A stretch of DNA of 38,591 nucleotides, from contig JACDHS010000039.1 in NCBI GenBank assembly GCA_013820875.1, forward strand, positions 1 to 38,591. The letters are read 5' to 3'. Under the pieces are notes generated by a model that saw only the letters and a list, made by a program, of their open reading frames with translations, was not told where the DNA came from and did no database searches. Shown here piece after piece: positions 1 to 38,591 of this stretch. The position numbers and the translations under genes were made by a program. Origin of the DNA: Verrucomicrobiota bacterium. GTDB lineage: Bacteria > Verrucomicrobiota > Verrucomicrobiia > Limisphaerales > JACDHS01. Every line of letters starts with the position of its first letter. Position 1 is the first letter of the stretch.

Positions 1-145
1 CGCACAGTGTGTTGCCCACTTTAAAACTCCAGGAACGACGCCCGCACAGTGTGTTGTCCACTTTGAAACTCCAGGAACGACGTCCGCACAGTGTGTTGTC
101 CACTTTAAAACTCCAGGAACGACGTCCGCACACTGTGTTGCCCAC
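1..145. repeat. 42-bp direct tandem repeat array, cut by the window edge
   Basis: Three consecutive 42-bp units start at 1, 43 and 85, and a degenerate partial fourth starts at 127. Units differ by single bases, mostly transitions, and have no spacers, so this is a minisatellite and not a CRISPR. Each unit contains the short dyad CACAGTGTG. The array may continue upstream of the window. Because 42 is a multiple of 3 it can be read as a repeated peptide, but no credible gene start or protein family supports translation. Confidence 0.9.
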
Positions 146-172
146 GTTCCGGGGAGCACAAAATGGCGGGAA

Positions 173-332
173 CCGGGCGCATTGGCACTGCCCCGGAGTG
201 CACACCGTCCCGGGCGCAGCAACACGAAGGCTTGGCGGACGCTTCCAAATTTTTCACGATGATACTCCCACGTTGCTGTGCCCGAGACGGGCACACTCCG
301 GGCGGGGGGCAGCGTCAAGATGCGCCCGCGAG
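173..332. repeat. Imperfect fold-back (inverted repeat) element
   Basis: The left arm at 191-223 and right arm at 272-303 are inverted copies matching at about 27 of 33 positions. The substitutions are transitions, so many would still pair as G-U in RNA. The loop is about 48 nt. A weaker match (GGGCGCAT and its complement) extends the arms outward to about 173 and 332. Together with the tandem array this fills the 390 bases before the first gene. I see no other gene here and no convincing promoter. Confidence 0.6.
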
Positions 333-390
333 AAACCTCCCCGTCAATTGTGAATTTGCCAATGCGCCCGCTGGTTGGCACTCTAACGCG

Positions 391-2205
391 ATGAAATGGC
401 TGTTGCTTTCGGTGTTTTTGCTGGGATTCGGGTCCGTCGCGCATGCACAGAACGCCGATGATGGGTACTTGAAGCTTTATAGTTCGCTGCAGGAAGCCGA
501 TACCCTTAACCAAAACGGCCAATATCGCGCCGCGGCTGAGAAATACCTGGAGGTGCAGAGTGGGCTGAAAGCGTTTCGTAATATTCATCCGACCTGGAAC
601 CCCAAAATCGTCTCCTACCGCCTGAACTACGTCACCGAACGTCTTGAATCAGTCATCAGATTTTTACCTGCTCCAGTTGCGACCACTACCCCGGGAGTAA
701 CAAACACCCCTGCGCCCGGCGCCAGCTTCGAACTTTCGTCCCGTCGCCCAGCCAGGACAGAGCCGGATCCGGAGGTCGCCTCCTTGAATTCGGAGGTGCG
801 GCGCCTGGAATCTGAAAAGGCCAGCCTTGAAGCAAAATTGCGTGAGGCTTTATCCATCAAACCTGCCGAGACGGATCCGAAACAACTCGCCCGTGTGCAA
901 CAACGCGTCGTCAATTTGCAGAAGGAAAAAGATTTGCTGGAAGTGGCGCTGGACCAGGAACGTGCTCGCGTGACGCAACTTAAGGCGGAACCCAAAGCCG
1001 ATCCACAACGGTTGCGTGAACTCGAAACGGAACGCGATGAACTAAGGAAACAATTAGAGGCCCTGGTCGCCTATCGAACCGATACGGAATCACGCTACCA
1101 AAAGCAGATCAAAGTGTCCGAGGACAAATTGCAGCAGTTGGATCAACTGCAAAAAGAACGCGACGAACTGGACAAACGTCTGCGCGTGACGACCGCGCGG
1201 TTGCAGGTGGCAGAAGAAAGTTCGAAAAGCCGCAAGCCGCAGAAATCCGATCTGAAGGAGCTCAACAAGTTGCAGGAAGATAAAGAACGTCTGGAAGCGA
1301 AGTTCTATGGACTGGCCAAGGAATTGTCGAACATCCAATCCAATCGCGAGAAAGAATTGAAAGCGCACCAGGCAGCGTTGCGACGCGTGCGCGAACTGGA
1401 AACCGAGCGGGACAAACTGGAAATCCGATTGGCTCACGTTTCCGCGGGTAATTCGGTGGCAAGTGATGCGGCTCCCTCCAATCTTGAATTGCTGGGGCAA
1501 CTGGAGGAAATGCGGGCGAAGCTCGCCGCTTACGAATCCAAACCAGCGCCATTCACTCCGGAAGAGCTGGCATTATTCAAGAAGCCGGGCGGCTCTGAGC
1601 AATCGGCCTTCTACCTGGCCAACCGTCCGAGCACCCGCGACCTGTCGTCCAGGTCGCAGCAACTGGTGGTTGAAGGCGATCGTGCGTTCGTTGAGCAGCG
1701 CTTCAAGGATGCTGAACAAAAGTACGGCCAGGTGCTGCAGCAGGAAGTAAAGAATGTCTATGCGCTGGCTAACATGGCTTCGGCACAAATGGAAATGAAC
1801 CGGATGGAAGAAGCCGAACACAGCCTGAAACGCGCGCTTATCATTGAACCGAATGACCCATTCAGTTTGCTTCTCATGGGTAAAGTGAAGTTGAACGAGG
1901 GGAACATGGATGCGGCGCTCGCAGCCTTGAGTCGTTCGGCACAACTGAACCCGGACAGCGCCGAGACGCAGAACTATCTCGGCATCGTCTTGAGCGAAAA
2001 AGGACAACGTGTCGGGGCAGAAGCAGCGCTCCGCAAAGCGATCCAGGTGCAACCCGACTACGCCAGTGCTCATCATAATCTTTCAATTATTTACGCGACG
2101 CAGAAGCCACCTTTCATGGAGCTGGCGCGGTGGCATTACGAAAAAGCGGTTTCGCTCGGGCACTCCAAAAATCCGCAACTCGAAGGAATGATTGCAGAAA
2201 AATAA
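391..2205 (+). CDS. Exported coiled-coil and TPR-repeat protein
   Basis: Predicted 604-residue exported protein. The ATG at 391 is chosen because it begins a clean signal peptide (MKWLLLSVFLLGFGSVAHAQ). An in-frame ATG at 163 would add 76 residues translated from the fold-back repeat. After a short N-terminal TPR-like helical region and a Pro/Thr-rich linker (about residues 93-125), residues about 128-360 form a long Lys/Glu/Arg-rich heptad region typical of a coiled coil. Residues about 440-590 contain several TPR units (for example ALANMASAQMEMNRMEEAEH). TPR domains mediate protein-protein contacts, so a periplasmic scaffold role is plausible, but the specific function is unknown. The following yjbQ gene starts 4 bp after the stop, which suggests co-transcription. 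Confidence 0.85.
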   Translation: MKWLLLSVFLLGFGSVAHAQNADDGYLKLYSSLQEADTLNQNGQYRAAAEKYLEVQSGLKAFRNIHPTWNPKIVSYRLNYVTERLESVIRFLPAPVATTTPGVTNTPAPGASFELSSRRPARTEPDPEVASLNSEVRRLESEKASLEAKLREALSIKPAETDPKQLARVQQRVVNLQKEKDLLEVALDQERARVTQLKAEPKADPQRLRELETERDELRKQLEALVAYRTDTESRYQKQIKVSEDKLQQLDQLQKERDELDKRLRVTTARLQVAEESSKSRKPQKSDLKELNKLQEDKERLEAKFYGLAKELSNIQSNREKELKAHQAALRRVRELETERDKLEIRLAHVSAGNSVASDAAPSNLELLGQLEEMRAKLAAYESKPAPFTPEELALFKKPGGSEQSAFYLANRPSTRDLSSRSQQLVVEGDRAFVEQRFKDAEQKYGQVLQQEVKNVYALANMASAQMEMNRMEEAEHSLKRALIIEPNDPFSLLLMGKVKLNEGNMDAALAALSRSAQLNPDSAETQNYLGIVLSEKGQRVGAEAALRKAIQVQPDYASAHHNLSIIYATQKPPFMELARWHYEKAVSLGHSKNPQLEGMIAEK

Positions 2206-2209
2206 GGGC

Positions 2210-2623
2210 ATGTTGCGGCAGTATATAAAGGAGATTGTGGTGGAAACGCGCGGGCGCGGTTTTTACGAAATCACGCGGGAGGTCGCGCGGTTGCTCGATC
2301 TCCACACCGGATTGGCCACACTCCACTTGCAACACACCTCCGCTTCCCTGTTGATCCAGGAAAATGCGGATCCCACTGTGCGCCGGGATTTTGAAGAATT
2401 TTTCAAACGCCTCGTTCGTGACGGTGATCCAATGTTCGAGCACGACATGGAAGGTGATGACGATATGCCCGCCCATATCCGCACTGCGTTGACTGCGGTG
2501 AATCTCAGCATTCCGATTGTGAACGGTCGCCTGGCGCTCGGCACATGGCAGGGCGTTTACGTTTGGGAACATCGCAAAATGCCGCACTCCCGCCACGTGG
2601 TTGTCCATTTCCTGGGCGAATAA
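2210..2623 (+). CDS. yjbQ: YjbQ/UPF0047 family protein
   Basis: A 137-residue protein of the YjbQ (UPF0047) family. E. coli YjbQ has weak thiamine-phosphate synthase activity, but the physiological role is not settled. Family signatures are clear: HTSAS at residues 42-46, followed by ENADP; PAHI at 87-90; GRLALGTWQG around 106-115; and EHR at 120-122. These conserved His, Asp and Glu residues line the metal/ligand pocket in solved homologues. The ATG at 2210 gives the usual family length. An in-frame TTG at 2192 overlaps the preceding gene and would add six unconserved residues. No strong Shine-Dalgarno site is seen, so translation may be coupled to the upstream TPR gene. Confidence 0.92.
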   Translation: MLRQYIKEIVVETRGRGFYEITREVARLLDLHTGLATLHLQHTSASLLIQENADPTVRRDFEEFFKRLVRDGDPMFEHDMEGDDDMPAHIRTALTAVNLSIPIVNGRLALGTWQGVYVWEHRKMPHSRHVVVHFLGE

Positions 2624-2657
2624 AACTTTGCGCAAAAAGCATACCGGTGGCAGCTTG

Positions 2658-5015
2658 ATGACGCTTTTTATCATGCGAAAACTGCAACTGCCTGCGAAGG
2701 TTCTCTCCATCTCTTTTTTCGGAATTGCACTGCTCACCAATGCATTCGGCACGACAGAACGATTCGGATTTGCCGGTCCCGAGATATTCCCAATCGACAA
2801 CCAGATTTCACAGCTTCGCGCGGCTGATATCAATGGCGATGGCAAGCTGGACCTTATCCTCGTCAATAATTCCCGCGCCAAAATCAATCTGCTCATCAAC
2901 CGTACCGGGGAAACGAACACCAGCGACCGGCTCGATAAAAGCATCAAGCCGCAATTGAACGAGCTGCCGCCGGATGCGCGTTTTCGCATCGAATCGATCG
3001 CCTCGGAGAAGCGCATTGCGGCATTGCTCGCAACCGATTTGAACAGTGATGGTCTTGCCGATCTTGTTTACTACGGGGAACCGAAAGAACTGGTGGTGCA
3101 ATACAACCAGGGCACGAATACCTGGAGTTCGCCGCGACGCTGGCAAATCGGCGATGAAACTTCACTGACTCCCAATGCCTTGGCCACCGGCGATTTGAAC
3201 GGCGACAAGAAGACGGACCTTGTCCTTCTAAGTGAGAATTACATTCATGTCCTTTACCAAAACGCCGACAATACATTGGGCGAACCGGTTAGAATTCCTT
3301 ACGTCGGCACGGTTAAATCCATTCAAGTATTGGATATCGATGGCGATGGCCGGGATGATCTGCTCCTGGTCAACTGGGATGATCCGAATCCATTCCGTTT
3401 CCGCCTGCAAACCGGCGATGGCCAACTGGGGCCGGAATATCATTTTCCCGTGCCTTCAATCCGCTCTTATTGGGCGGATGATCTGGATGGAGATCAGAAA
3501 ACAGAAATTATGTCCATCGCCCAAAATTCCGGCCGGGCACAGGTTTCAAATTTCATGTTAAAGGACGCGGAACCCTTAAGCGGTTCGTTTTTGGAGGGAC
3601 AATTCCAGGTGTTCCCGTTGAACAAAACCGGCAAAACACGCCGCGGCATGGTTTGGACAGATTTGAACGCTGACGGTTTACCGGACCTGCTTGTGGCTGA
3701 ACCGGACAGCGGACAGATGACACTGCACTTGCAAAAAGCCGATGGAACCCTCGTTAACACGAATACTTTTTCCACCTTCAGCGGAGTCACCGACCTCGCC
3801 GCATCGGATTGGAACAATGATGGCAAGACCGAGATTTTCGTGATGAGTCCAGACGAACGCCAGATCGGCATCACGCAACTGGACGACAGGGGAAGAATTC
3901 CGTTCCCGACCATTCTGCGGATGGAAGGAAAACCGTTGGCCATGACTGTGGGCATTATCGATCCGGCGCTGCCTCCGATGCTGGCCTTCATCAACGAAGT
4001 TGAGACCAACCGTTTTCTCGTCACCCGAACGGCAGAGGGGAATACGAAATCACTGAAGCTCAGCGACAAATTTAAATCAACGCCAGCTTCGCTGACGATT
4101 CATGATGTTGACCAGGATGGTTTGGCGGACCTGGTGGTGCTCATTCCTTACGAAAGAATTAAAATCCTGCGGCAAATCGCAGGTGGAGAGTTTGAGGAAC
4201 ATGATGTGATTCCTCCCGGCGGCAACGCGGATCAACCGTGGCTGAGCGCTGCGGATGTGGATGCCGATGGCAAACCAGAATTGTTGCTTGCCCAACGCAA
4301 TTTCCTGCGAGCAGTTGTTTTGACATCCAATTCACAACCAGCCGAAGTGTCTGAAACCAGCACCAACGCAAGCAAGGTGACCTGGTCGTTCAGCGTAAAA
4401 GAGCAGATCAATGGAGCATCCAGCAACTCGCGTATTATTGCGGCGACTCCTTTGCCGAAGGAGGGCAGCGATGTGCCATCCCTCTTTTTGCTGGATGCAG
4501 AACGAAAGGTTTTGACTCTCTCGGAGCGCGACGAAAGCGGTGTTTGGCAGGTCGTGCGTAACCTGGCTTTGCCGGTGTCCGACTTCCGGAATCTTCAGGG
4601 GCTTAATATTGGTTCGGACGAGGTGAACAGTATCGGTTTTCTTGGCATCAATTCCGTCGCCTGGATGAACCTGGACGGCAAGGTCTGGAATTTGACTGAG
4701 CTGGATTACTATGAAACGCCGATAAAAGGGGCGCGGTTGAATGATGTGATTTCGGGCGATTTGAATAACAACGGGAGGAAAGATTTGGTTTTCCTTGAAA
4801 CTGCCAGGAACTACGTGGACCTCGTGATGTTCGAGCCTCCGCACAGATTGGTTCCAGCGAATCGCTGGCCTGTGTTCGAGGAACGCACCTTCCGCTCACG
4901 GCGGACCGACCTGGCCGAACCACGCGAGGCTCTCATCGCCGATGTCACAGGCGATGGGAAAAACGATCTGATCGTGCTCGTGCATGATCGTGTGTTGGTT
5001 TACGTGCAGGAGTAA
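2658..5015 (+). CDS. Secreted FG-GAP/VCBS repeat protein
   Basis: Predicted 785-residue exported protein built almost entirely from FG-GAP/VCBS-type repeats. I count about eleven Asp/Asn-rich calcium-loop motifs of the form DxNxDGxxDL, such as ADINGDGKLDL, LDIDGDGRDDL, TDLNADGLPDL and ADVTGDGKNDL. They are spaced through the whole chain, the layout expected of a beta-propeller related to the integrin-alpha N-terminus. Signal-peptide-like residues lie at about 7-31. ATG 2658 is preceded by a GGTGG sequence; ATG 2673 is an alternative that also leaves a good signal peptide. Such proteins are common in Verrucomicrobiota and Planctomycetes and are usually extracellular adhesion or binding proteins. 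The ligand is not predictable. A 34-bp gap from yjbQ fits one operon. Confidence 0.88.
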   Translation: MTLFIMRKLQLPAKVLSISFFGIALLTNAFGTTERFGFAGPEIFPIDNQISQLRAADINGDGKLDLILVNNSRAKINLLINRTGETNTSDRLDKSIKPQLNELPPDARFRIESIASEKRIAALLATDLNSDGLADLVYYGEPKELVVQYNQGTNTWSSPRRWQIGDETSLTPNALATGDLNGDKKTDLVLLSENYIHVLYQNADNTLGEPVRIPYVGTVKSIQVLDIDGDGRDDLLLVNWDDPNPFRFRLQTGDGQLGPEYHFPVPSIRSYWADDLDGDQKTEIMSIAQNSGRAQVSNFMLKDAEPLSGSFLEGQFQVFPLNKTGKTRRGMVWTDLNADGLPDLLVAEPDSGQMTLHLQKADGTLVNTNTFSTFSGVTDLAASDWNNDGKTEIFVMSPDERQIGITQLDDRGRIPFPTILRMEGKPLAMTVGIIDPALPPMLAFINEVETNRFLVTRTAEGNTKSLKLSDKFKSTPASLTIHDVDQDGLADLVVLIPYERIKILRQIAGGEFEEHDVIPPGGNADQPWLSAADVDADGKPELLLAQRNFLRAVVLTSNSQPAEVSETSTNASKVTWSFSVKEQINGASSNSRIIAATPLPKEGSDVPSLFLLDAERKVLTLSERDESGVWQVVRNLALPVSDFRNLQGLNIGSDEVNSIGFLGINSVAWMNLDGKVWNLTELDYYETPIKGARLNDVISGDLNNNGRKDLVFLETARNYVDLVMFEPPHRLVPANRWPVFEERTFRSRRTDLAEPREALIADVTGDGKNDLIVLVHDRVLVYVQE

Positions 5016-5032
5016 CGGAGCGCGGCTAAATA

Positions 5033-5151
5033 GGTGGAACGGGCTACCAGCCCGTTGTCGGCGGCAACCTGCCGCCGACTGGTTCGAGTGTCCGACAATG
5101 CACTAATCGGCGTAATGCCCTCTGGAACTCGGCGGGCTAGTAGCCCGTTCC
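5033..5151. repeat. REP/MITE-like palindromic element, copy A
   Basis: A 119-bp element bounded by near-perfect inverted ends: GGAACGGGCTAC on the left and its complement at the right end (5131-5151). It starts with two adjacent perfect hairpins: an 8-bp stem at 5038-5056 (loop ACC) and a 10-bp stem at 5057-5079 (loop ACC). A related copy with compensating base changes lies at 36857-37086. It occupies the space after the FG-GAP gene and could also act as a transcript 3' structure. No REP-associated tyrosine transposase is present in the window. Confidence 0.85.
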
Positions 5152-5221
5152 GTTTTAAAACAGGCTCTGAAAGTCCTTCGGGCGAACTTGCGAAAATTCT
5201 CAGGCGGTTAACAATACTCGC

Positions 5222-7969
5222 ATGAAACTCCATTGGTTGTTTGCGACTGCTCTGTTTGTTGCTTCCTTATGCCTGGTTGCGCCTGCCCGGGCGGATCTCA
5301 GCAAAGACATCGAGATCTCTTATAAGAAGTTTGTTTTGAAGAACGGGCTTACTCTCGTTGTTCACGAAGATAACAAGTCGCCAATTGTAGCCGTCAACGT
5401 CTGGTACCATGTCGGCTCAAAAAATGAGAATCCCGGCAAAACAGGCTTCGCGCATTTGTTTGAACATCTCATGTTCAACGGCAGCGAAAACTTCAATGAC
5501 GATTACTTCAAAGCCGTGGAAAAAGTGGGCGCCACAGATCTAAACGGAACGACGAGTAAAGATCGCACCAATTACTTTCAGAATGCCCCCAAGGAAGCCC
5601 TCGATTTTTTGCTTTGGCTGGAGTCGGATCGCATGGGGCACATGCTCGGAGCGATTGACCAGGCGAAACTTGATGAACAACGCGGCGTGGTACAAAACGA
5701 AAAACGCCAATACGAAAACCAGCCGTATGGCATCGCCCACGAGTTGATCACCAAAGGAACCTATCCCCCCGGCCACCCTTATTCGTGGACGGTGATCGGT
5801 TCGATGGAAGATCTGAACGCCGCATCCCTGGATGATGTGAAGGAGTGGTTCAACACTTATTACGGCGCGGCCAATGCCACGCTCGTGGTCGCGGGTGACG
5901 TGCAGGCGGATGAAGTCCTCAAGAAAGTGGAGACATATTTCGGCTCGATTTCCTCAGGGCCACCGATTGCCAAACACGAAAAATGGATTGCCAAGCGGAG
6001 CGGAACACAACGGCAGATTGCGCAGGATCGTGTGCCGCAATCGCGCATTTACAAAGCGTGGAACATTCCTGCTTTCGGCGACAAAGAATTGGATTACTTG
6101 AATCTCGCCAGCGATGTGCTTGCGGCCGGCAAAACGTCCCGGCTCTACAAACGACTTGTTTATGACGAACAGATCGCTACCAGCGTCAGTGCTTATGTGG
6201 CGGTGAATGAAATTGGCAGTCAGTTTTTCGTCGTGGCGACAGCCCGTCCGGGTGAGTCGCTCGAAAAGATCGAGAAAGCCATCGATGAAGAGATGGCACG
6301 CTTCCTCGCCAAAGGGCCAAGCGCCGAAGAACTCGAACGCGCTAAGACACAGCAGTTTTCCGGTTTCATCCGCGGCATCGAGCGCATCGGTGGTTTCGGA
6401 GGCAAGTCGGATATCCTTGCGATGAACCAGACTTACGCCGGACATCCTGATTTTTATAAAACAACACTGAACAATTTCCGGGAAGCCCGGGTTCAGGATG
6501 TGCAAAACGCCGCGAAGAAATGGTTGAGCGATGGCGTTTACATCCTGGAGATTCATCCGTTCCCGAAATATGAATCAACAAAGAGCGAGGTGGACCGCAG
6601 CAAACTGCCCGTGCCGACGATCACTCCAGAGGTGAAGTTCCCGGTCTTGCAACGGACGAATCTTTCCAATGGATTGAAAGTTGTATTAGCCGAGCGGTCC
6701 GCAGTTCCATTGATCAACTTCACTCTCCAGGTGGATGCCGGTTATGCGGCCGACCAGTTTGCATCACCGGGCACTGCCAAGCTCGCGATGGACATGCTCG
6801 ACGAAGGCACAAAAAGGCGGAATGCGCTGCAAATCAGTGATGAACTGGACAGGCTCGGAGCTTCGCTCAACACCGGTTCAGATCTCGACACCTCCAGCGT
6901 TGCACTCTCAGCGTTGAAGGCGAACCTGAACGCTTCCCTCGATATTTTTGCGGATGTGATCTTGAATCCATCGTTTCCAGCATCGGATTTTGAGCGCTTA
7001 AAAAAACAGCAACTCGACGCCATACAGCGGGAAAAAAGCGAGCCATCGAACATGGCCTTGCGGATTTTGCCCGAACTGCTTTACGGAGACACGCACGCCT
7101 ACAGCATACCATTCACCGGTTCCGGCACCGCCGAGGCTGTCTCCAAATTGAAACGGGAGGATGCTGAGAAATTCTATCGGACCTGGTTCAAGCCGAATAA
7201 CGCCACCCTGATCATTGCCGGCGACGCCAAACTCTCGGAGATTGTTCCGAAACTCGAAAAGCTGTTCGCGACATGGAAAAGCGGCTCGGTTCCAAAAAAG
7301 AATTTCAGCGACGTGGATCCGGCGGAAAAATCGGTTATCTATCTGCTCGATCGTCCCGGGTCGCTGCAATCCATGATCTTCGCAGGACATCTTGCGCCGC
7401 CGAAGGCCAACCCTGACGAAATCGCGATCGAAACGATGAACAACATCTTCGGAGGCACCTTCACATCGCGCATCAATATGAATTTGCGCGAGGATAAGCA
7501 TTGGTCCTACGGCGCGCGTTCGTCACTCGTGCCAGCACGCGCACAACGCCCCTTCCTGGTTGTGGCCCCGGTGCAGACCGACAAGACCAAGGAGTCCATT
7601 ATTGAAATCAACAAAGAGTTGCGCGGCATTCTCGGACAGCAACCGATTACCTCCGAAGAGGTAAACAAAGCGCAGCAGAACCAAACGCTGAAATTGCCCG
7701 GCACATGGGAAACGATTAGCCGTGTCGAAAGCTCGGTTGCTGAAATCGTTCGCTTCGGGTTGCCGGACAAATATTTTGAAACCTATGCGGACAAGGTGCT
7801 GGCGCTGGATCAGGCCGCCCTCCAAAAATCGGCCGCGAAGGTAATTCAACCGGACCAACTCACATGGGTCGTCGTCGGAGATCGTGCCAAGGTGGAAAGC
7901 GGTCTGCGGGAATTGGGCTTTGGCGAAATCCGATTGATTGATGCGGACGGGAATATTCTTTCCGAGTGA
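5222..7969 (+). CDS. Secreted M16 family zinc metallopeptidase, two-domain
   Basis: Predicted 915-residue exported peptidase of the M16 (pitrilysin/insulinase) family. A signal peptide covers about residues 1-24, ending near PARA. The first M16 domain carries the inverted zinc motif HLFEH at 78-82 (His78 and His82 ligands, Glu81 catalytic) and the third ligand Glu160 in VQNEKRQ, the expected distance downstream. The second half, from about residue 475, is a related domain without HxxEH; the equivalent stretch reads AKLAMDM, so it is probably the inactive partner domain. It retains the HWSYGARSS segment typical of the second domain. Fusing both halves in one chain is common in this family. Likely role: periplasmic or extracellular degradation of small proteins or peptides. 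It stands alone between a repeat and a terminator. Confidence 0.95.
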   Translation: MKLHWLFATALFVASLCLVAPARADLSKDIEISYKKFVLKNGLTLVVHEDNKSPIVAVNVWYHVGSKNENPGKTGFAHLFEHLMFNGSENFNDDYFKAVEKVGATDLNGTTSKDRTNYFQNAPKEALDFLLWLESDRMGHMLGAIDQAKLDEQRGVVQNEKRQYENQPYGIAHELITKGTYPPGHPYSWTVIGSMEDLNAASLDDVKEWFNTYYGAANATLVVAGDVQADEVLKKVETYFGSISSGPPIAKHEKWIAKRSGTQRQIAQDRVPQSRIYKAWNIPAFGDKELDYLNLASDVLAAGKTSRLYKRLVYDEQIATSVSAYVAVNEIGSQFFVVATARPGESLEKIEKAIDEEMARFLAKGPSAEELERAKTQQFSGFIRGIERIGGFGGKSDILAMNQTYAGHPDFYKTTLNNFREARVQDVQNAAKKWLSDGVYILEIHPFPKYESTKSEVDRSKLPVPTITPEVKFPVLQRTNLSNGLKVVLAERSAVPLINFTLQVDAGYAADQFASPGTAKLAMDMLDEGTKRRNALQISDELDRLGASLNTGSDLDTSSVALSALKANLNASLDIFADVILNPSFPASDFERLKKQQLDAIQREKSEPSNMALRILPELLYGDTHAYSIPFTGSGTAEAVSKLKREDAEKFYRTWFKPNNATLIIAGDAKLSEIVPKLEKLFATWKSGSVPKKNFSDVDPAEKSVIYLLDRPGSLQSMIFAGHLAPPKANPDEIAIETMNNIFGGTFTSRINMNLREDKHWSYGARSSLVPARAQRPFLVVAPVQTDKTKESIIEINKELRGILGQQPITSEEVNKAQQNQTLKLPGTWETISRVESSVAEIVRFGLPDKYFETYADKVLALDQAALQKSAAKVIQPDQLTWVVVGDRAKVESGLRELGFGEIRLIDADGNILSE

Positions 7970-7971
7970 TG

Positions 7972-8004
7972 GAGTGTTGGGCGACTCCAGCACTCAATCT
8001 TTTA
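7972..8004 (+). terminator. Probable rho-independent terminator after the M16 gene
   Basis: A 9-bp stem (GAGTGTTGG at 7972-7980 with CCAGCACTC at 7987-7995, one G-U pair) closes a 6-nt loop and is followed by AATCTTTTA. It sits 2 bp after the M16 stop. The T-run is short, so the call is moderate. Confidence 0.6.
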
Positions 8005-8048
8005 TCACCTGCACTTTCTTTTCCTGGCGCATTGGTTAAATCACTCCC

Positions 8049-8876
8049 ATGAATTCTGATTTGTCGGAGAAGGTCGTGCTGGTGACAGGCGCGGCGGGCG
8101 GCATTGGTTCAGCCATCGTGCGCAACTTTGCGGCAGAAGGAGCGCGGATCGTTTTGCATTTCCGCAAAAGCACCCACGAGGCAAAGAAACTGGAGAGTGA
8201 AATCGGCCGTGATCAATGCATTGCGATCCAGGCTGATCTGACCAGCGAAACGGAAGTTAAAAAACTTTTTACGCAGGCCATCAAGCGTTTTGGGCGAATG
8301 GATACGCTCGTCGCCAATGCCGGTTCCTGGGAGACTCGTGATGTGCCGCTGCACGAGATGTCTTTGAAACAATGGCGCAACACTCAAGACAACGTATTAA
8401 CCTCCACCTTTCTCAGCATGCGGGAATTCTTTCGCATCGTCGCAAAGCAGAAATCTGGAAACGCGATCCTGATCTCTTCGACAGCCGGAGTTTTCGGTGA
8501 GGCGAACCATGCCGACTATGCCGCCGCCAAAGGAGCCATGGCTTACGGACTTGTGCGGACATTGAAAAATGAAATTGCCCGGATTGCGCCGCACACAAAA
8601 GATTACTGCGGTGGTCGCGTTAATTGCATTTGCCCGGGCTGGACCGTGGTGCCGCGCACCGCGCCGAAATTGAAGGACCACGCCGTCGTCCGTAAAGTGA
8701 CTTCCACGATGGCTCTGCCGCAGATCGCGCGCCCGGACGACATCGCTCATGCCGCAGTTTTCCTATCTTCCGATCTCCTGGCCCGGCACATCACAGGCCA
8801 AACCTGGATAATCGCAGGAGGGATGGAAGGTCGCCTGCTTTGGCAACCGCAGGAAATCGATCCGACGATCGTTTAG
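8049..8876 (+). CDS. Short-chain dehydrogenase/reductase (FabG-like)
   Basis: A 275-residue NAD(P)-dependent oxidoreductase of the classical SDR family. Residues 13-20 are the nucleotide-binding TGAAGGIG motif and NAG is at 90-92. The catalytic set is Ser143/144, Tyr157 and Lys161 in YAAAK. The C-terminal part has the usual substrate-lid and VFLSSDLLARHITGQ dimer-interface sequences. ADLTS near residue 62 marks the adenine-binding region. Substrate cannot be read from sequence; FabG-like or sugar/alcohol dehydrogenases are all possible. The gene lies after a terminator and converges with the downstream minus-strand gene, 18 bp between stops, so it is probably monocistronic. Confidence 0.93.
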   Translation: MNSDLSEKVVLVTGAAGGIGSAIVRNFAAEGARIVLHFRKSTHEAKKLESEIGRDQCIAIQADLTSETEVKKLFTQAIKRFGRMDTLVANAGSWETRDVPLHEMSLKQWRNTQDNVLTSTFLSMREFFRIVAKQKSGNAILISSTAGVFGEANHADYAAAKGAMAYGLVRTLKNEIARIAPHTKDYCGGRVNCICPGWTVVPRTAPKLKDHAVVRKVTSTMALPQIARPDDIAHAAVFLSSDLLARHITGQTWIIAGGMEGRLLWQPQEIDPTIV

Positions 8877-8894
8877 CAACAAGGTCCGCAGATC

Positions 8895-10226
8895 CTACGC
8901 TGCATCGTAAGACCATGGCTTGCGCATTTTGCGTTCGAGAAATTTGTTTCCTTCTTTATCGCTGATGAATTGTTCCCGTTTCGGATCCCATTTCAATTTG
9001 CGTCCGAGTTGCAGTGCGATTGCGCCGAGATGACAGATGGAGGCGGAGCGATGTCCGATTTCAGCTTCACAGATGGGTTGCTTCCGGGAGCGCATGCAAT
9101 CGAAGAAATTACCCATGTGATTGGTGCTGACGTAGAGACGCTCGGCAGTGGCTGGAAGCGGTTCGGTTAACATGTCCGGATCGCTCGCCTCGATCTTTCC
9201 GCGCGTCACAAAGATCCAGCCATCAGTTCCCTCGAACTTCACACCGTGCAGTTTTCCTTTTGAATCCACCACACCACCACTGAGGGTATTGTCGCGCGTG
9301 CTTTGGCACGTCTGGGTCAGTCCATTGGCGTAGGTGAACTCGATCCGATAATCAGCAACCGCAGTATATCCGCCCGGCACGGGTTGCGATAGTGCTTCTG
9401 CTTCCACGCTGACAGGACCGGTGCGATCCAGTCCACTGCCCCAGAGGGCGATATCGTTGTGATGCGCACCCCAGTCGGTCAATGTGCCCCCGGAATATTC
9501 AAACCAATAACGAAACGAGAAATGGCAGCGTTCTTTGACATATTCAACATCAGCGGTCGGCCCCTGCCATAGATCCCAGTCGAGACCTTCTGGAACGGGT
9601 GATGATTGGAAAGGTCCCCCGCGCATACCTCCCGGCAAAATGGTGGTGATATGTTTGAGCTTTCCAATCCGGCCATTGCGCACCAACTCACAAGCGAGCC
9701 GAAAATTCTTCTCGCTACGCTGCTGGCTTCCAGTTTGCAAAATTTGTTTTGTTTTCTTCACCGCGCGAACCAACTGTTTTCCATCCTCAATCGTGAGGGT
9801 CAAAGGTTTCTCACAATAGACATCTTTGCCTGAACGCATGGCCGCCAATGAAATCAGCGTGTGCCAGTGATCAACTGTTCCACAGATGACGGCATGAATA
9901 TCATCGCGCTCCATGACTTTGCGGAAATCTTTGTAAGTGGCAGCATCTGGGAACATCTTTTTTGCTTCAATGATTCGCGCGTCATCGACGTCGCACACCG
10001 CAACGATGCGTCCAAGTCGAGAAGCGTTTTTGGCATCCCCACGACCCATGCCCCCGCAACCGATCAATGCAATCGCAGGTTGGTCGTTGGGTGACAACAC
10101 CGGCCTGGACTTCGGACGCGCCTCGCACTCCTGGGTGAACCAGTTCGGGAGGGTGGAGGCTGCGACGATTGCAGCGGAAGACTTGAGAAAACGGCGGCGA
10201 TTCAAATCGAACGGCTTGTGGTTCAT
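8895..10226 (-). CDS. TAT-exported Gfo/Idh/MocA family oxidoreductase
   Basis: A 443-residue NAD(P)-dependent sugar-type oxidoreductase. The ATG at 10226 places a twin-arginine signal at the N-terminus (NRRRFLKSSAAIVAAS, Arg10-12). An upstream in-frame TTG at 10271 would bury it. The Rossmann motif IALIGCGGMGRGDA lies at about 52-65, and the family EKPLT motif with its catalytic-region lysine at 139-143. The C-terminal half has the family's extended sheet, with WFEYSGGTLTDWGAHHND typical of the large secreted Bacteroidetes/Verrucomicrobia/Planctomycetes subfamily. Folded export suggests cofactor loading in the cytoplasm and action in the periplasm, probably on sugars or glycosides. It is monocistronic and convergent with the SDR gene. 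The 474-bp space upstream holds repeats. Confidence 0.93.
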   Translation of the reverse strand: MNHKPFDLNRRRFLKSSAAIVAASTLPNWFTQECEARPKSRPVLSPNDQPAIALIGCGGMGRGDAKNASRLGRIVAVCDVDDARIIEAKKMFPDAATYKDFRKVMERDDIHAVICGTVDHWHTLISLAAMRSGKDVYCEKPLTLTIEDGKQLVRAVKKTKQILQTGSQQRSEKNFRLACELVRNGRIGKLKHITTILPGGMRGGPFQSSPVPEGLDWDLWQGPTADVEYVKERCHFSFRYWFEYSGGTLTDWGAHHNDIALWGSGLDRTGPVSVEAEALSQPVPGGYTAVADYRIEFTYANGLTQTCQSTRDNTLSGGVVDSKGKLHGVKFEGTDGWIFVTRGKIEASDPDMLTEPLPATAERLYVSTNHMGNFFDCMRSRKQPICEAEIGHRSASICHLGAIALQLGRKLKWDPKREQFISDKEGNKFLERKMRKPWSYDAA

Positions 10227-10383
10227 AATGGGAATTTTGTTTATCGTGCCTTTCTGTAGGGAGAGCGACAATTACTATTTTTTTTAAACGGGAGAGTTAA
10301 ACCACGAATGAACACGAAGAAACACTAATAAGGAACGTCAGGCGCAACTCTGATCGTGGCGGACTACTCATTAATCCTAAATC

Positions 10384-10544
10384 CGGCAGTTACTTAACCG
10401 CTAATCTGCGCTAACGAACGCTAATCCAAAGATTTGCGGGGGAAACAGCTTGGCAAACAAAACCACCTGCTGGGTGAAGTCATTGTCTCGCGTAACCGTT
10501 TCTCCATTAGCGACTATTAGCGCAGATTAGCGGTTAAACTGCCG
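10384..10544. repeat. Long inverted-repeat (MITE-like) element
   Basis: Arms at 10396-10425 and 10506-10535 are inverted copies matching at 26 of 30 positions (core CCGCTAATCTGCGCTAA). Flanking CGGCAGTT at 10384-10391 and its complement at 10537-10544 extend the arms with a small internal offset. Loop about 80 nt, no ORF. It lies in the 474-bp space between the divergently transcribed oxidoreductase and amidase genes. The rest of that space (10227-10383 and 10545-10700) contains a CCACGAATGAACACGAAG stretch near 10300 and a dispersed repeat at 10604, with no gene seen. Confidence 0.8.
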
Positions 10545-10603
10545 TTTTTGGGTTAATCCGCGCCAGCGTATGGGACTGCGGTACTCCTCGCACTCCAAGA
10601 TTT

Positions 10604-10631
10604 GGCGGAAATTCCTCACCCACTTTTAATC
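10604..10631. repeat. Dispersed repeat copy matching the 38258 element
   Basis: The segment ending CTCACCCACTTTTAATC closely matches the reverse complement of 38258-38285 (about 25 of 28 positions). Weaker similarity extends leftward through CCTCG and TCCAAGA. It lies about 70 bp upstream of the amidase start. It may be a solo end of an insertion element, judged from the transposase relic next to the other copy. Confidence 0.7.
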
Positions 10632-10700
10632 ACCCCCCCCACCTGCACCTTTTCCGCTTTTCCATTGGAAAAAAGCGGCGACGAGGGTAAGCCATTTGTC

Positions 10701-12350
10701 ATGAATTCGCTCCGGCTTGCGCTTTTTCTCGGGCTGACCTGTTTTGTTTCCTCCTCAGTCGCCGACTCGGCTTCGATCACCACCAACACCATTGCCGAGG
10801 CGGAAAAGTTGATTGGACTGGAGTTCACAGGGACGAAGCGCGAATTGATGCATGGCGGCGTCAAAGGGCGGGTGGCGGATTTCGAACGAAATCGCGGGGT
10901 CGAAATTCCTTACGGCACTTTCCCCGCCGTGTTGTTCAATCCCATTCCACAGGGGTTCAAAATACCGACTGAAAGGAAGGAGCCGAAGTGGAGTTCGCTG
11001 CCCAAAAAGATAAAGCGTCCGAGTGACCTTGAAGAGGTTGCGTTCTGGTCTATTCCGCAACTGGCAGCTTTGATTAAGTCACGGCAGGTCACGTCGGAAG
11101 ACTTAACCAAGATGTATCTGGCGCGGCTGAAAGAGTCCGGCCCGAAGCTGGAATGCGTGGTGACGCTCACGGAGGATATGGCGCTGGAGCAGGCGCGGCG
11201 CGCCGATCGCGAGATCGCGGCGGGACGTTACAAAGGTTTGCTCCACGGAATTCCGTACGGCGCAAAAGATCTGCTTTCGACTCGCGGAACCAAAACGACG
11301 TGGGGCTCAGTTCCCTACAAAGACCAGGTGTTCGATGAAGATGCGACCGTCATCAAAAAACTCGAAGAAGCCGGCGCGGTGCTCGTCGCGAAGACGACGA
11401 TGGGCGAACTCGCATGGGGTGAGACCTGGTTCGGCGGCATGACACGTAACCCATGGAACACCGAGAAAGGTTCCAGCGGTTCATCAGCCGGTTCCGCGGC
11501 GGGCGTTTCGGCGGGGCTGTTTCCATTTGCCATCGGCACGGAGACACATGGCTCGATCATTTCTCCCAGTGCGATTTGTGGTGTGACCGGTTTGCGTCCG
11601 ACCTATGGGCGCGTGAGTCGCGCCGGGTGCATGTCGCTCAGTTGGACGATGGATAAGATCGGTGCGATTGGCCGGAACGCGGAAGATTGCGCGATTGTTT
11701 TAAATGCAATTTATGGAGCGGATAAAAACGATCCAACGGCTTACGATGTGCCGTTCAATTATCAGCCGAAAGTGAATTGGAAAAAGTTGCGCATCGGCTA
11801 TTTGAAAGCCGATTTCGACCGGAAGAAAAACAACAGCCACGACCTCGCCTCATTGAAGGCTCTTGAAAAGCTCGGGGCAACGTTGATTCCGATTGAACTG
11901 CCGACCAATCATCCTTCCAGCAGTATTTCTTTCATCCTGGCAACGGAAGGCGCGGCGTTTTTTGACGAACTGACCCGCAGTAATCGTGATGATTTGATGG
12001 TGCGCCAGATTGCCAATGCCTGGCCCAATGTGTTTCGCGGACGCCGATTCATTCCGGCTGTTGAATATCTCCAGGCACAGCGGATTCGGACCCTGCTCAT
12101 TCAGGACATGCATAAGTTGATGCAGACGGTGGATGTTTACGTTGCGCCCTGGGATACCGGTCAGAACATGTTGCTCACAAACCTGACCGGTCATCCGGGT
12201 GTGGTAGTGCCGAACGGTTTTTCAGAAAGCGGCATGCCGGTGGCGATTTCCTTTGTGGGCCAACTTTTTGGTGAAGCTGATTTGCTCGCGCTCGCCAACG
12301 CCTACCAGAACGCCACAGATTTTCATCTGAAACAGCCAAAGGGGTTTTAA
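10701..12350 (+). CDS. Exported amidase-signature family hydrolase
   Basis: A 549-residue amidase-signature (AS) enzyme, a Ser-cisSer-Lys amide hydrolase. The ATG at 10701 begins a signal peptide (MNSLRLALFLGLTCFVSSSVADS); a GAGG lies upstream. The longer in-frame start at 10602 adds translated repeat sequence. Lys189 sits in GIPYGAKDLL, the cis-Ser in GSSGSSAGSAAG (about 257-268), and the nucleophile is expected at Ser285 in GTETHGSIISPS. A His replaces the more usual Gly in the GTDTGGS consensus. A roughly 110-residue N-terminal extension precedes the AS core. Export argues against a GatA role in tRNA amidation and for hydrolysis of an extracellular amide or peptide. The stop codon lies inside the following inverted repeat. 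Confidence 0.93.
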   Translation: MNSLRLALFLGLTCFVSSSVADSASITTNTIAEAEKLIGLEFTGTKRELMHGGVKGRVADFERNRGVEIPYGTFPAVLFNPIPQGFKIPTERKEPKWSSLPKKIKRPSDLEEVAFWSIPQLAALIKSRQVTSEDLTKMYLARLKESGPKLECVVTLTEDMALEQARRADREIAAGRYKGLLHGIPYGAKDLLSTRGTKTTWGSVPYKDQVFDEDATVIKKLEEAGAVLVAKTTMGELAWGETWFGGMTRNPWNTEKGSSGSSAGSAAGVSAGLFPFAIGTETHGSIISPSAICGVTGLRPTYGRVSRAGCMSLSWTMDKIGAIGRNAEDCAIVLNAIYGADKNDPTAYDVPFNYQPKVNWKKLRIGYLKADFDRKKNNSHDLASLKALEKLGATLIPIELPTNHPSSSISFILATEGAAFFDELTRSNRDDLMVRQIANAWPNVFRGRRFIPAVEYLQAQRIRTLLIQDMHKLMQTVDVYVAPWDTGQNMLLTNLTGHPGVVVPNGFSESGMPVAISFVGQLFGEADLLALANAYQNATDFHLKQPKGF

Positions 12351-12482
12351 CCACGAATGAGGACGGTTGCATGGTTGGATCGTGAATCATTGCATCGTTA
12401 CAGACCCTGTAAGTAATGGCTGCGACACAATGCAACGATGCAACCAATCAACCCATTCAACTTTCCACTGGCTCGTGGTTAA
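12347..12482. repeat. Palindromic element overlapping the amidase stop codon
   Basis: A 136-bp element with 10-bp inverted ends (TTAACCACGA at 12347-12356, TCGTGGTTAA at 12473-12482) and an internal perfect 10-bp pair (TTGCATCGTT at 12390-12399, AACGATGCAA at 12434-12443). The TAA stop of the amidase (12348-12350) is part of the left end. No gene is seen in it. The remaining sequence to 12553 carries a 7-bp hairpin (AAAACTC 12515-12521 with GAGTTTT 12534-12540). Confidence 0.8.
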
Positions 12483-12553
12483 ACAATTCAAACGAATGCT
12501 TGAAACGTGCGCGTAAAACTCATCAAACTAGCCGAGTTTTGCACAAGGAAAAA

Positions 12554-12670
12554 ATGAGCGACATGGCGTATGAAATCTTTGAAAAACATCAGGTTTCGTT
12601 TTTCATTTTTGCCAGTCCCAAATCGGGAACCACGGCGGGTTCTCTCGGTAATTGTAACGATCCTTCATGA
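12554..12670 (+). CDS. 38-residue ORF with a sulfotransferase-like PKSGTT motif; relic or leader
   Basis: A short ORF (38 residues) with an unusually good Shine-Dalgarno sequence for this window: AAGGA five bases before ATG 12554. Its stop overlaps the start of the next gene as ATGA (12667-12670), an arrangement typical of translational coupling. The sequence VSFFIFASPKSGTT resembles the first strand and phosphosulfate-binding loop (PKSGTTW) of PAPS-dependent sulfotransferases, but the chain ends 11 residues later. Two readings are possible: the 5' remnant of a sulfotransferase gene deleted internally, or a leader ORF that drives translation of the methyltransferase. The resemblance rests on a short motif and could be chance. 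Confidence 0.4.
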   Translation: MSDMAYEIFEKHQVSFFIFASPKSGTTAGSLGNCNDPS

Positions 12671-13401
12671 CCGCGCCTGGAACTGATAGTTCAAATCTGA
12701 TGCAGACTCTGGAGCAAATGGTTGCTCTGAGAGCGCACGATGCTGAGTTCATGGCGTGGAAACTTGCCACCGAAACGACCGGCGCTTACATCAATAAGAA
12801 CATGTTCAGCGTGCGGATGTTTAGTTTCCCGACCGCCACCGCCCGGAACGATGTTGAAGGTAGGAACGCGCTGCTCGACCACGCTTTGCGAAGTGTTTCC
12901 GTTGATGGTTTATTTCTTCAATGCGGAGTCGGCCTGGGACGCAGCATCAATTTCATTTCCAGCATTGTGGCGAGGGAGCAAACGATTCATGGATTCGACT
13001 CCTTTGAAGCTTTACCCATTGAACGACCCTTTGGCCGTGGCAAACAGGAGTTCTCTCTCGGAGGAGAATTGCCGCGTGTGAACGAAAACGTGCGTCTGCA
13101 CAAAGGATGGTTCGACCAGAGTCTGCCGGAGTTTTTGAAACAGAATCCGCAGCCCATCGCGTTCCTGTTTCTTGACGCTGATGATTACAAATCCAGCCGA
13201 ACCGTTCTCAGCAGCGCCAGGGACCGGCTTGTTCCCGGGGCGGTCATTGTATTCGAGGAATACTTTAATTTTCCCGGCTGGGAACAGTTCGCCCACAAAG
13301 CTTTTCAAGAATCCATGGCCGAAACGCAGTTGCAGTATGAATACATCGGCTGTGCGCCGCGGCATTACTCAGTCGCTGTAAAACTTTTCGCCCGCACCTG
13401 A
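12667..13401 (+). CDS. TylF/MycF-like SAM-dependent methyltransferase
   Basis: A 244-residue class I methyltransferase resembling the TylF/MycF superfamily, which O-methylates sugars or related small molecules. Seen in sequence: the SAM-binding loop LQCGVGLGRSI at about 84-94 (Cys in place of the usual acidic or Glu-Phe start), the GFDSFEALP segment at 109-117 that is typical of the family, and an acidic cluster LDADDYKSSRTVL at 169-181 where relatives have the metal-binding D-x-D-x-Y/S-S-T segment. First full-size gene of the glycan cluster: its start overlaps the 38-residue ORF by 4 bp, and the following giant gene begins on the base after its stop. A sugar O-methylation role is inferred from context. 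Confidence 0.85.
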   Translation: MTAPGTDSSNLMQTLEQMVALRAHDAEFMAWKLATETTGAYINKNMFSVRMFSFPTATARNDVEGRNALLDHALRSVSVDGLFLQCGVGLGRSINFISSIVAREQTIHGFDSFEALPIERPFGRGKQEFSLGGELPRVNENVRLHKGWFDQSLPEFLKQNPQPIAFLFLDADDYKSSRTVLSSARDRLVPGAVIVFEEYFNFPGWEQFAHKAFQESMAETQLQYEYIGCAPRHYSVAVKLFART

Positions 13402-16400
13402 ATGGATTACAAAAAAGAATACGATGAATATTGGTCGCGGTCAGACCGCTGGGGCAGCCATTCCTTTGACAAACCGGACCTGCTCGCGGATGAGATCCTG
13501 AGTGTTTGCCCAGCCAGCAAAGTGTTGGATGTCGGTTTCGGCATGGGGCTGCTTGTCCGCACACTGACCCGAAAAGGGATTGATGCGCACGGCATTGACA
13601 TTGCGCAGCGACCGGTGGATGAAGCCAACAAAACTCTCCCGGGACGATTCAGCGTCGGTTCCATCCTGAACATTCCTTTTTCGGACAATACGTTTGATAC
13701 TGTGGTCAGCACTGACTGCCTGGAACACATCACCGAAGAAGACGTTCCGAAAGCGCTGGCTGAATTGTGCCGTGTGACCAAGCGTTTTGTTTACGTTCGC
13801 CTCGCCACTACTCCCGACCGGGATCGGCGCTGGCACCTGACGATTCGCGACCGGGCCTGGTGGGAGAACAGGTTTTTTGATGCCGGCCTGCGGAAGAACC
13901 CGCTTACCCAGGAAATCCTTCCATACGAAAGCCTGGAGAAAGATGAATGGCAGATCACGTTGCTGTTCGAAAAAATTCCCCCGGCAGCATTTGAGAAATT
14001 TCCTCCTGCAACACTCAAGGCAGAACGTGATTTGCACATGGATATGTTGCGCGAGACCGGGCGCCGTTCTGATGCGCATATCGTTCGCTACGCCTTAGCG
14101 CGCAATTTGCTTCCGCAGAATGGAGTGGTGGTGGATGCAGCATGCGGACTTGGCTATGGCAGCGCCCTGCTCGCCCAAAGCGATGCATCCAACCGCGTGG
14201 TTGGATTTGATTTCAGTGAGTTCGCCGTGGATTACGCAAAGGCGAATTTCAGCGTTTACACTCCGAACACGGAGTTCTACCAGGGTGATGCCTGTGATTT
14301 GAGCCGGTTTGCGGATGCTTCGGTTGACCTCGTGGTTTCATTCGAAACGGTGGAACATTTAAAGCAACCGGAAGTCTTCCTCAACGAAGTGAAACGTGTG
14401 CTCAAGCCGGGCGGACGCTTCATCGGTTCAGTGCCGGACAAGTGGGTGGATGAATCGGGCAAAGATCCTAATCCCTGGCATTTCCATGTGTTCGATTGCC
14501 GAAAATTTGTCGCGCTTTGCGAACGTTTTCTCCGAGTGGAACGCATTTACGGTCAGACCGCTGGAAGCGGCATGAAGCTCACGAATGCGCCACGCCAAAT
14601 CACTGAATTTCAACAACCGCTCCAGGGACATGAAGATACCGAATGGTGCCTGATCGTCGGAGTGGCGACAGATGATCCACTCGACTTGATCATTTTATCG
14701 CACGAGAACGAGAAAAAGAATCCGCTTTACACCAGTTGGGTAACGAAGATGAAGCGTCCGGTGAAGTGGATCACTCATTGCGGCGCCGATTGGGAACCAC
14801 CCGCCAGCACGGGAATGATTATCACGCACGATCATTACAATGAACCGTGGGTCAGTATATTGCGCAAAGCTGCGGAGAAAAATATCCCGACTCTCATTCT
14901 GGCAGACGGAATCCTTGAGTTCCGCAACACCTTTGAACATCCGGACCTGGTCCCGGGCAGTCTGTATCAGCCGGTGCTTGGGCATAAGCTGGCCTGCATC
15001 GGACGTTCGCAGGCGCGGGTTGTTGAGTCGTGGGGAAATGTTGGAATCTGCGAAGTGGTTGGCCAGCCGAGATTCGATGAAGTGCAGAGGTCGGAAGCCC
15101 GCGCACATAAAGAAGGCGAGCCGCTGCGTTTGCTGGTGATGACGGCGAAAACACCGGCATTCACTCCCGAACAACGCGAGAAAGTGTTGCGCAGTCTGGC
15201 TGATCTTAAGCAGCACCTCAGCGAGAGAATTTCCCGCGGTGAACCAATCCAGGTGCTGTGGCGATTGACGGCTGACCTGGCAGAAGAACTAAAGGTTCCG
15301 AATACACTTGGAAATCTGAACGGCGAACTGGGCAAACTTTTGCGCAACATGGATGCGGTTATCACCACGCCCTCCACTGCGATGCTGGAAGCGATGCTGC
15401 TGAAGTTGCCGACAGCCGTGCTCGATTACACAAACAGTCCGCAATTTGTTCCAGCCGCCTGGACTATTTCTGCTGCGGAACAAATGGGGACGGTGCTCGA
15501 TCAGCTTACCAATCCGCCTGAAGCCAAATTGTTGTTCCAGGAAACCGTTTTGCACGATGCCTTGGAATGTCGCACCCCGGCAACGCCGCGCCTCATCACG
15601 TTGATCGAAGAAATGATCCAGATCGGCCGCGACACGCGCGCGAAAAACGGGTCGCTGAGATTCCCCGCACGCCTGCTGAATGATGCCCAGCACGGATTCC
15701 ATTTTCCGGAAGAACAGTTCGACCTTGGAAAACTTTTTCCTGGCCATCCGAATTTCTCAGAACGAGATTCGGCTGCGTTGCAGGTGGAGGTTTCGCACCT
15801 GCGCAGAGCACTTGGAATCGATGGATCTGCTTCTCAGGCAAACTCGTCGCGAGTGCTCTTCGTTTCCACGAACGACGGAACCTTTGGCGGCAGCGAGGAA
15901 CTTTGGTCGCAAGCCGCGTTGAAGGCGCGTGCATGGGGGCGCACCGTTGGGGTGAGCGTGCGTCAATGGCTAACGGGTGAAGGAAGGCTGGACGCATTGC
16001 GTGATGCAGGATGCGATATGTTCGCCCGCCCGGTTCCGGCGACATCCGACGATTTTGCAAGAGTTCTGGATTTCAAACCGGAGCTGGTGGTGCTTTCGCA
16101 AGGATATAATCTCGAAGGCTTGGAATGGATGGAATTCATGGCGGCAAAGGGAATTCCATTTGTGAATGTCATTCAATGCGTTCATGAAACCGGCTGGCCC
16201 GCGGCGAAGGATGATTACATTTTCCGGTTGGCAGAAGGATACAAGAAATCCAGGCGCATTTGTTTCGTCTCTGAACGCAATCGTTCACTGCACGAGAAAA
16301 TGCTTGGAACAACATTCAAGGCTGCGGTGGTCGTGCGCAATCCCTACGGCGTCCCGCGAAGTCCCGAGATTCAATGGCCGGATGAAAACACGTTTCATAT

Positions 16401-17433
16401 CGGGTTGGTGGGACGGTTGGAGAGTTATCATAAGGGGCACGATCTGCTGCTGGAAGTTTTACGCCAGGAGAAATGGAACACTCGCAATGCTCACTTTCAT
16501 TTTTACGGTAGCGGTCCGCATGAAGACCTACTGCGCAGACTCATTTCCGAATGGGGAATTTCAAACTGCTCCATCGAAGGCCATGTCTCCGATATCACCA
16601 CGATCTGGCGCAAGAATCATGCCTGCATTCAGCCGTCCAGATTCGAGGGACTGCCGTTGACCATTGTTGAGGCAATGCTCTGCGGACGGATGGTTATTGC
16701 CACGGATGTTGGTGGAAATGCGGAATTCGTGGAACACGGCAAAACGGGGTTCCTTGCGGGAACCGCGAGTACGAAGGAACTGGATGAGGCACTGGAAGAG
16801 GCCTGGAGCCGCCGCCATGAATGGCGGAACCTGGGTGGTGCCGCGCGCGCGCAAGCCCTTGCACTTGTTCCCGAGGAGCCTGTCATTGATTTCCTAAATA
16901 GCTTGGAACCGCTGGTAGAGAAGTTCCCTGCCGCACGGACCACATCTTCTGTTGCGCAGCCAGGATCGTTTATGTCTGCCGCGCCTCCGTATGCAGTGCA
17001 ATTGTTCTTCCATGCTGACGGCGAGTTCAACGAACAGGAATCCATTTCGATGCCCTGCAATGAAGGCGAATGGCAGCAATTGATTTTTACTCCCTGCCAG
17101 GGGCAGTTGCGGCTTGATCCGACAGAACGCCCTGGAATCGTGGAGATCGCAGCCATCACAGTTCGTTCTGCTTGTGACGGACAGATCCTCTGGGATGCAC
17201 GGTCTGTGGACGAATGGGACGTAATAATCGTCGGAGGCGATGCCGTTTGCATCGGACATGATCGGTATTTGAAGATGTTCTGCCATGGCAATGATCCACG
17301 GTTGTTACTGCCGAAACTCAAACATTCCAAACCGGATAATTCTATGGAAGTGGTGTTGGCGATCCGCATCAGCGCTTCGCTCACTGTAAAAGAAACCTCA
17401 CCTGAAGAACTGTTGAAAGCGATGAAGTCATGA
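13402..17433 (+). CDS. Giant fusion: two methyltransferases, two GT-B-like domains and a C-terminal beta-rich domain
   Basis: A 1343-residue multidomain protein. Methyltransferase 1 covers about residues 1-195 (SAM motif VLDVGFGMG at 41-49, acidic motif HGIDIA at 63-68). Methyltransferase 2 covers about 205-420 (VVDAACGLGYGS at 243-254; VLKPGGRFIGSVP at 333-345). Residues about 425-745 look like a degenerate GT-B or glycerophosphotransferase-like region (ITTPSTAMLEAMLLKLPTAV at 654-673). Residues about 815-1175 form a GT4-type glycosyltransferase (GLVGRLESYHKGHDLL; E-x7-E with Glu1082 and Glu1090; donor-side TDVGGNAEFVEHGKTGFLAG). Residues about 1197-1330 are a beta-rich domain shared with the next protein. 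No membrane segment is seen, so it is probably a cytoplasmic assembly enzyme that extends and methylates a glycan. Its stop overlaps the next start (ATGA). Confidence 0.9.
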   Translation: MDYKKEYDEYWSRSDRWGSHSFDKPDLLADEILSVCPASKVLDVGFGMGLLVRTLTRKGIDAHGIDIAQRPVDEANKTLPGRFSVGSILNIPFSDNTFDTVVSTDCLEHITEEDVPKALAELCRVTKRFVYVRLATTPDRDRRWHLTIRDRAWWENRFFDAGLRKNPLTQEILPYESLEKDEWQITLLFEKIPPAAFEKFPPATLKAERDLHMDMLRETGRRSDAHIVRYALARNLLPQNGVVVDAACGLGYGSALLAQSDASNRVVGFDFSEFAVDYAKANFSVYTPNTEFYQGDACDLSRFADASVDLVVSFETVEHLKQPEVFLNEVKRVLKPGGRFIGSVPDKWVDESGKDPNPWHFHVFDCRKFVALCERFLRVERIYGQTAGSGMKLTNAPRQITEFQQPLQGHEDTEWCLIVGVATDDPLDLIILSHENEKKNPLYTSWVTKMKRPVKWITHCGADWEPPASTGMIITHDHYNEPWVSILRKAAEKNIPTLILADGILEFRNTFEHPDLVPGSLYQPVLGHKLACIGRSQARVVESWGNVGICEVVGQPRFDEVQRSEARAHKEGEPLRLLVMTAKTPAFTPEQREKVLRSLADLKQHLSERISRGEPIQVLWRLTADLAEELKVPNTLGNLNGELGKLLRNMDAVITTPSTAMLEAMLLKLPTAVLDYTNSPQFVPAAWTISAAEQMGTVLDQLTNPPEAKLLFQETVLHDALECRTPATPRLITLIEEMIQIGRDTRAKNGSLRFPARLLNDAQHGFHFPEEQFDLGKLFPGHPNFSERDSAALQVEVSHLRRALGIDGSASQANSSRVLFVSTNDGTFGGSEELWSQAALKARAWGRTVGVSVRQWLTGEGRLDALRDAGCDMFARPVPATSDDFARVLDFKPELVVLSQGYNLEGLEWMEFMAAKGIPFVNVIQCVHETGWPAAKDDYIFRLAEGYKKSRRICFVSERNRSLHEKMLGTTFKAAVVVRNPYGVPRSPEIQWPDENTFHIGLVGRLESYHKGHDLLLEVLRQEKWNTRNAHFHFYGSGPHEDLLRRLISEWGISNCSIEGHVSDITTIWRKNHACIQPSRFEGLPLTIVEAMLCGRMVIATDVGGNAEFVEHGKTGFLAGTASTKELDEALEEAWSRRHEWRNLGGAARAQALALVPEEPVIDFLNSLEPLVEKFPAARTTSSVAQPGSFMSAAPPYAVQLFFHADGEFNEQESISMPCNEGEWQQLIFTPCQGQLRLDPTERPGIVEIAAITVRSACDGQILWDARSVDEWDVIIVGGDAVCIGHDRYLKMFCHGNDPRLLLPKLKHSKPDNSMEVVLAIRISASLTVKETSPEELLKAMKS

Positions 17434-19121
17434 GCAGCGCAAGGAACAAGATTTTGTTCATCTCCCATGACGCTTCGCGCACCGGTGCGCCGATGGCGTT
17501 GCTGAATCTCATTAAATGGATTCGAGCGAATTCAGATTTAAATTTTCGAATTATCCTGCGCGCGGGAGGCGCTTTGGAATCCGAATTCCGGGCGTTGGGT
17601 GAAACACATATCCTGAATGATGCCTGTGGCAATCCGGCGTTTGTCCGGGATGTTTCGCTCATTTTTTCCAACACCTGCACCAACGGCGAATTCATAGAAA
17701 CTCTGCCTTACGGAACCATTCCCATCATCACTCACGTGCATGAAATGCAGGCGGTGATTGAATCCTATGGACCTGCAAATCTCCGACGAGTCCAAAAGCA
17801 GACCGCCCATTTCATCGCGTGCTCCAAAGCCGTCCAGTCGGGTCTAATCAAGTTGGGCGTTTCTCAAGACAAGATCAGCACGATCCACTCAAGCATTCCG
17901 ACTGTCGAAGTTGTAGCCAAAGCAGCAGAGAAAAGCCGCGAACAGCTTCAGGTATGGCATCAATGGGAGAAATACCAGGAAATCGTCGTTGGTTGCGGGG
18001 TCGCGGAATGGCGTAAAGGGGCGGATTTGTTCGTGCAGATTGCTCATGCCGTAAGGCGAAAACTCGGAGGCAAAAAAAACATCCTGTTTTTATGGATCGG
18101 CATTCTTCCTCCGGATGAACGGGGCACGTTGCTGGCGAACGATGTTCACCAACTCGACCTTGAAGACATGGTACACTTTTTGGGTGAGCAGACCAATCCG
18201 TATCCCTACTTGAGCGCGGCTGACCTGTTTTGTCTCTCATCACGTGAAGATCCCTTCCCTTTGGTGATGTTGGAAGCAGCGGCGCTCGGCAAACCAATCG
18301 TTTGTTTCCAGCATGCCGGCGGTGGTGAAGAATTTTGCAATCGAGGCGGCGGTGTTGCTGTTCCGTTCCTCGATATCAATGCGATGGCAGACGCCATTCT
18401 CCGCCTGCTCGAAAAAAACGAGATTCGCAAAGATCTCGGCGCTGCCGCGGCAAAGTTGGTGGCAACAAACTTCGATTTTTTGGTGACAGCCCCGAAGTTC
18501 CTGTGCGAAATCGAGAAGCAAGCGAGCAAAGCCTCAAGTCCGGATATTGGTTACGCGCAGGTATATTTTCCTTCGGCCGACGGTTATTCAGAGTCCAATT
18601 CCAGAAGTTTTCGAGTGCCTCCAGGCCGTTGGATCCGCCTGCAGGTTGACCTGCCTCAGGAGGTCATCGGCAGGGCGGAACCGATTTTTCTGGATCCTAT
18701 CGCCCAGCCAGGCTTGATCGGAGTGACTGGGATCACCTTCAAGTCGAAGGCTGGCAAAATCCTTTGGCGTTGCAAATCCGAAGAACCGGGCTATGTCCAA
18801 ATTCCAACCGGCGTGAGCATTCCTTGCTCGCGTGTTTTTAAATTTGTCTGCTTTGATGCGGAAGCACGCCTTGCTATTACCATTCCTCCACACTGTAGAA
18901 CTGAGAATTTTCTAACGATCGAATGGTGGCAGCACGTCAGCATAGAGGCAGAGGAACTCGCGCTCGCCTGCCGTGATTTGCGGGATTCTCTCGTCTCTGT
19001 ACAAGCTCCCGTTAATCCGAATGCAGAAGCGTCCCCGGAATTGGAAGATTACAGCGCTTCGGGGGAACCCGTAAAAAATTCAAAAACCTTGCGCTTTATC
19101 GAAAAATTACTGAAAACCTGA
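17430..19121 (+). CDS. GT4 glycosyltransferase with C-terminal beta-rich domain
   Basis: A 563-residue retaining GT4-like glycosyltransferase. N-terminal GT-B half: ISHDASRTGAPMALLNLIKW (residues 11-30), the usual glycine/alanine-rich acceptor-side loop. C-terminal half: VVGCGVAEWRKGADLF (186-201), then SREDPFPLVMLEAAALGKPI (271-290), in which Asp274 and Glu282 take the place of the E-x7-E pair, followed by an HAGGGEEF donor-side loop. Residues about 374-510 repeat the beta-rich domain found at the end of the preceding 1343-residue protein. A charged tail follows. Start chosen at the ATG overlapping the upstream stop by 4 bp. The next gene begins 8 bp after its stop. Probably adds a sugar to the same glycan. 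Confidence 0.92.
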   Translation: MSSARNKILFISHDASRTGAPMALLNLIKWIRANSDLNFRIILRAGGALESEFRALGETHILNDACGNPAFVRDVSLIFSNTCTNGEFIETLPYGTIPIITHVHEMQAVIESYGPANLRRVQKQTAHFIACSKAVQSGLIKLGVSQDKISTIHSSIPTVEVVAKAAEKSREQLQVWHQWEKYQEIVVGCGVAEWRKGADLFVQIAHAVRRKLGGKKNILFLWIGILPPDERGTLLANDVHQLDLEDMVHFLGEQTNPYPYLSAADLFCLSSREDPFPLVMLEAAALGKPIVCFQHAGGGEEFCNRGGGVAVPFLDINAMADAILRLLEKNEIRKDLGAAAAKLVATNFDFLVTAPKFLCEIEKQASKASSPDIGYAQVYFPSADGYSESNSRSFRVPPGRWIRLQVDLPQEVIGRAEPIFLDPIAQPGLIGVTGITFKSKAGKILWRCKSEEPGYVQIPTGVSIPCSRVFKFVCFDAEARLAITIPPHCRTENFLTIEWWQHVSIEAEELALACRDLRDSLVSVQAPVNPNAEASPELEDYSASGEPVKNSKTLRFIEKLLKT

Positions 19122-19129
19122 CCCGCTTA

Positions 19130-20347
19130 ATGCACGTCTTTACCAGCATCACAGCCAATTATCTCCCGAAAGCACGTGTTCTCGCGCATTCGCTGAAGAA
19201 GTTTCATCCTGAAGCGAAGTTTCACCTGGTGCTTTCGGATGAAGTTCCCGCGACGCTCAAACAGGAACCAGCGCCTTTCGATTCGATCATCACAATCAAC
19301 GAGTTGCCGATTCGCGATCGCGAAGCATGGATTTTCAAGCACACGCTGGTGGAACTTTGCACTGCTGTGAAGGGATTCGCGTTCCAGGAGATTGTCAAAC
19401 GTCATAAGGCTGCGAAAGTATTCTATTTCGACCCAGACATGGTGATCATGTCGCGATTGGATCATCTGCTCGAAAAACTGGATCAGTCCAGCGTCTTGCT
19501 GACACCACATCAAACGCAACCTGAAACCAACTTGGAAGCCATTGTGGATAACGAAATCTGCAGTCTGAAGCATGGCGTTTACAACCTTGGGTTTCTTGCG
19601 ATTCGCACTTCTCCGGAAGGTCTGCGTTTCATTAACTGGTGGGCTGATCGCCTTGCTGAATTTTGTTACGACGACATTCCAGGCGGTATTTTCACAGACC
19701 AGCGTTGGGTGGATCTCGCGCCCGGGTTTTTCGAAGACATCGGCATTGTCCGTCACCCTGGTTGCAATGTGGCGACCTGGAACCTGACGCATCGCACGGC
19801 AACCGGCTCGCTGAAAGAAGGGATCAAAATGAATGGCATCCCTCTTATTTTCTATCACTTCTCGGGATTCGATAGCGGCGCCCAGGAAGCGATGTTGAAG
19901 AAGTACGGCAGCAGCAGCCCGGTTCTTTTTGAACTGCGCGACTGGTATATCGCCGAGTGCGAGAAATTTGGACAAACAGATCAAGGGAAGATTCCCTGCG
20001 CCTACAACCTCTTCGACAATAAAGTTCCGATCGCAAAGCATCATCGCGTGCTCTATCGTAAACGAAAGGATTTACAAAACGCCTTCAAGAATCCATTTGC
20101 CACAGCCGAGAAGAATAGCTCCTATTACAACTGGTATGTTGCCAATGTGGAAAATGGATCCGGGACTGATTCTGAGGAACACAATTTGATGAATCTGCAA
20201 CAGCAGGTCAAAGATCTCCGCCAGGAATTGTCATTGATCAGAAAAAACTGGCTGCGATGGCGCATCAGCCGAACCTACTCAAAACTGGTGAAACATTTTC
20301 GTAAACAGCCAGGCACTGCTGCACCAGTCACAAATGAAGGCCGATAG
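19130..20347 (+). CDS. GT-A fold glycosyltransferase with C-terminal coiled coil
   Basis: A 405-residue GT-A fold nucleotide-sugar glycosyltransferase resembling GT8/GT32-like proteins. The metal- and nucleotide-binding DxD equivalent is YFDPDMVIM with Asp101 and Asp103. GVYNLGFLAIR (149-159) and FTDQRWVDLAP (188-198) are conserved catalytic-side segments of this group. The N-terminal MHVFTSITANYLPKARVLAHSL is the usual first strand and helix. Residues about 350-400 form a short coiled coil followed by a basic tail that could contact membrane or partners. No signal peptide. It overlaps the next gene by 14 bp, a strong sign of co-translation. Donor and acceptor sugars cannot be read from the sequence. 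Confidence 0.9.
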   Translation: MHVFTSITANYLPKARVLAHSLKKFHPEAKFHLVLSDEVPATLKQEPAPFDSIITINELPIRDREAWIFKHTLVELCTAVKGFAFQEIVKRHKAAKVFYFDPDMVIMSRLDHLLEKLDQSSVLLTPHQTQPETNLEAIVDNEICSLKHGVYNLGFLAIRTSPEGLRFINWWADRLAEFCYDDIPGGIFTDQRWVDLAPGFFEDIGIVRHPGCNVATWNLTHRTATGSLKEGIKMNGIPLIFYHFSGFDSGAQEAMLKKYGSSSPVLFELRDWYIAECEKFGQTDQGKIPCAYNLFDNKVPIAKHHRVLYRKRKDLQNAFKNPFATAEKNSSYYNWYVANVENGSGTDSEEHNLMNLQQQVKDLRQELSLIRKNWLRWRISRTYSKLVKHFRKQPGTAAPVTNEGR

Positions 20348-22511
20348 ACAAAGTGATTTTTCCACTGCCCGGTTCGTCGTCTGTGTTCCGGTGGAACAGG
20401 GAGCCGAGCCTTCCGTTGAGATAACGATTTCAAGCGTTGTCGCGCACACTGCGGGCAACGCTCAGATTCTTATTTTTTCCAATGCTCACGGCAGTTTCGA
20501 CGCGTTCACTGCTGGGCAGCGAAACGTTCGCGTCGTGCGGACCAACGCTACTCCGACATTACGAGAAATCGTTGAGAACCTTCCTGCTGAGTTTTCCGGA
20601 TTTGACCTCCTTGTTGTCAGGCCTGGAACAGATGTTCCCATCAGTTGGGATGCTCGTCTGAAATGGACCGCCTATAGCGATCAACGGATCGCCACAGCTT
20701 CCCCAGTTTGCAACGAGGTGCCGCTTTTTTCCATTCTGCGCGACCGCTTGCAGGAATCGCCGGACCTGGAAACGCTGAACCGGATTGCTTACTGGAAAGG
20801 AAGAAAACTTACTTACGAACTGCCATTCTTTTTACCAGCTTGTGTTTACATAAAAAGGGAGGCGTTGCACCAGCTTTGTTCGGGCGAAGGCAACTCTGTG
20901 CTGGATTCTGCCTGGCAAACTTCGCACGCCCTCAATTCGCACGGTTTTCTCAATGTCATCTGCGATCATGTCGTGATTCGTGCCACGGAAAATGATCCAT
21001 CAATGCTAAATCTCACGAGCACAGACGCCGTGGAAGTCGCGCATCTTTTGAGGCACCATCCCTTTGGGGAAATCAGGGAGGCTGCAGACGAAAAACTGAA
21101 AAGAAAAACGCCGCTCAAAGCGATCCCGGGGCTCACTGATGGCACGGTGCAATTGCATTTGATGCATGGCTGGGGCGGAGGTTTGGAACAGTGGGTTCGA
21201 AGCTACTGCAAGGCAGATACGACTCGCACCAACTTGATTTTGAAGCCGGTGGGGAATTGGGGATCCTTCGGAGAGGCGTTATTCCTCTATGAAAACATCG
21301 ATGCGAAAGAGCCAATTGCACGATGGGATTTTACCCGGCCCATCCGCGGTACGGCCATTACTCATTTCGAATACAAACACGCTCTCGCGGAAATCCTTCG
21401 CAAGTATGGGGTTGATTACATTCTTGTTTCATCGCTGATCGGACATTCCCTGGATGCTTTGAAGACAGATGTGGACACCGCGCTGGTCTGTCACGATTAC
21501 CATCCGTTCTGCCCAGCCATCACCATTCATTTCAATGAGGTTTGCACGAGTTGCGATTGCAGCCGTCTGACGCAATGTTTTCAGCAGAATGAGATGAATC
21601 GGTTCTTTAAGAATCTCTCCGCAACCGAGTGGATTCCCCTGAGGCAACGATTCACGGAAGTGGTGACGGAACGTTCCATCCAAGTCATTACGCCGACAGA
21701 TTCGGTTCGTGAACATTTGGTCCAATTGGAGCCCGCCTTGCAGAATGCGCCTTTTGCAACCATTGCGCACGGCATGGATTGTCGCTCCCTCATCAAGCGG
21801 CAGAACAGGTCTAAACCCGGGGAAAGACTGCGCGTGGTGATTCTTGGCAGTCTGGCTTTGCAGAAAGGTTATAATCTATTCAAAGCCACGTATCGCGAAC
21901 TCTTACCCTACGCGGACATTTTCCTCCTCGGTTGTGGAGATGAAGGCATGGAGTTTCAGGGTGAAGGAATCTGTGTCATCCGCAGTTACAAGCCCGAGGA
22001 ACTTCCGCACCTCCTGGAAAAAATTTCACCCGATTGCGGACTTCTTCTCTCCATTTGGCCGGAAACGTTTAGCTACACACTTTCCGAACTGATGCAGTTC
22101 GGAATTCCTCCCGTTGCCACTAATCTGGGTGCGTTCAGGAACAGGGTGCAAAACGGGATAAACGGCCTTTTATTTGAACCGACCCCCGCCTGTCTCCTCC
22201 AGATTATCCAATCAGTTCACGCGGACCGAAAGACCCTGGAGGTAATCGAAGCTGAGTTGCTGCAAATGAAACATCGGAGTCTCGCCGAAATGGTGGAGGA
22301 CTACCACGTTCGCCTGCCGGAAAAGCGCTTTTCTCCAGTCCGATATTCAAATGGTGACAACGTTTACGACTTCGCCTCAACGACAAAGAAATCGTTGCGC
22401 CGGGATCTTAAAAAATACATGCGTCAACAGGTCAAGACACCAACGCTCCTGGCGATGAAGCGTCGGATCGTGCGCTGGCTGAAAATTTCCAGGACAATCC
22501 CTTCGCGCTGA
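20334..22511 (+). CDS. Bifunctional glycosyltransferase: degenerate GT-A plus GT4 domain with Cys cluster
   Basis: A 725-residue fusion. Residues about 12-230 resemble a GT2-type GT-A domain (VCVPVEQGAEPSVEITISSV) but show no clean DxD; VVRPGTDVP at 94-102 is in the expected place. Residues about 270-650 are a GT-B/GT4 domain: acceptor-side HGWGGGLEQWV, VVILGSLALQKGYNLF (501-516), E-x7-E with Glu577 and Glu585 in WPETFSYTLSELMQFGIP, then NLGAFRNRVQNGINGLLF. Between the two GT-B halves is a cysteine-rich insert (Cys386, 393, 404, 407, 409, 415, starting CHDYHPFCP) that could bind a metal or be structural; related GT4 enzymes carry a similar HDY...CP element. A basic C-terminus ends the cluster. 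The GT-A half may be inactive. Confidence 0.88.
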   Translation: MKADRQSDFSTARFVVCVPVEQGAEPSVEITISSVVAHTAGNAQILIFSNAHGSFDAFTAGQRNVRVVRTNATPTLREIVENLPAEFSGFDLLVVRPGTDVPISWDARLKWTAYSDQRIATASPVCNEVPLFSILRDRLQESPDLETLNRIAYWKGRKLTYELPFFLPACVYIKREALHQLCSGEGNSVLDSAWQTSHALNSHGFLNVICDHVVIRATENDPSMLNLTSTDAVEVAHLLRHHPFGEIREAADEKLKRKTPLKAIPGLTDGTVQLHLMHGWGGGLEQWVRSYCKADTTRTNLILKPVGNWGSFGEALFLYENIDAKEPIARWDFTRPIRGTAITHFEYKHALAEILRKYGVDYILVSSLIGHSLDALKTDVDTALVCHDYHPFCPAITIHFNEVCTSCDCSRLTQCFQQNEMNRFFKNLSATEWIPLRQRFTEVVTERSIQVITPTDSVREHLVQLEPALQNAPFATIAHGMDCRSLIKRQNRSKPGERLRVVILGSLALQKGYNLFKATYRELLPYADIFLLGCGDEGMEFQGEGICVIRSYKPEELPHLLEKISPDCGLLLSIWPETFSYTLSELMQFGIPPVATNLGAFRNRVQNGINGLLFEPTPACLLQIIQSVHADRKTLEVIEAELLQMKHRSLAEMVEDYHVRLPEKRFSPVRYSNGDNVYDFASTTKKSLRRDLKKYMRQQVKTPTLLAMKRRIVRWLKISRTIPSR

Positions 22512-22532
22512 TCTCCAACCGAAACAGGCGAA

Positions 22533-22958
22533 TCACCCGTTCACATCGGATTCGTACTTCCCGCCGTATCCCGGTTGATAAAGGCGGATACCGATCACAT
22601 CGCGCATGATTTCAAAATGTTGGTCGGCGGAGTAAACGCGGCAGTTCCAAATCAATGAAAGGCTTCCAAGCAAAGCATCATTAAAAGGTAAAGTGTGGCC
22701 TTGATCACGAAGCCGTTGATAACAGTTCTTAGCAAAGTCCCAGGCACCGTCTTCCATCGCTTTATATGGAATGATAGAGAAATAGCTTTCGAGACGCTTC
22801 CGATCTTGAGGGCGGGCCGCGCCCAGCACTTCCAACTTTACCGGGCCACACCAGGTTGCCTCGTATGCGCCAAGCAGGTTTTCGAGCCCGACTTTGTACG
22901 AAAGCTTCCCCTCGCGTCGGCCAGCCTCGATCCAAACTGAAGAATCAACGAGAACCAT
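22533..22958 (-). CDS. PIN-domain ribonuclease toxin (VapC-like)
   Basis: A 141-residue PIN-domain protein. The acidic active-site residues are all present: Asp5 (VDSSVWI), Glu43 (KLEVLGA), Asp94 (FNDALLG) and Asp112 (SADQHF). These coordinate Mg2+ or Mn2+ in VapC ribonucleases, which cut tRNA or rRNA. It overlaps the upstream antitoxin gene by one base (TAATG), the usual toxin-antitoxin layout. Convergent with the glycan cluster, 21 bp between stops. It appears intact, unlike the truncated PIN gene at 37597. Confidence 0.9.
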   Translation of the reverse strand: MVLVDSSVWIEAGRREGKLSYKVGLENLLGAYEATWCGPVKLEVLGAARPQDRKRLESYFSIIPYKAMEDGAWDFAKNCYQRLRDQGHTLPFNDALLGSLSLIWNCRVYSADQHFEIMRDVIGIRLYQPGYGGKYESDVNG

Positions 22959-23161
22959 TAGGTGCCGAGTTTCTCCAATTCATCGTTGGTCATTGGAAAA
23001 TCAAATGCGCCCTCTCTCATCAATCGACCAAATTCCTTCGCCTTCTGTCTCTTCACAAATTCAATCACCGCTTTGCTCACCGCCGGGCTCATTTTGGTTT
23101 CGCCCATCATCTTGGTTAACTCCGTCAAAATCTCCTCTGGTATGTCCACACTTATTCTCAC
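22958..23161 (-). CDS. VapB-like antitoxin, probable ribbon-helix-helix
   Basis: A 67-residue protein directly upstream of the PIN toxin. It starts with GTG at 23161. RISVDIPEEILTEL at the N-terminus fits the beta strand and first helix of a ribbon-helix-helix DNA-binding domain, followed by a second helix (SPAVSKAVIEFVKRQK). The acidic C-terminal tail (FPMTNDELEKLGT) would be the toxin-neutralising part. Such antitoxins bind the operon promoter with the toxin and repress it; a candidate palindrome lies 21 bp upstream. Identification rests on short motifs plus gene arrangement. Confidence 0.8.
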   Translation of the reverse strand: MRISVDIPEEILTELTKMMGETKMSPAVSKAVIEFVKRQKAKEFGRLMREGAFDFPMTNDELEKLGT

Positions 23162-23165
23162 AGCT

Positions 23166-23196
23166 CACTATTAACATCAAATTGCATCATTTGCAA
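23166..23196 (-). promoter_or_regulatory. Candidate promoter and operator of the VapBC-like operon
   Basis: On the minus strand, TTGCAA (-35-like) and TTAATA (-10-like) are separated by 16 bp just before the GTG start. The -35 region coincides with the inverted repeat TTGCA-n5-TGCAA at 23182-23196, where an autoregulating antitoxin could bind. This is pattern-based only. Confidence 0.35.
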
Positions 23197-23275
23197 CACC
23201 GCGTTGCGGCTTTTAGTTCCAGAATAACCATTGTTATTTGCAAACGATCAGCAATCACGCTAATTTCTTCAACTT

Positions 23276-24007
23276 ATGCCCCGCGAAAGCTCTGCAGCGA
23301 AATCCGCCCGAACGGAACAAATCATCGCGATACTGAAGAACGCTTACCCCAATGCGCATTGCGAACTGAACTTTACCACCCCGCTGGAATTGCTCGTCGC
23401 CACCATCCTGTCGGCGCAATGCACCGATAAACAGGTCAACATCGTTACCCAGGATCTTTTCAAAAAGTATCGGTCCGCTGCCGATTACGCCGCTGCGCCG
23501 GTCGAAGATCTGCAACAGGACATCCGTCGCATCGGCTTTTTTCGCAATAAAGCCAGGAACATAAAGGCCTGCTGCCAATTGCTGCTGGAGAAACATGGGG
23601 GCGAAGTTCCCAATACCATGGAACAACTGACCGAACTGGCGGGGGTCGGACGCAAAACCGCCAATGTCGTTCTTGGAAATGTTTTCAATGTGAACATTGG
23701 TGTGGTGGTGGATACCCACGTGGCCCGACTCTCAGAGCGACTTAACTTCACACGGGAAAAATCACCCGAGAAAATTGAACAGGATTTGATGAAACTTCTG
23801 CCGCAGAATGACTGGTGTCTCTTCAGCCATCTGTTGATCTGGCATGGACGCCGCCGCTGTTACGCGCGAAATCCCGATTGTGTGAACTGCGAATTAAAAG
23901 CACTCTGTCCAACCGGTGAAAAGCGTCTTTCAGCAACCATCTCCAAGGAAGCCATCCGAGTGGGAATCAAAACCCGCAAATTGAAACAAGCGGTTCCTTC
24001 AAAATGA
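23276..24007 (+). CDS. nth: Endonuclease III
   Basis: A 243-residue DNA glycosylase/AP lyase for oxidised pyrimidines in base-excision repair. The helix-hairpin-helix LAGVGRKTANVVLG (121-134) contains the catalytic Lys127, and Asp146 in VVVDTHVARL is the second catalytic residue. The C-terminal [4Fe-4S] cluster ligands are Cys195, Cys202, Cys205 and Cys211 in the standard C-x6-C-x2-C-x5-C spacing. Length is slightly above the typical 211 residues because of extra residues at both ends. The upstream 114 bp holds the toxin-antitoxin control region and a small hairpin (AATAAC/GTTATT). Its stop overlaps the next start by 4 bp (ATGA), so it is co-translated with the lipoate-ligase-like gene. Confidence 0.97.
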   Translation: MPRESSAAKSARTEQIIAILKNAYPNAHCELNFTTPLELLVATILSAQCTDKQVNIVTQDLFKKYRSAADYAAAPVEDLQQDIRRIGFFRNKARNIKACCQLLLEKHGGEVPNTMEQLTELAGVGRKTANVVLGNVFNVNIGVVVDTHVARLSERLNFTREKSPEKIEQDLMKLLPQNDWCLFSHLLIWHGRRRCYARNPDCVNCELKALCPTGEKRLSATISKEAIRVGIKTRKLKQAVPSK

Positions 24008-24705
24008 TTTCCGTTCACTCGAATTGGTCTTTGCTGCAATCCGGCCCAGGTGAACCCGCCTGGAACATGGCTCTCGACGAAGCGTTGCTTGAACTTTCCG
24101 CCACGCATGGCAAACCCGTCCTGCGGTTTTATTCATGGACCGAACCTGCCGCTAGTTTCGGTTACTCCCAGCATTACGCCGACGTCGAGAAAGTCACTCA
24201 TCTCCGCCCATTGATTCGGCGTCCCACCGGCGGGGGGATTGTCCCGCACGATGCCGATTGGACTTACAGCCTGATTTTTCCGCCGCATCACGAATGGTTC
24301 GAGCTGAAAGCGGTGGAAAGCTATCGCCGCACTCACCAATGGCTGTGCGACACCTTTGCCCGGGTCGACGTTCCGACGGAAGTGGCTTCCTGTTGTCGAA
24401 AAGAAGTTCCCGGCCAATGCTTTCTCGGTTGGGAACAATTTGACCTGCTCTGGTTCGGCAAAAAGATCGCCGGCGCCGCACAACGCCGGAACAAGTTTGG
24501 GCTACTCATCCAGGGCTCCGTGCAACCTCCTCCGATTATGCTGGCCAAAGTGGATTGGCAAAAAGCCATGTGCGATGTCGCCCACGAACAATGGAACGCC
24601 AGTTGGAGTGAGCTGAATTTAGAAACTGCCGGGGAACTGCGCGAACGAGCAACCCTGCTCCAGAACGAAAAATTCTCCCACGACACGTTCAATCGCCGCC
24701 GATAA
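24004..24705 (+). CDS. Lipoate-protein ligase A/octanoyltransferase-like protein
   Basis: A 233-residue member of the biotin/lipoate ligase (BPL/LplA/LipB) fold. The lipoyl-adenylate pocket motif RRPTGGGIVPHD is at 72-83, and Lys154 in FGKKIAGAAQRRNK is the expected catalytic or substrate-contacting lysine. GSV at 171-173 is the conserved end of the core. There is no C-terminal accessory domain, so it is shorter than E. coli LplA and closer to LipM/LplJ-sized enzymes. Role: attachment or transfer of lipoyl or octanoyl groups to E2/GcvH proteins in the cytoplasm. Whether it is a ligase or a transferase cannot be decided from sequence. Coupled to nth by a 4-bp overlap, with no obvious functional link. 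Confidence 0.9.
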   Translation: MISVHSNWSLLQSGPGEPAWNMALDEALLELSATHGKPVLRFYSWTEPAASFGYSQHYADVEKVTHLRPLIRRPTGGGIVPHDADWTYSLIFPPHHEWFELKAVESYRRTHQWLCDTFARVDVPTEVASCCRKEVPGQCFLGWEQFDLLWFGKKIAGAAQRRNKFGLLIQGSVQPPPIMLAKVDWQKAMCDVAHEQWNASWSELNLETAGELRERATLLQNEKFSHDTFNRRR

Positions 24706-24863
24706 CGAAAAACTGTAGGCATTCCACATTTCAGTTCTGAGATCCAGATCATTCGAAAACCCGTTTGAAACGGTTCCAAGCAGGACAAAGCGTTGGCAAT
24801 ATTTACAATTGCAGTGCGTTGAGGTGAACACATAAGTTTTCGAAGACATTTGGATTTTCAAAA

Positions 24864-25439
24864 ATGAAGCAGATCAAAGGAATAGTTTTCGATTGCGATG
24901 GAACCCTTGCCGACACCATGCCGCTCCACTGGCGCGCCTGGCAAACGATCAGCCGCCGACATAATCTTCATTTTCCGCAGGACAGATTTTATTCCCTTGG
25001 TGGCGTGCCCACTCGCGATATTTTAAGAATGCTTGGCACCGAACAGGGGCTCACCCTCGATGCACTGGCGGTTGCCAAAGAAAAAGAAGAAGCTTACCTC
25101 GCCTTTCTGCAGGAGGTTGGCCCGATTCACTGTGTCGTTGAGATTGCGCGCGAAAATCACGGGCGCATTCCGATGGCGGTTGCTTCCGGCGGAACCCGCA
25201 ATGTAATCGAAATGGTGCTGAGGCATCTCGACATTCGCGATCTGTTCCAGGCGATTGTGACGAGTGAAGATGTCACCCGCCAAAAGCCCGCCCCGGACAT
25301 TTTCCTTGAAGCAGCCCGCCGCATTGGAGTGGAAGCACAGCACTGCCGCGGCTACGAAGATACCGACCTTGGAATGCAGGCGATTCGCGCGGCTGGGATG
25401 GAAGCCGTAGATGTGCGTGACATGCTAGCGGCTAAGTGA
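24864..25439 (+). CDS. HAD-superfamily phosphatase, beta-phosphoglucomutase/YqaB-like
   Basis: A 191-residue HAD hydrolase. Motif I is DCDGT (Asp10 nucleophile, Asp12 acid/base), motif II ASGG with Ser107, motif III Lys140 in RQKPAPDIF, and motif IV Glu164-Asp165 in YEDTDLGMQA. A helical cap of about 60 residues follows motif I, placing it in subfamily I with YqaB and beta-phosphoglucomutase. The short cap and sequence style suit a fructose-1-phosphate or similar sugar-phosphate phosphatase, though the substrate is uncertain. It is separated from the previous gene by 158 bp containing a small dyad (CCGTTT/AAACGG). No clear Shine-Dalgarno site. Confidence 0.92.
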   Translation: MKQIKGIVFDCDGTLADTMPLHWRAWQTISRRHNLHFPQDRFYSLGGVPTRDILRMLGTEQGLTLDALAVAKEKEEAYLAFLQEVGPIHCVVEIARENHGRIPMAVASGGTRNVIEMVLRHLDIRDLFQAIVTSEDVTRQKPAPDIFLEAARRIGVEAQHCRGYEDTDLGMQAIRAAGMEAVDVRDMLAAK

Positions 25440-25454
25440 GGTGGAGCCACAAAC

Positions 25455-25498
25455 GGAGCGCGCCGCTCCATTAGCAGCTCCGCGAACCCTTCTTCGCG
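25455..25498 (+). other. Two GC-rich hairpins after the HAD gene
   Basis: GGAGCG/CGCTCC at 25455-25469 (3-nt loop) and CGCGAA/TTCGCG at 25481-25498 (6-nt loop). Neither is directly followed by a T-run (AATTTT comes about ten bases later), so they could be weak terminators or parts of a repeat. They lie between the HAD stop and the 41-bp array. Confidence 0.45.
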
Positions 25499-25506
25499 AA
25501 ACTACC

Positions 25507-25769
25507 GAATTTTCACTCCGTAATCGTCGTTGTCAGGACTGACATCGGAATTTCCACTCCGTAATCGTCGTTGTCAGGACTGACATCGGAATTTTCACTC
25601 CGTAATCGCCGTTGTCAGGACTGACATCGGAATTTCCGCTCCGTAATCGCCGTTGTCAGGACTGACATCGGAATTTTCACTCCGTAATCGTCGTTGTCAG
25701 GACTGACGTCGGAATTTTCGCTCCGTAATCGCCGTTGTCAGGACTGACGTCGGAATTTTCACTCCGTAA
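25507..25769. repeat. 41-bp tandem repeat array, six units plus a partial seventh
   Basis: Exact 41-bp periodicity with unit starts at 25507, 25548, 25589, 25630, 25671 and 25712, and a 17-bp partial unit at 25753. Units differ at only four positions (unit bases 7, 9, 21 and 38), all transitions. Every unit contains the dyad TGTCAG-GA-CTGACA; the base-38 variant turns its outer A-T pair into a G-T pair. Without spacers it is not a CRISPR, and 41 is not a multiple of 3, so it is not a coding repeat. It fills most of the 407-bp space between the convergent HAD and pgpA genes; the remainder (25770-25846) shows no gene. Confidence 0.95.
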
Positions 25770-25846
25770 AGCTGAATCATTTTTCGCCTCTTTCAACGTT
25801 CCAAACTTTTCATAGATGAATATTCCTTCGTGGCGACAAAACTCCG

Positions 25847-26362
25847 CTAAAACCATTCCGGTTTTACGAACCAAGCAAGGAGAAGGACAATGTTGACGTA
25901 ACCAGCCGCCAGCACGTCATCGATCGTAACACCCCATCCTCCCGGAAGAGATTGGCTTTGATGCACCGGCCAAGGCTTTGCGACGTCGGCAATGCGAAAT
26001 AGAATAAAGACCGCGATGGTCATCGGCCATTTCTCTGCGCTGAAAAAATATTCCGGCGTGGGCCAAATGCCCTTTTGGAAATGCAATACTCCGAGCCATG
26101 TTCCGAAACAAAGCGGCAGAGCGATAATTTCGTCGATCACGACTGATCCGGGATCTTTCTGACGAAGGATCTTTTCCGCTTCTCCGCACAGCCAGACGGA
26201 CAAGCGAACCGAGAGAATCACCCCCAGCCAAAAGATTAGTGGCGATCGAAAACTGAGCAGAACGGCAAACCAAAGCAGACCAACGAATGAACCCCAGGTG
26301 CCGGGGCCGAACGGAATGCGTCCAGAACCAAAACCTTGCGCCAACCAGAGTTTGATGTTCAT
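25847..26362 (-). CDS. pgpA: Phosphatidylglycerophosphatase A
   Basis: A 171-residue integral membrane enzyme that dephosphorylates phosphatidylglycerol phosphate to phosphatidylglycerol. Characteristic PgpA sequences are all present: GFGSGRIPFGPGTWGS near the N-terminus, DPGSVVIDEIIALP in the middle with the conserved acidic pair, and FRIADVAKPWPVHQSQSLPG followed by GWGVTIDDVLAAGYVN near the end. About four hydrophobic membrane segments separate them. It lies 29 bp downstream of purM on the same strand, so the two are probably one transcript. Confidence 0.95.
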   Translation of the reverse strand: MNIKLWLAQGFGSGRIPFGPGTWGSFVGLLWFAVLLSFRSPLIFWLGVILSVRLSVWLCGEAEKILRQKDPGSVVIDEIIALPLCFGTWLGVLHFQKGIWPTPEYFFSAEKWPMTIAVFILFRIADVAKPWPVHQSQSLPGGWGVTIDDVLAAGYVNIVLLLAWFVKPEWF

Positions 26363-26391
26363 TGGCGAGTTTCGTTTGAGTCAGTCCAACT

Positions 26392-27444
26392 TCAAACCAC
26401 CCGCGCCAAGCCGGTGCCTTTAACAACCTCACCAATGATCCATGATTTCATCTTTTCGGCGCGCATGGATTTCAGGATAGCATCAGCCTGATCGGCTGCG
26501 ACGATGGCCACCATGCCGATTCCCATGTTGAAGACCTGGTACAATTCTTCATCCGGCACGCCACCCTTGGCTTCGATCATTTTGAAGATCGGCAGCATGT
26601 CCCACGAACCTTTGCGAATCACGACGTCGCATTTCTTTGGCAGAACACGTGGGATATTATCCACGAACCCGCCGCCAGTGATGTGAGCAAGCCCTTTGAT
26701 GACGCGGGGTTTGTTGTCGCGGTTATATTTTTTCAACAACGACTGCACGAGTGGCCCGTAAGTCACATGAACCTTTAGCATCTCAGCGCCGATTGTGTTT
26801 TTCAATTCGGGCACCTGGCTCGTCGGCTTCAGCTTGAGCTTTTCGAAGAAAATTTGGCGGGCGAGGGAATAACCATTGGTATGCAGACCGCTCGATTGCA
26901 TTCCGATCACGACATCGCCTGCCTTGATCGTTTTGCCATCGAGCATTTTGGATTTTTCAACCACACCGACGACTGTGCCGCTGACGTCGTATTCGCCCGG
27001 TTGATAGAAGCCGGGCATCTGGGCAGTTTCACCGCCAATCAACGCGCAATTGTTCTTCGCACAGCCGCGCACGAAGCCTTTGATGATGTCCTTGAAGACG
27101 TGCGGTTCAAGCTTCCCGGTGCCGAGATAATCGAGAAAGAAAAGAGGTTCAGCACCAAGCACGGCGATATCATCCACGCAATGATTAACGAGGTCTTCGC
27201 CAATCGTGTCGTGCTTGTCCATCGCGAAGGCGAGCTTCAACTTCGTGCCTACACCATCGACGCTCGAGACCAGGACAGGCTGTTTGTATTTTTTAACATC
27301 GAGAGCGAATAATCCGCCGAAACCGCCGACCTTGCCGAGCACTTCGCGCCGGTGTGTGGAGGCGAGCAACTGTGGGAGAGTGGATTTAACTTTGTTGCCG
27401 AGATCGATATCCACGCCCGCGGCGGCGTAAGCTTTCTGTTTCAT
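26392..27444 (-). CDS. purM: Phosphoribosylformylglycinamidine cyclo-ligase (AIR synthetase)
   Basis: A 350-residue cytoplasmic enzyme of purine biosynthesis; it converts FGAM to AIR with ATP. Family marks: YAAAGVDIDLGNK at the N-terminus, VDGVGTKLKLAF (nucleotide and substrate region), GGETAQMPGFY in the middle and GLAHITGGGFVDNIPRVLP in the C-terminal half. Length matches the usual 345-350 residues. Start is the ATG at 27444; there is no strong Shine-Dalgarno. A terminator for the upstream MFS gene ends about 19 bp before the start codon, so purM must use its own promoter within or just upstream of that structure. Probably an operon with pgpA. Confidence 0.97.
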   Translation of the reverse strand: MKQKAYAAAGVDIDLGNKVKSTLPQLLASTHRREVLGKVGGFGGLFALDVKKYKQPVLVSSVDGVGTKLKLAFAMDKHDTIGEDLVNHCVDDIAVLGAEPLFFLDYLGTGKLEPHVFKDIIKGFVRGCAKNNCALIGGETAQMPGFYQPGEYDVSGTVVGVVEKSKMLDGKTIKAGDVVIGMQSSGLHTNGYSLARQIFFEKLKLKPTSQVPELKNTIGAEMLKVHVTYGPLVQSLLKKYNRDNKPRVIKGLAHITGGGFVDNIPRVLPKKCDVVIRKGSWDMLPIFKMIEAKGGVPDEELYQVFNMGIGMVAIVAADQADAILKSMRAEKMKSWIIGEVVKGTGLARVV

Positions 27445-27462
27445 GCTGGCGAGAGTAACGGC

Positions 27463-27499
27463 AAAAAAAGGAAATCCGCCAAGCGTAAACTTAGCGGAT
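27463..27499 (-). terminator. Rho-independent terminator of the MFS gene
   Basis: On the minus strand a 10-bp stem (ATCCGCTAAG with CTTGGCGGAT, one G-T pair, 6-nt loop) is followed by TTCC and seven T residues. It lies 25 bp after the MFS stop and just before purM, so it should insulate purM from MFS transcription. Confidence 0.8.
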
Positions 27500-27523
27500 A
27501 GCCATTTTTAAATGTAATTAACC

Positions 27524-29089
27524 TTATTCCGGCAGCGCTTTGCCCCGTGTTTCAGGTCCCAGCCAGATGATGAAAATGCCGATGACATAGATCACCGTCA
27601 GCACAGAGCCGGCCTTGGCGAAATTACCATCGAAGAAAGCGATCAAAGTCGCGGTCTGCAACAAGCCAATCGCTGCAACGATCCGGCCGAAATTGAAAGC
27701 AAACCCTTGTCCGGTGGCGCGCACCGCGGTTGGGAACAACTCCGGCAGATACAACGGGAACCAACCGTAAAAAGATGCCGTCATAGCACCGGCTATAAAG
27801 TAGCAAACCAGGAACTGGGGCCCGAACGAGTCATTGCCCAGGTAAAGAACCAGGCAACTGGCAATAGACCCAATGCACATCCCCACAAAGGTGATGCGCC
27901 GGCCGAAACGACCCGCGCATAAGGCTGCGAGAATTGTTCCAACGATAGCTCCTGAGGCGAGAGTGATCTGGGTGTATTCTTTCGCATGTCGTGCCGGGTC
28001 AGGAGCAAGTTCAAACGCCCACTTCGCGGCCCATTGGATCGATCCCCATGTTCCAAGCATCGCCACAGCCGCCAGGCTGGCGCCGAGCAACATATAACGA
28101 ACAACATTTTTCTCTCCTCCCACAGACAAGCTTCCAGCGGCTTTGGCCCGCTCCAAATACTTACGAACCGGTAAAAGAAAACCCACCAACGCGATACCAA
28201 GACCTATGATGCTGACTAGAATCGACACAGTAGTGACCATCCCATCGGACATGAATCTCTTCAAGAAAGCCGCACCATAAGGAGACCAGAATGCGATGAT
28301 CACCAAGGCCGCGATGCAACCCGCCAGAACCCCGAATAGATCCACTTTCGCCCAGTGAGTGGTGCCGCCTTTTTGTTTCTCTTCCTCCCACTTCTCTGAT
28401 TCCGGAACGAACAAACGGATGAAGAAAATCATCAACGCAGGGAAAGCGCCGCTGATCATCAAAAAACGCCAACCTGAATCTGCCAGGAGAGCATCAACCC
28501 AGGTTTGTTTGAGACCAGTCCACATGAGGAAGGCTTCGAGATTCGTGATGAAAGTGTTCATGCCCAAACTCAACAGGCCCACCGCCAAAAAGCCGACGTT
28601 CGCCGCAGCACCTATCAACCCGGCCACCAATGCGCGGGATTTGCCCGGCCAAAGTTCATTAACGAGTGCGACGCCCAACGACCATTCACCACCCATGCCG
28701 AGAGATGCAATGAAACGCAATGCTGCGATGTGCCATGCTTCGGTCGCGAACCCGCAAAACCCGGTGAAAATCGCGTAGGTAAAAATACTCAGCGCCATTG
28801 CCCGCACTCGCCCAATCTTATCGCCGAGCCAACCGAAGAACACACCACCCGTCGCCGCGCCGACGAGGAAGACAGCGATGATAATTCCAAACCATTTCGA
28901 CGTATCGCCTGCTCCATCCGGTCCAAGGAGGGCATTCAGCGCGGGTCCGCCGATCAGGGGAAAGAGTCCCATCTCAAAACCATCAAACATCCATCCAAGC
29001 AAGGCGGCAGTTAACGCCATCCACTTTCCGAAGTTTGAAGTACCTTTTTTCTTGGGTAATGAAGTAGTTTGCGTCTGTGTAGGCGTCAT
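27524..29089 (-). CDS. MFS transporter
   Basis: A 521-residue major facilitator superfamily permease with about 12 hydrophobic helices. Helix 1 begins at ALTAALLGWMFDGFEMGLFP (the DGFE pattern is typical of sugar-acid, aromatic-acid and sialic-acid type porters). The loop 2-3 motif is FGWLGDKIGRVRAM, and the helix 4-5 region reads FIASLGMGGEWSLGVALVNE. A duplicated half-motif (ALCAGRFGRRITF) occurs in the second half. The N-terminal 18 residues are polar and cytoplasmic. Substrate is probably an organic acid or sugar-related solute but cannot be fixed. It is a single-gene unit with its own terminator, and a plausible -10 (GATAAA) lies about 30 bp upstream of the ATG. Confidence 0.92.
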   Translation of the reverse strand: MTPTQTQTTSLPKKKGTSNFGKWMALTAALLGWMFDGFEMGLFPLIGGPALNALLGPDGAGDTSKWFGIIIAVFLVGAATGGVFFGWLGDKIGRVRAMALSIFTYAIFTGFCGFATEAWHIAALRFIASLGMGGEWSLGVALVNELWPGKSRALVAGLIGAAANVGFLAVGLLSLGMNTFITNLEAFLMWTGLKQTWVDALLADSGWRFLMISGAFPALMIFFIRLFVPESEKWEEEKQKGGTTHWAKVDLFGVLAGCIAALVIIAFWSPYGAAFLKRFMSDGMVTTVSILVSIIGLGIALVGFLLPVRKYLERAKAAGSLSVGGEKNVVRYMLLGASLAAVAMLGTWGSIQWAAKWAFELAPDPARHAKEYTQITLASGAIVGTILAALCAGRFGRRITFVGMCIGSIASCLVLYLGNDSFGPQFLVCYFIAGAMTASFYGWFPLYLPELFPTAVRATGQGFAFNFGRIVAAIGLLQTATLIAFFDGNFAKAGSVLTVIYVIGIFIIWLGPETRGKALPE

Positions 29090-29207
29090 ATTGCTGAGAA
29101 AACTCGTGTTTTTATCTCAGTTAAACTGCGCCGGAACAAGACCATTCCCCGGAAACGCCTAAGTTAATCGTAAAGGCAGCAACGAACTTGTGGTCGTTAT
29201 CACCAAC

Positions 29208-29576
29208 TCACAACTCAGATGGCGAAGAACCAACGGCAATTATACTGCAGAGTTGAACGCTTTTGAGTCCGAGTTCCTTCGCCTTATCGAGCACTTCTTG
29301 CGATACCGTGCCCGGATTCAGCCAGAGTTCATCGCAACCGCAGGCCGCGATGTCGGGCAGGATCTGCAGCAATCGTTCGGGACCGACGTAAACGCTCACC
29401 AGGGCAGGCTTCTCCGGTAGGTCGCGAACGTTTTTGTAACAGGGCAACTGTTCTACTTCCGTTTGCGCCGGGTGAACCGGGAAAACTTTGTAGCCGGCGC
29501 GTTGAAATGCGCGCACGGCTTTGTTGCCATATTTCGATCGGTCATTGGATGCGCCGATTACTGCGACAGATTTCAT
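29208..29576 (-). CDS. CoA-binding domain protein (YccU-like)
   Basis: A 122-residue Rossmann-fold protein of the CoA_binding_2/YccU group. The N-terminus SVAVIGASNDRSKYGNKAVR is the dinucleotide- or CoA-binding glycine loop, and VFPVHP and LWLNPGTVS are the conserved strand ends of the family. The biochemical role of these stand-alone domains is not established; they resemble the CoA-binding part of succinyl-CoA synthetase alpha. The start overlaps the cusA stop by 4 bp, so it is translated from the metal-efflux transcript, an unexplained association. No clear terminator follows it. Confidence 0.9.
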   Translation of the reverse strand: MKSVAVIGASNDRSKYGNKAVRAFQRAGYKVFPVHPAQTEVEQLPCYKNVRDLPEKPALVSVYVGPERLLQILPDIAACGCDELWLNPGTVSQEVLDKAKELGLKSVQLCSIIAVGSSPSEL

Positions 29577-32500
29577 TTCTTCACAGTCCGCTTCAACTCA
29601 CGTTCGCGCAACCAGGCGAAGATGACAGGAGTCACAATCAAAATGTGAACCAGGCTGCTCAGCATTCCTCCAATCACCGGTGCGGCAATCGGTTTCACCA
29701 CTTCGGCGCCGACCCGCGTGCTGATCATGATGGGAAGTAAACTCATGATGGTGGTGGCAACCGTCATGACTTTCGGACGCAACCGCAACCGGGCACCATC
29801 TTTGATCGCTTGAATCATATCATCGCGGTTGAAAGCATCCCCGCGTTCGGCCTTCTTGTTGGCCAGCATCTCCTCAAGATAAACAACCATGACAATGCCG
29901 GTTTGAATGGCTGTTCCGAACAGTGCGATGTAACCGACCCAAACTGCGACGCTGAAATTGTAGCCCAGCATATATTGCAACAACACCCCGCCAGTCAGTG
30001 CGAAAGGAACTGCGAGAATGACATGGGCCGCTTCGCTGAAGGATTTGTAAATGATGAAGAGCAGCAGAAAAATGATCAGCAAGACCGCCGGCACAATAAT
30101 CATCAACGTCCGTTGGGCATGCAGTTGATTCTCATATTCCCCACTCCACTCCATCGTCATACCGGGTGGCAGTTTGATTTCGCGACCGACCGTTTCTTTC
30201 ATCTCTTTGACAAAACTGCCGAGATCCCGGTCGATGACGTTCGCCTGCACAAAGACGCGGAGACGCCCATTCTCGCTGGCGATCTCGCTCGGACCGATTA
30301 CCCGCTTCATCTTCGCCAGTTGTCCGAGCGGGATGTGTTTGCCGGAAGGGGTGGCAACCAGGATTGAGCCAAGGTCTTCGATGTCGTCGCGCTCGTTCTT
30401 CTGCAAACGCACCTGGATCGGGAATCGTTGCCGCCCTTCGATCGTAGTGGTGACATTCTTTCCACCGATGCCGGTTTCGACAGCGGTCAACACATCTTCC
30501 ACGCGCAATCCATAGCGTGCTATCGCCACCCGATCGACTTCGAATTCGAGATACGGCTTTCCTTGCACTCGTGACGCCGCGATGCCCGTCGCGCCGTTAA
30601 CCTTCTGCACGATGCGCTCCACTTCGAACGCCTTCTGTTGTAATGCTTCGAGGTTGTCGCCGAGGATTTTGATTCCGACCTGCGCTCGAATGCCGGTGCT
30701 GAGCATCAGGAGACGATTTTCAATCGGTTGCAAAAATCCGGGAACATAACCGGGCACTTGCGTCAGCTTCTCGGTGAGTTCCGCCACCAGCATGTCTTTG
30801 GTCATGCCGGGCCGCCATACGGGATTGCGGATCGTTCGCGGAATCTTAATAAAGCCCAGAAAATTGTAATTTGTTTGGATATATTCCGGCTTCAGCATGA
30901 TCGTTGTCTCGATCATTTCCACTGGGGCAGGATCGGTTGCCGTTTCCGCGCGTCCGAGTTTTCCGCCGACCGATTCCACTTCGGGCAATTGTTTCATCAC
31001 CCGGTCCTGCCAGGCCATGATGCGTTTCACTTCGGTCAATGAAGTGCTCGGCAACAAGACCGGCATGAAGAGAAGACTCCCTTCATTGAGAGTCGGCATG
31101 AACTCGCTTCCCATGCCGTGTGAGATTTTCGCCAATCTATTCCATTCCCGCTTTTCGAACTCCTGCACAACCGGTCGCGGCAAACCGAAAGCAAGTACCA
31201 GGGAGAAAACCAACAGCAACACCGCTGCACCCAGAACTATCTTGCGATGCCCGAGCGCCCAGTCGAGGACCGGATCGTAGATGCGCAACAACCGTTTCAT
31301 CACCTGGTTTGAATCCTCGGAATGGAATGGCCCACGCACCAGGAACGTGCAAAGCACCGGCACCATGGTAACGGCCAGTAACGTTGCGCCGATCATCGCG
31401 AAGGTCTTTGTAAACGCCAGAGGATGAAACAGTTTCCCTTCCGGACCCGAGAGTGCAAAGACTGGAACAAACGCCAGGATGATGATCGCCATTGCAAAGA
31501 AGATCGGTCGTCCCACTTGCTTGGCGGCATCTGACGTGATCTGCCAGGTTTCCGCTTTCGACAGGCGCCCTCCTTTCTTTTCCTCGGCACGTTCACAATG
31601 TCGAATGACATTCTCGGTCATGACAATGGCCGCATCCACGAGAACACCGATGGCAATCGCAATGCCGGAAAGGGACATGATGTTCGACGTGACACCAAAC
31701 TGCCGCATGAGAATGAAAGAGATGAGAATCGAAACCGGCAGTGGAATGGTGACGATCAGGATACTGCGGAAGTGCCACAGAAAAATAATGTGCGCCAAAG
31801 TGACTAGAAGGATTTCCTCAGTGAGGGCATGCTTGAGAGTGGCGATGGTGCTCTCGATCAATTCACTGCGATCATAAAATGACTTGATGGAAACGCCGTC
31901 CGGAAGACTCGGCGTAATCTGCGCGATTTTTTCTTTCACTCGCGCAATCACGTCACGGGCGTTTTCGCCGGTCCGCATCACTACGATACCGCCGACCACT
32001 TCGTTGCCATCAACATCCAGTGAACCACGCCGGAAATCGCCGCCGATCTGCACATGGGCCACGTGTTTCAGGTAGATCGGAGTTCCATCCACTTCCTTGA
32101 GAACGATGTTTTCGAGATCTTCAATTTTCTGGACCAACCCAAGGCCGCGCACCACGAACTCCATGCCGTTTTCTTCGACGACTTTCCCCCCGACATTGAG
32201 GTTGCTCGCGTTCACCGCTTCCATGACTTCCTGGAGGGAGACACCTGCGGAACGCATTTTTGTGGAGGAAACCTCCACCTGGTATTGGCGCACGAAACCG
32301 CCAATGCTGCCGACTTCCGCAACCCCTTGCACGGCATTGAGCTGATACCGAACAAACCAATCCTGAACCGCCCGAAGTTCGCCTAGATCATAGCCGCCGT
32401 TCGGTGCTTTGGCGGGATCCACGTCCAGATAATATTGATAAACCCAGCCGAGACCTGTTGCGTCCGGACCGAGTTTTGGAACAACGCCCACAGGCAGAAC

Positions 32501-32857
32501 ATCACCGAGATAATTCAGTCGTTCGAGAATTCGAGTGCGTGCGAAATAATTATCCACGTCCTCTTCGAAGATGATGGTCAGCATGGAGAAGCCGAACATC
32601 GAAGCGGCGCGCACTTCTTTCACCCCGGCCAATCCCTGCAGGTTTACAGAGAGCGGATAAGTAATTTGATCTTCCACCTCCTGCGGACTGCGTCCCGCCC
32701 AGTCGGCGAAAACGATCACCTGGTTTTCGCTCAAGTCTGGAATCGCATCAACCGGTGTCTTGTAAAGCGAATGAACTCCCCACGCGATAATGAAGAACAC
32801 CCCGCAAATGACGAGAAAGCGATTGCGCAACGACCATTCAATCAGGCGATTGATCAC
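29573..32857 (-). CDS. cusA: CusA-type Cu(I)/Ag(I) RND efflux pump
   Basis: A 1094-residue inner-membrane pump of the heavy-metal efflux RND family. The GTG at 32857 overlaps the upstream stop as GTGA and starts with the conserved VINRLIEWSLRN; an ATG 21 bp upstream is less likely. About 12 membrane helices and two large periplasmic loops are visible. Proton-relay acids Asp408 and Glu415 lie in VLVDAAIVMTENV. The three methionines that bind copper in E. coli CusA appear conserved: Met598 (LLFMP), Met648 (PVEMIETT) and Met718 (LLMLSTG). GRAETATDPAPVEM is the usual CusA signature. This supports Cu(I)/Ag(I) rather than Zn/Co specificity. Works with the CusB and TolC-type proteins upstream. Confidence 0.96.
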   Translation of the reverse strand: MINRLIEWSLRNRFLVICGVFFIIAWGVHSLYKTPVDAIPDLSENQVIVFADWAGRSPQEVEDQITYPLSVNLQGLAGVKEVRAASMFGFSMLTIIFEEDVDNYFARTRILERLNYLGDVLPVGVVPKLGPDATGLGWVYQYYLDVDPAKAPNGGYDLGELRAVQDWFVRYQLNAVQGVAEVGSIGGFVRQYQVEVSSTKMRSAGVSLQEVMEAVNASNLNVGGKVVEENGMEFVVRGLGLVQKIEDLENIVLKEVDGTPIYLKHVAHVQIGGDFRRGSLDVDGNEVVGGIVVMRTGENARDVIARVKEKIAQITPSLPDGVSIKSFYDRSELIESTIATLKHALTEEILLVTLAHIIFLWHFRSILIVTIPLPVSILISFILMRQFGVTSNIMSLSGIAIAIGVLVDAAIVMTENVIRHCERAEEKKGGRLSKAETWQITSDAAKQVGRPIFFAMAIIILAFVPVFALSGPEGKLFHPLAFTKTFAMIGATLLAVTMVPVLCTFLVRGPFHSEDSNQVMKRLLRIYDPVLDWALGHRKIVLGAAVLLLVFSLVLAFGLPRPVVQEFEKREWNRLAKISHGMGSEFMPTLNEGSLLFMPVLLPSTSLTEVKRIMAWQDRVMKQLPEVESVGGKLGRAETATDPAPVEMIETTIMLKPEYIQTNYNFLGFIKIPRTIRNPVWRPGMTKDMLVAELTEKLTQVPGYVPGFLQPIENRLLMLSTGIRAQVGIKILGDNLEALQQKAFEVERIVQKVNGATGIAASRVQGKPYLEFEVDRVAIARYGLRVEDVLTAVETGIGGKNVTTTIEGRQRFPIQVRLQKNERDDIEDLGSILVATPSGKHIPLGQLAKMKRVIGPSEIASENGRLRVFVQANVIDRDLGSFVKEMKETVGREIKLPPGMTMEWSGEYENQLHAQRTLMIIVPAVLLIIFLLLFIIYKSFSEAAHVILAVPFALTGGVLLQYMLGYNFSVAVWVGYIALFGTAIQTGIVMVVYLEEMLANKKAERGDAFNRDDMIQAIKDGARLRLRPKVMTVATTIMSLLPIMISTRVGAEVVKPIAAPVIGGMLSSLVHILIVTPVIFAWLRERELKRTVKK

Positions 32858-34620
32858 GGCTTGACCTCCGTTCCGCATTCAAGCATGTCAGCGCCGAAAT
32901 AAGGGTTCCGCAATGGTGCCTGGAGCTGGATCCAGAAACCATTTTTCGGCGCGCCGGGAACGGCCTGGTTCACCATTGGACAACGATAAATCTTTACGGC
33001 TTCGAAAGTATCATCCTCGTTGCGTAGATGTTTTGCGAACTCCGCAAGAGCCATGCTAAAGGGATGAAACGCTTTGCGCGCTTCAGGTAAATCTTTCGTT
33101 GCGGTCAAACGCCCGCTGATCGCAATCGGCTCAACCAGCGGTTGCCACGATTTCAACTCCAGAAAAGCATTTGTATAACTTGCGACCACCGGAGAAAGCT
33201 TTGGCGCCTCCGCATTGAACGATTTCAAGTCATCCGCCGCCAGGGCTTCACCAATACGATTTGCAACATCGAGCAATGCTTCCGACGCCTGCTGTTGTCC
33301 CTCGTTCAGTTTCTCCAGATCTGAAAGTTCCCTGGCGGCCAGCTCCACATGGCCGTGTTGTTCGCCGGGAGCTTCCGAGCTCTGGTTGAGTTGCGCCTGC
33401 GCATCGATCAACGTGTTGCCATAGGTCACCACGGACTCCCCTTCGCTGACCCCTTCAATCACTTCCCACGCATCAGTGCCGCGCAAGCCGAGTTTCACCC
33501 TGCGCTGTTGGTAGCCCCCTTCACCCACGTCCACATAGACCAACGGTTCGCCTCCCGGATTCAGAACGGCAGTCCGCGGAATGGTCAACCGTTCTCCCAT
33601 ATCCACCTGGATAATACCTTCGGCATACAAACGATGCAGCAATAGCCGACGCTTCTTCCCGTCCTCTTCCACCAAAGGATTGTCCAGTTCCACACGAACC
33701 TTCGCGGAGCGGGTCAAATCCTTCACGTTCGGATCAATAAACGCGATTTCGCCTTCGAAGATTTTAGTGGGAACTGCTGGTGTTGTGACCTTCACTTTTT
33801 GTCCGGGTTTGATCCAGGAAAAATCCTGTTCGTAGGCATCGAACTGAAACCACATCGTGGAGAAGTCAGCGATTTCGAAGAGTGGATCGCCTTCCTTTAC
33901 ATATTGTCCTTCGTAAACAAAGCGGTCCACCACGGTGCCAGACATCGGTGCGAAAATCTGCGAACGCGCAATACTGTTGGTTGATTCGCCCAGCTTTTGA
34001 ATCTGCTGCTGGGTCAAGCCGAGTCGTTCCAAACGTTGCGCGGCGGCCTGGAGCAGGCGTTTGTATTCGGCCTGGATTTGCGGGTTTGCGTTCGTCGGCT
34101 GACGCTGCGCCAAAACCAGGTACTCGCGTTCGGCACTTAGCAGGTTCGGGCTGTAAAACGAGGCAAGCGGTTCGCCTTGCGTGACTTCGGCCCCGGTGTA
34201 GTTCACGAACAACTCTTCAATGCGTCCATCAATGTAGGCCGAGAGAATGCGATGTTTGCTATCGTCGTCGTCGATCGTGCCGGCAACCCGAATAGCGCGT
34301 TGCAAAGCGCCTTTGCGAACCGGGGCAGTTTGGACGTTCACCACTTGAATGGTGCTCGGGCTCAGCGTGACCAGATCTTCGGCCAGTTCACTTTGACCTT
34401 CAAAAATCGGCGACAGAGCCATTCCGCAAATGGTGCATTTGCTGCCCGGCTTGTCAGACTTCACCTGCGGATGCATGGAACATTGGTAGAACCGAATTTT
34501 CCGTTCACCGCTCGCCTGGGTGGAGCCGTGGTCATGCCCGGCATGTCGTGCCGCGTACCAACCGGCTGCGCCAGCGATAATCGCCACGATTAAAACTAAG
34601 AATAAGATTTTAGGTTTCAT
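32854..34620 (-). CDS. cusB: CusB-type periplasmic adaptor with extra metal-binding domains
   Basis: A 588-residue membrane-fusion protein linking CusA to the outer-membrane channel. N-terminal membrane anchor at about 4-22. Next is a heavy-metal-binding domain (Cys47, Met49, His50, then Cys62, Cys65 and Met67 in KCTICGMALSP). The HlyD-type core includes a barrel-sandwich lipoyl segment, an alpha-helical hairpin (about 160-215) and beta-barrel/membrane-proximal domains to about 400. Residues about 450-588 are a DUF3347-like C-terminal domain with FHPFS, a CPM motif and NPYFGADMLECG, probable extra copper ligands. Lies 20 bp downstream of the TolC-type gene and overlaps cusA. Both terminal metal domains suggest a built-in chaperone function. 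Confidence 0.94.
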   Translation of the reverse strand: MKPKILFLVLIVAIIAGAAGWYAARHAGHDHGSTQASGERKIRFYQCSMHPQVKSDKPGSKCTICGMALSPIFEGQSELAEDLVTLSPSTIQVVNVQTAPVRKGALQRAIRVAGTIDDDDSKHRILSAYIDGRIEELFVNYTGAEVTQGEPLASFYSPNLLSAEREYLVLAQRQPTNANPQIQAEYKRLLQAAAQRLERLGLTQQQIQKLGESTNSIARSQIFAPMSGTVVDRFVYEGQYVKEGDPLFEIADFSTMWFQFDAYEQDFSWIKPGQKVKVTTPAVPTKIFEGEIAFIDPNVKDLTRSAKVRVELDNPLVEEDGKKRRLLLHRLYAEGIIQVDMGERLTIPRTAVLNPGGEPLVYVDVGEGGYQQRRVKLGLRGTDAWEVIEGVSEGESVVTYGNTLIDAQAQLNQSSEAPGEQHGHVELAARELSDLEKLNEGQQQASEALLDVANRIGEALAADDLKSFNAEAPKLSPVVASYTNAFLELKSWQPLVEPIAISGRLTATKDLPEARKAFHPFSMALAEFAKHLRNEDDTFEAVKIYRCPMVNQAVPGAPKNGFWIQLQAPLRNPYFGADMLECGTEVKP

Positions 34621-34640
34621 TTGGTATCAAAAGTTCGGGT

Positions 34641-35942
34641 TTAAGGTTCTACAGAAAGTTTTCCGGCAATCATCTCCAACGCTTCGAGATCACCCAGGCC
34701 ACAGCAGAGAACCAGTTCGGAAAGCATCTGGTACTGATCAGAAACAGCGCGGGCATACATCAATTGCGCATCGAACAACATGCGACGGGCTTCCAGCACA
34801 TCGTTGATTGAGCCGACGTTCGATTCCCACGCAGCCTGGGCGCTTTCCATCGCCGTTTCCGTGCGCGGAATGATTTCGTCGCGATACACCAGGGCCTCGT
34901 GTCGCGCGGCATCGATCCGGATAACGAGATGATGAATGTCGTTTCGCACTTCCAATTCGTAATCTGTTGCATCCAGTTCTCCCGCCTGTTGACGCGCCTT
35001 CTCCCGGTTGAAATCCGCGTCGTATTTCTTGCGATTGCCCCATGGAAAATTGAAAGCCACGAACGCCATGCCTTCGCGAAATTCACCAGAACCGGTATAA
35101 TTCCGCGCTTCCACACCAACGGTGAAATCGGGATAACGTTGCCGCCGCGTTTGTTCGGCCTGAGCCTCGGCGAGTTCCACTTCACGACGCATTTTTTTCA
35201 AGACCGGCTCCGACCTGAGCGCGATATCCACGAGTTCTTCGCTATAAAAAATGGCAGGGCCGACCTCCGGCAGGGCGAGCGCCGGGCTGTACGATTGTAA
35301 AGGGCGACCGATTAATCGGTCTAGCTGGGCGTATGCATTCGTAATCAGCACGCTCTCTGTCCTGAGCGCTTGCACCCGTTTGGCGCGCTCATTTTGCAGA
35401 CGTAAAACTTCAAACTGCATGGCAGTGCGCGCTTCGTAGCGTTGTTCGGCCACGCTTAAAAGTGTTTCGAGAGAGGCAATGTCCTGGCCGGCAATTTCCA
35501 CTGTTCGTTCTGCCAGCGCAGCTTGAAACGCCGCAATTGCAAGTTCCTTGCGGACAAGTTGGAACTTCAAATCGGCATTCGCCTGTTCGATTACTGTTTC
35601 GGTTTCGGCCACGCGCCGTGCTGCTTCCGGTTTGCCGAAGAGCGGCAGCTTTTGTTCAACGCCATAAACAAGGTCGCCATCTTCCCGGCGCATTGCCTTT
35701 TCTGCCGCCATCCTACCGACACGCACCATGGGATCTTCCCAGGTGCGCACGCTCATTTCATTTTCACGCGCCGCTTCGACCAGTTTCTCCGTCGCCCGCA
35801 ATGCGGGATTATTCGTCTGCGCTTCATCAGCCAGTTGGTTGATAAGCGCGGGTGTTATGACGATTGAATCGGTGTTTTGGGCGGCAAGCTGCGCCACGCC
35901 AACAGCCGCTACGGCAATAGTTATCAGGTAAATTCTTTTCAT
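34641..35942 (-). CDS. TolC-family outer-membrane efflux channel (CusC-like)
   Basis: A 433-residue outer-membrane factor. ATG 35942 is chosen because GGAG lies 5 bases upstream and it begins a signal peptide (MKRIYLITIAVAAVGVAQLAAQ); there is no lipobox Cys, unlike E. coli CusC. Two repeated OEP-type regions form the long helical barrel; VELAEAQAEQTRRQRYPDFT is a typical helix-to-strand segment. VLEARRMLFDAQLMYARA is the second-repeat equivalent. Its place between the small metal proteins and cusB fits the exit duct of the tripartite Cu/Ag pump. A hairpin sits just upstream of its ribosome binding site. Confidence 0.93.
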   Translation of the reverse strand: MKRIYLITIAVAAVGVAQLAAQNTDSIVITPALINQLADEAQTNNPALRATEKLVEAARENEMSVRTWEDPMVRVGRMAAEKAMRREDGDLVYGVEQKLPLFGKPEAARRVAETETVIEQANADLKFQLVRKELAIAAFQAALAERTVEIAGQDIASLETLLSVAEQRYEARTAMQFEVLRLQNERAKRVQALRTESVLITNAYAQLDRLIGRPLQSYSPALALPEVGPAIFYSEELVDIALRSEPVLKKMRREVELAEAQAEQTRRQRYPDFTVGVEARNYTGSGEFREGMAFVAFNFPWGNRKKYDADFNREKARQQAGELDATDYELEVRNDIHHLVIRIDAARHEALVYRDEIIPRTETAMESAQAAWESNVGSINDVLEARRMLFDAQLMYARAVSDQYQMLSELVLCCGLGDLEALEMIAGKLSVEP

Positions 35943-35956
35943 GTTCTCCAATTGGG

Positions 35957-35977
35957 GTGGGGACAGCCTGTCTCCAC
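35957..35977 (-). repeat. REP-like single hairpin before the TolC-type gene
   Basis: A 9-bp stem with one G-T pair and a 3-nt loop, ending about eight bases before the GGAG ribosome binding site of the TolC-type gene. Its ACAGGCT core resembles the right arm of the repeat at 36857-37086. In the operon transcript it could affect mRNA stability or translation. The rest of the 164-bp gap to 36107 holds only a weak GGGAA/TTCCC dyad. Confidence 0.6.
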
Positions 35978-36106
35978 AACTTCAGGTCTTACTTCGGTGT
36001 GAGCAGCGATCCGCTCTCAAGTGTATGATTTGGCAGGACAATTCTTCCTGGGAAAAGCTGTTCCCTCCCCTATGAAAGGGCACATCACGAGAGTGGCAGG
36101 AGAAAA

Positions 36107-36457
36107 TCAGATCAGGAAGGCGCAGTTCTGCTTGAACAGCGGAACTGCAGGAATGGATGGAGAAGAATGAATTCCAACAAAACCCCGTTTCCTGGCCGAG
36201 AGCGGTTGTTGCAGAAGAATAGTGCAAACGACCGCGACGAATTGCTGCGTCTGCACATTTGAATTAGCGGGAACTGACGCCAGCGGTTCAGCCGGAGCGC
36301 CGGAAGACTGCTGGACGCAGCAATCGGTCTGCTCACAAGAACAGCAGGTGCAGGTTTGATCCTGAACCAAACCGCGCGTTGCAGCGGAGAAAACAGTTTG
36401 GCTGCCGATCAGCGCGAAGCTGAACAGCGTCACCAAAATTGTTTTCAAAAAGTTCAT
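36107..36457 (-). CDS. Small exported Cys-rich protein of the metal operon
   Basis: A 116-residue protein of unknown family. A signal peptide or membrane segment covers residues about 5-25. It is followed by a dense cysteine cluster TCTCCSCEQTDCCV (Cys36, 38, 39, 41, 46 and 47) that looks suited to soft-metal binding. The rest is low in recognisable features: a polar linker, a hydrophobic stretch FVAVVCTILL around 73-82, and a C-terminal tail ending NCAFLI. It lies 10 bp downstream of the YHS-like lipoprotein gene and upstream of the TolC-type gene on the same strand. A periplasmic Cu/Ag buffering role is inferred only from the cysteines and the operon. Confidence 0.65.
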   Translation of the reverse strand: MNFLKTILVTLFSFALIGSQTVFSAATRGLVQDQTCTCCSCEQTDCCVQQSSGAPAEPLASVPANSNVQTQQFVAVVCTILLQQPLSARKRGFVGIHSSPSIPAVPLFKQNCAFLI

Positions 36458-36467
36458 CGGGCAGAAC

Positions 36468-36779
36468 TCAGGATTTCTTAACCGCTTCCACTTTCACCAG
36501 GTATTTGGCTGGTTCTTTGTGGAAATCTTTCAGGCAACCTTTGCAGCAGAGCTTCAACTCCTGGCCTTCATGCACAAACACATAAGGATCACCCATGCTG
36601 CCAAGTTTTTCATCCTCCACCACACAGGTATCCAGCGGGTACGGTTTTACCTCGGCGGTGGCCGACTCAACGGGTTCGGTTTTGACTTCAGCCGTGGTTT
36701 CTTTACTGCAACCAACCAGGGTCAAGGTCAGTGCAGCCAGCAACATCATGGGCCCGGCAGCGTGGAAGACACTCTTCAT
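36468..36779 (-). CDS. YHS/TRASH-like metal-binding lipoprotein
   Basis: A 103-residue lipoprotein. The ATG at 36779 gives a classic type II signal with lipobox LVGC, Cys24 being the lipidated residue. After a flexible Glu/Thr/Val-rich linker comes a small YHS/TRASH-like domain: YPLDTC (Cys52), then DPYVFVHEGQELKLCCKGC (Cys78, Cys79, Cys82) and FHKEPAKYLVKV. This arrangement is typical of metal-binding YHS-type domains next to copper-export genes. First gene of the operon. Likely anchored in a membrane facing the periplasm and handing copper or silver to the pump. No copper-responsive regulator is seen near it, and the upstream promoter could not be placed with confidence. Confidence 0.85.
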   Translation of the reverse strand: MKSVFHAAGPMMLLAALTLTLVGCSKETTAEVKTEPVESATAEVKPYPLDTCVVEDEKLGSMGDPYVFVHEGQELKLCCKGCLKDFHKEPAKYLVKVEAVKKS

Positions 36780-36856
36780 AGTTACTATAGATGCGGTAAT
36801 TTCCAAAAATACTCAAAGACTTTTTGTTCAACCATTTTGAGCAGAGGTGTGATTCT

Positions 36857-37086
36857 TAACCGGAACGATGCAATTCGGATGGGTGGAACGGCCAACCTGG
36901 CCGTTATCGGCGGCAACTTGCCGCCGATTCGTTGGGCGCTCAAGTTTCACCAGGGTGTGAGCGATTCTGTAGCCGAACTCAGATGGGCTGGAAAAAGAAC
37001 TATAGAGTCGCATGCCGCGCTGCGGCAAGCCCATCGAAACAGGCTGGTACCTGTTCTACCCGTATCAACTGAATCGTTCCGGCTTA
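36857..37086. repeat. REP/MITE-like palindromic element, copy B
   Basis: About 230 bp with inverted ends (TAACCGGAACGAT at 36857-36869; ATCGTTCCGGCTTA at 37073-37086) that continue inward to GGGTGGAACGG on the left and the complement of GGGTAGAACAGG on the right. The left part holds two adjacent perfect hairpins, 36887-36905 and 36906-36928, equivalent to copy A at 5033 but with compensating changes. Further stems are GATGGGCT/AGCCCATC and TGCCGC/GCGGCA. It fills most of the 545-bp space between the copper operon start and the antitoxin gene. Confidence 0.85.
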
Positions 37087-37102
37087 GTGGCAGGTTTTGC
37101 AT

Positions 37103-37118
37103 AACCGCGCGAGCGGTT
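37103..37118 (+). other. Small hairpin with GCGA tetraloop
   Basis: AACCGC and GCGGTT form a perfect 6-bp stem around GCGA, a GNRA-type loop if transcribed on the plus strand. No T-run follows directly. The remaining sequence from 37119 to 37324 shows no gene. Confidence 0.4.
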
Positions 37119-37324
37119 CGTCGACCAATTTGTTCTGTTTTGTGAAAACCCTGATTTCTGCCTTCCGCAAATCTTCACCAAGCCTGGTACGTGCATGTTG
37201 CTATTTCAAAGCTACGTTCGAAAACGCCCAGCCTTCACTCACCTGTGTTCTCACCATTTGCCGGACGTGATGCCAAAAATTTTTTCTCCCAGGGAAAAAG
37301 AGGATTCCGGAGGTTCTCCAGGGG

Positions 37325-37600
37325 ATGGAAAAGATTGCTGAAAATGGTTTTTTCGGGGATATTCCCCGCGTGACAACGACTGTTGATGAAAGACACCGGG
37401 CAGTGCTAAAAGCATTTGATCCTGGGGATGTCCTGGATATCGAACAAGTCGGTTCTGATGTCGTGGTTCTCAAGAGCATGAAGCCGGCTCAGTTGCCCAA
37501 ACCGAAGCTGGTCCGGAATAAACAAGGGGATTTGGTGTTTGTGGGTGGAAAGAGAATCACCAATGAGGACGTGCGCCGGATGATTGAGGATGAAGAATGA
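37325..37600 (+). CDS. AbrB/MazE-type antitoxin-like protein
   Basis: A 91-residue protein preceding a PIN toxin remnant. Residues about 16-55 (TTTVDERHRAVLKAFDPGDV to VVVLKSMKP) fit a swapped-hairpin AbrB/SpoVT-type DNA-binding domain, with the L-K-x-F-x-P-GD turn typical of this fold. The acidic C-terminus (NEDVRRMIEDEE) would be the toxin-binding tail. GGAGG lies about 10 bases before the ATG, one of the better ribosome binding sites here. The stop overlaps the PIN start (ATGA). With the toxin truncated, it may persist as an orphan regulator or as decaying sequence. Confidence 0.7.
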   Translation: MEKIAENGFFGDIPRVTTTVDERHRAVLKAFDPGDVLDIEQVGSDVVVLKSMKPAQLPKPKLVRNKQGDLVFVGGKRITNEDVRRMIEDEE

Positions 37601-37776
37601 ACTTTCTTGCCGATGGCAATCTGCTGATCGCTTTCAGTTGGGATGGCCATGTGCATCATGCCCGGGCAAAGCACTTTTTCTCAAAGCACCAGAAAACTGC
37701 CACCTGCCCAATCACGGAACTTAACCTGGTGGAATCCAAAAAAGTTCACAAGCCTGCTCCCACTTCAAATGGATAG
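37597..37776 (+). pseudogene. Truncated PIN-domain (VapC-like) toxin
   Basis: A 59-residue ORF coupled to the antitoxin by ATGA. Residues 1-46 match the N-terminal third of a PIN toxin: FLADGNLLIAF with Asp6, HHARAKHFF, and CPITELNLVE with Glu41, which equal the first two acidic residues of the active site. After Glu46 the reading diverges and stops at 37774; the central Asp and the final Asp of the active site are missing. Typical VapC proteins are 130-140 residues. The downstream 200 bp has no recoverable continuation and leads into a transposase relic, so an insertion or deletion probably removed the rest. Confidence 0.75.
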
Positions 37777-37978
37777 ATCGCAATCTCAGGCAGACCTTCC
37801 GACGTTTGTGGGTAATGACAAGCCCTTGAGGGAGATGGAAGAGTGCGCCGCCCCACCGTAGCAACGTCAAGATGCACCTGGATCAGGTTCTTTTCGTTCC
37901 CTGTTCCTCCGCACCCCGTTCGTCGGGGGGGTAATTTCAAACGGCTGATCCTGGCAGGACCGGAGCGCGGCGCGGGTC

Positions 37979-38263
37979 GTCCGATCTACTTATTTTCACG
38001 CTAGTCTGAAGCTGGAAAAAAAGGAACGCAAAGAAGGACGGATGAAGCGGATTTACGGAGTGGCACAAACGCCTTTGGCACGGGTGCTGGCCAGCGCTGA
38101 GGTGACTCCGCAGACCAAGCGACGATTGGAACAAAAGAAAAGCCAACTGAATCCGTTTGCGCTGAAGCAAGAGGTGGATCGAAGCCTGACCTTTTGGCAC
38201 AACGAATCCCACTCACGGGTAACAGTTGCTTTTGGCACACAACGCACGAAAGGTGTTGATTAA
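37979..38263 (+). pseudogene. C-terminal relic of a DDE/integrase-type transposase
   Basis: Open from about 37979 without a start codon of its own; an internal ATG lies at 38042. The readable part (TYFHASLKLEKKER, then RIYGVAQTPLARVLASAEVT and QLNPFALKQEVDR) resembles the C-terminal end of transposases with an integrase catalytic core, where a FQPSxKL, then TP-x-x-RVLAS, then LNP-x-x-L series follows the DDE domain. The catalytic domain itself is absent, so this is a dead fragment. The frame ends in TAA at 38261-38263, inside the inverted repeat that begins at 38258. Family assignment is from memory of the pattern and moderately sure. The 37777-37978 stretch before it shows no gene. Confidence 0.65.
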
Positions 38264-38343
38264 AAGTGGGTGAGAAATTTCCGTCAGGTCTTGGACGAGG
38301 CCTGGCGAAATATTGTGTCATAGCTCACCTACTTTTAATCGCC
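38258..38343. repeat. Inverted-repeat element next to the transposase relic
   Basis: Ends GATTAAAAGTGGGTGAG (38258-38274) and CTCACCTACTTTTAATC face each other, with one mismatch in 17, around a smaller internal stem (CAGGTCT/AGGCCTG, one mismatch). The left end also matches 10604-10631 in inverse orientation. This suggests insertion-element ends. The sequence from 38344 to 38532 shows no gene. Confidence 0.75.
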
Positions 38344-38532
38344 AACCCTTCTCTCTGGGCGCATCTCGACACTGCTACGAATCCCCGAGCGGGTGTAAAA
38401 GGGCTGAGTTATCACAAGCGATGCAGCGTGTCGATTTGCTACGTTTAAGACCCCGAAGAGAAAATTGGCCCTTTTCCACCCGAAATTCCCGCAAAAATAC
38501 CCAAAAGTAAGGAAAACGGGCTGTTTATCCAT

Positions 38533-38591
38533 TTTTTCGTTCTGTTTTAGAACCCTGGTTGGCCAACTTGCCGTCAAAACAGAACGAAAAA
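38533..38591. repeat. Perfect 16-bp inverted repeat at the right window edge
   Basis: TTTTTCGTTCTGTTTT at 38533-38548 and its exact complement at 38576-38591, separated by 27 bases that contain the palindrome GTTGGCCAAC. The repeat may extend past the window. It could be a terminator-like structure or the end of another element. Confidence 0.85.

Follow-up and report, generated by a model that had tools for sequence, protein, structure and literature searches.

A methyltransferase-glycosyltransferase fusion protein of a Verrucomicrobiota bacterium and its probable part in surface-polysaccharide assembly

Can one polypeptide extend a sugar chain and also close it with methyl groups? The question is raised by a 1343-codon gene in the window (the whole 38,591-nucleotide stretch of Verrucomicrobiota DNA analysed here), which a sequence-only reading had described as two methyltransferases and two glycosyltransferase (GT)-like domains in a single chain. 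Single-chain extend-and-cap enzymes are already known (WsaE, Klebsiella O7 ORF6, WbbB), and with them the general plan; what is new is this combination of modules and the uncharacterised GT-B family of the middle domain, MID. We found no paper combining two methyltransferase domains, glycosyltransferase and O-antigen. Because relatives of its modules are neighbouring genes in surface-polysaccharide export operons, the fusion protein most likely builds a surface sugar chain, which it may also methyl-cap.

Modules of the fusion protein

The reading frame is uninterrupted, its ATG directly abuts the stop codon of the upstream gene, and the N-terminus of the protein aligned with the beginnings of three relatives (Table 1). 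We found MT1-MT2-MID kept as one frame in three other genomes (G133, G953 and G954) at 56-58% identity, with both SAM-binding motifs retained, and GC3 was uniform over every domain. Hence, a frameshift or chance fusion is ruled out for MT1-MT2-MID and, given the even GC3, is unlikely for the remaining domains. Among the genomes compared, the joint between MID and GT4a was found in the source genome only.

Table 1. Coordinates of the fusion gene, its modules and the adjoining genes in the window
Feature	Residues	Position	Strand	Assignment	Basis
mt244		12667..13401	+	stand-alone TylF/Methyltransf_24 methyltransferase	Pfam
Fusion ORF	1-1343	13402..17433	+	1343 codons	
MT1	1-205	13402..14016	+	class I SAM methyltransferase	Pfam/NCBIfam
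MT2	206-424	14017..14673	+	class I SAM methyltransferase	Pfam
MID	425-805	14674..15816	+	complete GT-B fold (predicted), uncharacterised family	AlphaFold2, Foldseek/VIA, alignment
GT4a	806-1180	15817..16941	+	retaining-type GT4	Pfam, E1082-x7-E1090
CT	1186-1343	16957..17433 (stop included)	+	beta-rich accessory domain	LRLDP...PG motif
gt563		17430..19121	+	GT4b + CT-like domain	
gt405		19130..20347	+	GT8-like glycosyltransferase	Pfam match sub-threshold
gt725		20334..22511	+	large protein, C-terminal GT4 domain; final cassette gene	

Pfam domains, together with the predicted fold of MID, bore out the composition of two methyltransferases and two GTs. We recognised a class I SAM methyltransferase by a profile match above cut-off plus an intact glycine-rich motif I, and MT1 and MT2 each have both: Methyltransf_11/25 matched two stretches, about 35-147 in MT1 and 243-341 in MT2 (141.6 bits, cut-off 21.2), and the SAM-binding motifs proposed at 41-49 and 243-254 are present as VLDVGFGMG and VVDAACGLGYGS, respectively. 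MT1 also contains a conserved HLTIRDRAWWE, and a conserved ERDLHMDMLRE precedes the MT2 motif. Identity to the counterparts in the three other fusions was 60-68% for MT1, motif I being retained, and 59-64% for MT2, which reached 37-53% in further multidomain proteins.

GT4a was above the Pfam cut-off at 994-1152 (Glycos_transf_1/Glyco_trans_1_4), and the glutamate pair expected of a GT4 domain lies at Glu1082 and Glu1090 as predicted. Its sister in the tree is the GT4 gene that immediately follows MID in a gammaproteobacterium (support 95/98). The beta-rich character claimed for the C-terminus agrees with a structure model of low confidence (pLDDT 68.5), and this poor model matched no solved fold below E 0.01. 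CT shares 28-30% identity with the C-terminus of the next gene, gt563, and GT2, WbsX and sulfotransferase proteins contain its motif as well. No kinase family was found in the fusion protein with Pfam or NCBIfam, residues 1-1180 being accounted for by methyltransferase and GT domains.

The middle GT-B domain

The stretch 425-745 had been taken for a degenerate GT-B-like region, which was wrong. The AlphaFold2 model of MID (pLDDT 89.4, pTM 0.84) predicts a complete GT-B fold from 425 to about 770, with two Rossmann-like halves that match GT-B proteins of known structure across the greater part of the domain; the best Foldseek/VIA rows gave Z 18-19 for 275-302 residues, with an rmsd of about 3.6-4.8. 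MID belongs to a conserved family, found at 56 named loci from five or more phyla, whose signature is DG[IV][LI]E[WFY]R / TAxxPxF / WR[LVI] / PSTxx[LIV]E; D502-G503, E506, R557, W620-R621, S658-T659 and E663 are invariant in all 39 aligned homologues. The domain ends in a 15-residue helix (790-804), with no long coiled coil in the model, and many stand-alone MID proteins have coiled-coil-like C-terminal tails that vary in length and are longer.

No Pfam family exceeded its cut-off in the middle region. DUF6716 (PF20471, a putative glycosyltransferase) matched MID over part of its profile at 24.4 bits against a cut-off of 27, matched the C-terminal half of 30 of the 39 homologues weakly, and scored 26.9 and 28.3 bits in relatives L127 and L128, just passing in the latter. 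These scores make a distant relationship to DUF6716, whose fold is the same, likely. We found no paper that mentions DUF6716. A PDB sequence search with MID gave no match, and a search with the MID profile gave nothing beyond weak coiled-coil matches that came from the tails.

The nearest listed folds were UDP-GlcNAc 2-epimerase and TagF/TarL, GT-B proteins with conserved catalytic histidines, whereas MID has none. Such a histidine is expected in non-hydrolysing UDP-GlcNAc 2-epimerases; we did not place MID among them because Epimerase_2 scored 12.8 bits against a cut-off of 30.6 and no histidine is invariant in the 39 homologues. TagF has two, H444 and H548, and MID was not assigned to the CDP-polyol phosphate transferases (TagF/TarL type) because no histidine column is held by more than 30 of the 39 homologues, only the fold being similar. 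The Capsule_synth family (KpsC/KpsS) was set aside with a best member score of E 0.007; it was not found in the source genome and is rare in its class. Retaining beta-Kdo transferases of GT99, GT107 and GT140 carry, in their C-terminal half, a QXXXD nucleophile motif and a (K/R)XHP CMP motif (PMC12887879); MID does not fit this group, as neither motif is conserved in its homologues (best shared QXXXD column 14/39; [KR]XHP 4/39).

Gene order in relatives and in the window

The modules have relatives that are separate genes. In a gammaproteobacterium (L076), the adjacent genes run Wzm-Wzt-sulfotransferase-MT-MID-GT4a-GT4b; a relative of the same class (G384, locus L085) has Wzt-MT-MID-GT4a, and a member of the Pirellulales (L028) has Wzt-MT-MID after a Wzm-like gene. 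The Wzt beside these relatives has a C-terminal carbohydrate-binding domain. Hence, with separate relatives in the same order beside Wzm/Wzt, the fusion protein resembles a section of an ABC-transporter-type operon for a methylated surface polysaccharide in which the genes have been fused, and the proposed link to methylated glycan assembly gains support. A polysaccharide operon can thus collapse into one multidomain enzyme while its unfused order stays readable in other phyla.

Other MID loci have different company. Pirellulaceae carry MID with a DUF1559 pilin-like gene (adjacent in most loci) and with GT8 and GT2 genes, usually without a related methyltransferase; hence, the presence of MID is by itself no sign of a methylated glycan. 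The MID gene of Oscillatoria sp. CS-180 follows Wzt and directly precedes kdsD-kdsB-kdsA-kdsC. Genes of the KdsD-like SIS-CBS kind are found close to MID in the source genome (L013) and at L030, L044, L051, L061 and L036, and at most MID loci kds genes are out of reach.

The gene that follows the fusion, gt563, starts within the fusion stop (ATGA), and in G953 and G954 its GT4b continues straight on from MT1-MT2-MID in one chain. The GT4b counterparts in such fusions, at 832-1191 (L127) and 926-1286 (L128), are 52% identical to that of gt563, and the GT4b clade had tree support of 99/98. Among the window genes scanned there were no Wzm/Wzt, polymerase, ligase or sugar-nucleotide genes, so the window lacks the Wzm and Wzt pair of an ABC-transporter-dependent locus. 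Two Wzt_C transporters of the source genome lie on other contigs (C70 and C122), without MID. TPR and FG-GAP proteins are encoded upstream in the window (Pfam).

Proposed role and rival readings

We think it quite probable that the fusion protein is a multimodular enzyme that serves to make a methylated surface polysaccharide, born of the fusion of genes that elsewhere are consecutive in Wzm/Wzt operons. The substrates, the order of reactions and any terminating role of methylation are what we infer. MID and GT4a would work in the cytoplasm, attaching one sugar after another to a lipid-linked chain as it grows, GT4a presumably using an NDP-sugar with retention, and GT4b, from the translationally coupled next gene, would join them in one complex and attach another sugar. 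MT1 and MT2 would O-methylate the sugar or sugars that come from the fused transferases, most simply at two positions of one residue or on two neighbouring residues, and the likely task of CT is to hold either the enzyme or the glycan.

WsaE of the Geobacillus stearothermophilus S-layer glycan has an N-terminal methyltransferase and two GT domains and methylates the terminal sugar (PMC2943079). The fusion protein resembles it, as one chain with N-terminal methyltransferase and two GT domains, and WsaE's cluster is of the ABC-transporter type; compared by description, WsaE differs in having one methyltransferase against two, rhamnosyltransferase modules and adjacent Wzm/Wzt. Klebsiella pneumoniae O7 ORF6 and O12 WbbB likewise hold several glycan-assembly modules, polymerising and terminating, in one polypeptide with an extended coiled-coil ruler (PMC11231755). 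ORF6, however, has methyltransferase-kinase and GT2 modules and WbbB a GT99 Kdo transferase, and neither these modules nor such a ruler turned up in the fusion protein. The analogy that had been drawn with WbdD of E. coli O9a (PMC3482155) holds for a methyltransferase within a multidomain glycan assembly protein but not for its kinase and coiled coil, both absent here; conversely, WbdD has no polymerising GT domain, whereas the fusion protein has two GT domains.

On a strict extend-and-cap scheme, GT4a and GT4b polymerise, and MT1 and MT2, whether or not MID contributes a sugar, make a methylated non-reducing end that both stops growth and signals export through Wzt, as in WsaE, WbdD and O7 ORF6. 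It is with Wzm/Wzt-type export that methyl caps end chains, and the relatives of MT, MID, GT4a and GT4b that follow a carbohydrate-binding Wzt in the same order, like the Wzt_C transporters of the source genome, are consistent with such a cap. WsaE is a precedent with one methyltransferase and two GTs (PMC2943079), and an extended coiled coil of the kind suggested by many stand-alone MID tails marks chain terminators (PMC11231755). The fusion-protein tail, however, is only the short helix, the protein has no kinase and the window no transporter, MID is without the QXXXD and HP motifs of retaining Kdo terminators, and two conserved methyltransferases are one beyond the need of a simple methyl cap. 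We hold this scheme only tentatively, and that methylation ends the chain, as against merely decorating it, is possible but doubtful.

Two further readings change the donor or the acceptor. MID might transfer Kdo or a related ulosonic acid from CMP, the terminal residue then perhaps being methylated; the kds genes in Oscillatoria, the KdsD-like genes near other MID loci and the invariant DG, WR and ST, which appear to lie at positions comparable to CMP-sugar GT-B motifs, point that way. The poorly conserved Kdo transferase motifs, the lack of kds genes in reach of most MID loci and the epimerase-like and TagF/TarL-like fold make it unlikely. Kdo transferase structures are absent among the 50 fold matches listed for MID, which we do not count against this donor. 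The cassette could instead glycosylate a pilin- or S-layer-type protein rather than build O-polysaccharide, given the DUF1559 genes of Pirellulaceae and the TPR and FG-GAP proteins upstream; with no gene of this kind adjoining the fusion gene, and with the same-order relatives (L076, L085, L028) beside Wzm/Wzt, which are however used for S-layer glycans too, we regard this as more improbable still.

The MID family is the most interesting part of the finding. Returning to a surface polysaccharide as the product, MID could, somewhat speculatively, be the first representative of a GT-B family not yet classified that acts at or near the chain end in ABC-transporter glycan pathways of Planctomycetota, Verrucomicrobiota, Cyanobacteria, Ignavibacteriae and Proteobacteria, with the fusion protein as a compact form whose tandem methyltransferases finish the MID-added sugar. 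A donor assignment for MID would help annotate numerous gene clusters for surface glycans in planctomycetes and verrucomicrobia, two groups about whose glycan chemistry little is known.

The cassette as a whole consists of five genes in a run, which together encode three methyltransferase domains and of which four carry GT domains; gaps are at most 8 bases within 13402-22511, and gt405 and gt725 overlap by 14 bases. The third methyltransferase of the operon, mt244, meets the fusion gene at a TGA-ATG junction, and another genome (G885) encodes a fusion of this Pfam domain type with a pair resembling MT1 and MT2.

The fusion gene and its operon

In the protein encoded by the fusion gene, we found two class I methyltransferases (MT1 and MT2) and a GT4 domain (GT4a, matched at residues 994-1152) above the Pfam cut-off. 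The frame is uninterrupted, and GC and GC3 are uniform over the whole gene. Re-location of the motifs in the protein placed those of the sequence-only reading exactly where it had put them, at 41-49, 243-254, E1082 and E1090. The gene lies in a tight run of five: the stop of a TylF-type methyltransferase gene directly abuts its start, gt563 overlaps its stop through ATGA, and gt405 and gt725 follow, overlapping each other by 14 bases. The fusion and gt563 both end in a predicted beta-rich domain (CT), and these two domains share 28-30% identity.

Features of the window and of other loci
Feature	Position	Content
Fusion	window 13402-17433 (+)	1343 residues; MT1, MT2, middle domain (MID), GT4a, CT
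gt563	window 17430-19121 (+)	GT4b, CT-like domain
gt405	window 19130-20347 (+)	
gt725	window 20334-22511 (+)	725 residues; C-terminal GT4; N-terminal ~480 residues without Pfam match; last gene of the glycan cassette
RND-type efflux set	window 29573-35951 (-)	AcrB family, HlyD-type adaptor (heavy-metal-binding domain), outer-membrane factor
Pirellulaceae cluster	L033:8837-13200	GT4, DUF1559 pilin-like, MID, GT8, GT2
Oscillatoria sp. CS-180 cluster	L026:5324-14252	Wzm-like, Wzt, polysaccharide pyruvyl transferase, MID, kdsD, kdsB, kdsA, kdsC
G885 chain	L134:314-4105	1263 residues; sulfotransferase, Methyltransf_24, two MT1/MT2-related methyltransferase domains
G049 locus	L014:8279-16917	887-residue protein: degenerate MT1-like part, MT2-like domain, unidentified C-terminal half
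SDR epimerase-MID pair	L013:15587-18897	SDR epimerase, then stand-alone MID

Fused and unfused relatives

Our searches for relatives covered a sample of genomes (1,968 genome slots, with overlap from one search to the next), and absence means not found in the sample. MT1-MT2-MID recurs in one chain in G133 (947 residues, 56% identity over residues 1-802), G954 (1227 residues, 58%) and G953 (1330 residues, 57%), and both SAM motifs are retained in all four fusions, the window's included. In G953 and G954, the chain runs on past MID into a further GT4, which shares 52% identity with the N-terminal domain of gt563 and so corresponds to GT4b, not GT4a; in a maximum-likelihood tree, these GT4s and that of gt563 group at 99/98 support, with GT4a in another clade. 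Hence, the window's layout is MT1-MT2-MID plus GT4a-CT, followed across a gene break by GT4b-CT. We infer that GT4a-CT was either inserted between MID and GT4b in the window or lost from the relatives; among the sampled genomes, the MID-GT4a joint occurs in the window's alone.

The order of unfused counterparts, listed by simple ORF picking rather than a gene caller, strongly ties the fusion's modules to ABC-exported polysaccharides. One strand of a gammaproteobacterial MAG (L076) carries Wzm (ABC2_membrane), Wzt with a C-terminal domain, a sulfotransferase, a methyltransferase, MID, two GT4s and GT2-GT2; of the two GT4s, the first pairs with GT4a as its sister in the tree (95/98 support), and the second matches gt563 at 35% identity over its full length. 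The order in G384 (L085) is Wzt, MT1-like methyltransferase, MID and GT4a. A Pirellulales MAG (L028) has a 288-residue Wzm-like protein, Wzt with a C-terminal domain, a methyltransferase sharing 35% identity with MT2, and MID; the Wzm-like protein has no Pfam match of its own and is linked to the L076 Wzm through an Oscillatoria protein, to which it is 44% identical and which shares 49% identity with that Wzm. Stand-alone GT4a relatives lie near Wzt in two order-level relatives (L137, L139). Two Wzt_C genes in the window's own genome lie apart from the fusion, on contigs C70 and C122.

MID as a GT-B family

No Pfam family matched MID (residues 425-805) above cut-off. Its AlphaFold2 model (39 homologues as input; pLDDT 89.4, pTM 0.84) resembles UDP-GlcNAc 2-epimerases and TagF/TarL polymerases (Z 18-19). 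Because the model matches solved GT-B folds over nearly the whole domain, MID is a complete GT-B domain, and the earlier description of this region as degenerate does not hold. D502, G503, E506, G534, G554, P556, R557, W620, R621, S658, T659, E663, P680 and Q713 are invariant in 39/39 homologues; no His column among them is conserved enough for the catalytic residue of a 2-epimerase or TagF-type enzyme. A Kdo transferase is suggested mainly by MID preceding kdsD-kdsB-kdsA-kdsC in Oscillatoria, and by KdsD-like neighbours at other MID loci, but the motif tests speak against it: QXXXD and (K/R)XHP, the motifs of retaining Kdo transferases (PMC12887879), are unconserved in MID homologues. We conclude that MID represents an uncharacterised GT-B family of its own, which may branch distantly from DUF6716; one relative scores just above that family's cut-off. 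Sampled genomes hold MID at 56 named loci, the majority in Pirellulaceae, with others in Verrucomicrobiota, Ignavibacteriae, Oscillatoria, one omnitrophote, one acidobacterium and one gammaproteobacterium. The window's genome also encodes a stand-alone paralogue of 406 residues.

Proposed function and other MID loci

What is established of the mechanism is the set of modules with their folds or families, the fusion that joins them and the order in which they recur. MID and GT4a would add sugars to a lipid-linked chain, with GT4b probably acting alongside them in one complex; the newly added sugars would be O-methylated by MT1 and MT2, and CT may be an accessory binding domain. That this methylation caps the chain is one option of several, favored by the Wzt neighbourhood of module relatives and the coiled-coil-like tails of many stand-alone MID proteins; however, the window protein has neither a long coiled coil nor a kinase, and the window holds no transporter for such a chain. 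In plan, the protein resembles the single-chain extend-and-cap enzymes WsaE (a methyltransferase with two rhamnosyltransferases; PMC2943079), WbbB and Klebsiella O7 ORF6 (PMC11231755), but, of their defining features as tested, it lacks the kinase, ruler and GT99-type motifs. This plan is already known, and MID's family is the most informative part.

The Pirellulaceae cluster recurs at ~30 more loci (L032-L078), in most with the DUF1559 gene immediately before MID, and is possibly a pilin glycosylation cassette. The Oscillatoria locus suggests an exported polysaccharide containing Kdo. The G885 chain is another multi-modifier fusion, and the G049 protein adjoins a 2068-residue HAD/GT4/GT2/TPR protein. 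SDR epimerases (70-78% identical) also precede MID at L015, L044, L079 and L086; these pairs occur in Verrucomicrobiota, Ignavibacteriae and Omnitrophota, often alongside a KdsD-like SIS-CBS gene, and the three genes are a conserved putative sugar-synthesis trio.
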